64,000 bases of DNA from Tipula vernalis (taxonomy: Eukaryota > Arthropoda > Insecta > Diptera > Tipulidae): the NCBI GenBank assembly GCA_958295665.1, contig OY282558.1, positions 313,320,092-313,384,091 of the forward strand, written 5' to 3'. The notes below the pieces were generated by a model, which did not search any database, was not told where the DNA came from, and saw only the letters and a list, made by a program, of their open reading frames with translations. This document shows positions 1 through 64,000 of this stretch, in pieces. The translations under genes were made by a program, and so were the position numbers. The first letter of the stretch is position 1; the number at the start of each line of letters is the position of its first letter.

Positions 1-1
1 T

Positions 2-1129
2 TCCAGCCCAACAAGTGATAAATCTGATGGTGGTGGAGTTCTTGTAGCTGTGCATAATTCAATTATGAACTGTGATGTAGGATGTCCGAATATTACTGTG
101 GAATATGTAGCGGTGAAATTATCTTGGACAGTGAAGTCATTATATTTATATGCTGCATACGTCCCACCTCTAAGCTCTGCTGAGGTTTATAGCATACACT
201 GTGCAAATATTTATTATTTTGTATCACAGTGTAATGGGTGTATTGGGTGACTTCAATCTTCCGGGTTTATGTTGGTGTACTGATGATGATTAAACTGCTT
301 CTGTTTTCCATCCAATGTTTCGAGTGATGTGGAACAGATTTTTATTGATGCCATGTTGTCTTTAAATTTACATCAAATTTGTAAAGTTGCTAACTTGAAT
401 GGTAGAATCCTGGATCTAGTTTTATTGAATGATCCTAATTGTGGATTGGTTATTAAGTCATTGGAACCTTTTGTTCCAGATAGATTTCACCACAGTGGAT
501 TGGAAATTAACTTTGACTGCCAGGAGTTGTTTTGTAAATTCATCAACAATGCACAACCAAGGGTAAATTACAATTTTAATAAGGCTGATATTACCGGTCT
601 GCAGGAGTTTTTTGAATTGGTGGATTGGGAAGTAACTTTCAATTCTAAATGGAGTGATGTTAATGCTCTAGTCGACTCATTTTATTTGGTTTTATTTCAT
701 GCTTTCGACAAACATGTACCTAAATGCTATGAACGTCAGAATAACCATCCTCCATGGTTTGACAACAATTTGGTTGATTTAAGAAATAAAAAGAATAAGG
801 CACACACATTTGCCAAAGAATTTGGTGATAACTTGGATTGTCTAAATACTTTTTTACAACTACGCCGGGAATTTATTAAGGAACAACGCCGAGCCTATAG
901 GAACTATATTTCAAAGCTGGAAAATAATTTAATTTCAAACCCAAAACTATTTTGGCCTTTTGTTCATGTCAAAAGAAAATGTTCTGGTTATCCACAAATG
1001 ATGTCGTTAAATTATGTAACTGCCTGTAAGGCTGAGGACATATGTAAATTATTTGCAGAATTTTTCCAATCAGTCTATCAAAAATACAATGATAATGCTA
1101 TTAATATTTCATTAGGACCTCCTACCTTA
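2..1129 (+). pseudogene. Non-LTR retrotransposon ORF2, endonuclease and RT start (element A, left part)
   Basis: This is a decayed ORF2 of a Jockey/CR1-like non-LTR retrotransposon whose 5' end lies outside the window. Seen: an apurinic-like endonuclease signature around 20-60 (GGGVLVAV) and a GDFNLPG motif near 246-266, in frames that shift near 230-330. A longer open stretch from 329 to 1143 follows, with the endonuclease end (GRILDLVL), the linker containing PPWFDNNLVDLRNKK, and the segment just before RT (CKLFAEFFQSVY). The frame runs into foreign sequence at 1130, where a 4.9-kb insertion starts, and RT resumes at 6018. The family order (EN, linker, RT) is established knowledge; the Jockey/CR1 placement is by motif resemblance only. 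It is non-functional because of frameshifts and the interruption. Confidence 0.8.
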
Positions 1130-1139
1130 GTGGAAAAAT
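1130..1139. repeat. Left terminal inverted repeat of the 4.9-kb insertion
   Basis: GTGGAAAAAT preceded by TA (1128-1129). It matches the reverse complement of 6006-6015. Confidence 0.55.
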
Positions 1140-1568
1140 CCTGGGTCTTGAATACTAAAATTATACTAATTTTTGTATGAACTAATATCACTTCTATAAG
1201 TATATTGTCGGTCTGTTATGGCAATCTGTTTTATGTATATTACCCCGATTTAAACCAAAAATATACTTACGAAGATTATACCAAAATTTAGTATTATTTT
1301 GAGTGTTTTTTTGTTTTTATAAACAAGTATATTTTTGGTATTTCTGAGCAAATAAGACCAGAAACATACAAAGTGAATATGTACCTTTTTCAGTATTTTA
1401 TAAGTCGTTTTTAGGTTTATTATTAAATACTTACTTTAATATATTTTGTTTAAATTATATTAAAAATATACCAAATTTTGCATACTACGATTGGTATTTT
1501 TGTAGAGTATTATTGATTTAAACAGTATACTAAAACTTGGTATATTTCTGGTCGTTTGAACATAGTTC

Positions 1569-1649
1569 AATTTAATTGAAATAATACTAATAAAATACTA
1601 CTATACCTTCAGGTATAGTAGTATTTTATTAGTATTATTTCAATTAAAT

Positions 1650-1650
<1 letters not shown>
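1569..1650. repeat. Perfect 40-bp inverted repeat with a 2-nt loop
   Basis: Bases 1569-1608 are the exact reverse complement of 1611-1650, leaving only TC as a loop. The arms meet at CTATACCT / AGGTATAG. The palindrome sits two bases from a long TA run. It could be a very small foldback element, a replication-generated palindrome or a cruciform-prone site; no coding role is seen. Confidence 0.95.

Positions 1651-1652
<2 letters not shown>

Positions 1653-1720
<68 letters not shown>
1653..1720. repeat. (AT)n microsatellite
   Basis: Uninterrupted AT dinucleotides for about 68 bp, directly after the hairpin. Confidence 0.97.
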
Positions 1721-1729
<9 letters not shown>

Positions 1730-2203
1730 CATATACATACATATATATGTAAGGTATACTTACATCAATATATTGACAGAATTTTGTGAAGAATAAAAAG
1801 TACAAATATTCATTTTTAGTTTATAATAAAAATTAAATTAATTATTTTTTTCATTATTACATAATCATAAATTAAAAATTCTCCTAATACATATAATTCA
1901 TTAATTCAATTTGATTAATTATTTTATTTATTCATATTATTTAAATATATTATTTAAAAATGATCATTTTTAATAAAGTAAATTGTTAATAACTATAACA
2001 ACTTATTATCACTAACATTAACTTTGTCGTGCTGTTTTGTATCTTTCTCTTTCTGCTTTCTATGTTTCTTTGCATATTTATTCTTTTTCGATTTTTTTTT
2101 ACCTATAGGTACGTACATATATGTCTGTTATAGTTTGTGGTTTTTTAACTAAAGCTTCATCAGATTTTTTACTAGTATCGGACAGTAAGAGTTTTCTCTC
2201 AGT

Positions 2204-3327
2204 CTATTTAGTGTTTTGAATTTTTCTATTTACGCACTGATCGTAAATAGCAAATCTACCTTTGGCATTTTTGTATGTCTTAATCCGTTCCCAAAACATC
2301 CGCTCTACAAATTCATTTTTTCCGGGTCTAATTGTTGTGATGGTGTTCCGGAACGTGATCTTCCCGTTCGACTACTTTTCTTTAGTTCCTCTGTATACCA
2401 TATACTATCTGAAGCATTGTATTAAAAAATTTCCTGTCTCCTTTTTCTGTATCTGGAATTTTCTTTAAATAAATATCCTGCAGCTTAGTTATTTTAACTC
2501 CGTTTTCATATATTATGTCGCCAGCTTCATCATCGAGTACTGCATAAATGTATTTTTTTCTTTATTGTTTCCAGTTTTCTTTTAAGATGCTTATTTTCCT
2601 TTTCGTCTTTTAAATATCTATAATGATATTTTTTGATTTGCTTCTAGAAAATAGAGATTAAAGAAAAGGTTTAGTACTTATGTTAAAACTTAAGATGTTA
2701 TTTTGTTCTTACTTTGGCTATTTGTAACGAAATATTAGATAAATCGGATAAACTGGATGCAGAAATATCTGAATCTGATGATGAACTCGTTGAGTTTGAA
2801 GATAACGACACTGATGTTGAGCTACTACTGCTATCTATGGCGGTTACGCTTGGTTGTGTGGTTGGAACAACTGTGGTTGGAACAACTGTGGTTAGAATAA
2901 CTGTGGTTGGAACAACTGTGGTTGTGTTGTGAGTTGTTATCGCTCTAGCAGATTCTTGGAAAAAATCACGAAGAAATTCTTCCGTAGTTGGTTCGCCGTC
3001 AACTTCAATTGGCGCCGGGGTAGGGATGCTGAATATTTCTACATCTGTGTAACTAGTTTCTACGTTTTTTAGAGGTGTGAAGATTTTCGGTGACGAATCA
3101 CTTGCAATATATTTTTTTTCTTTACTTGAATCTGGACATATAAGTTGTGCGTTGCTCGATAAGATCATATTAAAATCATCTGACATTTGTGTTTCAGTTA
3201 GATCTTCATTTGGTGCGATTTCTTTTAATATATATTGGCTGTTTTTAATGCGGTTACTTCGTTTGGTTTTGATCGCTTCTCCTAAATTTTTATTTCTTTC
3301 ACCGCCACGTTTTATTTTGGTTATCAT
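2204..3327 (-). pseudogene. BEN-domain protein gene, two exons, decayed
   Basis: Exon 1 (3327-2713) starts at the ATG and encodes a basic start (MITKIKRGGERNKNLGEAIK), an acidic middle, a Thr/Val repeat region (TTVVPTT type) and a Ser-rich end. A GTAAGA donor at 2712 and a TTTTCTAG acceptor ending at 2644 define a 69-nt phase-0 intron. Exon 2 (2643-2204) encodes a coiled-coil-like lysine-rich segment (KDEKENKHLKRKLE), then GVKITKLQDIYLKKIP, KFFNTMLQIVYG, SSRTGRSRSGTPSQQLDPEKM and VERMFWERIKTYKN, ending at TAG. Coiled coil followed by this pattern fits the BEN domain, a DNA-binding fold of insect transcriptional regulators. Exon 2 needs three frame changes (an A7 run near 2550, near 2385, near 2310), so it looks dead unless these are assembly errors. 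The BEN call is by pattern and is not verified by profile search. Confidence 0.6.
2644..2712 (-). other. 69-nt intron of the BEN-domain gene
   Basis: On the minus strand the sequence reads GTAAGAAC at the donor and TTTTCTAG at the acceptor. Joining the exons keeps phase 0 and runs directly into a coiled-coil-like frame. The length is typical of short dipteran introns. Confidence 0.6.
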
Positions 3328-3420
3328 ATGAATTTCTAATTTATATCTAAAAATGTAAAGTTAGGATTATGTAATTGTATTATTTTGATACAAAATCTGT
3401 TAAAATACTTCACTGTATAA

Positions 3421-3960
3421 TTAATCGATTTCAAACAGATTAGGAAATACTGTAACTGAAAGGTTTTCTTTTGTATCAACAAGAATACATTTTTGTTTAA
3501 TGTCATTTGGAATAATAAGTTTTAAATTATTTGGAATTCTTTTTAAACAAACAGAATGAATGGTCAATATTATGGAATCGTCCATCTCGTATTCTAAATT
3601 GACCAGTATATATACTGACAATTCATGTTTTATGAACAAATTAACTGTAGCGTTATATAAATTACCATTATATATACTGTGAATATTGCTGTCCATGCAT
3701 TCTGATTTAAAATGAATTTTATCCAAATTATTTTGAACAATATATTTCAGCTGAGGCTCAAATTGTAGAGTTATGAAAAACTTGCATTTTGGAGATATGT
3801 TTAATTTTTTACAATTATCACAGAATGTATTTATTATTTCAGTATTTTTCTTGTTTCCTAAGTACGATTCACAATTTTCGCAGTAATAATGATAATTGGG
3901 AGATTCATTAGAATTGAAACAATTTTGAAACAGGTATTTGACGGTAGAAGACGGCACACA
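3421..3960 (-). pseudogene. Zinc-ribbon ORF, probable internally deleted transposase relic
   Basis: An open frame of about 180 codons ends at 3421. Its first residues in the raw frame come from a CA microsatellite (3955-3998) and are not believable as a start. The real part begins near SSTVKYLFQNCF. It contains YHYYCENCESYLG followed by a second CxxC (FCDNC), a paired zinc-ribbon arrangement, then FFITLQFEPQLK, a hydrophobic strand region and the end SVTVFPNLFEID. The YHYYCxxCxxYLG pattern reminds me of domains next to DUF4218/CACTA-like transposases in insects, but no catalytic core is present, so the core may be deleted. It lies just upstream of the BEN gene on the same strand and may belong to the same element. 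Function is not assigned. Confidence 0.4.
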
Positions 3961-3998
3961 CCACACACACACACATACATACACACAAAGCCACACAC
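3955..3998. repeat. (CA)n-rich microsatellite
   Basis: Imperfect CACACA run that marks the junction between the zinc-ribbon ORF and the Tigger relic. Confidence 0.9.
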
Positions 3999-4002
3999 CA
4001 TT

Positions 4003-4922
4003 ATTCAGGAATGTGCGAAACGCATTGCCATCAGATTAGGAGTACCCGATTTCAAAGGATCAAACGGATGGTTGGTGTAATTTCGGATGCGGTATGGAAT
4101 CCAATACAAAACTCTTTGGGGGAGGCGAATGAAATATCGGAAAATGACATCAACCAATTTCATAGCACATTCTCGGCTTTTTGTTGATGGTAATGAACAA
4201 AAAGATTGGTTCAATGCTGATGAGTTAGGTCTCTTCTTTAAGCTAATGCCCGATAAAAAGTTTTTGTGCTAAAAGGAGAAAATTGCAACAGTGGTAAACT
4301 GTCCAAAGAGAGTAGTGCATTGGGCGAAAATATTAAACCTTTAGTCATCCGAAAATCAAGGAAACCAAGGGCATTTAAAAATCTAAAAATTGAGAATCTT
4401 CCAGTTGCACAGCGATCTAATAAATCTGCGTGGATGACGTCTCAAATTTATTGAAGTTTGGGCTCATGAAGTCGATATTTTTAATGGAAATAAAAGTTAA
4501 AAGCCTTTATCGAACCTAAAGAAGATAGAAGGCACAATCAAGGACGTTGGGAATGGTGCGATGACTGCTTCAGACGTATCAAATAGTGTAAATATACTTG
4601 ATGCTATAACTTGGATCTAAGATTCGTGGAAGTTTCTTGCTTTTCCATAATCGAAGAAAATACTGATTTGTACGAAATAGAAGCTGTAGTTTCAGAGAAT
4701 GTTTTGGGAGTGTCGGCAGAAACATTTGAAAATTATATATCGATAAAAGACAATATTGCTATTTGCTGTGAATCAAACCAGGACGCTATATTAAATTCAA
4801 TTATCGATAAAGAATCAGAAGTTGGTTTTGACGATGTTGAATCTGATACCGAGAAAGATAAATTAGTTTCAACATCGGAAGCTTTAAGGAGGAAAAATTT
4901 TGTGAACATTTCTGTATATTGA
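4003..4922 (+). pseudogene. Tigger/pogo-type transposase relic
   Basis: Fragments in several frames follow the usual Tigger order. They are the CENP-B-type helix-turn-helix (RLGVPDFKGSNGWL, 4046-4078), the first catalytic Asp region (WFNADELGLFFKLMPDKKF, 4207-4266), GENCNSGKLSKE and IKPLVIRKSRKPRAFKN (to 4385), ANKSAWMTSQIY-like residues (NKSAWMTSQIY, to 4451) and the C-terminal LDAITW helix (4598-4620) with a TFENYISIKD-type acidic tail (to 4922). The part between 4455 and 4590 that should hold the second Asp motif (VDNCPAH type) and the third acidic residue is missing. Tigger elements are DDE transposons of the pogo group that duplicate TA. This copy is non-functional. Confidence 0.85.
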
Positions 4923-4995
4923 ACATCTTCATATATTGGCAATTTTTTTCAGTCCCGTGAATGTCCAACATACGGAGGTTTCACTAATATATACG

Positions 4996-5078
<83 letters not shown>

Positions 5079-6005
5079 AGAAACTGCAATCAAATTTATT
5101 TCAAATGTGATACACACACACAGACACGTAAATATGTACAAGAAACTGCAGTCAAATGTATTTCAGAAGTGAGATAGACACATACACACGTAAATAAATA
5201 CTGCAATATAAAACTGTAATCAAATATAATTCACATGCAAAATATATTTGATATGTATATACATAACTTAAAGCTCCTACAAACATCATATTTAACTTAA
5301 ATTGTAATTAGATAAGCTAACCTTTAATGTGTTAAACGGAATTTTGTATCTGGTTCTAAATATTTTTTTCTAATCATTTAATATACTATATATTCAATCA
5401 AACTTGCAAAATACATATTTAGGTATTTTTAGTAAATTCCCTCAGTATACTTTATAAGTTTTATAGTTATAACTCACTCTTGCTTTACCAAATCATTGAA
5501 TTAAACTAAACGTGTTGCAATGTTTGGTTCGTATTGAAGCGAAATTTAAGTTAAAGCGAAATCCATACGAGTATAATCGAGTAATAGCGAAACATAAAAC
5601 AGTTAAAATATATTTATGAAAATATAAATGGCAGACTATTTAAATACTATATTAGGTATATTTTCAAACATACATACTTTTGTTTGGAATTAGTCTTGAA
5701 CTATATGTTTGAGATTAAATTAAAACTAATTTTATGCTATCAAAATACAAAATTGTGTATGATAAGCATAATTTTATTTTAGTCTTATTTACGTATTATT
5801 TTAATTAAATTAAAATACTACCGTATACAAAATTTAAACTTAACTTCATATATTTTTGTAATGTATTATTTAAGTATAAATTTCATTTAATTGTGCTAAA
5901 ATTTAAAACATCTATTTGGTATTTGTTTGGGTTCAATTAATCATATATACTTAAATTAATTTGTTTCGGTATACTTTGGTATGTTTTTTTGGTATTTTTG
6001 TTCGT
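4923..6005. other. AT-rich non-coding stretch with a TA microsatellite
   Basis: No gene seen. An (AT)n run lies at 5002-5075. Around 5080-5230 short segments repeat (AAGAAACTGCA-type followed by CAAAT and an ACACAC cluster). From 5880 the GGTATTTTT-type motifs appear that lead to the right end of the 4.9-kb insertion. Confidence 0.6.
5002..5075. repeat. (AT)n microsatellite
   Basis: About 74 bp of TA dinucleotides. Confidence 0.97.
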
Positions 6006-6015
6006 ATTTTTCCAC
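6006..6015. repeat. Right terminal inverted repeat of the 4.9-kb insertion
   Basis: ATTTTTCCAC followed by TA (6016-6017), the complement of the left end. RT coding sequence of element A resumes directly after it. Confidence 0.55.
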
Positions 6016-6017
6016 TA

Positions 6018-6225
6018 GGGTAGTTCGCATCATCAAAATTTAATTGGAATACCTTATATTTCAGTAAAAGATGTCAGCCTTGGTATATCCAAGATGAAAT
6101 TGGGATGTGGTTTTGATAACATACCTGCAAAAATACTTAAAGATCTTAACAGCTCGCTATCATTACCACTATCTCTGATATTTAATGCGTCTCTCTCCGG
6201 TTCCGGCGATTTTTCGACAATTTAA
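6018..6225 (+). pseudogene. Non-LTR reverse transcriptase fragment (element A, right part)
   Basis: Translation in one frame gives VKDVSLGISKMKLGCGFDN followed by IPAKILKDLNSS and LPLSLIFNASLSGSGDF. This is the N-terminal RT block of Jockey/CR1-like elements (lxxLKxxKSxGxDxIPxxILK). It continues the ORF broken at 1129 by the 4.9-kb insertion, with the frame off by one at the seam. After GDF the coding sequence is lost and a 3'-UTR-like sequence follows, so the rest of RT has been deleted. Confidence 0.75.
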
Positions 6226-6376
6226 TTGTAGTTTTGATGTGTTTGATTTTAATATTTCTAAATGTTCTTCTAAAAAATAATTAATAAAAACTAAATTATA
6301 AAATTGTAAAATAAAATTGTAATCAAAAAAGGATTTTTTATCCCGTTCATGATGTAAATAAATAATAATAATAATT
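6226..6376 (+). mobile_element. Probable 3' end of element A with TAA-rich tail
   Basis: AT-rich sequence with repeated AAAATTGTAA words ends in AAATAAATAATAATAATAAT (6357-6376), the kind of short-repeat tail found at non-LTR 3' ends. No target duplication could be assigned because the left end is outside the window. Confidence 0.45.
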
Positions 6377-6655
6377 CTTACAAGTTTACACTATCGCGTT
6401 CCAAATACTAATGATCCAATTCGATCTTGTTCGCCTTTTTATATACACAAACCAAACTTCTCGAAAGTTCATGACTTTTCCGGTTAGAATAGCGTAGAAA
6501 CATTACGTAACAATTTTATCATGGAAAATTCCATTTTAGTACAGTAAACATTGAGCTATGTGTATTTAACTTATTCTATTACACACTAGGTGTCATCGTA
6601 ACAATATGATTACTTGTTAACTAGTAATCATATGTAGTATGTTTTTATTGGCTCC
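6377..6655. other. Unassigned stretch with a 30-bp palindrome
   Basis: No gene seen. Bases 6604-6633 are a palindrome with arms ATATGATTACT and AGTAATCATAT around a GTTAAC core, imperfect at one base pair. Confidence 0.6.
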
Positions 6656-6656
6656 G

Positions 6657-6868
6657 GATAGCTGCTATCGAGAGCCGTCATATAAAATATGGCTCCCGAT
6701 AGCGCTCCGTATAAATAGGTAGAGAAAAATATTTTTTATATTAAGTTTTTGGTAAACAATTGAATTAAAAATGATAGTTTGATGTTAAATAAGTTTAGTT
6801 AACCAATAAATAGCGCGTCAAATTTAAATTTAGGCGTAGCAAAATGACGGCTCTCGATAGCAGCTATC
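6657..6868. mobile_element. Small MITE-like element with perfect 25-bp inverted ends
   Basis: Bases 6657-6681 and 6844-6868 are exact reverse complements. Each arm begins with GATAGCTGCTATC, itself a small palindrome, and contains GAGAGCCGTCAT. The 162-bp middle is AT-rich and non-coding and holds a partial internal copy of the GATAGC motif near 6695. The superfamily is unknown and no clear target duplication was found. Confidence 0.65.
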
Positions 6869-6902
6869 ACTAAAAAATTAAAAAAACACTACAATAGCCA
6901 TA

Positions 6903-7985
6903 CTGTTAAAGTTAGCCGAAAGTTGCAGATAATGCAGATTGTGTTAGCACAGCCGAAAGTATAAAAAATGGTCGATAATGCAGGCTATGATATAACATTC
7001 CGACCGAAAATAAAAAATTTAGTAGTTATCAGTCGAAAGTAAATAGGATACATGGATTTAAATAAAAAAAATTTTAAATTCCCACGGGAAACTTGAACTG
7101 AATTTTTTTCATGTGATAGATATTGATAAATCACATCAATGCAATTCATTTTCAGACAGAACACTCTAGAGGCTGATTTTATACTAATTTTTGGACAATC
7201 GAATTTTCCGAGTATTCCCACGGGAAACTTGAACTGATTTTTTTTCCTGCAAATAGATATTGATAAATCACATCAATGCAATTCATTTCCAGACATAACA
7301 CTCTAGAGGCTGATTTTATACAAATTTTCTAATAATTTTTGGAAAATCTAATTTTCCGAGATTTCCCACGGGAAACTTTAACTAAATTTTTTTCCTGCGA
7401 TAGCTATTGATAAATCACATCAATGCAATTCATCTCCAGACATAACACTCTAGTGGCTGATTTTATACAAATTTTCTATTGATTTTTGGCAAATCGAATT
7501 TTCCGAGATTTCCCACGGGAAACTTGAACTGAAATTTCTTCCTGCGATAGCTATTGACCAGTCACATCAATGCAATTTATCTCCAGAAATAACACTCTAG
7601 AGGCTGATTTTATACAAATTTTCTATTGGTTTTTGGAAAATCAAATTTTCCGAGATTTCCCACGGGAAACTTGAACTAAATTTTTTTCCTGCGATAGCTA
7701 TTGACAAGTCACATTAATGCAATCCATCTCCAGACAAAACACTCTAGAGGCTGATTTTATACATCCATTTCTTACTTTCGGCTGGAAACTTTTTTGAATT
7801 TTCCGAGATTTCCCACAAGAAACTTGTACTGAATTTTTTTCCTGCGATAGTTATTGATAAGTCACATCAATGCAATCCATCTCCAGACATAACACTTTAG
7901 AGGCTGATTTATTTTCGGCTATAACATAATCTGCAATATCGACTTTTCACTTTCGGCTAGAAACTTTCGGCTAACTTTAACAGGG
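6903..7985. mobile_element. Foldback-like element enclosing a 147-bp minisatellite
   Basis: The left end carries GTTAAAGTTAGCCGAAAGTT and further AGCCGAAAGT and GATAATGCAG motifs (6903-7040). The right end (7910-7985) carries the same words in reverse complement (TTTCGGCTAACTTTAAC near 7969). Between them lie about six tandem units. The layout, inverted subterminal repeats around a short tandem array, resembles foldback or Helentron-derived (DINE-like) elements. No ORF is present. Boundaries are approximate because no target duplication is evident. Confidence 0.6.
7078..7905 (+). repeat. Minisatellite, six units of about 147 bp
   Basis: Units begin with TTCCCACGGGAAACTTGAAC (first unit near 7078, then about 7217, 7365, 7511, 7659 and 7812). 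Each contains CACATCAATGCAAT and AACACTCTAGAGGCTGATTT. Spacing is 138-153 bp. The units differ by scattered substitutions and small indels, so this is not a fresh array. Confidence 0.9.
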
Positions 7986-7999
7986 TTCCAATCATAGCC

Positions 8000-10068
8000 T
8001 CGGTTCATATATCTGTTTAACGAAAGCGACCTTCCACTTCTTTCTTGCGAATTAATTTCCATAAACTAGACTATCAAAATCTGTCCGTTGAATTAGGAGG
8101 TATTGATTGGTTTTCAATATTTCAGAACTTGGTTCCAGATGATGCTGTTGCATTATTTTACAGTACAATTTTTTCCTTGATCGGTCATTCTGACCATGTT
8201 ACTAGTAAACAAGACCGCTACCCGAAATGGTACTGAAGCAATCTATAGTGCGCTTGATAAAAACCAAAGATAAATATCGAAAACGCTTTCAATCTTATTA
8301 TAATCGATTTGATTATTTGATATTTTCAAAATACAGGACTAAAGTGAAAAGAAACTTGTATATATCCCTTGTTGAAACAAACATAAAGAATAATCCGAAA
8401 GCTTTTTCTAATTATCATAGATCGCTTTGTATACTAATTCTGAGTATTCCAGTTCAATGTTTCTTAAATCTAGAGCATCGAATATTCAATCAGAGATATG
8501 CAAGCTTTTTGTGGATCATTTCAGTTCTGTATATATACCAGTTCCTAATGTTTCCAGCATTTATACATATTGTAATTCAGTTGGTAAGCCGTCTATGATT
8601 TCGGAAGATGAGGTTTTTACCGTATTTCATACATTGGACATTAATAAAAGTGCGGGCCCCGACCAAGTGCCTAATTTGTTTCTAAAAAATCTCAAAACTG
8701 TTCTTGTGGTCCCGATCACGTTCTTGTTTAATTTGTCGATTAACATATCTTGCTTTCCGTCTAAATGGAAAGAATCGTTTGTCTTGCCAATACACAAAAG
8801 TTTTGATTTAGCGGACATAGAAAAGTACAGGCCAATTTCCATTCTAAACTCCCTAGCAAAACCATTTGAGAAACTAGTTTACAATATGATTTTTTATCGC
8901 GTCAACAATCAAATTTCGCCAATGTAGCATCGTTTTTTCTTCGAAGCGTTCAACCTTAACCAATTTAGCTGAATTTGTAGATACTGCTGCTAGCACTTTG
9001 GACAAATATGGGCAACTCGACTGCATATACACCGATTTTTCGAAAGCTTTTGACAAAGTTTCGCCCTCTAAGTTGTTGTGCAAACTTGAATCATATAATA
9101 TACCACGAATTTTGCTTAAATGGTTTCATTCATACCTGAGAAATAGAACTCAATTTGTAAAATTGAATGGCCTCGTATCTAATGGTAATAAACCTACTTC
9201 ATGAGATCCCCAGGGGTCTATTTTGGGTCCTTTGTTGTTTATTCTTTATTCTAATGATATTTCGGAGGTTATAACTTCAGGCCACTTATTGTATGCTGAT
9301 GATCTGAAGCTCTTCAAAAATATTTATACGGCTAATGACACTGTGGCTTTGCAAGCGGATCTAACCGCAGTTTTTAACTGGTCAATTGTAAATCAATTAC
9401 CACTGAACATCAAAAAGTGTATTACTATGACTTTTACCAAGAAAGTTTATAAATTTGACTTTACTTATAGCATTGGCTTGGAATCTTTAAATAAACAGGT
9501 TAAAATCATAGATTTATGGGTGGTTTTCGACCAGAAAATATGCTTCGACAAACATATTGATTCAATTGGTCGTACTTCTTTCAACACATTAGGCTATATC
9601 TCCAGAAGAGGTAAAGATTTCGGGGATCCTTCAACTCTCCCGTTACTATAATTAAGCCTTGTTAGAACTAACCTTGAATACTTATCTCAAGTCAGGAATC
9701 CATTTTATGACGATTATAACTACAGGATTGAATGCGTTCAAAGAAAATTTACAAGGTTTATGTGTTTTAAGTTTATTCCCTCCAATGATTATATGACATA
9801 TGAGAGACGTAGGCAGAAGTTCAGTCTGATCTTATTGGAAGATAGAAGAACTCTAATTGATGAATACTTTCTTTTTAAAATAGTCAACAATTTATTAGAC
9901 TCTACACCCGACGACATCAGCAGTTGTTCCAGCCATCGGCTTTCAGGACAAATCTTGGTGTGTCATCATGTCTAAACCGACTTATGCCCAACCATGCTAT
10001 TTACTTTAATGACTTGGACCTATTTAACTTGTCGCTGTCGGAGTTTAAAGCAAGGTATTATGCTGCGC
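8000..10068 (+). pseudogene. Non-LTR retrotransposon ORF2, 5'-truncated (element B)
   Basis: Coding remains of a Jockey/CR1-like ORF2 in several frames. They run from the EN-RT linker (DWFSIFQNLVPDD, 8106-8144; PKWY 8222-8233) to CKLFVDHFSSVY (about 8500) and RT blocks INKSAGPDQVPNLFLKNL (near 8642), FPSKWKESFVLPIHKS (8755-8802), YRPISILNSLAKPFEKLVYN (8826-8885), CIYTDFSKAFDKVSPSKLL (9022-9078), then LYADDLKLFKN (9289-9321, the YADD catalytic site). The C-terminus ends near FNLSLSEFKARYYAAL (10022-10068). Stops after 8925, at 9202 and at 9651 break it. It starts inside the linker directly after the foldback element, so it is 5' truncated or was cut by that element. It is related to but distinct from element A. 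Confidence 0.85.
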
Positions 10069-10289
10069 TATGCATAGCAGTACCAATACCAATATGTAGT
10101 TATTGTAAGGCATCTTCAGACCTTAGTCGGAACATTAATATTTTTTTTTTTAATTTTTCTTTAATTTATGGTTTGGCCGTATTTAGTTTTTCCATACGAC
10201 AACTAGAAGCAACTAGCCACTTTTATCTCAAATCGTTCATAATAAAAACCTTAATTGCCCTATTACTCTCCCAAGCGAAATTGTAAGGG
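10069..10289 (+). other. 3' untranslated region of element B, junction to the LOA-like element
   Basis: Non-coding sequence with a T-rich run at 10141-10150. No clear poly-A or TAA tail is visible, and the boundary with the minus-strand LOA-like element that follows is not sharp. Confidence 0.4.
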
Positions 10290-10620
10290 AGCGGTTGAAT
10301 CAGGACGAATCAGTTTTAGGCGTGACCCAGCTTTGGCCAACGAATCAGCAATTTCATTATTGTCAATATTGCAATAAGCAATGGTTCGTAAGAGAATTGA
10401 GTACCAATTTACCTAGTATCTATGCACCGAGTAATATTTTTGTCTTTATCAGCCAATTTCTTGATCGCACAATGAGTAAAAGACACAATCGATCCAGCTT
10501 GAAATACTGTGCTGTTATGATCCAGCGAATGGTAATAGATTCCCGAGTTCGTCGAAGACCAGAGTTCATCTGGGTGTCTGCCAATTCAGACAAACCACCG
10601 AAAAGCAATCCGCGAACATC
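10290..10620 (-). pseudogene. RNase H domain remnant of the LOA-like element
   Basis: The minus strand near 10375-10310 reads NIDNNEIADSLAKAGSRL, the conserved end of RNase H in non-LTR elements (G-N-E-x-A-D-x-L-A), although the canonical G is an N here. Upstream sequence to 10620 carries weaker RNase H-like residues in shifting frames. Non-functional. Confidence 0.6.
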
Positions 10621-11579
10621 GAAACTATATTCAGATAGTAATCATCTCAAGTAGTAACCATATCAATTTCTGGTATAAGTGAGTAGTAATTGTTGAGAAT
10701 TAGTCTAGACCCCATAATCGAACCAAAAGAGTTCCACATCCTAGTCCACCTTAAACGAAATGCAGTAGGACAAGTATCGCATATAATAAATGACTGCAAC
10801 TGTGGCTGGAACAAAATGTTCTCCTTGGCAAGAATTGGAGTTAATTGGAGTTAAGGACAAGCAATGCAAACCATTAAGTTCAACTATTGAAGGACTTCAA
10901 GATAATTAAAGGCCACCAAATAACACTAACGTAAGATAGCTTAGGCAGGACCAGTGACTTTTAAACCAACATCAACTTTCCGGTGGTCAAGTCCCATGAT
11001 TTCCCAAATGTCCTTATACATTGCTGAAATATGGCAATATCCTTTTGAAGCTTATTTCCCAGCTGGTATTTGCAGGATGGTTCACTATCTAAGATAATAC
11101 CCAGGTGCCTTACGCGATCTCATATTGTAATCTTGTATCGAAAAAGAAGGGAACCAGAGAATTCAAAAAGCAGAGCAATTGTTACAATAACTCGGATAGG
11201 ACATTTGGAGGCTTAAAGAAGAATTGTGGAATTTGGCAAGTTACTGAACAATAACGAAGAACTTCAGAAGATGTGATTAACCCCACCCAGGGGACAACCC
11301 TTAACAAGGTCTTAGTAATTGTTCTGCTTCTTCAGAAAAAACTACATCAGGAGAAAACACCCAAGGAAGAATATCGAGAGTGACTAGCGTTCGACCTAGG
11401 TCCCAGTCAGGCGTGCAGGCAGAAATGTTGACCCATCTCTAACACAGAAGATTCTGTGGAAATCCTGTTTTGATATGGCAAGCAGTTAGAAGGCATCTCT
11501 ATGGAATAAATTCCTAGAAGATTTTCAGGTGACTCTCATTTTACTAATCTAAATATTACATTCTATCGGCAAATTCAGG
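10621..11579 (-). other. Degenerate LOA-like coding sequence
   Basis: Lies between the RT end and RNase H on the minus strand. Only scattered segments are readable and no open frame exceeds 60 codons. Confidence 0.4.
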
Positions 11580-12335
11580 TGGTTTGGCGTCTATTGGAGG
11601 GGGAAATCAAAGTTGAGTAGATTAATCCACCAGCTCCGTAACCTTCCAGTAGGGTGCGCATCACGTGTGCTGTTCTGGTCTTGTCATTAGGCAGCTGCGT
11701 GATGGGTACAATTGTGTAAGGGGTAACCTGTTCACAATTCGCAAGTGTACGTACTGCCTCCTCGTGGCAACCACTGGTAACTAAGGCCACTTGGCACATC
11801 TTTGGCCATTTGGCAAAGGCTAAAGTACGGCGCTAAAGGAGAAAACCTTGACAAAAAACCCTAATCTAAGGTGGAACAGCATATGCCGAAAGATGAATGG
11901 CTGATAGGTTAATCAGCCCAAAATATGCGGACTCTGGATACCAGGCACCCTCCAGTTTTATTTAGCCTTCCTGTAGTAAAGCTGGGTGACCTACAGGTGA
12001 TTTGCAATTCCGAGCGACTCGTAAGAGTAAAATCAAACGGAATACGGGGCAGGAGTAGGAATATACGGGAGTGGGACAACCCTCTCGAGGTCCTTGAGCT
12101 CCAATGCTACCGTCTTTCTAGCGGAACTACATGCTGTAGTAAACATCTAGGAGGGAGAGCAATAAGCCCAGATAGTATGTATCACGTACCGGGAGGCAGT
12201 ATCGTCAGGTTCATTAAGAACCTGAATATTGACTGGACGGATAATTAAGCAGGGGCCAGCACAATAGATCTTTTAGGTCGCAGTGCGAAGTGGCTGATCG
12301 CCCGCATGGCCCCCCATAATAATAATAATAATAAT
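11580..12335 (+). mobile_element. Non-autonomous LOA-derived retroelement, copy 1
   Basis: A 756-bp unit begins GTTTGGCGTCTATTGG (after GTG at the boundary) and ends in an (ATA)n tail (12316-12335). It is flanked by CGGCAAATTCAGG (11567-11579) and CGGCAAATTCAAGG (12336-12349), a target duplication of about 13 bp. It is over 90% identical by eye to 31978-32737, which has the same start and end. Its first ~290 bp resemble the leader of the LOA-like element (15240-14990, opposite strand). A shared 5' end in two independent insertions argues for a defined short element rather than random 5' truncation. It has inserted into the LOA-like element itself. Confidence 0.8.
11925..12248 (+). CDS. 107-codon ORF in the short retroelement, copy 1
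   Basis: The frame starts at MRTLDTRHPPVL and ends IDWTDN, and the same frame is open over the same length in copy 2 (32326-32649). The copies differ at about 18 residues, many non-synonymous, so there is no sign of constraint. No domain is recognised. It may be a remnant of a longer LOA ORF1 or a chance frame kept open by low divergence. Confidence 0.3.
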   Translation: MRTLDTRHPPVLFSLPVVKLGDLQVICNSERLVRVKSNGIRGRSRNIREWDNPLEVLELQCYRLSSGTTCCSKHLGGRAISPDSMYHVPGGSIVRFIKNLNIDWTDN

Positions 12336-12349
12336 CGGCAAATTCAAGG

Positions 12350-13290
12350 CCATACACAAAGCGTCCTTTTTAATATAGTATGATTGTGTAATGGAGTCAG
12401 TCCTAGAAGTGCCTCTATCGCAGTAGCCGAGCTACCATAATACCAATGCGTATATGACTATGGGCCTCATGATTGTTAAAAATGACCAGTTGGTCAAGTT
12501 CATAGAGTCTCCGACATGGCCAGATGGCTTTAATTGCCCTATTCTGCGCTTTAAGTAAATGTTGTTTCCAATTCACTATTTGAACCAGGATAACCGCTAG
12601 ATAGTTAACTTCTTTGAAACACGAATTCGTAGTTCCGTTTAGCGATCGAGCTTTAAGCCCAAGTTTTGTCCTCCTCATAAAGGGTATAATAATCGTTTTG
12701 TTTGGATTGACGATGAGTCCTTCCAAGACACACCAAATTTAATACTATATTTAGTACATTCTGAGACGATTTCATCAAATTTCCCTCTGATTACGATAGC
12801 AGAATCATCCGCATCCATTGCTACTCTGAAGAGTCTGCAGTCTGTCAATAACCAATGAAAATAATAGAGGAGAACAAACGCCTTCATGGGGACACAACTA
12901 TATGGCCCTAATGCTTACTGACTCACTACAAAATGTATCTGTAATCTTCCTATGTTTCAGGACCTACCTAATTAAGGGAAGTGGAATTCTCTTTTCGCCT
13001 GCTGCCATGTCTATCGAATTATAGGAGGTATTATCAAAAGTCCCCTCAATTTCCATAAAGTCACTTCAATCTTAGTGATTAGGCCGCTAAGATCCCGATG
13101 AAGCGAATTTCCCATAAGGTTCTCAGTTCTAATTTGGTGATCCAAAACTTTTTCATCGTTTTCAACAGAATGATATGGGTTGGGCTGAGTGTCTGGGCGG
13201 CCATCAAACTTTCGTATAAAGGCCACATTTACTCTCCTACAAAGTTTTCGAATATAGCTAAAGACATAGCCTGCTCAAAATAGCGCATAC
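12350..13290 (-). pseudogene. LOA-like reverse transcriptase remnant
   Basis: Minus-strand frames carry typical RT segments. They are EIEGTFDNTSYNSID (about 13055-13011, second RT block), a DADDSAIVIRG stretch (near 12812-12780, the catalytic [F/Y]xDD position reads DADD), GLIVNPNKTIIIPFMRRTKLG (12720-12660), VNYLAVILVQIVNWKQHLLKA (12612-12550) and TAIEALLGLTPLHN (about 12412-12371, C-terminal helix). The reading frame shifts repeatedly. The family call (LOA/R1-like rather than Jockey) rests on the VNPNKT and TAIEALLGLTPLH style motifs. Confidence 0.75.
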
Positions 13291-13309
13291 CGAAAGCTGT
13301 TTAAATTAA

Positions 13310-13348
13310 TCAGTAAATAAATAAATAAATAAATAAAATAAATAAAAT
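13310..13348. repeat. (ATAA)n microsatellite
   Basis: AAATAAATAAATAAATAAAT-type run within the LOA-like element, possibly the tail of an unrecognised small insertion. Confidence 0.8.
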
Positions 13349-13949
13349 CCGAACCAGGTTAGGGGGAGTTTCCTCAATACCTTTCTGCAGTAAGGCTAGG
13401 CTTGTAAAATACCATCTCCTCATAGCCAATGGCTCTGTTCACTTTATTGGGAGTAAAAATCCTTCCAAAAATCCGGAAAGATTCCAAAATATGTTGGGTT
13501 GCGCGTAAACTACCTCACTTTCATCATCGTAGATTCCATCTACCCTGAGATTCCATCAATATAGAGCACACCTTCGATTTCCTGAGATTCCATTTTTCCG
13601 TGTTTCCAGAAACACCCTTCTGCTCTCTGGAGCAGTCCTGCACCCTTGAAATGGTCTCTAGACAGAATCTTTTGAAGCGGTGCATTTTATTGATTGCTTC
13701 ACAGAAACATCTCTAAATTGCCCTTTTGCATCTTCTTAGTTCGAGATTATATTCAGTCAATGCCAACTGGTACTCGTCCCATTGATTGGTGCACTTAGCC
13801 TTGTTAAATAAACTCCATCCAGCGCCCCGTTCCAGTAGGGGACCCCATGTTTGTGGGCATTCCCCGCTTCAAAGGACAGCTGATCTCAAACGTTGCCTTA
13901 TATAAGCCCTAGTCGGACAGTTTCGGAATTCTGATTTCTTGCCTCTGCA

Positions 13950-14260
13950 TGGACCGCTATATCAAATCTAATGTGGATGTGATCCAATTATTTATTAAAG
14001 AATAAAAAGTGAGTCGGCATACGTTAAATCAAGGACCTCTTGCCTAATCGCATTTCTAAATGTATTTTCCCCCCTATTTATAATGATCACATTATTAGGG
14101 ATGAAAAAATCGAAAAAGTACTCACCTCTGTTGTTGATGCCATTGCTACTCCACACTGTATGGCGCACATTTGCATTAGATACAGTCAGGTAGTCCAACC
14201 CCCTCTGTTTGTAGTGGGCTATTAGCTGCCTAACCACGTCCGGAGGCCATTACATCCAAC
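13950..14260 (-). pseudogene. LOA-like endonuclease remnant
   Basis: The 80-codon frame 14237-13995 contains NANVRHTVWSSNGINNRGEY, FDFFIPNNVIIINRG and RQEVLDLTYAD. These are the core of the apurinic-type endonuclease of LOA/R1 elements (D-x-N-A-x-H-x-x-W ... N-R-G ... E-V-L-D-x-T). The first Asp of the D-x-N motif is N or S here. The remaining endonuclease and the protein before it are spread over 14260-14990 in broken frames. Confidence 0.75.
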
Positions 14261-14989
14261 TATTAGCACCTTTCCCCAAGGAGTCCCTTTATTACCGCCA
14301 CTAGGTGCCAGAAGATGAACTCTGGAATAGGAATAAGATTTATTTGCGGAAGGAATCTGATTTCCTTTATCAAAAATCAATTACCCATTTATTTAGCTAA
14401 TCCATTAACTTGATTATCTATAGTGCACGGCAGGTAAACCTGCAGCTAAGGAGATCCGAAGCGGCCTTACCATGATGCTGATTGTTTCGTAATATTTTTG
14501 TTTTTTTAATTATTATTTTTTACTGTGTTTGCTCTCTTCACCGCCTTTTCCCTTTATGACTGCCATTTGCCATCTATTTGTTCGCTCTTATCCTTCGGAG
14601 CCTGGTTTTTACCAGGCCTCTTTTTAAGTTTTTTAGTACCTCCGACGCAGTACGTGGTGCCTTTCGCCTTCCTCTAGATTACCTTTCAATAATTAGCATT
14701 GATACTTTCATTCTGGCTCTTGACAAAACCAAATAACTGATCAGTCGGCGGTACCTTCGCGCTATTCGGTACCTTCGGCTATTTGTTCTACTCAAAAAGT
14801 CTTTTCTAGTGACCATCCCTATTTATAACTAATCCTTCCATTTTGTTATCAAGAGCTTCAGAGATGGAAGAGTCACCTGTGGGACATCCAGCTCTACCAC
14901 AGGATGGCTACATGGAATTAGAGACAGTTTATCCTCATAGCCATCCATCTGTCGGCGTACGCTTTTTCACCTAATATAAGGGTTTTTTT

Positions 14990-15240
14990 CTAAAACTCAG
15001 GAGAAAACTCCTTTAGCGCCGTACTGTAGCCTGTTGTCAAATAACAAATAATTTCCGGTGGTTTCCACGAGATTCAGCACATACACTTGCGAATCTTGAT
15101 TGGGTTACGCCTCACAAGACCGCGCATACCCTGAGGGCGGCATTAAAAATGACAAGAACAACCTACCGGTTGTACACGCTACTAGGAAGTTAAGAAGCTG
15201 GCAGTCACTACACAGTTATATCCTCCCCCCGCCGAAATTT
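14990..15240 (-). other. 5' leader of the LOA-like element
   Basis: Minus-strand sequence contains TTCGCAAGTGTA and AGTACGGCGCTAAAGGAG in the same order and spacing as the first 290 bp of the two short non-autonomous copies, with weaker matches out to a G-rich start near 15240. It is likely the promoter-bearing 5' untranslated region, by analogy with related elements. Confidence 0.55.
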
Positions 15241-15417
15241 CGTCTTATCCATAGGAGCCACAACCGGGCCCCTCGCAGGTTTAATCACTGTTTTCCTATA
15301 TTTGGCAAACGGTTTCCCATTTTTCTGACTTTTATTCGGGTGAAACTGGACTAAACTAAATTTTTATTTGACGCTGTATCCAGTTTACCTCAGCTTGTTG
15401 TTGTCTTTAGTCTAAGG

Positions 15418-15666
15418 ATGACGATATGCCCTGTTATTTCATTTGGATATTCAGTTGCTCGCTACATGAACTATGTAATTTTCGAGTGTGCTTTTTTATT
15501 AGCAACCGAGATATGTTGTGATAAATCCTCAAATCGTAAACAAATATTGAGCATTGGAAGCATTGGAATAAGCATTTGGAACAATTTGAACATTGATATT
15601 AAAAGGTATTGTCAGCCATTTTTAGAAAGAAAAACTTTAAACATTCTCTTTAACACGCTATTTTAA
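15418..15666 (+). pseudogene. Possible ORF2 C-terminus of a CR1/Jockey-like element
   Basis: An 82-codon frame ends IGISIWNNLNIDIKRYCQPF, ERKTLNILFNTLF. The I-W-N-x-L-x-x-D-I-K pattern near the end resembles the tail of CR1/L2/Jockey ORF2 proteins (G-x-x-I-W-N-x-L-P-x-x-I-R). Nothing else of the element is visible, so the call is tentative. Confidence 0.35.
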
Positions 15667-17146
15667 TTACATCTTTTTAATGTGTTTTCATATTTAAGGT
15701 GTACCTTGATGTTATATTTTGATTATTATGATCCTTTTGATTATTATTATGATGGTTAGTTAAATAATTAGGTAATAACATTAAGATCAAAATGTATTTC
15801 GAATGGAAAATTTTTTTTATTAAACTTACTTCATTGCAAATAAATAAATAGGTTAGCATTCAAAGTCTAAACTCAATAATTAAACCACTGTAATTCTGTT
15901 AGAATGAAAAATATTTTCAATACCGTATTTTCAGCCACTAGGCATCAATAAATTATAATACATTTTTTTTTGTTGTTTTAACAATTTGAAAAAAAAACAT
16001 GTAAAGAATTTAACCATGTACCTACCCTTCCGCCTAGAATTATACATAAATAATTCATCATAGCATAGAACCGAATATACGAGCATATAACCTGAAATAT
16101 ATAGGATTATCATGGAAAATGTATATGAATTTAAAATCACCAAAAATCATGAAGAAGAAAATATGATTTTTCCAAAACCTCCATACCTAAAATTCACTAT
16201 GAGTAGAATTCTAAAATTTTAACTGTGCGCTGTTTTATGTACCAATATCTAGAAGCCCGAGAGAGAGAGAGAGAAACCAAATTATTTTATCATCACTTCA
16301 TCTTCAATTCATGAAATTTTCCATTTTACTCGAGATTTTTTTTTTTTTTTTTTACAATATACGACTACACAATTCCTTGCTTTTAATCAATAATGGAGCA
16401 AAAAGAAAAATGCCACAGAAAAAAAAAATAAATGGTTAAAATCGGAATAGAGGTAGGTAGTGTGCTGTAAAAGAAAAAGTAAAACGAAAAAATGAAGGAA
16501 AATGACTTTCCTTTTTTATAAAATTTATTTTCCAATTTTATAACAATATTCGGTTTTATAGAATTAAGGTGGAAATCATAAAAAATTGCGAAAAGTTTCT
16601 TTGTGTTAATGTAAAAATCACAAAAGTGTCAAAGATGAACAATTTCATGAATTTGAGTCGCGTGAACTTTAAATTTTACTAGGCATGTATTCATTAATCA
16701 CAAAGAAATTGAATACCGTTCATAATGACAATGAAGTGGAAAACAGTATATTTTAAAACTCGAGTAGAAACTATTTTAAATTTTATTTTTCGTTAAAATT
16801 TTGGAATATGGTTAAATAATGGAAAGCAACTAGACTATTATTTAAAAAATTATATCGAAAACCTTTCCATTAGTAGAAGTAACATTCTTCTTTTTCAGAA
16901 TATTATTCAAAAATCATTTTAGAACTAGTTTCCACTGAATAGCTATCCCGAATTTTTTAATTATATATGCTGAATCTAGAGGGAAATGGTTTTATACCTG
17001 CAATAACGATAGATTAATAGGTCATTGATAGGCCACTCTTATCCACTGGATTTTGTATTTGCATTGAGAAATTTAAACCGTTTTAGGTCAATGGTATCGT
17101 ATTGAAGATAAATTGTTCGAATATCGGTTTTCCAGGTTTTAGAATC
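15667..17146. other. AT-rich stretch without recognisable genes
   Basis: Holds a (GA)n run at 16258-16275 and a T run near 16340-16353. Short frames of 60-70 codons occur but look random. No repeat or domain is recognised. Confidence 0.6.
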
Positions 17147-17480
17147 TCAAACGGTCTGAGGGTATGCCCTATCATGCCCTATCATGAGCGACCAATTGTG
17201 GGTGCGGTTCCATGAGTTTGTACTATTATAACCCAAGTGCTTTTTGGTTTGCCGCATCGCAGTGATTCTTATCCTAGTTTCTAGTTCCCAATTTGTAAAG
17301 CATAAAACAACTCGTTTGGAGTAGGCAATGCTAGTTGAGACACCAAGAAATGTGTAAACCAGCTGACAGTACAGCCTAGCTACCTGAGATCTCATCTTAA
17401 TCACATATACCTCAATTGCAAGAATATCTGCTTTTGGAGGTCAGGACCAGGCCAAAATACTGCGGGGACTGTTGGCCGAC
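17147..17480 (-). pseudogene. Weak RNase H-like remnant, uncertain
   Basis: The minus strand contains ADILAIEVYVIKMRSQVARL and a further frame RRVV-like FTNWELETRIRI. ADILAIE resembles the [Q]AE[I/L]LAI motif of RNase H in LOA/Jockey-type elements. The rest does not align well by eye, so it could be another protein or chance. Confidence 0.2.
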
Positions 17481-18178
17481 ACTATTTTTTTGTATAAATG
17501 TTGCCTCACATTGCCTTACATTTAACATTAAATTATAGCTATATAATCCAATGTAATCCAGCATTTACGCAAATCATGAATCGTCTATTGCGGTTTAACA
17601 AAATGGTCACCACAATTCTGAAAGCATCCAAGATTGGGAGTTGCGTACATAAAAATATAAAGCCGGGATACGGAAATTTCTCCGACTGCGGTATTTAAAG
17701 TATCAATTATTCTAGTCTGCTTGTTTTAATATCAACATTAATATTTTTAAATTAAAAAAACACAATTAATCGATTAATCGGTTAATAAGCTAACCTTAAT
17801 CGACTTTGCATACTCTGGTGCAGTGGTGAAGGTCCCAAAAGTCTTTCAGAGCAGCAGTGATAAAATAGCAGAAATAAATTAATATTTGCATTTTATTCCG
17901 TACTTAGTAGTACCAGTTTGCTCTGCTTTTGGCCACCATACACGAACCGCAGAAAAATCGTTGATCGTATAATGGTCCGGTTAAGCCAATGTTTAATTTG
18001 CGTGTTATAACCCCACGTTTTGTCCATCATTCTCTAATTTTAAGTATAAATAATGTGAAACTAACAGGCCCATACAACCCCATGCCTTCGGGTTATTTTT
18101 ATCAATTTTTAAATAAAGATCAATTGCATTTCCAGGCAGCATCTTGGACCATTCTCCAAGCTGTTTAATCTGTTTAAG
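17481..18178. other. Unassigned stretch
   Basis: No recognisable gene or repeat, apart from an ATCGATTAATCGGTTAAT-like short palindromic cluster near 17770. Confidence 0.5.
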
Positions 18179-18571
18179 TATACACTCAAAAAAATAAAGG
18201 GTCACCACAACACCGAATCGGTGTTACATAGTGTCCCACCGATCGGATATTTAAAATTTGAATCCAATCGGATATTATAAAAAAAATGACATAAAATACA
18301 TTTGGATAAAAACTTTTACACCGCATAAAAACCAAACAGGAACATTCATGTTTAGGAACACACCGATTAGTGTATTTTATTAGAAAAACACCGAAAGGTC
18401 TATTTTATTAAATCCAAAAGAAGTTTTTCTAAAAATTTATCTCTTCGGATAGTTAAAAATATTTATCCGTAGATGTGTGTTAAATTTTATAAAACTATAT
18501 TCGGTTGGACAAAAATAAAATACTTTTTCGGATAAAAAACAAATTAACACCGCATATTTTTTAGGTGTAAG
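18179..18571. mobile_element. MITE-like element, Tc1/mariner-type ends suspected
   Basis: The left end reads TACACTCAAAAAAATA and the right end, on the minus strand, TACACCTAAAAAATAT, inverted over about 16 bp with a few mismatches. The inside is AT-rich with many short CGGAT and ACACCG words and no ORF. If the outer TA on each side is a duplication, this fits a Tc1/mariner-related MITE; the superfamily is inferred. Confidence 0.5.
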
Positions 18572-19396
18572 GCAAATAAACTTCTGGGCCTCGCTATAAA
18601 CAATGGGTGTACGGGATCACCTCATGAAGATTTCTTTGGTCGAATGCTTGCAAGCTTCCGAAGGAACAAAGAATAAAGTCTCGTTGCTTTGGTTTACATC
18701 GCTGCCATCCAGGTCTTCAGCAACTGCACACTCAAGAAATGGACCACGAATTGCTTTCTTAAAAGATCCTTATATACAACATTTTTTTACAGAAAAATCT
18801 CCAGATTTCACGCTCTTCTTTAGATCTTCGATTTTGATACATATTTTGAAATATAATACAAGTGATGAATTACAACCCAATGAATTTCTGATGATGAGCC
18901 ATGTACAACAGTTGATACCATTTGTGGAAGGGAGTCGTTTCGGTCTCTGAGAAAATTGGCTGACGTGTTTTTTATTGTGATTTTAAAGCGCTGTGGTATC
19001 TTTGTATTGATTGAAAAACAAAATATTTTGCGACGAGCCTCAGAAAAATTGCCTTTCGTGGGCCTGTTTCAGTTTTTCGTCGCGGTATGTTTCAGTTTTT
19101 CTTCTGAAAAAGGCGATATCGGATGGGGTTGATTTACATACATCGTTTAATAAAGTGTGCATGCTCTGAAGAAGCCATTTATATTTGTGTTAGCCCATAT
19201 TTTTTCCCGCGGGCATGAGTACTATTGTAAAATTGGGCACAACATACGCATGCACTTTCTTTATTTCTCCGCCTCTCTTTCTGTTATAATCGAGAGAACT
19301 ATCGATATTGGTCTAAAGAAAATTCTCGGCGGATTTAGCAAGCACATACTCAACAATCCCTTGTCCCCGTGCCCGTTCAATGCTGTGGAAGGCCTA
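18572..19396. other. Unassigned stretch upstream of the gypsy insertion
   Basis: Contains a 115-codon frame (18603-18950) starting MGVRDHLMKISLVECLQASE and a 101-codon frame (19157-19462) that runs into the LTR. Neither shows a domain I recognise, and I do not call them genes. The gypsy element has inserted at 19397-19400. Confidence 0.45.
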
Positions 19397-19400
19397 TGTG

Positions 19401-19805
19401 TGTTGTATTTCCACCTCTATTGGATATTCTCTTCAACACTGCTCAACGAACGACCGTATTAGGTTGAGTTTAATGACGGAAACACAAGGTATTAATTAAT
19501 AACGCAACACAAGTACATAGGGTTAACTGATATTTTATTATGATTATCGTTTATTATAGATATAAGTTTTATTATAGATTATAATGATATTAATATAATA
19601 TAATATTAATAATAAGAATATAATTATTACAATATATATTTATTTATTTAAATTGTTTTATGTAATTATAATTAAGGATATGTAAATTGGATAAACCACT
19701 TGGAGCAACTGACACATTTTTATAATAATATTTGGTTTTTATAGGATTATAACAGTAATCTGTCGAGCTGTTGTGTATTAATTAGTGCATTGCTACACTA
19801 TAACA
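19401..19805 (-). repeat. 3' LTR of the gypsy element (405 bp)
   Basis: Starts TGTTGTATTTCC and ends CTACACTATAACA on the plus strand, near-identical to 25999-26403. Confidence 0.97.
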
Positions 19806-19816
19806 CCTCACCCCTT
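19806..19816 (-). other. Polypurine tract
   Basis: The minus strand reads AAGGGGTGAGG directly before the 3' LTR, the expected plus-strand primer site for reverse transcription. Confidence 0.75.
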
Positions 19817-20133
19817 ATAATAGAAAAAAAAAATAAATGAATTTCATTTATTTATTTATTTTTTTTTTCACATAAATTGTTTAATTTTAAATTTTACATT
19901 AGGAAAATTTTTAGATTTTCAATATTTTTATTTTTATAATATAATTGATACCTTAATTACTTTTAACAATGTATAACTAGAACTATTATTTTATATTCTA
20001 ATGGAAAAAAATTTTTTTTATTAATATTTATTCAGCATTGTCAATATTTAAATTAAATTATTACATTAATTGTACCTTTAAATTTAAACCTAGAATTTGT
20101 CATTAATGAAATTACTGTATACATCTGAAAAAA
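19817..20133 (-). other. Non-coding 3' segment of the gypsy element
   Basis: AT-rich, no ORF. It lies between the end of pol and the polypurine tract; no env remnant is seen. Confidence 0.6.
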
Positions 20134-20965
20134 TTAATTTGATAGATCGGAAATATTTGAAAAAAAATGTTTTAATCTGTTGTTATGGACGATCTTATTC
20201 GACCTTCCCATTTCAATTTCAGAATTCTCTTCGGAAATTTGTTTTGTGACTTTAAATGGGCCCAACCATAGATTCTTAGTTTTCGAGTTGCCCGTCTCAT
20301 CGCGTAACAAAACCATATCATTTTCAGTGAATTTAGTTTCATTTACATTTTTGTCGTAATAAGACAGATTTTAGTTTTTTTGTAATCAATTTGTTCCTAG
20401 CTAATTCCCATGTTGTTTGAAATCGATATTTTAATTCTTTCACATAGTCATCATAATTATATAACGGATCTGGTGGTTTCATAATGGAATTTGGAATGGA
20501 TGGTTTCCTCCCAAACAGAAGCTCAAATGGCATGAAACCTGTAGATGTGTGTGGTGTGCTATTATAAGCGAACATAGCGTAACTTAACCAACTATCCCAA
20601 TTTGCTCTGTCACTACTGGTAAATGAACGCAAATACTCTGCAAGAGTACGGTGTGATCTTTCCAACGATCCATTCGATTGGGGATGATATGCTGTGCAAT
20701 TTAATTGCTTTATTTTTAACAATTTTGTCAAACTTTTAAAAAGTTGGCTCATGAAATAAGATCCTTGATCAGTAACAATGATGTCTGGTAGACCGTACGA
20801 GCAAATGAATTTTTCAGCGAATATTTTAGCAATTGTCGAAGCTTCTTGATTTTGAATTGAATAAGCTTGAGAAAATTTTGTTAAATCATCTTGAAGCGTC
20901 AAAATGAAACGATTTTGTGAATGCGATGGTGGATTAATTGGACCTACTATATCTAAAAAAATACG
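20134..20965 (-). pseudogene. Integrase catalytic core and C-terminal part of pol, after the stop
   Basis: This continues the long gag-pol frame past an in-frame TAA at 20966-20968. Seen: LDIVGPINP just after the stop, LTLQDDLTKF (first catalytic Asp), IIVTDQGSYF (second Asp) and GSLERSHRTL (Glu), the integrase DDE triad. Then come FMPFELLFGRKPSIPN and a basic region. A second break lies near 20360-20390, in an A-rich run, where the frame shifts by one into MVLLRDETGN and LWLGPFKV (20316-20134), the C-terminal SH3-like part. The stop looks like a single substitution. Both breaks should abolish integrase in this copy. Confidence 0.85.
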
Positions 20966-23900
20966 TTAAAATGGTTTAGATGCTGTATCTGTAATTTTCA
21001 TAGGTATTTTAATTGTTTTACCATATTTATTTTTTTGGCAAAATTCGCAAGTTGTAATGAATTTTTTAACTTTTGAAATCATCTGCGGAAAACTATAGTA
21101 ACATTTCAAACGATTAAGTGTTCGACATATACCTTGATGAGCTCCTAATGGAGTTACATGAAAATCTTTTATTAATTGTTCAATTTCATCTGGATTCGTT
21201 ATTTCTTTAATTTTTGGATTAACTGGATTTTGATTTGAAAATGAACTATTTAAATTGTTTGGGATTAGTGAAGCTAAATCATTGGTTTGTCTTGTTGAAC
21301 TGCTTGGTTTAGGAACAGAATTTCTATTCATTGAACGGGTTACGGCATACATATGATGGTCAGTTTCATCATCAGACTGAATAAGTTCAATCCTGGACAA
21401 TGCATCCGCCACAACATTAGTCACACCTGGTTTGTAATGAATTGAGAAATCATACTCCTCCAGTTCCAACCGCCAACGTAACAGAATGGAAGATTCATGT
21501 GCTTCGGAATATAGGTAAGTTAATGGTTTGTGGTCACATTTTAATATAAATTTAGTGCCATAAATATAAGGTCGAAATTTACGAACCGCCCACATTATAG
21601 CTAAAAGCTCCTTTTTGGTTGTATTATACGATTTTTCAGTTTGGTTCAGAATTCTACTAGCATATGCTATAGGCAGATCTTCTTCACTTTCTAACTGAGA
21701 TAGAATTGCGCCCAGTGCTAAATCACTTGCATCTGTTGTGATAATAAACGTTTCGCTAAAATTTGGATATTGAAGTATTGGCGAACTTGCTAAACATTTC
21801 TTTAATTTAACAAAAGCGTTTTCAGAGATTGCATCCCATTTAAATTTGGCATTTTTACGTTTCATTGCGGATAACAGCTCAGCTATATGTGCATAATTTT
21901 CGATAAATTGTCTGTAATAACCAGATAAACCTAAAAATCTAATTACTCCTTTAACATTTATTGGTTGTGGATAATTAACTATTGCTTCAGTTAATTTTGG
22001 ATCTGGTTTAGTCCCTTCGCGACTTATTATGTGTCCAAGATATTTTACTTCCGTTCGTAGAAAGTTACATTTAAGAGGTTGTAATTTTAATCGAAATTTC
22101 CGAAAACAGTCCAGTACTTCGACTAATCGTTTATTATGATCTTCAAGATTTACACCATACACTACTACGTCGTCGAGATAAACAAAACATTTGATTCCGT
22201 TTAATCCTGACAGTACATGGTTCATCAATCTTTGGAATGTGCTTGGCGCTCCTTTAAGCCCGAATGGCATACGTAAATAGTGGTAATGACCAAACGTCGT
22301 GGAGAAGGCTGTTTTCTGTTTATCTTCTTGGTGCATCATCACTTGATGATATCCATTCGCCAAATCAAGGGTCGTAAAATAACTAGCTTGTCCTAATTGA
22401 TCCAATATTTCTACAATATTTGGTAAAGGAAAAACACTACTAATTGTCTGCTCATTTAAACGTCGGAAATCTACAACTAATCGCCATTTTGCACCTGAAT
22501 TTGATTTTTTGGGGACTAGAAGCAATGGAAAATTCCAAGGAGACGTACTTTGCTCTATTATACCGTCATTTAGCATTTGCTTAACTTGCGACTCTACTTC
22601 TTTCTTTGCTACTTCCGGTAACCGGTATGGTTTTTTATAAATTGGATTAGTGTTTGGAATTAAATCGATTGTATGACAAACTTCAGAATTTGCATCTAAA
22701 CGGTCGCCAGGTAAATAAAATACATCACTGAATTTGTTGCACATCCCGATAATCGCTTTTCGTTCTTCTTCATTTAAATGGTCGGTATTAATCTGTGATT
22801 CCAAAATATCTAACCTATTTGTAATATCATCGGAGAATGAGTTGAACTGGAAAACATTAAATTCACTTAAAGGTTCACCTACAATTTCATGATCACTTAA
22901 CTCGACTTTTAGTTCCGTATTATTCAATAAACCAAATACTGCACTACCATTTTCTGGTTTAACGATACAACTGGCTAAAAATATACCTGGATTTATTTCT
23001 TGCGATCTACAGAAATAATTTATGTCATTATTCAATAATTTTGTTGGTAAACGAACAAAAATTTCAGCGCGAGGAGGAAGTTTGATTTGATTTATCGGTT
23101 GAGAAGTAGATGATTCTAACGGGAAAGTAAAAAGTTGATCTTTTAATTGAATTTTTAATTCTTTAATGTTATAATCGATAATACATTTATTATTTTCCAA
23201 GAAATCCTTTCCTATTATACCTGCGCAATCAACAGGGAAACTATTTGGAACCACCTGAAATGATTGTTTAATCGTTGTATTATGATTCAATTCAATATTG
23301 GCATTTACTTGAGCCAGAGTTTCTATATTCTCCGTTGTAATGCCCTGAATTTTAATTTTTATGTTTGGATGAACAACTGTATCACCCTTAAGAACCTCTT
23401 TCTTCATTAAACTTAAATCCGCGCCGGTATCAACCAAAAAATAATTTGTATTATTATCTACTAGGACATCCACATTTAATTTAACATACTTAAAATCATT
23501 TGAACCAACAATATCTGACACGTTGTAAACATCTTTAAATGTTTCCCTTGGTTGTGGATTTTTAAATGTAGTATTCTCTGAACATATTGTTAAATTTCTT
23601 GCTATCTTAGTTGTGAGATTTGTTGTTTCTTCAGAATATTCTCTATTTTCAGAATTTGATGGAGTACAAGGTTGTGGATCACATTCATTGATCGGCGTCG
23701 ACTTATATATGTTTGAATGATGTTTATTATTATTAAATTCACGTTTTCTACAAGTATCAATCATATGACCTGAAGATCTACAATATCTACAATACAAATT
23801 AGTTCGTTCATTATTCCTATGGTTTGATTGAATATTAGTATTATTAAATGTATTTTGCTGCTGATTTTTAGTAAACTGTGAGGAACTAGAATTTGGTTGA

Positions 23901-24985
23901 AATGTACTATTGTTGATTGCCATACTATTCTTACGTTTGAAACATTGATGAATATAATGATTATTTTTATTGCAAAAACTACAAAATTTAGTTTGTGAAT
24001 TATTTTGAAGCTTATATTCAGGCTTATGAACAATGTCTTCTTCATTGGCTTGGGCGATTGCATCCACTAATTTTGAGAAATGATGAGCTTTTATTACCGT
24101 TCGAACTGGCTCGTTTAGCCCGTTCACGAAAGAATTTAATGCCATGTCTTCATTCAATGCTTGAATCACTGTAGCAGATTCTTTACCTTGCTTTGATATA
24201 CCAATTTCGTTTAGCTCAACCATTAACTCGATTTTATTTGCAAATATTTGAACATTGTCAAATTTTCCTTGATTACACCTAATCAATTCATTTGCTACGG
24301 TTCCAGCTGACCTCCTTTTACAAAAATTAAATTCTAATTGTTTTTTTAAATCATCCCATTCGTTAAAATCTTTATATCGAACCACTTCAAAAGCTGCCTC
24401 GTCCAATTTTAACTTTATTAATTGCATGAATCTTTGTTTCTTTCCTTTATCATGTTCTTCATTTAAAGGACCCCAAACTAAATCACCTGCTAAACTAAAC
24501 TTTTGGTATTCATTAGATTTACCAGAAAATGAGGGAATAATTTTCATAAGTTTCTCTACACTATTCGCCATGTTTACTGAGCTAAATTTTATTTCGACTG
24601 AACGTATTGCGCTTGAACTAGCTAACTCTGTTTCGTTATATTTAACCTTTAGTGTATTGCTTGGTTCTACCGTTTCCGACTTATCCTCTAGTGTATTGCT
24701 TGGTTCTACCGTTTCCGACTTATCCTTTAGTGCATTGCTTGGTTCTACCGTTTCCGACTTATCCTCTAGTGTATTGTTTGGTTCTACCTTACTATTGATA
24801 TTTTCTGATGATATTGTGTCACCTGTTGATTTATTTTGTTTATTTGTTTTACCTTTTGGTGCACTTTTATTTTTATTTTGGGTAGCGAAATCAATTTTAT
24901 TTGAAAAATCTAATTCGGCTAAATTTGGGTTTTGTTGTAGTTGCTGTCTAGTTAGAATGTTGTCTCGCTCTTGAGACATCGACAC
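20966..24985 (-). CDS. Gag-pol polyprotein of the gypsy element (truncated by a stop in integrase)
   Basis: One 1,339-residue frame encodes gag and most of pol. Domains in order: a low-complexity N-terminus with four tandem 14-residue units (about 74-115); a gag region (about 140-320); two CCHC zinc knuckles, CSFCNKNNHYIHQC (335-348) and CRYCRSSGHMIDTC (399-412); aspartic protease LVDTGADLSLM (Asp519); reverse transcriptase (about 770-1000) with LDLANGYHQV (Asp874) and YLDD (936-939); RNase H with TTDASDLALGA (Asp1085) and VVADALSR; and the integrase HHCC zinc domain (His1275, His1283, Cys1313, Cys1316). The frame ends at TAA after TASKPF. Gag and pol share one frame with no shift. It acts in virus-like particles in the cytoplasm. 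The YLDD and domain order identify Ty3/gypsy; the finer lineage is not determined. Confidence 0.92.
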   Translation of the reverse strand: MSMSQERDNILTRQQLQQNPNLAELDFSNKIDFATQNKNKSAPKGKTNKQNKSTGDTISSENINSKVEPNNTLEDKSETVEPSNALKDKSETVEPSNTLEDKSETVEPSNTLKVKYNETELASSSAIRSVEIKFSSVNMANSVEKLMKIIPSFSGKSNEYQKFSLAGDLVWGPLNEEHDKGKKQRFMQLIKLKLDEAAFEVVRYKDFNEWDDLKKQLEFNFCKRRSAGTVANELIRCNQGKFDNVQIFANKIELMVELNEIGISKQGKESATVIQALNEDMALNSFVNGLNEPVRTVIKAHHFSKLVDAIAQANEEDIVHKPEYKLQNNSQTKFCSFCNKNNHYIHQCFKRKNSMAINNSTFQPNSSSSQFTKNQQQNTFNNTNIQSNHRNNERTNLYCRYCRSSGHMIDTCRKREFNNNKHHSNIYKSTPINECDPQPCTPSNSENREYSEETTNLTTKIARNLTICSENTTFKNPQPRETFKDVYNVSDIVGSNDFKYVKLNVDVLVDNNTNYFLVDTGADLSLMKKEVLKGDTVVHPNIKIKIQGITTENIETLAQVNANIELNHNTTIKQSFQVVPNSFPVDCAGIIGKDFLENNKCIIDYNIKELKIQLKDQLFTFPLESSTSQPINQIKLPPRAEIFVRLPTKLLNNDINYFCRSQEINPGIFLASCIVKPENGSAVFGLLNNTELKVELSDHEIVGEPLSEFNVFQFNSFSDDITNRLDILESQINTDHLNEEERKAIIGMCNKFSDVFYLPGDRLDANSEVCHTIDLIPNTNPIYKKPYRLPEVAKKEVESQVKQMLNDGIIEQSTSPWNFPLLLVPKKSNSGAKWRLVVDFRRLNEQTISSVFPLPNIVEILDQLGQASYFTTLDLANGYHQVMMHQEDKQKTAFSTTFGHYHYLRMPFGLKGAPSTFQRLMNHVLSGLNGIKCFVYLDDVVVYGVNLEDHNKRLVEVLDCFRKFRLKLQPLKCNFLRTEVKYLGHIISREGTKPDPKLTEAIVNYPQPINVKGVIRFLGLSGYYRQFIENYAHIAELLSAMKRKNAKFKWDAISENAFVKLKKCLASSPILQYPNFSETFIITTDASDLALGAILSQLESEEDLPIAYASRILNQTEKSYNTTKKELLAIMWAVRKFRPYIYGTKFILKCDHKPLTYLYSEAHESSILLRWRLELEEYDFSIHYKPGVTNVVADALSRIELIQSDDETDHHMYAVTRSMNRNSVPKPSSSTRQTNDLASLIPNNLNSSFSNQNPVNPKIKEITNPDEIEQLIKDFHVTPLGAHQGICRTLNRLKCYYSFPQMISKVKKFITTCEFCQKNKYGKTIKIPMKITDTASKPF
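24640..24792 (-). repeat. 42-bp tandem repeats within gag
   Basis: Units encoding KSETVEPSN plus a variable (T/A)L(E/K)(D/V)K follow one another about four times. At DNA level the plus strand shows GGTTCTACCGTTTCCGACTT repeated every 42 bp. Confidence 0.9.
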
Positions 24986-25998
24986 TTGTCACCCACTATA
25001 AAGTCACAATCACTTATAATTATTGAATACAAACTTCCGAAAATTCAATGAACTTGAAAAAAAAAATGTTACGATTTTTTGTTTTCTTTGACCGGATTGA
25101 AAATTGTACAGTATTTCCACAATTTCAATTTTGAGGTATGTATATGTAAAGTTTAAGGAATTATTCACATCTGAATTATTTACGCAAATAATTATTAAAT
25201 GACTTAAATTTAATTGTTCAACTTAAAATTAACAGTAGTTTTTAAATTAAAAAATTACCCATAAATTTACCTGTTATTTCCATTGGCTGCAGCACTTGAA
25301 TTCTCCCACAGCATTTATTCGACCTTTTCGATGGATTTACAACGTTTCCTTTTATGTTGTGTACGGCTTGATATTGATACGAATGATGACGTAGAAAAAA
25401 AATGATTCATTTGTATTCCTCCGCAGTATTATTCGACCTTGTCCGATGATTGATAACGTTTTTATTTTATTTTTTGCAATTATTGCAAACGGATAACTTT
25501 TCTTCGCATGTAGCGTATATTTAGTAATTACCACGCACTAACTTGTACATATACAGTTTATGTATATACGTGCATATGTACATAAATATTTGTATGCGCG
25601 CGGAAAAAGAATTTTCTTAATAGGTTATGGTTTCTCGTAATGTTTCTTCTTACGTATTATTTTTATTCCGTAATTCGAAAAATAAATTTTGTGTTGTTAT
25701 AGTTTAATTCAACCCCACATTAATGAATGTAGGAAAAAAAATGCGTTTTTCGCAAATGATTAACGGTTATTTTTTTTTGTTCACTTCGGTATTGGATTTT
25801 TTATTTAGTGTCAAAAACTGTTCTATCGCACTATTATTTTTATGCACTTGGATTAATTATTAATTAATTGATGTTTATTTCACTTTTTTGTTTATTTATT
25901 TAATTATTTTTTTTTTTTTTAGTTATTCAATTTTTATTTTTTAGTTTTATGAACACATAAAAAATATGGTTGTGAACGTGTTCACCGCTGTCACCAAT
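24986..25998 (-). other. 5' leader of the gypsy element
   Basis: About 1 kb with no long frame. Two degenerate related blocks (near 25300-25345 and 25420-25465) share TTATTCGACCTT and AACGTTT words. The primer-binding site lies at its 5' end. Confidence 0.6.
25980..25998 (-). other. Probable primer-binding site
   Basis: Directly after the 5' LTR the minus strand reads ATTGGTGACAGCGGTGAAC. The TGG start fits pairing with a tRNA CCA end; which tRNA is used cannot be decided without a tRNA set. Confidence 0.55.
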
Positions 25999-26403
25999 TG
26001 TTGTATTTCCACCTCTATTGGATATTTTCTTCAACACTGCTCAACGAACGACCGTATTAGGTTGAGTTTAATGACGGAAACACAAGGTATTAATTAATAA
26101 CGCAACACAAGTACATAGGGTTAACTGATATTTTATTATGATTATCGTTTATTATAGATATAAGTTTTATTATAGATTATAATGATATTAATATAATATA
26201 ATATTAATAATAAGAAAATAATTATTACAATATATATTTAATTATTTAAATTGTTTTATGTAATTATAATTAAGGGTATGTAAATTGGATAAACCACTTG
26301 GAGCAACTGACACATTTTTATAATAATATTTGGTTTTTATAGGATTATAACAGTAATCTGTCGAGCTGTTGTGTATTAATTAGTGCATTGCTACACTATA
26401 ACA
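25999..26403 (-). repeat. 5' LTR of the gypsy element (405 bp)
   Basis: Same ends and length as 19401-19805; about four substitutions distinguish the two. Confidence 0.97.
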
Positions 26404-26407
26404 TGTG

Positions 26408-28299
26408 TTTATTTGAAATTTTAACATTTAAAATTACTTGAACCAAGTATGCATATCCGAATAATTACATGGATTGGACCAACATTTATTTTTTTATGGT
26501 CGGCTCGCTTGCCAGACTATGTTTAACCCATTAAACAAAATTAATGGAAAAATAGTTAATGGAGCTCATTTTGGACCTTATTTATTTCACTTTTTGAGTA
26601 TATTGTTTTTATTCCAAGTGAAAGAGGAGAATTAGCTGTTTACAAGCTTTTTTTATTAACTGCTGTGGTTGTTAAATTTATAGGTCAATGACCTCTTCGT
26701 ACAACAAGTCTATTGAAGTTGTATGGTGTTGTACTTTAAAAAAACAAGATCACTATTTCGCGTACACCGAAAATTGGTAGAAATTAGTAATAGGCTGGTC
26801 CTACGTTCTCCATTTTACACCTGCTCGCTCTATAGAAACATTTTCAATGTCACTTTCATATCGTATTCATATTACACAGCCCACTACGTATTTTTCGATG
26901 CTAAATCCGAATCTGGATATCTGATCCTAACCTAAAATTTCAAAATTTCTGGGGATTTCAGCAGTAAAAACCAATGGTTCCATCGTATATTACAATTTCC
27001 AATTTTAAACGTCTGAATGTCTTTATCTATTACCGAGATATCGTAATCAAAGTATTAAGACTTTTATATGAACTTATATATCACACACTTTAAACACGAT
27101 ATGCGAATTTATTAGAGCGCATATATTATTTGATTTAAGATAAATCGGCAAAATATAAAGATATTTAGACGTTTAAAATTGTAAATGAGAGGAGATGGAT
27201 GGTACTTTTCGATGAAACCATTCATGTTTACTGCTAAAATTCCCTCATAATACAATGAAATATTAAAAACCCATAAAAACGGCCTTTCTCGCAATTTTAT
27301 GTTAGATATCTCAAAATCAATCCTGACGTGATAGAGCAATTATGTAACCAGATTCGGATTCAGCATTCAAAAATACGTCGGAAATGACTATTCTTGTTTC
27401 TGTTACCTGACCCTTGTTGACCCGTGTTATTTATTGACTTTGTTGACTTGGTATACCTACGTAAATTTACCTCTTTATTATACTTAAGAAACCCTGAGGC
27501 TAACCCTGATTTTACCTTGCACTTGATCTCTTCTGCAATGTCGACCACCTGGATAAAGCAATTAGTTTCATCAGTGGCTTAATGTTTTCAAATGTCGATG
27601 GATACTGAATATCCCATTTAACCCTGCAGTTAAACTAAATGGATTGCTGATAAGGTACCATCTAGGAATCACTGCACAGGATGAAGAAGTATCTGATCAT
27701 TTCTATCGGAATTTAATAAGGGAAATTGTTCACTTTATGAAATTTTCGAACATCTTCATGAGTGATCATTAGTCTACCATTTTGTGCGGATTCCCTATCA
27801 TCAATTAATATATTTGTTTATAACAATCATAACAAAGCTTACATAGACGAACCTTTATCCGATCACCAGTTCTGATTCGATCTTCATTAGCAACAATTAA
27901 TCCACATAAATGCAATAATTTCATAATTACTAAATCAGAAGTAAACTCAATTTAGCGACATTTTACTTCTTAGGCAGAGTTCTCAAAATAAAACAAAAGT
28001 TCTTGCTGCATTGCCAAAACTTCGTAAGATGTCTATTTTTGTAAAAATGTTGATGGCAGGCAAGACTGGGCAAATTATGAATTAAGGGGTTATTTACAGT
28101 TGTAGCTGGCGAAATGACGACATTTTCTCGATTTCTTTTCATCAGCATAATAAATATTTATTAAAAATCTGTTAACAACATCGATTATGTCGATTACGAC
28201 GGTACAATAGAACTTTACGATGCAGATACATTTTAATCCAATTTTAGAACGCCTATAGGCTGTGTAGGGGTAATATTTTACCACATTTGATTCGAAGAT
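26408..28299. other. Unassigned stretch with a diverged inverted repeat
   Basis: No clear gene. An imperfect palindrome lies at 26885-27378. A minus-strand frame near 27930-27790 reads LCKLCYDCYKQ after RIRTGDRIKVR, a CxxC-type motif that is too short to name. The remainder is AT-rich and leads to the Harbinger relic. Confidence 0.45.
26885..27378. repeat. Imperfect inverted repeat, about 500 bp overall
   Basis: Matching blocks in opposite orientation: 26885-26917 with 27348-27378 (around CAGATTCGGATT), 26961-26982 with 27214-27235 (AGCAGTAAA...AATGG) and 26999-27043 with 27147-27190 (AATTTTAAACGTCT). The right arm has about 70 extra bases between the first two blocks. This could be two copies of one repeat in opposite directions or a decayed foldback element. 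Confidence 0.7.
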
Positions 28300-29221
28300 A
28301 ATGTAGAGAAGTTATTAATTGAGATAAACCCGTTAATGTTAGCAGGCCGGAGTCGTCCAACGATAGACCCAAAGTCGGGAATATTAATGATGCTCTAGAT
28401 ATTGGGGAACTAAACCAGTTATCGTGATGTTTTAGATCGTTTCGGTATATCTGTAGGAGCTACAGCTGGCACAGTTTTATTTATTTGCAAGACTTTAATT
28501 ACAATTTCGAAAAAATTGATAAAGTGACCCTCTGTAGATCAAGCGAGAATTTTTGTACAAAACTTCAACAATTTGCTATAGGGAACAACAGTTTCCCTAG
28601 CATTATTGGATGCATTGATGGAATGTATACCCAAATTCCAGCTCCTTTAAATGATGATTTCAGCTATTATAACAGGAAACGCTTTCACTCTCTAATCCTA
28701 CAAGTATAGGTACATTTTAACATAATCAAATTAAATACTTGTCTGTAAAACAAAGTAGCTCTTACTAGGGTATTTATGAGAGCAAATTCAAATTCATAGG
28801 AATATTTTATGGCTGGCCTGGTCAGAGCCATGATGCCAATTTTTCCGCTTTTTGTTTGGTATAACAGCGGGATTATGACAAAAATTAAAAGTGGCGAAAT
28901 AGCTTTACGGTTTGACAAATATAAAATAAAGAAAATTTAATGTAAAACTATGTTCTACGAGAACAATTACATGAGCAATCATTTGGTATTCTGAAAGATC
29001 GAATTAAACGATTGAAATTTTTAAATATGAATAATCTCATAAATGCCAAATATTTTGTAGTCGCAGCAGTGGTTTTATATAATTATATTCTATCATTTCA
29101 AATTAACACCTATGATTTTATAGAGCCCTTCAATGAAGAACCTGAAAATGAAGAACATACACTTACCATTTCGGAACATGAAAATACCGTCGGTAAACTC
29201 AAACAGGATTATTTCTGTTAA
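28300..29221 (+). pseudogene. PIF/Harbinger-type transposase relic
   Basis: Frames follow the HARBI1/DDE_Tnp_4 order. They are SYRDVLDRFGISVGATAGT (about 28410-28470, helix-turn-helix region), FPSIIGCIDGMYTQIPAP (28591-28644, first catalytic Asp in CIDG), YYNRKRFHSLILQV (28662-28706), GWPGQSHDAN (about 28812-28842, second Asp) and HEQSFGILKDRIKRLKFL (about 28969-29023, third acidic residue). These are followed by VVAAVVLYNYILSF and an acidic tail ending at 29221. Stops and shifts (after 28709, near 28900) show it is dead. Such elements normally duplicate a 3-bp TWA target and encode a second Myb/MADF protein; I could not assign one here. Confidence 0.85.
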
Positions 29222-29259
29222 ATTTTATAAACTATTTTATAATAAATAAAATGGAATAG

Positions 29260-29437
29260 GGCCGAAAGGCCGAATGTTGCTAGGCCGAATGTCAAAAGGC
29301 AGAACGGCGAAAAGGCGAATTTTGAAAGGCCAAATGTGTCGAAAGGACGAATGGGTCGAAAGGCCGAATGTCGAAAGGCTGAAAGGGTTGAAAGGCCGAA
29401 TATCGAAAAGCCGAATTTCGAAAGGCCGATTGTGTCG
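29260..29437 (+). repeat. Left array of the 15-bp GTCGAAAGGCCGAAT motif
   Basis: Degenerate, mostly 14-18-bp spaced copies. Confidence 0.85.
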
Positions 29438-30210
29438 AAACATATGTACGTAACAATAAAATAAGAAGGAATTTATTAATTGATTAGTTTAAATAAGTAA
29501 TTCTTTAATTTAAAACTTTTGTTTTACATTGAACATATTCGTGTCCTCTGAAGTTAATCTCTGTTAAAATTAGGTTTCACTGTCCATAACCTAAAATCAT
29601 ATTTTCACTTCTTCGCTCAATTAACAGAGGCGGCCAAAATAGTTTTAAAATGATAGTGAAGGAAAATACTATTATCTGTTAACAAATTTGAAATTTCTGT
29701 AAGTATTGAATGATATTATTGAACAAATTCTTTAAGCTATGAATTTGGAATAGGGTCGAAATTCGGAATGTCACAAGGCCGAATATCGAGAGATCGAATT
29801 GCGTAAGTAGATCAATAAACCACCGAAAAAGCTTTAACCGCCTATCAATGAAATATTGCATAGTTGAAAGATAATACTTAATTCTTTTTCTCGATCGTAC
29901 AATTTTAATGATTCTACTATGTAAAATATTAACCATTTTTTATTAATATTTAAATACACGGTGTTTTAGGAAGCAATTAATGTAGTATGAGTTACTGTAG
30001 TAACTCAGTGGACTCATTTTTTTGACCTTGGTTTGGCGAAGGTAAGATTTCCACTGTTAAGTTGTCATTCAAAGGAGAAGTAAGAGCAAAAACTTCTTGG
30101 TCCACATAATGTCCCTTCTGGTTGTTTGTTATTCATTGGTATTACACCAAATGATTACAAACTATTCAATACAAATTCATTCCCACTGGGAGGATAGATT
30201 TTATTTTATT

Positions 30211-30345
30211 AAGTAAAGGAAAATTTTGATAAGTGAATCAAAGTGATGGGAATTAAGTGAAAGATAATTTTGTTATGTAAAGAATGATTCTATTAAGTGA
30301 AGGAGAATTCTGTTCAGTAAAGGAAAATTCTGTTAAGTTAATGAG
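30211..30345 (+). repeat. Short tandem array, about 23-bp unit
   Basis: Repeats of the type TTAAGTGAAGGAGAATTCTG with variation (TTATGTAAAGAATGATTCTA and similar). Confidence 0.75.
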
Positions 30346-30499
30346 TTTCAGTATAATCAATTAAGAAAAAGCCATGTTCTCCCTTAATTGGCTATACTCT
30401 AGAACTTCATCAAAGAAATCAGTTTAGATTCCCATTAACATTTCCATCATATCGAATTTAATCATACTCGGTTACGAAATAGCCAAGTTTTAAAATGTT

Positions 30500-30770
30500 C
30501 CGTTTTGTACCTTATGCCGTAGTGTACCATACGTCGTATTGAAATGTGCCGTAATGAAACATGCAATAGTGTACTATAATCCGTAGTATACCATATATCG
30601 TACTGAAACATGTGGTATGCCAGTGTACCATATAGGTATAAATAGTGTACCGTATACCCTACTGAATTCCATATGTCGTACTGAAACATGTCGTAGAAAT
30701 TCATATGCCAGTGTATCATATAGGTATAAGTAGTGTACCGTATGCCTAACTGAAATATGCCGTAACGATC
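30500..30770 (+). repeat. Degenerate array with GTACCATA / CGTACTGAAACATG words, 91-bp super-unit
   Basis: GCCAGTGTACCATATAGGTA near 30618 recurs near 30709. Smaller GTAGTGTACC-type words fill the stretch. A 116-codon minus frame across it is only a product of the repeats. Confidence 0.75.
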
Positions 30771-31074
30771 AAGATGCGTTTCAAAAAACGATTTTTCCGC
30801 CATGTAGTACAATAAATTATTTTATTTTATGTTATGTTGATATAAAACAAAAATGGGTTATAAATTATAGTGATCAAATTATAAAGTAATAAAAGATTTT
30901 CTCTAAAATTGTCCCATAATTCCCGTTAAAGAATATTTAATAATTTAATCACATAATTCAAAAACACTTTTAACGAAATTTTCGGATTAGTTATCACGTG
31001 AAACATTTTTTTTAAATCTTCTTTCAAATAAATTGATTTCAATCGATTAAGTGATGGAGAATTTCATGAAAATT

Positions 31075-31196
31075 CGGCCTTTTTACCCAATCGGCCTTTC
31101 CACAAGTTCGGCCATTCGACTATTCGGCCTTTAGACAAATTTGGCCTTTGGACATTCGGCCTTTCGACACTTTCGGCCTTTCGACCCAATGGGCCA
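31075..31196 (-). repeat. Right, inverted array of the 15-bp motif
   Basis: ATTCGGCCTTTCGAC-type copies, the complement of the left array. Confidence 0.85.
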
Positions 31197-31200
31197 TTAG

Positions 31201-31977
31201 ACATGTGTATATGTAATAGTTTGACGGCCACTTATTTTTTTATGCTTAACTGCTCTGTAGTAGTAGATTACTAGGAGATTACAAATTTTTTTCCTCACTT
31301 CAGGTTTGCTTTGCATTTCTACTTGTTCTGTTTGCACATTTACTTCAATAATTTCCGGTTCAAGAAATTAATAATTATCACAGCTTTCCTCGTCGAAATC
31401 TTCATAAAAATGATTATATTGAGATCTATGAAATCTTAAATAAATAAAAATAGTTTAAAAATTTGTTTAAGGTAATTATACAATTAATTAATGTGTACGA
31501 AAATAAAATTTACTTACTCATCACTTACCTCCAATTTGATAATAATTGACTGAAGCAAATACTGCATACGAGTGCCTTCGTCAAAAGTAATTTTTTAGCT
31601 TTTAAGCAAAAAAAAATTTTTTTTAACGAATTACTGCACAAACTGCGCAGTTGACTGATTTTTTGAATGTACCCATATTATTTACTGTGATTGCCTTTCA
31701 GTCAGCTTACTTGTTTGACGTGCAGTGTTTGCACAAAAATCAAGGCAGTTCTGTTTTATTCTGTTTTGTTAAGAGATTTCCTTCTACGATTTTGCAATCA
31801 AAAATTCTAAACATATTGAAAGCGCAAATTATCGAATAATATATTCAATACGAGTGAATTTTAGTTCATAAATATTTAAGTCAAAATGACCAAGTTTACA
31901 TTAAGTTCTTATGGAATATTAAAAGAAGTAGTCTCCTGTTAGTTCAAGAAGGTGTCGAAAGTATGTATATATGCGCA
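31201..31977. other. Unassigned stretch
   Basis: No clear gene. A minus-strand segment near 31440-31270 reads HFYEDFDEESCDNY and IIEVNVQTEQVEMQSKPEV, an acidic stretch that may belong to the Harbinger element's neighbour gene, but this is only a guess. Confidence 0.4.
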
Positions 31978-32737
31978 GTGGTTTGGCGTCTATTGGTGGG
32001 GGGGGGATCAGAGTTGAGTAGATTAATCTACCAGCTCCGTAACCTTCCAGTAGGGTGCGCATCACGTGAGCTGTTCTGGTCTTGTTATTAGGAAGCTGCG
32101 TGATGGGTACACTTGTGTAAGGGGTAACCTGTTCACAATTCACAAGTGTACGTAATGCCTCCTCATGGCAACCACTGGTAACTAAGGCCACTTGGCACAT
32201 TTTTGGCCATTTGGCACAGGCTAAAGTACGGCGCTAAAGGAGAAAACCTTGACAAAAAACCCTAATCTAAGGTGGAACAGCATATGCCGAAAGATGAATG
32301 GCTGATAAGTTAATCAGCCCAAAATATGCAGACTCTGGATACCAGGCACCCTCCAGTTTTATTAAGCCTTCCTGTAGTAATGCTGGGTGACCTACAGGTG
32401 ATTTGCAATTCCCAGCAACTCGTAAGAGTAAAATCAAACGGAATACGGGGCAGGAGTAGGAATATACGGGAGTGGGACAACCCTTTCGAGGTCCATGAGC
32501 TGCAATGCTACCGTCTCTCTAGCGACACTACATACTGTATTAAGCATCTAGGAGGGAGAGCAATAAGCCCAGATAGTATGTATGACGTACCGGAAGGCAG
32601 TATTGTCAGGTTCACTAAGAACCTGAATATTGACTGGACAGATAATTAAGCAGGGTCCAGTACAGTAGATCTTTTAGGTCTCAGTGCGAAGTGGCTGATC
32701 GTCCGCATGGCTCTCCAATAATAATAATAATAATAAT
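31978..32737 (+). mobile_element. Non-autonomous LOA-derived retroelement, copy 2
   Basis: Same 5' start (GTGGTTTGGCGTCTATTGG) and same 3' end with an (AAT)n tail (32717-32737) as copy 1 at 11580-12335. It is flanked by similar sequence (GTATGTATATATGCG at 31961-31975 and GTATATAGTATATGCG at 32738-32753), compatible with a decayed target duplication. The differences from copy 1 are scattered substitutions plus a longer G run near 31998-32006. It carries the same leader-like 5' segment as the LOA-like element. Confidence 0.8.
32326..32649 (+). CDS. 107-codon ORF in the short retroelement, copy 2
   Basis: Same frame and length as in copy 1, starting MQTLDTRHPPVLL. No domain recognised; see copy 1 for the comparison. 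Confidence 0.3.
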   Translation: MQTLDTRHPPVLLSLPVVMLGDLQVICNSQQLVRVKSNGIRGRSRNIREWDNPFEVHELQCYRLSSDTTYCIKHLGGRAISPDSMYDVPEGSIVRFTKNLNIDWTDN

Positions 32738-33189
32738 GTATATAGTATATGCGGCATTGAAATTTTTTATTTTATTTTGTTATTCCGTGTGATTCGCAGA
32801 ACAGTAAAGATTTTGTTTTGATTACAGAACAATAGCTGTAATAGCAAAACATCATATTGATATCTGCATCATACGAAGTGAATAATCGTTTTAAATTAAT
32901 TAAACTCAATAATTCAAAATCTTGTGACTAAGAAACACGAACATTCTATAAACTTCTCATCAGGATTGAAATTTTGAAATCCAATTAAATATTTAAATCC
33001 AAATTTAAATTCGGTTTGAAATTTTTCAATGCGACAAAATTTCGACCATAATTTCGAATTTAATCAAATTCTGAAACATGATCGATTTGGTAAATTAATT
33101 CAGTGATAAAGTTTTATCTATTAGCTAGTATATTGATTTTCTTTCACGTCGCTAAAGTTATCAATTATTTCAACTAACTGTGCTCTAGA
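32738..33189. other. AT-rich stretch without recognisable features
   Basis: Contains runs of AAATTTAAAT-type words; no gene seen. Confidence 0.5.
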
Positions 33190-34460
33190 ATTAAAAGGGC
33201 GTAAATTGACTGTTGCGAAGCAACTTTTGCGCAATTTGAGCTGTTTGATTTTGTATTAATATGACGTCAGATAAAAAGATAGCACAGACACTTCCACGTC
33301 CTCGGTCGACTGTTTTCATTTTCCTGAAAAAATTGGAAATAAAACCAAATAATCGTCGCCCGCGGAGAGCAAAAGAAAGGACAAACATAGTGAAGAGAAT
33401 AAAAAGGAAGTCTTTCAAACTTACCAGTGAAAAGAAAACGAATAATTATTAAAAACAATTTGTGGATCACTGTTAGTGATATTAATTATTTACGACAAAA
33501 GCTCAGTGAACTGACAAAAACTGCCTACAAACCTCAAAATGAAAAGAAAGATGCCGAGAAGTAAATTTGGGCGTACGCCACCTCTTGACGACTGATGCAA
33601 AAGCAAATTAGCAGACAAGTGAACAAATTGTTTAGCCAGCTGAGCGTAAAATTAAATATCACTACTGCAAGTGATATAATGAACAAAATTATTCACGGTT
33701 CAAACTTGGTTATAGTCGATGACATCAGTAAGGCTGTAATCCCTAATAAATAGCTCGAACTAAGATTACTCAGGATCCTAAGGTGAACAAGAAATGGAGG
33801 CAGATACAAATTAATACCCAAATCCCACACTTGGTGGAAAATTCTATCACCTACCAAGTGATACATCATCTGATACACCAGGCAATAAAGCCGAAGACTA
33901 TAAAACCTCCGCCAATCATTACGACAGGGTTTAATACCAAAAACATTAACCAGACCAAGGACATCACAGAAAACATGTAACAACTATAAAAAACACAAAT
34001 GGAATTGAGGAGGTGGTGAAACTCCCATCAGAAGGTCAAGTACTCCGACGTAATGCTGTTCAACGGATGCTGTTGCTATAAGGTGAATTGAGAAAAGAAA
34101 CACAAAGTCCAAATTGCACAATGTCGGAAATGCCAGGCCCTTGGGCATGTGGCAGCGGATTGTTACATGAACTATAAATGCGTAAAGTGCGCTAGCAAAC
34201 ACAATCCAGGAGAATGTCCAAGGAACGAAAACAAGAACATACCGATAAGTGCGCAAATTGCGGAGGCAGATACGTGGCGAGTTTTTCCGAAAGTCCAATA
34301 AGGCTTGAGCGACAGAGTAAGTTGAAAATATCAGATTTTTATGGTCCTAAAGCCGGACCGACGATTAATAGATTCGAATCAAGTTTTGTTGGAAACAGCG
34401 TCTCTTTCGCAGACCCTTTAATGAATAAACCTTTCGGCTCAGATACTGAATCGCAGTAAT
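33190..34460 (+). pseudogene. Jockey-type ORF1 (gag-like) remnant with zinc knuckles
   Basis: Around 34105-34235 the plus strand encodes CRKCQALGHVAADC and CVKCASKHNPGEC, followed by a third cysteine pair. These are the CCHC knuckles of the nucleic-acid-binding ORF1 protein of Jockey-clade elements. Basic, lysine-rich frames (33261-33452) precede them. Stops and shifts run through the whole stretch. The start is an estimate from where basic coding-like sequence begins. It lies directly upstream of the endonuclease/RT remnant, the normal Jockey order. Confidence 0.7.
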
Positions 34461-34469
34461 GCACCATCT

Positions 34470-36700
34470 AACCGGATCAATATTGACAATCCTCTCGAGG
34501 ACTTCTTTGCAAAGTCACAGCAACAATTCGGAATAGATTTAGTAGTCCCTGGCTCAACACCAGGATCTTATGAATTTTTTACAGAGTCTGCTTGAACGAG
34601 ACCAAACTGTCTGACAGACATTCTCTTCACATTGTAGACTACTTTATATACAGAACTAACACTAAAATCAATCAATCGGGTGGTACAGCGATACTTGAGC
34701 GAAGCTATATCAAGCACGCCTCTCCCAGGGCTCATCTAAGGGAGGGATGGAATTATTTTCTCCTTGTTTCCTAGAACCATCAGACCTGTTGGGCTTGATG
34801 AATTCCCAAGACAGGGTTATTATCTGCAGGGTTTTAAACGCTCACCACGCCTACTGGGGTTGCCGTACTGCAAACGCCAATGGTAGAAAATTGTTCGATT
34901 TTTATGAGGAGAACGATGTACAGATCTGTTTTCCCCAGTTAGCACTCGGGACAATGCGGTTCTGAATATGATGGTCGAAAAGGAGGTCCATGTTGGGGAC
35001 GGGGTGGATGTACTGTACGAGTATTGCTCGGAACATCTTCCTATTGTTTTTGAGGTTTTTGGTCGTTTCAATTTATGTCAGCAGGAAGAGAGTAATAGAA
35101 TGAGGGATTACAAGAATGCCGAATGACATAGCACTAGGCATCTTTTGCATTACCTGATAGTCCCTTTAAACAAACAGCCGATCAAAACTGTCGAGGAGAT
35201 TGAACGGAGAATTGAAAACTTCACATACCTTCTGAGTTAGGCTTACGAACTGCTCGTAGGATTTGTTGAGCGTACATCCAAATACCTACCTAAAGATCAG
35301 GTTCAGGGACATGTGTCCCAATAATCGACGTCATATACTCCAATTGTACAGTACCACCCTTATAAATCGAACAAACTTGGCTCATATATGAGCAAATAGG
35401 CCTGTATCGACAGGACCAGGTTCGTAGAAAGCGGAAGAATATCGTCCGCGACAGAGAATAAATTCATTAGATCAGCCAGGCCGTCCAGCTGTTCTAAGCT
35501 GGTTTTGTAAAGCCAGGTTGGGCCTGTGATCCTGCTGTAATATCAGAAGTGGTCGCAGACTACTACGATTCTACGTTTAGCGGTTTATCCCATGTTGGTA
35601 ACCAGACCGTCTCTGACATAACAAACAGTTTTATTCTGGCTCAGCAGACCCCGTAGGGGTTGGGCGAGCTCGAGGCAAACTCCGTTACAGTGTCGATGGT
35701 GTCTGAAACAAGACCATAAGGAACCTCCTATTATCCGGGATTCGAGAACTGATTTCATTAATATACTCAATTTTCATCCTCGCTTACTTCCAGACGGGAT
35801 GGAAGTTGTCGAAGGTACCGAAAGCCGACAAGCCAAATTAACAGCCACTAACCATCTAATCCCAGCGGAACAATTTGGTTTTGTTTAGCACAAATTAGCA
35901 ACAGATACCCTTATGAGGCTATTGAATCAGATAAAGCTTGCTAAATCAAGGCGGAAGATAGCAGCGGTAGCGGCATTAGGTCTGGCTTCCTTGGTGAGAT
36001 CATACTTGGAAGACAGGTAATTTTTTGTTAGTATCAACTATCAACAACAGATATAACACAAGTGTTATAAAAATTGCCTCGGGAGTGCCGCAGGGTTCTG
36101 TACTGGGTTCGCTTCTGTATGTGTTTTACATGTTGGACATACTGAAGCCCACCTCACCTTCCACCAACGTCCAGGCCTACGCTGATGATACCTCAGTTTT
36201 CGTTACATACAAATTATAGTGAATTTCAATGTTCTTACAGGATCTAGAGGTATCTAAATTTACTTACTGGCTATTTCGACAAATGGAATATACAAATAAA
36301 CGCATTCGATACCCAATTGATACATTCCTATCCTCACTACGGTTACAGGAATAAATTCAAGAAGGCTGAAAAGGTCTACAACAACGGGCAGGCTGTTGAG
36401 GTGGTCGCCATTGCTAAATATCTAGGTATTACACTATCCAAGACTCTAAATTTCAGATAACACATAGCGAATATTAGGAGACATTCATCAATGGCGTTCG
36501 TAGTACTGCATCCAGTACTAAATTGCAGCAGTGGTCTAGAGTGTGGTAACAAGCTCTTGAGCTACAAGCTTTACATTCGCCCATTTATTACCTAAGCCTG
36601 TCCAGCAAGGTACGATCTGTTGACTAAGGGCCAGATGACTGTACTTCAGAGTGTACAAAATAAGGTCCTTAGCATTGCACTATAAAGTATCTCCACGACA
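34470..36700 (+). pseudogene. Jockey-type ORF2 (endonuclease and reverse transcriptase) remnant
   Basis: Endonuclease pieces: NETKLSDRHSLHIVDYFIYR and QSGGTAILERSYIKHA (34595-34722), then LNAHHAYWGCRTANANGRKL (34831-34893, catalytic N-A-x-H) and FDFYEENDVQICFP. Reverse transcriptase pieces: SGVPQGSVLGSLLYVFYMLD (36082-36141), VQAYADDTSVFVTY (36171-36212, the YADD site), then AIAKYLGITLSKTLNF (36411-36459) and LSYKLYIRPFIT in the thumb/C-terminal part. Many stops, shifts and short deletions. The YKxxIRP and A-YADD-T patterns fit the Jockey clade of insect non-LTR elements. The 3' end is unclear, near 36860. Confidence 0.85.
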
Positions 36701-37531
36701 TGGCGCGCATCGAATAAGTCGACGTATTCTCTGCTAGGCTACTATCCAACAAGCTGAACAGATTGTTCTCTCTCTTCAGGATTAGATGTTAAATAACATC
36801 GCGCACCAGTTCTGACTCCGCTTATGAACCATAAGGTGACACTCGTCAGCTCACTCTGAACACAGGATCATTTGTTTATTGGTTTAAAGTTTCTAGTTTT
36901 AGTTTTTAACAGTTATGTGAAAGAACTTTATGTTTAATTTCAGCAAACAGTATGTCTTTAGGATACTACACCATTGTTCACACCGACGAATTTTTTTTTT
37001 ATAGAAGCTATCAAAATTATTCGATACAATTTTAGTTGCGAGTTTCGTTAAAATCCGGGTAGTAGCATAAATAAATTAAGCAAGAATGCATTTGGAATTT
37101 GGGAAAATCATTTGCTTTCCCCTTGCACTAAATAAAGCATATTCTCTCGTTTTTCTGCAACGATGCACTTACGAATAATAATGATCAAGTTATACACACA
37201 AACACTATAAACTGTATTAGCTGAATCCGTCGAACACAAAAAAACTATTTGATAACCCGAAAAATTTTCTCTGCGCTCGATAGAAATTCCAATGTAAATT
37301 AATGAGAGAAAACTGTTTTCAAAAGCAGCAAAAAATTTCCATCACTCCTTTGGTGAAATGACCTTGCAAATAGCATAATAACAATAATAATAATACAACA
37401 ATCTTATCTTAAAATAATTCAAATTTTCCAACTTCCTTAAAACAATGACATAAAAGAAAAATAACAATTCATTTCGTATATATATGTATGTACATAAATA
37501 GAATTACACCAACAAAAAATGAAGAAAACCG

Positions 37532-37557
37532 TTTTTTTTTTTTTTTTTTTTTTTTTT
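37532..37557. repeat. Poly-T run
   Basis: 26 consecutive T. Confidence 0.97.
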
Positions 37558-37806
37558 GCTTTAAGGATATTATCGCAACCAACCCCTATCTTATAAAACA
37601 AAACACCAAAAAATTACTAAAAAAAAAATGAAAATTACCTCAATTTTAATAAAAACTTTTCATTTCATTTCTCTATTTGTCATCTTTTCACTATAAAAGA
37701 TTTGTTTTTGTTGTTGCCGTTTGCTTCCTTTGTGCTTCTTCTAGTTTCTCTTTTCTTATTTGTGTATTAGCTATGTTTCCTTCAAGTTGTGTTTGAATTT
37801 TTGAAA

Positions 37807-37838
37807 TGTACGTACGTATGTACGTACATACGTACATA
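37807..37838. repeat. (TACG/TATG)n tetranucleotide run
   Basis: ACGTACGTATGTACGTACAT-type run. Confidence 0.9.
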
Positions 37839-39348
37839 AGAAATTTATGAAAATTTTCACAAAAACTGTCGTTCGTTTCTAGACTCATATCCAACAATTG
37901 TGTATAAGGGTTGGTGTACAAGAGAATTTATATTGTCTTGAACATATAAAATAACTCATTTACGTCTTGTTAAAACAACCCCTAATGATGTATAACACTA
38001 TAAGCCTTTCGATATAATGTTTTGTTATATTGTGAATTAAATGATGATTTTCACAGCTAGATTATTAGTTTGTGTATATATTGAATATAGTTAAGATGTG
38101 TTTAATGGGGTTTCAATTTTTATCGTTTTCTTCGTTTTATTCATTGAAAAATAATCGTTCCATTTGTATTATGGGGATATAATTTACAGTTGTTTGTCAT
38201 AATATGAAACATTGTATTTTTCATATTTTTTTTTTTCGATTTGGCGAAATATTTTCTGAGGCAGAGGCCACATCTTTTTTGCATGGATTTATTATTTGAA
38301 ATTCAACAAACTAAAGACCCGATTTAAAAAAATTAGATGGTCTATAAGTTTATAGTGAAAATTTGTTGAGCTTGAAATCAAGTTGATTTAATTTTTAGCT
38401 TTCGGGTTTTTTAATAAAGTTTATTTCTAGAGTGATTTCCATTTGTCCTGACCAGCATGCATCAATGTAAGTATTTTAATTATCTTTTCTTCTATTCTGA
38501 ACAATTTACATAAAGTTACAATTATAGAATTTTTATGAGAATGAAGCTTATCCTAAATTAATATTAGATTTTACAACAACATCAAATTTGCGTTTGTATG
38601 TGTTTAAAAAAGCATACAATCGAGCGAATTTGTTATAAATTATTGCGAACTGGGCTTCTTAGTTGGTCCGGATTTTTGCAATTAAAAACATTGTATACTT
38701 TTATGTTACTTGACTCGACCTTATTTCACTGTACTTTTATAAACTTTAATATTTGCTTTTACTTTACTTCTTTAAATCTCTCCGCTTGCCACTGGTGGGG
38801 GCTATGACAACAGATTTATTTCACTTGTTACACGATTTAAAGTAAACCAAAAACTGTTTCCTGCTTGCATCGGTCGTGTTTATATACCAGTTTGATACAG
38901 CTCTCAAAATTTCCTTTATTGCTTGTAATAAATTATCTTCATGCTTGTGTATTCTGTTTATGAGCCTTAATCATGTGGAAATATCTTTTGTGGCTTATCA
39001 TAATCAACATCATTCATAATTGTCGACGGGCCGTGTGTGTATGTATTTGTATTGTTGTTAATTTTATTCATCAATCACTAAAACGACGCCTCCCTTTGTG
39101 CGCTATATCTCGGACGTTCTTGTTTTTACTAGATCATTATGCATTTGTGCGTTGGTGTACAAACACGTATCGATGTCCTCAATAAAAACATGGGCTACGC
39201 GCCAACCGTCTTAGTTATCGCTGTTCATAATGTGACATCGTTATTTGATGGCTATAATCGTCACAATATGTATTTGGGAATCCTCAAAGCTAATCCCCTT
39301 AAACTAATAACGCATCAAAGCGTATGTATGTGAAGTTAGCCCGAAAAC

Positions 39349-39510
39349 CATCCCGAAAAAAAACTCTTCTAAAAGAAAAAGCCTCTCAGCCCGAAAAATA
39401 TTAAGAAATAACTCAAAATAACATTCCATCCCGAAAAAACTTCTTCTAACAGAAAAAGCCTCCCAGCCCGAAAAATATTAAGAAATAACTCAAAATAACA
39501 TTCCATCCCG
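39349..39510 (+). repeat. Two tandem units of about 77 bp
   Basis: CATCCCGAAAAAA recurs at 39349, 39427 and 39504. Each unit contains AGAAAAAGCCT and AATATTAAGAAATAACTC. Confidence 0.9.
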
Positions 39511-39654
39511 AAAAAAAATATATCTGGAATTAAATTTTTTTCGTCATTTTCGGTTTATTAATAATTTATTAATTTATCTGTTAATACAAACGAATATGTA
39601 AAATGTGTACTAATATTTAATTGAGGGAGCGACAATGTTAAAAAATTGCTCAAG

Positions 39655-40023
39655 TTTCGATTAAACGCGATTAGTTTGTCCCATCTTGTTTCTAAGATAG
39701 CTTTTAATAATTTTTAATTTGCTGAAAGATCTTTCAGATGAAGCTACCATAACCGGAATGGTAAGAAACAATAAGATGGCAGTACTTCCTTTAGCATAAT
39801 AACTTTACATAAAGGCGTATTTTGCCATTAGCAAATCTGCCAAATCTTTTATGGTAGTTTTATCATTTATATCATTTTTAATAAATAATGAAACTACATT
39901 TAATAATTGTAATGGCAATTGTTTTGATAAGTTCTCTAAGTAGTTAATTCGAAAATTTTTTCGGAGTGTGTGCCTTGGCTGAATATACTGAAAGTTTCGT
40001 GAGGGCCCGAAATTTCCAAACAA
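39655..40023 (-). pseudogene. hAT-type transposase C-terminal fragment
   Basis: The minus-strand frame from 40023 contains LSKQLPLQLLNVVSLFIKND and KTTIKDLADLLMAKYAF. After a short gap in another frame (about 39782-39663) comes ILLFLTIPVMVASSERSFSK followed by LKIIKSYLRNKMGQ. T-I-P-V-x-V-A-S-x-E-R-S-F-S-x-L-K is the conserved hAT dimerisation region (hATC), close to the ZMYM1-like group. Only the C-terminus remains; it ends where the satellite array begins upstream of it. Confidence 0.8.
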
Positions 40024-40192
40024 AAACTATTTTTTTTTAGTTTCTATCTCAAAAAAAAATTGAAATCGTCAACTATGTTTACCTAAATTTTAAAATATTT
40101 AACTAATTTAATATTTTAAAATTCATAAAATTTAATGGATACTTAAAATCTAAAATAAAATTATGTACACCAATATAAATTATAGTGTATCG

Positions 40193-43100
40193 GTGTCCAC
40201 AGGGATTTCCAAACATATCGGCTGATGCCAAAAGACAGTTTAGACTTTCCTGGGTGCAATCTATATAGCCACATTGCCATATGAGGTCCATTTAAGGTTC
40301 TTACAAAATATTGTTAAAACACCATTTGTAAAAAATGTAAAATTTTATTGAAATATCTCAATATCTCATCACTTGGCCGTGTCCACAGGGATTTCCAAAT
40401 ATATCGGCTGATGCCAAAAGACAGTTTAGACTTCCCTGGGTGCAATCTATATAGCCACATTGCCATATGAGGTCCATTTAAGGTTCTTACAAAATATTGT
40501 TAAAACGCCATTTGTACAAAATGTAAAATTTTATTGAAATATCTCAATATCTCATCACTTGGCCGTGTCCACAGGGATTTCCAAACATATCGGCTGATGC
40601 CAAAAGACAGTTTAGACTTCCCTGGGTGCAATCTATATAGCCACATTGCCATATGAGGTCCATTTAAGGTTCTTACAAAATATTGTTAAAACGCCATTTG
40701 TACAAAATGTAAAATTTTATTGAAATATCTCAATATCTCATCAGTTGGCCGTGTCCACAGGGATTTCCAAACATATCGGCTGATGCCAAAAGACAGTTTA
40801 GACTTCCCTGGGTGCAATCTATATAGCCACATTGCCATATGAGGTCCATTTAAGGTTCTTACAAAATATTGTTAAAACGCCATTTGTAAAAAATGTAAAA
40901 TTTTATTGAAATATCTCAATATCTCATCACTTGGCCGTGTCCACAGGGATTTCCAAACATATCGGCTGATGCCAAAAGACAGTTTAGACTTCCCTGGGTG
41001 CAATCTATATAGCCACATTGCCATATGAGGTCCATTTAAGGTTCTTACAAAATATTGTTAAAACACCATTTGTAAAAAATGTAAAATTTTATTGAAATAT
41101 CTCAATATCTCATCACTTGGCCGTGTCCACAGGGATTTCCAAATATATCGGCTGATGCCAAAAGACAGTTTAGACTTCCCTGGGTGCAATCTATATAGCC
41201 ACATTGCCATATGAGGTCCATTTAAGGTTCTTACAAAATATTGTTAAAACGCCATTTGTACAAAATGTAAAATTTTATTGAAATATCTCAATATCTCATC
41301 ACTTGGCCGTGTCCACAGGGATTTCCAAACATATCGGCTGATGCCAAAAGACAGTTTAGACTTCCCTGGGTGCAATCTATATAGCCACATTGCCATATGA
41401 GGTCCATTTAAGGTTCTTACAAAATATTGTTAAAACGCCATTTGTACAAAATGTAAAATTTTATTGAAATATCTCAATATCTCATCAGTTGGCCGTGTCC
41501 ACAGGGATTTCCAAACATATCGGCTGATGCCAAAAGACAGTTTAGACTTCCCTGGGTGCAATCTATATAGCCACATTGCCATATGAGGTCCATTTAAGGT
41601 TCTTACAAAATATTGTTAAAACGCCATTTGTAAAAAATGTAAAATTTTATTGAAATATCTCAATATCTCATCACTTGGCCGTGTCCACAGGGATTTCCAA
41701 ACATATCGGCTGATGCCAAAAGACAGTTTAGACTTCCCTGGGTGCAATCTATATAGCCACATTGCCATATGAGGTCCATTTAAGGTTCTTACAAAATATT
41801 GTTAAAACGCCATTTGTACAAAATGTAAAATTTTATTGAAATATCTCAATATCTCATCACTTGGCCGTGTCCACAGGGATTTCCAAACATATCGGCTGAT
41901 GCCAAAAGACAGTTTAGACTTCCCTGGGTGCAATCTATATAGCCACATTGCCATATGAGGTCCATTTAAGGTTCTTACAAAATATTGTTAAAACGCCATT
42001 TGTACAAAATGTAAAATTTTATTGAAATATCTCAATATCTCATCACTTGGCCGTGTCCACAGGGATTTCCAAACATATCGGCTGATGCCAAAAGACAGTT
42101 TAGACTTCCCTGGGTGCAATCTATATAGCCACATTGCCATATGAGGTCCATTTAAGGTTCTTACAAAATATTGTTAAAACGCCATTTGTACAAAATGTAA
42201 AATTTTATTGAAATATCTCAATATCTCATCAGTTGGCCGTGTCCACAGGGATTTCCAAACATATCGGCTGATGCCAAAAGACAGTTTAGACTTCCCTGGG
42301 TGCAATCTATATAGCCACATTGCCATATGAGGTCCATTTAAGGTTCTTACAAAATATTGTTAAAACGCCATTTGTAAAAAATGTAAAATTTTATTGAAAT
42401 ATCTCAATATCTCATCACTTGGCCGTGTCCACAGGGATTTCCAAACATATCGGCTGATGCCAAAAGACAGTTTAGACTTCCCTGGGTGCAATCTATATAG
42501 CCACATTGCCATATGAGGTCCATTTAAGGTTCTTACAAAATATTGTTAAAACGCCATTTGTACAAAATGTAAAATTTTATTGAAATATCTCAATATCTCA
42601 TCACTTGGCCGTGTCCACAGGGATTTCCAAACATATCGGCTGATGCCAAAAGACAGTTTAGACTTCCCTGGGTGCAATCTATATAGCCACATTGCCATAT
42701 GAGGTCCATTTAAGGTTCTTACAAAATATTGTTAAAACGCCATTTGTACAAAATGTAAAATTTTATTGAAATATCTCAATATCTCATCACTTGGCCGTGT
42801 CCACAGGGATTTCCAAACATATCGGCTGATGCCAAAAGACAGTTTAGACTTCCCTGGGTGCAATCTATATAGCCACATTGCCATATGAGGTCCATTTAAG
42901 GTTCTTACAAAATATTGTTAAAACGCCATTTGTACAAAATGTAAAATTTTATTGAAATATCTCAATATCTCATCACTTGGCCGTGTCCACAGGGATTTCC
43001 AAACATATCGGCTGATGCCAAAAGACAGTTTAGACTTCCCTGGGTGCAATCTATATAGCCACATTGCCATATGAGGTCCATTTAAGGTTCTTACAAAATA

Positions 43101-46100
43101 TTGTTAAAACGCCATTTGTACAAAATGTAAAATTTTATTGAAATATCTCAATATCTCATCACTTGGCCGTGTCCACAGGGATTTCCAAACATATCGGCTG
43201 ATGCCAAAAGACAGTTTAGACTTCCCTGGGTGCAATCTATATAGCCACATTGCCATATGAGGTCCATTTAAGGTTCTTACAAAATATTGTTAAAACGCCA
43301 TTTGTACAAAATGTAAAATTTTATTGAAATATCTCAATATCTCATCAGTTGGCCGTGTCCACAGGGATTTCCAAACATATCGGCTGATGCCAAAAGACAG
43401 TTTAGACTTCCCTGGGTGCAATCTATATAGCCACATTGCCATATGAGGTCCATTTAAGGTTCTTACAAAATATTGTTAAAACGCCATTTGTAAAAAATGT
43501 AAAATTTTATTGAAATATCTCAATATCTCATCACTTGGCCGTGTCCACAGGGATTTCCAAACATATCGGCTGATGCCAAAAGACAGTTTAGACTTCCCTG
43601 GGTGCAATCTATATAGCCACATTGCCATATGAGGTCCATTTAAGGTTCTTACAAAATATTGTTAAAACGCCATTTGTACAAAATGTAAAATTTTATTGAA
43701 ATATCTCAATATCTCATCACTTGGCCGTGTCCACAGGGATTTCCAAACATATCGGCTGATGCCAAAAGACAGTTTAGACTTCCCTGGGTGCAATCTATAT
43801 AGCCACATTGCCATATGAGGTCCATTTAAGGTTCTTACAAAATATTGTTAAAACGCCATTTGTACAAAATGTAAAATTTTATTGAAATATCTCAATATCT
43901 CATCACTTGGCCGTGTCCACAGGGATTTCCAAACATATCGGCTGATGCCAAAAGACAGTTTAGACTTCCCTGGGTGCAATCTATATAGCCACATTGCCAT
44001 ATGAGGTCCATTTAAGGTTCTTACAAAATATTGTTAAAACGCCATTTGTACAAAATGTAAAATTTTATTGAAATATCTCAATATCTCATCAGTTGGCCGT
44101 GTCCACAGGGATTTCCAAACATATCGGCTGATGCCAAAAGACAGTTTAGACTTCCCTGGGTGCAATCTATATAGCCACATTGCCATATGAGGTCCATTTA
44201 AGGTTCTTACAAAATATTGTTAAAACGCCATTTGTAAAAAATGTAAAATTTTATTGAAATATCTCAATATCTCATCACTTGGCCGTGTCCACAGGGATTT
44301 CCAAACATATCGGCTGATGCCAAAAGACAGTTTAGACTTCCCTGGGTGCAATCTATATAGCCACATTGCCATATGAGGTCCATTTAAGGTTCTTACAAAA
44401 TATTGTTAAAACGCCATTTGTACAAAATGTAAAATTTTATTGAAATATCTCAATATCTCATCAGTTGGCCGTGTCCACAGGGATTTCCAAACATATCGGC
44501 TGATGCCAAAAGACAGTTTAGACTTCCCTGGGTGCAATCTATATAGCCACATTGCCATATGAGGTCCATTTAAGGTTCTTACAAAATATTGTTAAAACGC
44601 CATTTGTAAAAAATGTAAAATTTTATTGAAATATCTCAATATCTCATCACTTGGCCGTGTCCACAGGGATTTCCAAACATATCGGCTGATGCCAAAAGAC
44701 AGTTTAGACTTCCCTGGGTGCAATCTATATAGCCACATTGCCATATGAGGTCCATTTAAGGTTCTTACAAAATATTGTTAAAACGCCATTTGTACAAAAT
44801 GTAAAATTTTATTGAAATATCTCAATATCTCATCACTTGGCCGTGTCCACAGGGATTTCCAAACATATCGGCTGATGCCAAAAGACAGTTTAGACTTCCC
44901 TGGGTGCAATCTATATAGCCACATTGCCATATGAGGTCCATTTAAGGTTCTTACAAAATATTGTTAAAACGCCATTTGTACAAAATGTAAAATTTTATTG
45001 AAATATCTCAATATCTCATCACTTGGCCGTGTCCACAGGGATTTCCAAACATATCGGCTGATGCCAAAAGACAGTTTAGACTTCCCTGGGTGCAATCTAT
45101 ATAGCCACATTGCCATATGAGGTCCATTTAAGGTTCTTACAAAATATTGTTAAAACGCCATTTGTACAAAATGTAAAATTTTATTGAAATATCTCAATAT
45201 CTCATCAGTTGGCCGTGTCCACAGAGATTTCCAAACATATCGGCTGATGCCAAAAGACAGTTTAGACTTCCCTGGGTGCAATCTATATAGCCACATTGCC
45301 ATATGAGGTCCATTTAAGGTTCTTACAAAATATTGTTAAAACGCCATTTGTACAAAATGTAAAATTTTATTGAAATATCTCAATATCTCATCACTTGGCC
45401 GTGTCCACAGGGATTTCCAAACATATCGGCTGATGCCAAAAGACAGTTTAGACTTCCCTGGGTGCAATCTATATAGCCACATTGCCATATGAGGTCCATT
45501 TAAGGTTCTTACAAAATATTGTTAAAACGCCATTTGTAAAAAATGTAAAATTTTATTGAAATATCTCAATATCTCATCACTTGGCCGTGTCCACAGGGAT
45601 TTCCAAACATATCGGCTGATGCCAAAAGACAGTTTAGACTTCCCTGGGTGCAATCTATATAGCCACATTGCCATATGAGGTCCATTTAAGGTTCTTACAA
45701 AATATTGTTAAAACGCCATTTGTACAAAATGTAAAATTTTATTGAAATATCTCAATATCTCATCACTTGGCCGTGTCCACAGGGATTTCCAAACATATCG
45801 GCTGATGCCAAAAGACAGTTTAGACTTCCCTGGGTGCAATCTATATAGCCACATTGCCATATGAGGTCCATTTAAGGTTCTTACAAAATATTGTTAAAAC
45901 GCCATTTGTACAAAATGTAAAATTTTATTGAAATATCTCAATATCTCATCACTTGGCCGTGTCCACAGGGATTTCCAAACATATCGGCTGATGCCAAAAG
46001 ACAGTTTAGACTTCCCTGGGTGCAATCTATATAGCCACATTGCCATATGAGGTCCATTTAAGGTTCTTACAAAATATTGTTAAAACGCCATTTGTAAAAA

Positions 46101-49100
46101 ATGTAAAATTTTATTGAAATATCTCAATATCTCATCACTTGGCCGTGTCCACAGGGATTTCCAAACATATCGGCTGATGCCAAAAGACAGTTTAGACTTC
46201 CCTGGGTGCAATCTATATAGCCACATTGCCATATGAGGTCCATTTAAGGTTCTTACAAAATATTGTTAAAACGCCATTTGTACAAAATGTAAAATTTTAT
46301 TGAAATATCTCAATATCTCATCACTTGGCCGTGTCCACAGGGATTTCCAAACATATCGGCTGATGCCAAAAGACAGTTTAGACTTCCCTGGGTGCAATCT
46401 ATATAGCCACATTGCCATATGAGGTCCATTTAAGGTTCTTACAAAATATTGTTAAAACGCCATTTGTACAAAATGTAAAATTTTATTGAAATATCTCAAT
46501 ATCTCATCAGTTGGCCGTGTCCACAGGGATTTCCAAACATATCGGCTGATGCCAAAAGACAGTTTAGACTTCCCTGGGTGCAATCTATATAGCCACATTG
46601 CCATATGAGGTCCATTTAAGGTTCTTACAAAATATTGTTAAAACGCCATTTGTAAAAAATGTAAAATTTTATTGAAATATCTCAATATCTCATCACTTGG
46701 CCGTGTCCACAGGGATTTCCAAACATATCGGCTGATGCCAAAAGACAGTTTAGACTTCCCTGGGTGCAATCTATATAGCCACATTGCCATATGAGGTCCA
46801 TTTAAGGTTCTTACAAAATATTGTTAAAACGCCATTTGTACAAAATGTAAAATTTTATTGAAATATCTCAATATCTCATCAGTTGGCCGTGTCCACAGGG
46901 ATTTCCAAACATATCGGCTGATGCCAAAAGACAGTTTAGACTTCCCTGGGTGCAATCTATATAGCCACATTGCCATATGAGGTCCATTTAAGGTTCTTAC
47001 AAAATATTGTTAAAACGCCATTTGTAAAAAATGTAAAATTTTATTGAAATATCTCAATATCTCATCACTTGGCCGTGTCCACAGGGATTTCCAAACATAT
47101 CGGCTGATGCCAAAAGACAGTTTAGACTTCCCTGGGTGCAATCTATATAGCCACATTGCCATATGAGGTCCATTTAAGGTTCTTACAAAATATTGTTAAA
47201 ACGCCATTTGTACAAAATGTAAAATTTTATTGAAATATCTCAATATCTCATCACTTGGCCGTGTCCACAGGGATTTCCAAACATATCGGCTGATGCCAAA
47301 AGACAGTTTAGACTTCCCTGGGTGCAATCTATATAGCCACATTGCCATATGAGGTCCATTTAAGGTTCTTACAAAATATTGTTAAAACGCCATTTGTACA
47401 AAATGTAAAATTTTATTGAAATATCTCAATATCTCATCACTTGGCCGTGTCCACAGGGATTTCCAAACATATCGGCTGATGCCAAAAGACAGTTTAGACT
47501 TCCCTGGGTGCAATCTATATAGCCACATTGCCATATGAGGTCCATTTAAGGTTCTTACAAAATATTGTTAAAACGCCATTTGTACAAAATGTAAAATTTT
47601 ATTGAAATATCTCAATATCTCATCAGTTGGCCGTGTCCACAGAGATTTCCAAACATATCGGCTGATGCCAAAAGACAGTTTAGACTTCCCTGGGTGCAAT
47701 CTATATAGCCACATTGCCATATGAGGTCCATTTAAGGTTCTTACAAAATATTGTTAAAACGCCATTTGTAAAAAATGTAAAATTTTATTGAAATATCTCA
47801 ATATCTCATCACTTGGCCGTGTCCACAGGGATTTCCAAACATATCGGCTGATGCCAAAAGACAGTTTAGACTTCCCTGGGTGCAATCTATATAGCCACAT
47901 TGCCATATGAGGTCCATTTAAGGTTCTTACAAAATATTGTTAAAACGCCATTTGTACAAAATGTAAAATTTTATTGAAATATCTCAATATCTCATCACTT
48001 GGCCGTGTCCACAGGGATTTCCAAACATATCGGCTGATGCCAAAAGACAGTTTAGACTTCCCTGGGTGCAATCTATATAGCCACATTGCCATATGAGGTC
48101 CATTTAAGGTTCTTACAAAATATTGTTAAAACGCCATTTGTACAAAATGTAAAATTTTATTGAAATATCTCAATATCTCATCACTTGGCCGTGTCCACAG
48201 GGATTTCCAAACATATCGGCTGATGCCAAAAGACAGTTTAGACTTCCCTGGGTGCAATCTATATAGCCACATTGCCATATGAGGTCCATTTAAGGTTCTT
48301 ACAAAATATTGTTAAAACGCCATTTGTACAAAATGTAAAATTTTATTGAAATATCTCAATATCTCATCAGTTGGCCGTGTCCACAGAGATTTCCAAACAT
48401 ATCGGCTGATGCCAAAAGACAGTTTAGACTTCCCTGGGTGCAATCTATATAGCCACATTGCCATATGAGGTCCATTTAAGGTTCTTACAAAATATTGTTA
48501 AAACGCCATTTGTACAAAATGTAAAATTTTATTGAAATATCTCAATATCTCATCAGTTGGCCGTGTCCACAGGGATTTCCAAACATATCGGCTGATGCCA
48601 AAAGACAGTTTAGACTTCCCTGGGTGCAATCTATATAGCCACATTGCCATATGAGGTCCATTTAAGGTTCTTACAAAATATTGTTAAAACGCCATTTGTA
48701 CAAAATGTAAAATTTTATTGAAATATCTCAATATCTCATCACTTGGCCGTGTCCACAGGGATTTCCAAACATATCGGCTGATGCCAAAAGACAGTTTAGA
48801 CTTCCCTGGGTGCAATCTATATAGCCACATTGCCATATGAGGTCCATTTAAGGTTCTTACAAAATATTGTTAAAACGCCATTTGTACAAAATGTAAAATT
48901 TTATTGAAATATCTCAATATCTCATCACTTGGCCGTGTCCACAGGGATTTCCAAACATATCGGCTGATGCCAAAAGACAGTTTAGACTTCCCTGGGTGCA
49001 ATCTATATAGCCACATTGCCATATGAGGTCCATTTAAGGTTCTTACAAAATATTGTTAAAACGCCATTTGTACAAAATGTAAAATTTTATTGAAATATCT

Positions 49101-52100
49101 CAATATCTCATCACTTGGCCGTGTCCACAGGGATTTCCAAACATATCGGCTGATGCCAAAAGACAGTTTAGACTTCCCTGGGTGCAATCTATATAGCCAC
49201 ATTGCCATATGAGGTCCATTTAAGGTTCTTACAAAATATTGTTAAAACGCCATTTGTACAAAATGTAAAATTTTATTGAAATATCTCAATATCTCATCAC
49301 TTGGCCGTGTCCACAGGGATTTCCAAACATATCGGCTGATGCCAAAAGACAGTTTAGACTTTCCTGGGTGCAATCTATATAGCCACATTGCCATATGAGG
49401 TCCATTTAAGGTTCTTACAAAATATTGTTAAAACACCATTTGTAAAAAATGTAAAATTTTATTGAAATATCTCAATATCTCATCACTTGGCCGTGTCCAC
49501 AGGGATTTCCAAATATATCGGCTGATGCCAAAAGACAGTTTAGACTTCCCTGGGTGCAATCTATATAGCCACATTGCCATATGAGGTCCATTTAAGGTTC
49601 TTACAAAATATTGTTAAAACGCCATTTGTAAAAAATGTAAAATTTTATTGAAATATCTCAATATCTCATCACTTGGCCGTGTCCACAGGGATTTCCAAAC
49701 ATATCGGCTGATGCCAAAAGACAGTTTAGACTTCCCTGGGTGCAATCTATATAGCCACATTGCCATATGAGGTCCATTTAAGGTTCTTACAAAATATTGT
49801 TAAAACGCCATTTGTACAAAATGTAAAATTTTATTGAAATATCTCAATATCTCATCACTTGGCCGTGTCCACAGGGATTTCCAAACATATCGGCTGATGC
49901 CAAAAGACAGTTTAGACTTCCCTGGGTGCAATCTATATAGCCACATTGCCATATGAGGTCCATTTAAGGTTCTTACAAAATATTGTTAAAACACCATTTG
50001 TAAAAAATGTAAAATTTTATTGAAATATCTCAATATCTCATCACTTGGCCGTGTCCACAGGGATTTCCAAATATATCGGCTGATGCCAAAAGACAGTTTA
50101 GACTTCCCTGGGTGCAATCTATATAGCCACATTGCCATATGAGGTCCATTTAAGGTTCTTACAAAATATTGTTAAAACGCCATTTGTACAAAATGTAAAA
50201 TTTTATTGAAATATCTCAATATCTCATCACTTGGCCGTGTCCACAGGGATTTCCAAACATATCGGCTGATGCCAAAAGACAGTTTAGACTTCCCTGGGTG
50301 CAATCTATATAGCCACATTGCCATATGAGGTCCATTTAAGGTTCTTACAAAATATTGTTAAAACGCCATTTGTACAAAATGTAAAATTTTATTGAAATAT
50401 CTCAATATCTCATCAGTTGGCCGTGTCCACAGGGATTTCCAAACATATCGGCTGATGCCAAAAGACAGTTTAGACTTCCCTGGGTGCAATCTATATAGCC
50501 ACATTGCCATATGAGGTCCATTTAAGGTTCTTACAAAATATTGTTAAAACGCCATTTGTACAAAATGTAAAATTTTATTGAAATATCTCAATATCTCATC
50601 ACTTGGCCGTGTCCACAGGGATTTCCAAACATATCGGCTGATGCCAAAAGACAGTTTAGACTTCCCTGTGTGCAATCTATATAGCCACATTGCCATATGA
50701 GGTCCATTTAAGGTTCTTACAAAATATTGTTAAAACGCCATTTGTACAAAATGTAAAATTTTATTGAAATATCTCAATATCTCATCACTTGGCCGTGTCC
50801 ACAGGGATTTCCAAACATATCGGCTGATGCCAAAAGACAGTTTAGACTTCCCTGGGTGCAATCTATATAGCCACATTGCCATATGAGGTCCATTTAAGGT
50901 TCTTACAAAATATTGTTAAAACGCCATTTGTACAAAATGTAAAATTTTATTGAAATATCTCAATATCTCATCACTTGGCCGTGTCCACAGGGATTTCCAA
51001 ACATATCGGCTGATGCCAAAAGACAGTTTAGACTTCCCTGGGTGCAATCTATATAGCCACATTGCCATATGAGGTCCATTTAAGGTTCTTACAAAATATT
51101 GTTAAAACGCCATTTGTACAAAATGTAAAATTTTATTGAAATATCTCAATATCTCATCACTTGGCCGTGTCCACAGGGATTTCCAAACATATCGGCTGAT
51201 GCCAAAAGACAGTTTAGACTTTCCTGGGTGCAATCTATATAGCCACATTGCCATATGAGGTCCATTTAAGGTTCTTACAAAATATTGTTAAAACACCATT
51301 TGTAAAAAATGTAAAATTTTATTGAAATATCTCAATATCTCATCACTTGGCCGTGTCCACAGGGATTTCCAAATATATCGGCTGATGCCAAAAGACAGTT
51401 TAGACTTCCCTGGGTGCAATCTATATAGCCACATTGCCATATGAGGTCCATTTAAGGTTCTTACAAAATATTGTTAAAACGCCATTTGTACAAAATGTAA
51501 AATTTTATTGAAATATCTCAATATCTCATCAGTTGGCCGTGTCCACAGGGATTTCCAAACATATCGGCTGATGCCAAAAGACAGTTTAGACTTCCCTGGG
51601 TGCAATCTATATAGCCACATTGCCATATGAGGTCCATTTAAGGTTCTTACAAAATATTGTTAAAACGCCATTTGTAAAAAATGTAAAATTTTATTGAAAT
51701 ATCTCAATATCTCATCACTTGGCCGTGTCCACAGGGATTTCCAAACATATCGGCTGATGCCAAAAGACAGTTTAGACTTCCCTGGGTGCAATCTATATAG
51801 CCACATTGCCATATGAGGTCCATTTAAGGTTCTTACAAAATATTGTTAAAACGCCATTTGTACAAAATGTAAAATTTTATTGAAATATCTCAATATCTCA
51901 TCACTTGGCCGTGTCCACAGGGATTTCCAAACATATCGGCTGATGCCAAAAGACAGTTTAGACTTCCCTGGGTGCAATCTATATAGCCACATTGCCATAT
52001 GAGGTCCATTTAAGGTTCTTACAAAATATTGTTAAAACGCCATTTGTACAAAATGTAAAATTTTATTGAAATATCTCAATATCTCATCACTTGGCCGTGT

Positions 52101-55100
52101 CCACAGGGATTTCCAAACATATCGGCTGATGCCAAAAGACAGTTTAGACTTCCCTGGGTGCAATCTATATAGCCACATTGCCATATGAGGTCCATTTAAG
52201 GTTCTTACAAAATATTGTTAAAACGCCATTTGTACAAAATGTAAAATTTTATTGAAATATCTCAATATCTCATCACTTGGCCGTGTCCACAGGGATTTCC
52301 AAACATATCGGCTGATGCCAAAAGACAGTTTAGACTTCCCTGGGTGCAATCTATATAGCCACATTGCCATATGAGGTCCATTTAAGGTTCTTACAAAATA
52401 TTGTTAAAACGCCATTTGTACAAAATGTAAAATTTTATTGAAATATCTCAATATCTCATCAGTTGGCCGTGTCCACAGGGATTTCCAAACATATCGGCTG
52501 ATGCCAAAAGACAGTTTAGACTTCCCTGGGTGCAATCTATATAGCCACATTGCCATATGAGGTCCATTTAAGGTTCTTACAAAATATTGTTAAAACGCCA
52601 TTTGTAAAAAATGTAAAATTTTATTGAAATATCTCAATATCTCATCACTTGGCCGTGTCCACAGGGATTTCCAAACATATCGGCTGATGCCAAAAGACAG
52701 TTTAGACTTCCCTGGGTGCAATCTATATAGCCACATTGCCATATGAGGTCCATTTAAGGTTCTTACAAAATATTGTTAAAACGCCATTTGTACAAAATGT
52801 AAAATTTTATTGAAATATCTCAATATCTCATCACTTGGCCGTGTCCACAGGGATTTCCAAACATATCGGCTGATGCCAAAAGACAGTTTAGACTTCCCTG
52901 GGTGCAATCTATATAGCCACATTGCCATATGAGGTCCATTTAAGGTTCTTACAAAATATTGTTAAAACGCCATTTGTACAAAATGTAAAATTTTATTGAA
53001 ATATCTCAATATCTCATCACTTGGCCGTGTCCACAGGGATTTCCAAACATATCGGCTGATGCCAAAAGACAGTTTAGACTTCCCTGGGTGCAATCTATAT
53101 AGCCACATTGCCATATGAGGTCCATTTAAGGTTCTTACAAAATATTGTTAAAACGCCATTTGTACAAAATGTAAAATTTTATTGAAATATCTCAATATCT
53201 CATCACTTGGCCGTGTCCACAGGGATTTCCAAACATATCGGCTGATGCCAAAAGACAGTTTAGACTTCCCTGGGTGCAATCTATATAGCCACATTGCCAT
53301 ATGAGGTCCATTTAAGGTTCTTACAAAATATTGTTAAAACGCCATTTGTACAAAATGTAAAATTTTATTGAAATATCTCAATATCTCATCACTTGGCCGT
53401 GTCCACAGAGATTTCCAAACATATCGGCTGATGCCAAAAGACAGTTTAGACTTCCCTGAGTGCAATCTATATAGCCACATTGCCATATGAGGTCCATTTA
53501 AGGTTCTTACAAAATATTGTTAAAACGCCATTTGTAAAAAATGTAAAATTTTATTGAAATATCTCAATATCTCATCACTTGGCCGTGTCCACAGAGATTT
53601 CCAAACATATCGGCTGATGCCAAAAGACAGTTTAGACTTCCCTGAGTGCAATCTATATAGCCACATTGCCATATGAGGTCCATTTAAGGTTCTTACAAAA
53701 TATTGTTAAAACGCCATTTGTAAAAAATGTAAAATTTTATTGAAATATCTCAATATCTCATCACTTGGCCGTGTCCACAGGGATTTCCAAACATATCGGC
53801 TGATGCCAAAAGATAGTTTAGACTTCCCTGGGTGCAATCTATATAGCCACATTGCCATATGAGGTCCATTTAAGGTTCTTACAAAATATTGTTAAAACGC
53901 CATTTGTACAAAATGTAAAATTTTATTGAAATATCTCAATATCTCATCACTTGGCCGTGTCCACAGGGATTTCCAAACATATCGGCTGATGCCAAAAGAC
54001 AGTTTAGACTTCCCTGGGTGCAATCTATATAGCCACATTGCCATATGAGGTCCATTTAAGGTTCTTACAAAATATTGTTAAAACGCCATTTGTACAAAAT
54101 GTAAAATTTTATTGAAATATCTCAATATCTCATCAGTTGGCCGTGTCCACAGGGATTTCCAAACATATCGGCTGATGCCAAAAGACAGTTTAGACTTCCC
54201 TGGGTGCAATCTATATAGCCACATTGCCATATGAGGTCCATTTAAGGTTCTTACAAAATATTGTTAAAACGCCATTTGTAAAAAATGTAAAATTTTATTG
54301 AAATATCTCAATATCTCATCACTTGGCCGTGTCCACAGGGATTTCCAAACATATCGGCTGATGCCAATAGACAGTTTAGACTTCCCTGGGTGCAATCTAT
54401 ATAGCCACATTGCCATATGAGGTCCATTTAAGGTTCTTACAAAATATTGTTAAAACGCCATTTGTACAAAATGTAAAATTTTATTGAAATATCTCAATAT
54501 CTCATCACTTGGCCGTGTCCCCAGGGATTTCCAAACATATCAGCTGATGCCAAAAGACAGTTTAGACTTCCCTGAGTGCAATCTATATAGCCACATTGCC
54601 ATATGAGGTCCATTTAAGGTTCTTACAAAATATTGTTAAAACGCCATTTGTAAAAAATGTAAAATTTTATTGAAATATCTCAATATCTCATCACTTGGCC
54701 GTGTCCACAGGGATTTCCAAACATATCGGCTGATGCCAAAAGACAGTTTAGACTTCCCTGGGTGCAATCTATATAGCCACATTGCCATATGAGGTCCATT
54801 TAAGGTTCTTACAAAATATTGTTAAAACGCCATTTGTACAAAATGTAAAATTTTATTGAAATATCTCAATATCTCATCACTTGGCCGTGTCCACAGGGAT
54901 TTCCAAACATATCGGCTGATGCCAAAAGACAGTTTAGACTTCCCTGGGTGCAATCTATATAGCCACATTGCCATATGAGGTCCATTTAAGGTTCTTACAA
55001 AATATTGTTAAAACGCCATTTGTAAAAAATGTAAAATTTTATTGAAATATCTCAATATCTCATCACTTGGCCGTGTCCACAGGGATTTCCAAACATATCG

Positions 55101-58100
55101 GCTGATGCCAAAAGACAGTTTAGACTTCCCTGGGTGCAATCTATATAGCCACATTGCCATATGAGGTCCATTTAAGGTTCTTACAAAATATTGTTAAAAC
55201 GCCATTTGTACAAAATGTAAAATTTTATTGAAATATCTCAATATCTCATCACTTGGCCGTGTCCACAGGGATTTCCAAACATATCGGCTGATGCCAAAAG
55301 ACAGTTTAGACTTCCCTGAGTGCAATCTATATAGCCACATTGCCATATGAGGTCCATTTAAGGTTCTTACAAAATATTGTTAAAACGCCATTTGTAAAAA
55401 ATGTAAAATTTTATTGAAATATCTCAATATCTCATCACTTGGCCGTGTCCACAGGGATTTCCAAACATATCGGCTGATGCCAAAAGACAGTTTAGACTTC
55501 CCTGGGTGCAATCTATATAGCCACATTGCCATATGAGGTCCATTTAAGGTTCTTACAAAATATTGTTAAAACGCCATTTGTACAAAATGTAAAATTTTAT
55601 TGAAATATCTCCATATCTCATCACTTGGCCGTGTCCACAGGGATTTCCAAACATATCGGCTGATGCCATAAGATAGTTTTGACTTCCCTGAGTGCAATCT
55701 ATATAGCCACATTGCCATATGAGGTCCATTTAAGGTTCTTACAAAATATTGTTAAAACGCCATTTGTAAAAAATGTAAAATTTTATTGAAATATCTCAAT
55801 ATCTCATCACTTGGCCGTGTCCACAGGGATTTCCAAACATATCGGCTGATGCCAAAAGACAGTTTAGACTTCCCTGGGTGCAATCTATATAGCCACATTG
55901 CCATATGAGGTCCATTTAAGGTTCTTACAAAATATTGTTAAAACGCCATTTGTAAAAAATGTAAAATTTTATTGAAATATCTCAATATCTCATCACTTGG
56001 CCGTGTCCACAGGGATTTCCAAACATATCGGCTGATGCCAAAAGACAGTTTAGACTTCCCTGAGTGCAATCTATATAGCCACATTGCCATATGAGGTACA
56101 TTTAAGGTTCTTACAAAATATTGTTAAAACGCCATTTGTAAAAAATGTAAAATTTTATTGAAATATCTCAATATCTCATCACTTGGCCGTGTCCACAGGG
56201 ATTTCCAAACATATCGGCTGATGCCAAAAGACAGTTTAGACTTCCCTGGGTGCAATCTATATAGCCACATTGCCATATGAGGTCCATTTAAGGTTCTTAC
56301 AAAATATTGTTAAAACGCCATTTGTAAAAAATGTAAAATTTTATTGAAATATCTCAATATCTCATCACTTGGCCGTGTCCACAGGGATTTCCAAACATAT
56401 CGGCTGATGCCATAAGATAGTTTTGACTTCCCTGAGTGCAATCTATATAGCCACATTGCCATATGAGGTCCATTTAAGGTTCTTACAAAATATTGTTAAA
56501 ACGCCATTTGTAAAAAATGTAAAATTTTATTGAAATATCTCAATATCTCATCACTTGGCCGTGTCCACAGGGATTTCCAAACATATCGGCTGATGCCAAA
56601 AGACAGTTTAGACTTCCCTGGGTGCAATCTATATAGCCACATTGCCATATGAGGTCCATTTAAGGTTCTTACAAAATATTGTTAAAACGCCATTTGTAAA
56701 AAATGTAAAATTTTATTGAAATATCTCAATATCTCATCACTTGGCCGTGTCCACAGGGATTTCCAAACATATCGGCTGATGCCAAAAGACAGTTTAGACT
56801 TCCCTGAGTGCAATCTATATAGCCACATTGCCATATGAGGTACATTTAAGGTTCTTACAAAATATTGTTAAAACGCCATTTGTAAAAAATGTAAAATTTT
56901 ATTGAAATATCTCAATATCTCATCACTTGGCCGTGTCCACAGGGATTTCCAAACATATCGGCTGATGCCAAAAGACAGTTTAGACTTCCCTGGGTGCAAT
57001 CTATATAGCCACATTGCCATATGAGGTCCATTTAAGGTTCTTACAAAATATTGTTAAAACGCCATTTGTAAAAAATGTAAAATTTTATTGAAATATCTCA
57101 ATATCTCATCACTTGGCCGTGTCCACAGGGATTTCCAAACATATCGGCTGATGCCAAAAGACAGTTTAGACTTTCCTGAGTGCAATCTATATAGCCACAT
57201 TGCCATATGAGGTCCATTTAAGGTTCTTACAAAATATTGTTAAAACGCCATTTGTAAAAAATGTAAAATTTTATTGAAATATCTCAATATCTCATCACTT
57301 GGCCGTGTCCACAGGGATTTCCAAACATATCGGCTGATGCCAAAAGATAGTTTTGACTTCCCTGGGTGCAATCTATATAGCCACATTGCCATATGAGGTC
57401 CATTTAAGGTTCTTACAAAATATTGTTAAAACACCATTTGTAAAAAATGTAAAATTTTATTGAAATATCTCAATATCTCATCACTTGGCCGTGTCCACAG
57501 GGATTTCCAAACATATCGGCTGATGCCAAAAGACAGTTTAGACTTCCCTGGGTGCAATCTATATAGCCACATTGCCATATGAGGTCCATTTAAGGTTCTT
57601 ACAAAATATTGTTAAAACACCATTTGTAAAAAATGTAAAATTTTATTGAAATATCTCAATATCTCATCACTTGGCCGTGTCCACAGGGATTTCCAAACAT
57701 ATCGGCTGATGCCAAAAGACAGTTTAGACTTCCCTGGGTGCAATCTATATAGCCACATTGCCATATGAGGTCCATTTAAGGTTCTTACAAAATATTGTTA
57801 AAACGCCATTTGTACAAAATGTAAAATTTTATTGAAATATCTCAATATCTCATCACTTGGCCGTGTCCACAGGGATTTCCAAACATATCGGCTGATGCCA
57901 AAAGACAGTTTAGACTTCCCTGGGTGCAATCTATATAGCCACATTGCCATATGAGGTCCATTTAAGGTTCTTACAAAATATTGTTAAAACACCATTTGTA
58001 AAAAATGTAAAATTTTATTGAAATATCTCAATATCTCATCACTTGGCCGTGTCCACAGGGATTTCCAAACATATCGGCTGATGCCAAAAGACAGTTTAGA

Positions 58101-59560
58101 CTTCCCTGAGTGCAATCTATATAGCCACATTGCCATATGAGGTCCATTTAAGGTTCTTACAAAATATTGTTAAAACGCCATTTGTAAAAAATGTAAAATT
58201 TTATTGAAATATCTCAATATCTCATCACTTGGCCGTGTCCACAGGGATTTCCAAACATATCGGCTGATGCCAAAAGACAGTTTAGACTTCCCTGGGTGCA
58301 ATCTATATAGCCACATTGCCATATGAGGTCCATTTAAGGTTCTTACAAAATATTGTTAAAACACCATTTGTAAAAAATGTAAAATTTTATTGAAATATCT
58401 CAATATCTCATCACTTGGCCGTGTCCACAGGGATTTCCAAACATATCGGCTGATGCCAAAAGACAGCTTAGACTTCCCTGGGTGCAATCTATATAGCCAC
58501 ATTGCCATATGAGGTCCATTTAAGGTTCTTACAAAATATTGTTAAAACGCCATTTGTAAAAAATGTAAAATTTTATTGAAATATCTCAATATCTCATCAC
58601 TTGGCCGTGTCCACAGGGATTTCCAAACATATCGGCTGATGCCAAAAGACAGTTTAGACTTCCCTGGGTGCAATCTATATAGCCACATTGCCATATGAGG
58701 TCCATTTAAGGTTCTTACAAAATATTGTTAAAACGCCATTTGTAAAAAATGTAAAATTTTATTGAAATATCTCAATATCTCATCACTTGGCCGTGTCCAC
58801 AGGGATTTCCAAACATATCGGCTGACGCCAAAAGACAGTTTAGACTTCCCTGGGTGCAATCTATATAGCCACATTGCCATATAAGGTCCATTTAAGGTTC
58901 TTACAAAATATTGTTAAAACGCCATTTGTACAAAATGTAAAATTTTATTGAAATATCTCAATATCTCATCACTTGGCCGTGTCCACAGGGATTTCCAAAC
59001 ATATCGGCTGATGCCAAAAGACAGTTTAGACTTCCCTGGGTGCAATCTATATAGCCACATTGCCATATGAGGTCCATTTAAGGTTCTTACAAAATATTGT
59101 TAAAACGCCATTTGTACAAAATGTAAAATTTTATTGAAATATCTCAATATTTCATCACTTGGCCGTGTCCACAGGGATTTCCAAACATATCGGCTGATGC
59201 CAAAAGACAGTTTAGACTTCCCTGGGTGCAATCTATATAGCCACATTGCCATATGAGGTCCATTTAAGGTTCTTACAAAATATTGTTAAAACGCCATTTG
59301 TAAAAAATGTAAAATTTTATTGAAATATCTCAATATCTCATCACTTGGCCGTGTCCACAGGGATTTCCAAACATATCGGCTGATGCCAAAAGACAGTTTA
59401 GACTTCCCTGGGTGCAATCTATATAGCCACATTGCCATATGAGGTCCATTTAAGGTTCTTACAAAATATTGTTAAAACGCCATTTGTAAAAAATGTAAAA
59501 TTTTATTGAAATATCTCAATATCTCATCACTTGGCCGTGTCCACAGGGATTTCCAAACAC
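40193..59560 (+). repeat. Satellite array: 104 tandem 186-bp units plus a 24-bp partial unit
   Basis: GTGTCCACAGGGATTTCCAA recurs every 186 bp, first at 40193 and last at 59537. The difference, 19,344, is exactly 104 x 186, so there is no net insertion or deletion in the array. Units contain GCAATCTATATAGCCACATT, CATATGAGGTCCATTTAAGG and GTAAAATTTTATTGAAATAT. Variation is limited to recurring substitutions (CACTTGG/CAGTTGG, GTACAAAATG/GTAAAAAATG, ACGCC/ACACC, CTGGG/CTGAG). No frame of length is kept through the array, so it is non-coding. Unit length near one nucleosome repeat is typical of centromeric or pericentromeric satellites; such a role here is inference. Confidence 0.98.
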
Positions 59561-59882
59561 AAGCTATATTGCCCTATTGCCATATGAGGTCCATTTAAAG
59601 TCGGATCCATTACTCTATCTTTATATCTCGATATGTAAAGGCTTATAAGCCTATTTCTATCGTTAACCTGATCAAGGAATACATCGAAATGCCCCTGACG
59701 ACAACGACAATTGGTCTGTGATTATCATTTGATTTTAGGGTGACCTAATTCTAATAAATAGCATTGTCGCTTTTCGATGAGCGTATGATCTACGCGAACT
59801 AGCAAAAAAAAAAAATTAATTCGAAAATAAATATTAACATATATTTCATTTACAATTACATTTATTAAAATACTAAAAACTA
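59561..59882. other. Degenerate satellite edge and short spacer
   Basis: ATTGCCATATGAGGTCCATTT at 59577-59597 is a shortened, diverged satellite unit lacking about 70 bp. Then comes unique sequence including the palindrome AGGCTTATAAGCCT (59638-59651) and an A run (59804-59815), before the end of the transposase gene. No poly-A signal was assigned with confidence. Confidence 0.6.
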
Positions 59883-62024
59883 TTAATAATTAATTTTACT
59901 TTTTGTGTAAATAATTATATGAGGGTCAATTTTCTGGGCTTGTATATTTCTTATCACAGACACGCAACAACTTAAATCATCGTATTTTTTCCATTTATTA
60001 TTATTTTTGCCGTAAGTTATGAAGTGTCCTGTTCCCACATCCTGATGACTTACTAGAGAAACGAACTCATAAAATATATTGTTTAGTACCATGTTTGTCT
60101 GTATCTGATCTATAGTCGTGTTATGTTGTTCTTTGTACATGCGCTCAGTATAGATGCATACGATGTCTTGATAATCTACCGAATCGATTTGCATTTTACT
60201 GGGGCAATTATCGCAACCTTTCATGGGTATCTCCTGCAAACATGAACTGAGCTGTTTTAATCCGAAAGATCCTAGTTTGTCCATGTCCAGTAAAACTACA
60301 GATCTATCTTCTATGCAAATAGCTTCACATTCGTCGCATTTTAAATTGACTACTACGCTGGGGATATTTTTTAAAATTGTACTAGCTATATCTAGTATAC
60401 CACTATAACAGTCCTCATTTATCCCATATAAATCAATTAGGACTTCTTTACGAAGATTATATAAATCATATGATTTATCATTATTTATAACTTGATAAAT
60501 AATTTTTTGTATTTTATCTCCGTTTTCTAGGACTTCAAGTACTTTTTTATTATTGACTTCTGAAATATTTGCATAACCAAGGGCTAGTGCTTGAAGAAGT
60601 GAGTCAACGCAGCAAGAATTTTTGTAATATGTACAAGTTTTGCTTGCATTCTTAATCAATGTTATGGCCCTTTGGTTGTTTTCAAATAAGTTTTTCTTTT
60701 TTAATCCTGGCTGTGGTCTTTTTGGTGTTACCGTTTCAGACAATGAATTTTCAGTTAGTAGTCCAATTGTACTAATAGTACGTTCGTTAGCAGGTAACTG
60801 GTTAATTTTTTTAATAGTTTTTAAATTAAAATTATTGTTTTTTCCCTTAGGAGTCAAATTGTTCAAGTTTTTCCCCTTCCATACTGATTCTTCGTTTTGG
60901 ACATCCTGTAAGGTGAAATCTGTTGTTTTAGTATTTTTCGGTTTTTCTTTAATGAACTTTTTTAAAGATGAAGTTGGGATGTCGGCAATTAATCTTTTGT
61001 GTATAATTTTATTTCTACAATTAATTTCTCTTATAAAACGGCCCACTTTTGTCGGAAGTTTTCCAATTTTTGTTGATGTTTTCATCCGCCTTTTTATGAC
61101 AGCAATATAGTTTTCGATGTGGCTATTACTGTGCCTTGCTCCATTTTTTAAAATACCGCTCCACAAAGATAAATAAGTTATATACTTTTTCAAACTTAAT
61201 TCCAAAAATTTTAAATTATAAAAATTATTTAGCCCCCCAGTTACAGCAGCTTTGTCATCTAATACGCCGTCGCTTATTCTTTTAAAGTCTACATAGAATG
61301 GACTTCGTAAATAAATGGTTTTCCTAGCTTTTTCTGGCTTCGCTTTTTCTGGTACAAAATTGTCTTCTACGTTACTTTTGCTGCAAGTAATAGTTTCCCC
61401 TAGTATTGTTGTTATTAATTCCAAGGCATTTCTTACTTTAGAAGTAATTTGCTTGGATTTTAATAAAATTGAGAAATTAAGCCAAATCTCTTTAGCGGTC
61501 TCATAGTTTTTCGCCATGAATAATGATGCAAATATCTCTTGCACAATTTTTTGGGTTGAACCAATTTTAAAATGAATTTTTATATCTTGTGCCATAGTAT
61601 GTGACAAATGAGAACAGCACAGATACAATTTCACAACACTTTGTTTAGTTTTAGCACTACTCGTATCATCGTTAATAGCCCACTTATGAGTTATTTCCAA
61701 ATATTCAACGATACTCATGTGGTTGAACGCGTCCATTACAGAGTTAATTTCCGCAAATGAAAAATCCGTCACTACGGCATTAAATATCGGCCATTTCTTT
61801 AAATTTCTTTCTGTAAACAGACGATAAGATCTCAGCCAACCTCCAATTGTATCCATTGAATGACTCGCGCTTACCATATCTGTTATGGGATAAGGCGTAG
61901 TCTTTTCCGTACTATTAACCGCGGCCGGTACTATAATTGCATAGTAAAAAAATTGATTTACACGGTTTATACGGTGCTCTGACGAGGCTTCCAGTGGCGT
62001 CCATGTAAACGACGAGATCATCAT
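59883..62024 (-). CDS. MULE-like DDE transposase (C-terminal two catalytic residues) fused to a USP-like peptidase
   Basis: A 713-residue frame; the real protein probably enters it near 61950 from the upstream frame. Transposase half: TDFSFAEI (Asp87, second acidic residue), YLCCSHL (Cys136-x2-His139, the C-x2-H typical of Mutator-like transposases) and HSNSHIENYIAVIKRRM (Glu304, third acidic residue). After a Lys-rich linker (about 345-460), the C-terminal 250 residues match the ubiquitin-specific protease (C19) layout. They show a Cys box KNSCCVDSLLQALAL (Cys471), CDEC (563-566) and CDNC (604-607) as in the zinc-binding fingers, and a His box GTGHFITY (His667) followed by KWKKYDD (Asp682/683). 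A protease of this fold removes ubiquitin-like modifiers. Activity in this copy is not shown. Possible relation to FB-NOF or Phantom MULEs is unverified. Confidence 0.7.
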   Translation of the reverse strand: MMISSFTWTPLEASSEHRINRVNQFFYYAIIVPAAVNSTEKTTPYPITDMVSASHSMDTIGGWLRSYRLFTERNLKKWPIFNAVVTDFSFAEINSVMDAFNHMSIVEYLEITHKWAINDDTSSAKTKQSVVKLYLCCSHLSHTMAQDIKIHFKIGSTQKIVQEIFASLFMAKNYETAKEIWLNFSILLKSKQITSKVRNALELITTILGETITCSKSNVEDNFVPEKAKPEKARKTIYLRSPFYVDFKRISDGVLDDKAAVTGGLNNFYNLKFLELSLKKYITYLSLWSGILKNGARHSNSHIENYIAVIKRRMKTSTKIGKLPTKVGRFIREINCRNKIIHKRLIADIPTSSLKKFIKEKPKNTKTTDFTLQDVQNEESVWKGKNLNNLTPKGKNNNFNLKTIKKINQLPANERTISTIGLLTENSLSETVTPKRPQPGLKKKNLFENNQRAITLIKNASKTCTYYKNSCCVDSLLQALALGYANISEVNNKKVLEVLENGDKIQKIIYQVINNDKSYDLYNLRKEVLIDLYGINEDCYSGILDIASTILKNIPSVVVNLKCDECEAICIEDRSVVLLDMDKLGSFGLKQLSSCLQEIPMKGCDNCPSKMQIDSVDYQDIVCIYTERMYKEQHNTTIDQIQTNMVLNNIFYEFVSLVSHQDVGTGHFITYGKNNNKWKKYDDLSCCVSVIRNIQAQKIDPHIIIYTKSKINY

Positions 62025-62742
62025 CGACTTTAATATCTTGCATCAATTTCAATATCTCGTTTTGCTGTTTGCTGAAAGTTATTACAAGAAACGGTCGATA
62101 ACCAATTTTTTGTATAAATTGATTCTCCCCTTCGTTCTTCACCATTTCTTCACTGAGATCAGCGAAATCATTTGACGAGTTGTCTTGGCTTTGTAATGCT
62201 TCTGAACGGATCTTCCTCAACACATCGCTCGTTTTCGCTGTTTGGATTGTATTGTGCTTTATTGCGAAATCTGCATCCTCTTCCTCGATGAGCATTTCGC
62301 CAACAATTTCTGCAGAGTTTTTTAGAAGTTTTTTTTTATAAATGGCACGATTAAATTTAGTTGTTTTTTTAAATTTTTTATATGGATGCACAATGGGGTC
62401 ATTTGTACTATAAACTGAAAAATTCCCACTCGTTAATGTTCTGTTTACCAATTTATATTGTCGGCAAGTTTCATTTTCACTTTTGTGCCCACAGTAAGCC
62501 CTAATAGTGATATGGTTCGCACTAATATCATAGCCTTTAATGTTTATTTGACACCCACTCAGCTTGGTAAGGTTGTCTGAAATTACGTTTGAATAAACGT
62601 ACGAGTTGAAATTTTTCATTTGGCAAAAAAATATCACTCCAAACATCCAATGGAATATTAAGGTTATAATTTGATTGGTGGAATTTGCTGTTTCGCGAGG
62701 TTTGTTTTTTAAATTGAACAAGTTCACCTGTTTTATTAACAT
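61915..62742 (-). CDS. Middle part of the MULE-like transposase (first catalytic Asp)
   Basis: A 275-residue frame; the plausible part begins near SYVYSNVISDNLTKLSG. It has a Cys/His cluster (YCGHKSENETCRQY) that may be a DNA-binding zinc finger of the FLYWCH/WRKY-like kind, a basic region (PYKKFKKTTKFNRAIYKKK) and VVYMDATGSLVRAPYKP, which carries the first catalytic Asp (residue 248, codon 62001-61999). The frame then leaves the protein at a T7 run (A7 on the plus strand, 61946-61952), where shifting by one enters the downstream frame at FYYAIIVPA. The first ~40 residues overlap the upstream frame and are probably not translated. This and its neighbours are best read as one gene with two single-base frame breaks. 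Confidence 0.6.
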   Translation of the reverse strand: MLIKQVNLFNLKNKPRETANSTNQIITLIFHWMFGVIFFCQMKNFNSYVYSNVISDNLTKLSGCQINIKGYDISANHITIRAYCGHKSENETCRQYKLVNRTLTSGNFSVYSTNDPIVHPYKKFKKTTKFNRAIYKKKLLKNSAEIVGEMLIEEEDADFAIKHNTIQTAKTSDVLRKIRSEALQSQDNSSNDFADLSEEMVKNEGENQFIQKIGYRPFLVITFSKQQNEILKLMQDIKVDDDLVVYMDATGSLVRAPYKPCKSIFLLCNYSTGRG

Positions 62743-63310
62743 TTGGTTTCGTATTTAAATTGTTACTCTTTTTGCTAAATATCGTATCTTCTGAATGTTT
62801 TTCCGTTATATTTTCAAAGGCAATATTTTCGTCATTATTTTCCAAAAAATCAGTGCCAAAAATAAATAAGGTATCTACATCATTTTCAATGTGAATGTTT
62901 TCTAAATTTGTTGGGGGTTGCTCGATAATTGGAGAAGTAATAAAGTCTGGCACGCCATTCAGATGGTATTCCGAATTAATCGACTTATCTCCTGTTGGTA
63001 ACACCAGCTCATTATTTGATTGGATACTCTTTCTTGAATTTTCGGACTGAATGTTATAAGTTTTAAGTTTTTTCCTCCAAATATCATTTATTGCAATTCG
63101 ATTCTTCCTGATATTTTGACTTCCAATTAACTTGCAAATTTTTTCCATTTGTAATGTGTTCGACGTAGATATTATTACGTTGGGTTCTCTAATTAAACGC
63201 AATGCATTTTCTACAGAATTAATAGTAATTTGGTTACGACTCCGTTTATTATTGTATCTTGCAAAAACCATTTTGACGAGTATTAGGTAAATGAATATTA
63301 AATTAAACAA
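62537..63310 (-). CDS. N-terminal part of the MULE-like transposase gene
   Basis: A 257-residue frame; the start may be the internal Met of MVFARYNNKRSRNQ (63271) rather than the one at 63310, because the first 13 residues are hydrophobic and run into AT-rich leader. It has a basic start, an acidic/Asn-rich middle and SNYNLNIPLDVWSDIFLPNE near the end. After that the conserved reading appears to pass to the next frame between 62631 and 62610 (A5 and T7 runs). No domain is recognised in the first 200 residues. Upstream on the same strand lies a directly repeated AT-rich leader. Confidence 0.5.
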   Translation of the reverse strand: MFNLIFIYLILVKMVFARYNNKRSRNQITINSVENALRLIREPNVIISTSNTLQMEKICKLIGSQNIRKNRIAINDIWRKKLKTYNIQSENSRKSIQSNNELVLPTGDKSINSEYHLNGVPDFITSPIIEQPPTNLENIHIENDVDTLFIFGTDFLENNDENIAFENITEKHSEDTIFSKKSNNLNTKPNVNKTGELVQFKKQTSRNSKFHQSNYNLNIPLDVWSDIFLPNEKFQLVRLFKRNFRQPYQAEWVSNKH

Positions 63311-63341
63311 AAAGATGTAAATTTGTTAGTTAAATAAATAT

Positions 63342-63579
63342 ACGGTTGTAGGTATTAGTTTGAATTAATAATAACGGAAAATCCAAAACACAATTTTATA
63401 TATGCACTATTTTTGATAGTTAAAATAAAATCCACAAAACTTAGTTTAATAAACACTTTTTAACTTGTTTTAAATAATTACACGGTTGAAGATTAGTTTG
63501 AATTAATAATAACGGAAAATCCAAAACACAATTTTATTAAAAAATATTTTTAGTCTTTATATATGCACTATTTTTGATA
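63342..63579. repeat. Direct repeat upstream of the transposase gene
   Basis: ACGGTTGTAGGTATTAGTTT and following ~55 bp (63342-63399) recur at 63482-63537. A further shared piece TATATGCACTATTTTTGATA is at 63399-63418 and about 63559-63578. The copies are 140 bp apart. The position suggests a promoter or subterminal region of the transposon. Confidence 0.8.
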
Positions 63580-64000
63580 ACAACTATTAAAATATTTAAA
63601 AAATGACAGATCAAGACACTTGTTTTCTTTCACAAAGATTATTAATCACATGCAGAATAAAAAGACAAATAAAAGTTAGCACGTAAAAAACTAATAACAT
63701 AAACATCTGATAGAAGATCTGAGTTAAATGATTTCATCAAGCATGAATGATTAGAAAATGCATTTGATAAAACCGAACGATTATTAAAAAAATTGAAGAA
63801 AAGGCTGTAAAACAATAAAAGAATAATTTTAGAACAATGATAATTTTTGTTTTCAGGATCCCTATTTTATATCATAAAGAACTTATCAACCGGTGTTTAA
63901 GTCATAAAACATATAGATCCTCAATTCTAATTTAAGTGCACACACATATTTTCGACCGAATTTACTACAAAAGGGGAAACAATTTAATATACTGTACATA
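63580..64000. other. AT-rich sequence at the window end
   Basis: No gene or repeat recognised. The 5' end of the MULE-like element should lie here or beyond the window, but no terminal inverted repeat could be paired with the region around 59800-59880. Confidence 0.5.

Follow-up and report, generated by a model that had tools for sequence, protein, structure and literature searches.

Positions 59883..63310 of the window (the whole 64-kb stretch of Tipula vernalis DNA that we analysed) carry motifs of both a transposase and a protease, which raises the question of what kind of element holds such a combination and what the protease might do for it. The first-pass annotation had placed a single gene here, and all the motifs that it named (DATG, TDFS, CxxH, HIENY, the Cys box, two CxxC pairs and the His box) are indeed in the sequence. 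They do not lie in one frame, however, but in three overlapping open frames.

A split transposase gene and its uninterrupted copies

All three frames are on the minus strand. The first (62537..63310) covers the N-terminal region, where the initiator Met of a protein like that of copy L021 would lie near 63271. The second (61915..62742) contains a Cys/His motif (C-x19-C-x-H-x6-C) and the first catalytic Asp, that of DATG. The third (59883..62024, 713 residues) contains the Asp of TDFS, CxxH, the Glu of HIENY, a linker and the protease, so that in this copy the DATG Asp is out of frame with both the other catalytic residues and the protease. The uninterrupted relative L021 encodes 1129 residues, and the window gene is 99.5% identical to it over 3443 bp, with two gap openings. 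These frame breaks have probably inactivated the window copy, which would have to rely on copies with an intact frame.

Such copies are present in the same genome. We found 66 matches to the gene, a count of matches rather than copies, since one copy can yield several rows; the copy number is a lower bound, 63 of 2397 first-look candidates having been scored. A single frame spans transposase and protease in 15 of the 18 readable genomic copies. All five strict motifs were matched in 13 of 16 frames; L023 has no His box, L022 has a change adjacent to a retained Asp, and L024 misses the strict His-box pattern yet retains its H and D.

The transposase residues are well preserved. The D, D and E of the catalytic core and the H of CxxH are kept in 13/13 aligned rows, and the C of CxxH in 12/13 (P0005 has Asp). 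The earlier label of a Mutator-like transposase thus stands for the MULE-like DDE residues, but the core matches no Pfam MULE model and the relatives include a PHD-bearing, Rehavkus-like protein (P0009). No PHD finger was matched in 10 full-length proteins or 7 N-terminal pieces of the family, and residues 1-200 of L021 contain one Cys. As judged from these residues, the transposase is Rehavkus-like and MULE-related, without a PHD finger, and for lack of this finger we do not file the element as Rehavkus proper. Other searches added little for this part of the protein. Comparing the 713-residue frame with the PDB by sequence gave just three weak ribosomal-protein rows (E 0.24-0.45), and a PHROGs search gave nothing useful. 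The full-length AlphaFold2 model (pLDDT 57.2, pTM 0.38) gave 50 listed Foldseek rows, all USPs and uninformative on the transposase.

A C-terminal protease domain of predicted USP fold

The protease domain, with its CxxC pairs, occupies 59883..60692 on the minus strand, and its fold is predicted from a model and from relatives. Its catalytic residues are C471 (60612-60614), H667 (60024-60026) and D682 (59979-59981), all on the minus strand, corresponding to C887, H1083 and D1098 of L021. The first-pass annotation had staked its claim on the predicted structure of this domain and on the conservation of Cys471 and His667, and both outcomes favour it. The AlphaFold2 model of the domain has a USP fold (pLDDT 83.7), and Foldseek places human USPL1 first (E 7.4e-11); all 50 matches listed are USP-family proteins, and 169 PDB chains have E <= 0.001, with rmsd >7 A and TM ~0.5 for most matches listed. 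The triad is kept in 12/12 aligned rows, although rows outside the subfamily of the window copy are 34-40% identical to it. The four finger cysteines, predicted to bind zinc, are present in 11/12 rows, L026 having Trp for one of them. On model and alignment together, the transposase is fused to a C-terminal cysteine protease of USP fold with a Cys-His-Asp triad.

Could this domain be a catalytically dead module, kept for structure or for binding SUMO or ubiquitin? Inactive relatives are known for another transposon protease, the insect iVTD (PMC9741609), and catalytic activity here is a prediction from sequence and model. Against this, the Cys, His and Asp persist in every row at the divergence just described, and in the sole usable distant pair constraint is as strong on the protease as on the transposase, albeit at high dS (1.1 and 1.8). 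In each of six further distant pairs at least one part is saturated, and seven near-identical pairs, with very few changes, give a protease ratio of 0.26-0.56 where it is defined and >0. We consider a dead domain very unlikely.

The family of the protease is less clear-cut. A Pfam profile search of the protein at 59883-62024 had been proposed in the first-pass annotation as a check; Pfam-A gave no UCH or C98 match for this 713-residue frame or for its C-terminal piece, so that the family had to be assigned from relatives and the structural model. Among nine C-terminal pieces, six match C98 better or exclusively (L025, L027, L028, L029, L030 and L031) and three UCH (L033, L035 and L036). Full-length scans can mislead here, since a scan of the whole L033 protein misses the domains that its C-terminal piece shows. 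A sequence profile of the domain also puts USPL1 first in the PDB, with a single non-USP among its 17 rows (Semaphorin 6D, E 1.3). USPL1, a human SUMO isopeptidase of family C98, has a USP fold, a Cys-His-Asp triad and four finger cysteines, and carries Tyr451 and Phe457 in place of His and Tyr (PMC8983731). Also characteristic of USPL1 are Arg324, Phe335 and Asn398, a lack of blocking loops, and cleavage of SUMO but not of ubiquitin. The domain shares the triad, the finger cysteines and, as predicted, the fold; at the Tyr451/Phe457 columns, the 12 rows have (Y,F) in 6, (H,F) in 2 including the window, (Y,Y) in 2 and (F,Y) in 2. Unlike USPL1, it is fused to a transposase, and in some rows the loop preceding the His is long. 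Structural alignments to USPL1 show 14-16% identity.

Several of these observations suit a ubiquitin-specific (C19) protease that would shield the transposase or a partner from the proteasome, the likeness to USPL1 being a general USP likeness. VIA-align puts USP30 first, tied with USPL1; UCH, besides being the better or sole match in three pieces, is above the cut-off in L033, and relative P0009 shows a UCH-like start below the cut-off. A Tyr follows the catalytic His, as in ubiquitin USPs, in L025, L026, L035, L036, P0001 and P0002, and the window itself has His at the Tyr451 column. This reading is nonetheless rather unlikely given that USPL1 ranks first by both Foldseek and sequence profile, that C98 prevails in most tabulated pieces and that half of the rows carry the USPL1 pair. 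The earlier USP/C19 identity holds for the predicted fold, but, with modest sequence support, the nearest known protease family appears to be USPL1 (C98), a SUMO isopeptidase, rather than a ubiquitin USP, with mixed substrate-determining residues.

Satellite arms and the ends of the element

The gene lies beside a satellite, and the two belong together. The whole element spans window positions 39324-68417 (29.1 kb), its right end lying beyond the 64-kb window. It is flanked, outside both arms, by a 9-bp target site duplication, TCAAAGCGT, at 39315..39323 and again beyond the window at window coordinate 68418-68426 (G000:C1:313388509-313388517). Inside the left copy come the outer terminus ATGTATGTGAAGTTAGCCCG (39324..39343), which L026 and L030, members of other subfamilies, carry at their right ends as well, and a subterminal direct repeat of 77 bp x 2.2 with CCCGAAAAA motifs (39348..39517). 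The 3' arm is a satellite array of 186 bp x 104 copies with 99% matches (40193..59559); these left-hand features have no assigned strand. The 5' arm, inverted relative to the 3' arm, begins beyond the window at window coordinate 65709. Boxes of CACAGGGATT occur in the 3' arm 99 times exactly and 105 times allowing <=1 mismatch, with 0 on the opposite strand; a similar box is absent from 2 of 8 monomer families, in a comparison where shuffles kept base composition only and kinship of monomers was uncorrected. An inverted repeat search within 59500-64000 returned just chance-like AT-rich pairs, as the element ends sit further out. The first-pass annotation had not recognised the neighbouring satellite as part of the element.

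The arms of the window copy are markedly unequal (19.4 kb against at most 2.7 kb), as might be expected if an ordinary short MULE had landed by accident beside an unrelated array. However, arrays flank the gene on both sides in 17 of the 18 readable loci (the right side of L025 is outside the stretch covered), the arms are inverted in the window copy and in L026, and a 9-bp duplication was found in both elements with both ends seen, again the window copy and L026. The duplication lies outside the arms, which contradicts an accidental neighbourhood for the window copy and leaves it practically untenable. The 186-bp satellite is part of the element.

This anatomy resembles that of Rehavkus elements, which have a 9-bp duplication, a MULE-like DDE core and satellite-bearing inverted termini (PMC6446971). 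One example, Rehavkus-1_TC of Tribolium castaneum, is 9.5 kb long with a 164-bp repeat unit in arrays of mostly five and eight monomers (PMC10218199). The window element differs in its length, in having 104 monomers in one arm, in the absent PHD finger and in encoding a USPL1-like protease; the words 'protease', 'ubiquitin' and 'peptidase' are absent from the main text of the Rehavkus paper (PMC6446971). Tetris, a foldback element of Drosophila virilis, likewise has tandem repeats (~220 bp) in inverted termini and target duplications of 8-10 bp, but its complete copies were found without conserved ORFs (PMC4079207), whereas the family described here carries a transposase-protease ORF.

Relatives of the fusion and a possible role of the protease

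Transposons with ubiquitin or SUMO proteases are already known, and the USPL1-like domain is a further variety. MULEs with Ulp1 and Ginger1 elements with a C-terminal Ulp1 or OTU also join such a protease to a cut-and-paste transposase (PMC2836005), but theirs is Ulp1 (C48) or OTU rather than USP/C98-like. The same source lists one Trichomonas vaginalis protein joining Peptidase C19 to a transposase, in a protist and of the transposase_11 family. The Helitron-borne VTD is an active deubiquitinase (PMC9741609), but of another protease family and on a rolling-circle element; for the window domain, activity is a prediction.

Among the relatives, which include one of the insect Eretmocerus hayati, the tree unites 11 USPL1-like rows in a single clade (100/99), and the fusion may have arisen once, although P0005 sits on a very long branch. 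P0004, which groups with L030, may stem from that species or one close to it and so does not count as independent evidence. P0009, whose gene model seems cut at an intron, falls outside the clade of USPL1-like fusions, and at the same end of its transposase a UCH-like domain begins; a wasp relative has Ulp1 at that C-terminal end. P0007 and P0008 show no protease, though introns may have truncated their gene models. Searching with PF15499 for a host USPL1 donor gave 14 matches in the animal's own genome, all over the cut-off, and 0/14 in control genomes; of the five places resolved, four coincide with known transposon copies and one, L041, is a further transposon relic. Viral contigs gave 37 pattern matches, with no relative among them.

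We favour, with reasonable confidence, a cut-and-paste, Rehavkus-like transposon with satellite arms, whose transposase bears an isopeptidase near to USPL1 that would counter silencing by desumoylation or deubiquitination. The anatomy, the 9-bp duplication, the inverted arms and the conservation of DDE and triad come from sequence, and the fold from prediction. The transposase would bind the CACAGGGATT-like box repeated across the satellite monomers, and its DDE core would cut at the element ends. The protease may then strip a modifier, with SUMO more likely than ubiquitin; its target would be the transposase itself or silencing proteins that collect along the satellite arms, and removal of the modifier would allow the element to be expressed or mobilised despite host repression. 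Because related copies keep the active site, the removal of a host tag probably contributes to the survival or movement of the element.

A bolder proposal, tentative and as a whole somewhat improbable, is that relatives of this transposase independently gained two unrelated SUMO proteases, a USPL1-like one here and Ulp1 in the wasp, each attached at the same C-terminal position. SUMO removal would then be needed against SUMO-dependent silencing of satellite arms that attract heterochromatin, and the element would amount to a satellite that propels itself and brings along an anti-silencing enzyme.

If the domain is a SUMO isopeptidase, transposase-borne de-SUMOylation would have been adopted through two enzyme folds in animals, in parallel with Ulp1 in other Mutators (PMC2836005). 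That would suggest SUMO as a general barrier to transposition, an idea directly testable with the 270-residue domain. The 19.4-kb array, tied to one transposon family, indicates one route by which a satellite may spread through a genome.

A split gene and its copies in the genome

Three overlapping frames of a split gene lie on the minus strand at window positions 59883-63310, and combined they correspond to one frame of 1129 residues in the close relatives L021, L022 and L024. Aligned over 3443 bp, the window gene and L021 share 99.5% DNA identity, and the alignment opens two gaps. Hence, judging from the sequences, the window copy is either a recently broken version of a gene found unbroken elsewhere or carries two small assembly errors. 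The first-pass annotation had listed transposase and protease motifs with their residue numbers, and these were correct in the sequence. There is very little doubt about the anatomy and the predicted USP fold.

A search of the 1.27 Gb genome, in which the window occupies C1:313320092-313384091, with the 713-aa frame (most of the DDE core and the protease) returned 66 matches of 100 to 40% identity, which are matches, not copies. Nineteen copies were sampled in 20 stretches, each 10 kb long; leaving out one that is largely masked (L038/L039) gives n = 18. In 15 of these 18, a single frame covers DDE core and protease triad alike. The frame of L023 ends upstream of the His box, and those of L026 and L027 are split. 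All five motifs, counted strictly, were found in 13 of 16 single frames; in L022 and L024 changes adjoin the catalytic residues, which are themselves kept. Nine matches to PF15499 (C98) on contigs C1, C2 and C3 lie outside the transposon copies found with the 713-aa frame; a host USPL1 gene, or further relics, may be among them.

Element ends and satellite arms

The sequence of the outer terminus is ATGTATGTGAAGTTAGCCCG; it is found at window position 39324, and L026 and L030 each have it at their right end. Searching the genome for this terminus followed by TCAAAGCGT, with at most two mismatches, gave one match, with zero mismatches (C1:313388497-313388517), as many as the reversed control pattern. 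From this single match we place the whole element at window coordinates 39324-68417, which makes it 29,094 bp long, bounded by a duplication of 9 bp. The L026 element measures 7881 bp, and its duplication is ATTTCATCA. At 29.1 kb, the window element is well above the 1.4-10.0 kb of the arthropod MULEs surveyed in 2026, where the longest TIR is 1193 bp (PMC13359780, available text).

The 3' arm is a satellite array of 19.4 kb; its inverted counterpart, the 5' arm, starts at window coordinate 65709. In 17 of the 18 copies, arrays with units of 173-186 bp lie on both sides. A CACAGRGATT-like box (one mismatch allowed) recurs in the same orientation in units of six of eight subfamilies, against at most four in 30 composition shuffles. 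The window's 3' arm holds 99 exact boxes and none on the opposite strand with up to one mismatch, and window 1-39323 has no exact box. By eye, the satellite units of L035 and L036 lack the CACAGGGATT box, yet have CATATCATGGGGATAAA in common. Rehavkus elements are known to make 9-bp duplications, to contain minisatellites and to encode a PHD finger (PMC6446971, in part), and Rehavkus-1_TC has inverted termini with a 164-bp satellite (PMC10218199, in part).

Other repeats lie elsewhere in the window. Long retroelement-like frames (1340 and 208 aa; 20339-24988, minus strand) show, by eye, protease, reverse transcriptase and integrase-like stretches, and a 39-bp tandem repeat (24642-24788) falls within this region. 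A second tandem array (7079-7910) reads as five copies of 147 bp (7176-7910) or 2.8 of 294 bp. Short CGAAAGGCCGAAT-type arrays at 29254-29440 and 31070-31203, on opposite strands and about 1.6 kb apart, resemble the arms of a small foldback element.

Selection on the protease and its relatives

We computed dN/dS for 14 pairs of copies, seven distant and seven near-identical. L028/L030, the only distant pair with usable dS in both parts (the other six were saturated in at least one), gave 0.11 (protease), 0.14 (transposase) and 0.21 (linker). The near-identical pairs (n = 7) have too few changes, with protease ratios of 0.26-0.56 where defined and above zero. The protease domain is very probably an active enzyme. 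According to the available text of the USPL1 structure paper, Phe457 and Tyr451 of USPL1 stand where ubiquitin USPs have Tyr and His, respectively (PMC8983731). With the Tyr451 column placed from the printed alignment with USPL1, the 12 aligned protease domains carry, at the Tyr451 and Phe457 columns, Y,F in six, H,F in two (window and L021), Y,Y in two and F,Y in two. These mixed residues suggest that substrate preference may vary between subfamilies. For the predicted substrate we lean towards SUMO rather than ubiquitin, without making the claim.

Ten relatives from elsewhere (P0001-P0010) came from three protein searches, each scoring the approximately 8000 candidates sharing most words. 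P0001, P0002 and P0004 have the architecture of the window family. P0005 retains both the Cys box and the finger cysteines and ends before the His box, while P0003 and P0006 end earlier still. In P0009 a PHD finger scores over its cut-off, and a match below cut-off (E 0.0056) covers positions 1-23 of a UCH domain; P0010, from Eretmocerus hayati (Hymenoptera), has Peptidase_C48 over the cut-off (E 7e-13). No protease was found in P0007 or P0008. In the tree, midpoint-rooted for drawing only, the 11 USPL1-like rows form one group (100/99), adjoined by P0003 and P0007 (85/87); P0009, P0010, P0008 and P0006 form a separate group (87/80), and P0005 is a very long branch.

Possible roles of the isopeptidase

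Other transposons carry comparable domains: Ulp1 or OTU in Ginger1, Ulp1 in Mutators and C19 on one Trichomonas transposase (PMC2836005, in part), and VTD deubiquitinases in Helitrons (PMC9741609, in part). The words 'protease' and 'ubiquitin' are absent from the main text, as available, of the arthropod MULE survey (PMC13359780). Among the literature matches listed (titles and abstract starts, a scope outside which Repbase Reports and most subscription papers fall), none describes a MULE or Rehavkus element that carries a USP or USPL1 domain. The isopeptidase may protect the transposase itself, or may have a link to DNA repair of the kind proposed for Ginger (PMC2836005, in part).

In the most likely mechanism, the transposase would be recruited to the element ends by its N-terminal Cys/His region together with the box-bearing arms, the DDE core would carry out excision and insertion, and the isopeptidase would remove SUMO or ubiquitin. 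The satellite arms are likely heterochromatic. In Drosophila cells, piRNA-pathway silencing is lost with a Panx mutant without SUMO-acceptor lysines and restored by a SUMO fusion (PMC13195609, in part). On these two grounds we infer the target of an anti-silencing role, which we put forward tentatively as one that the isopeptidase might have.
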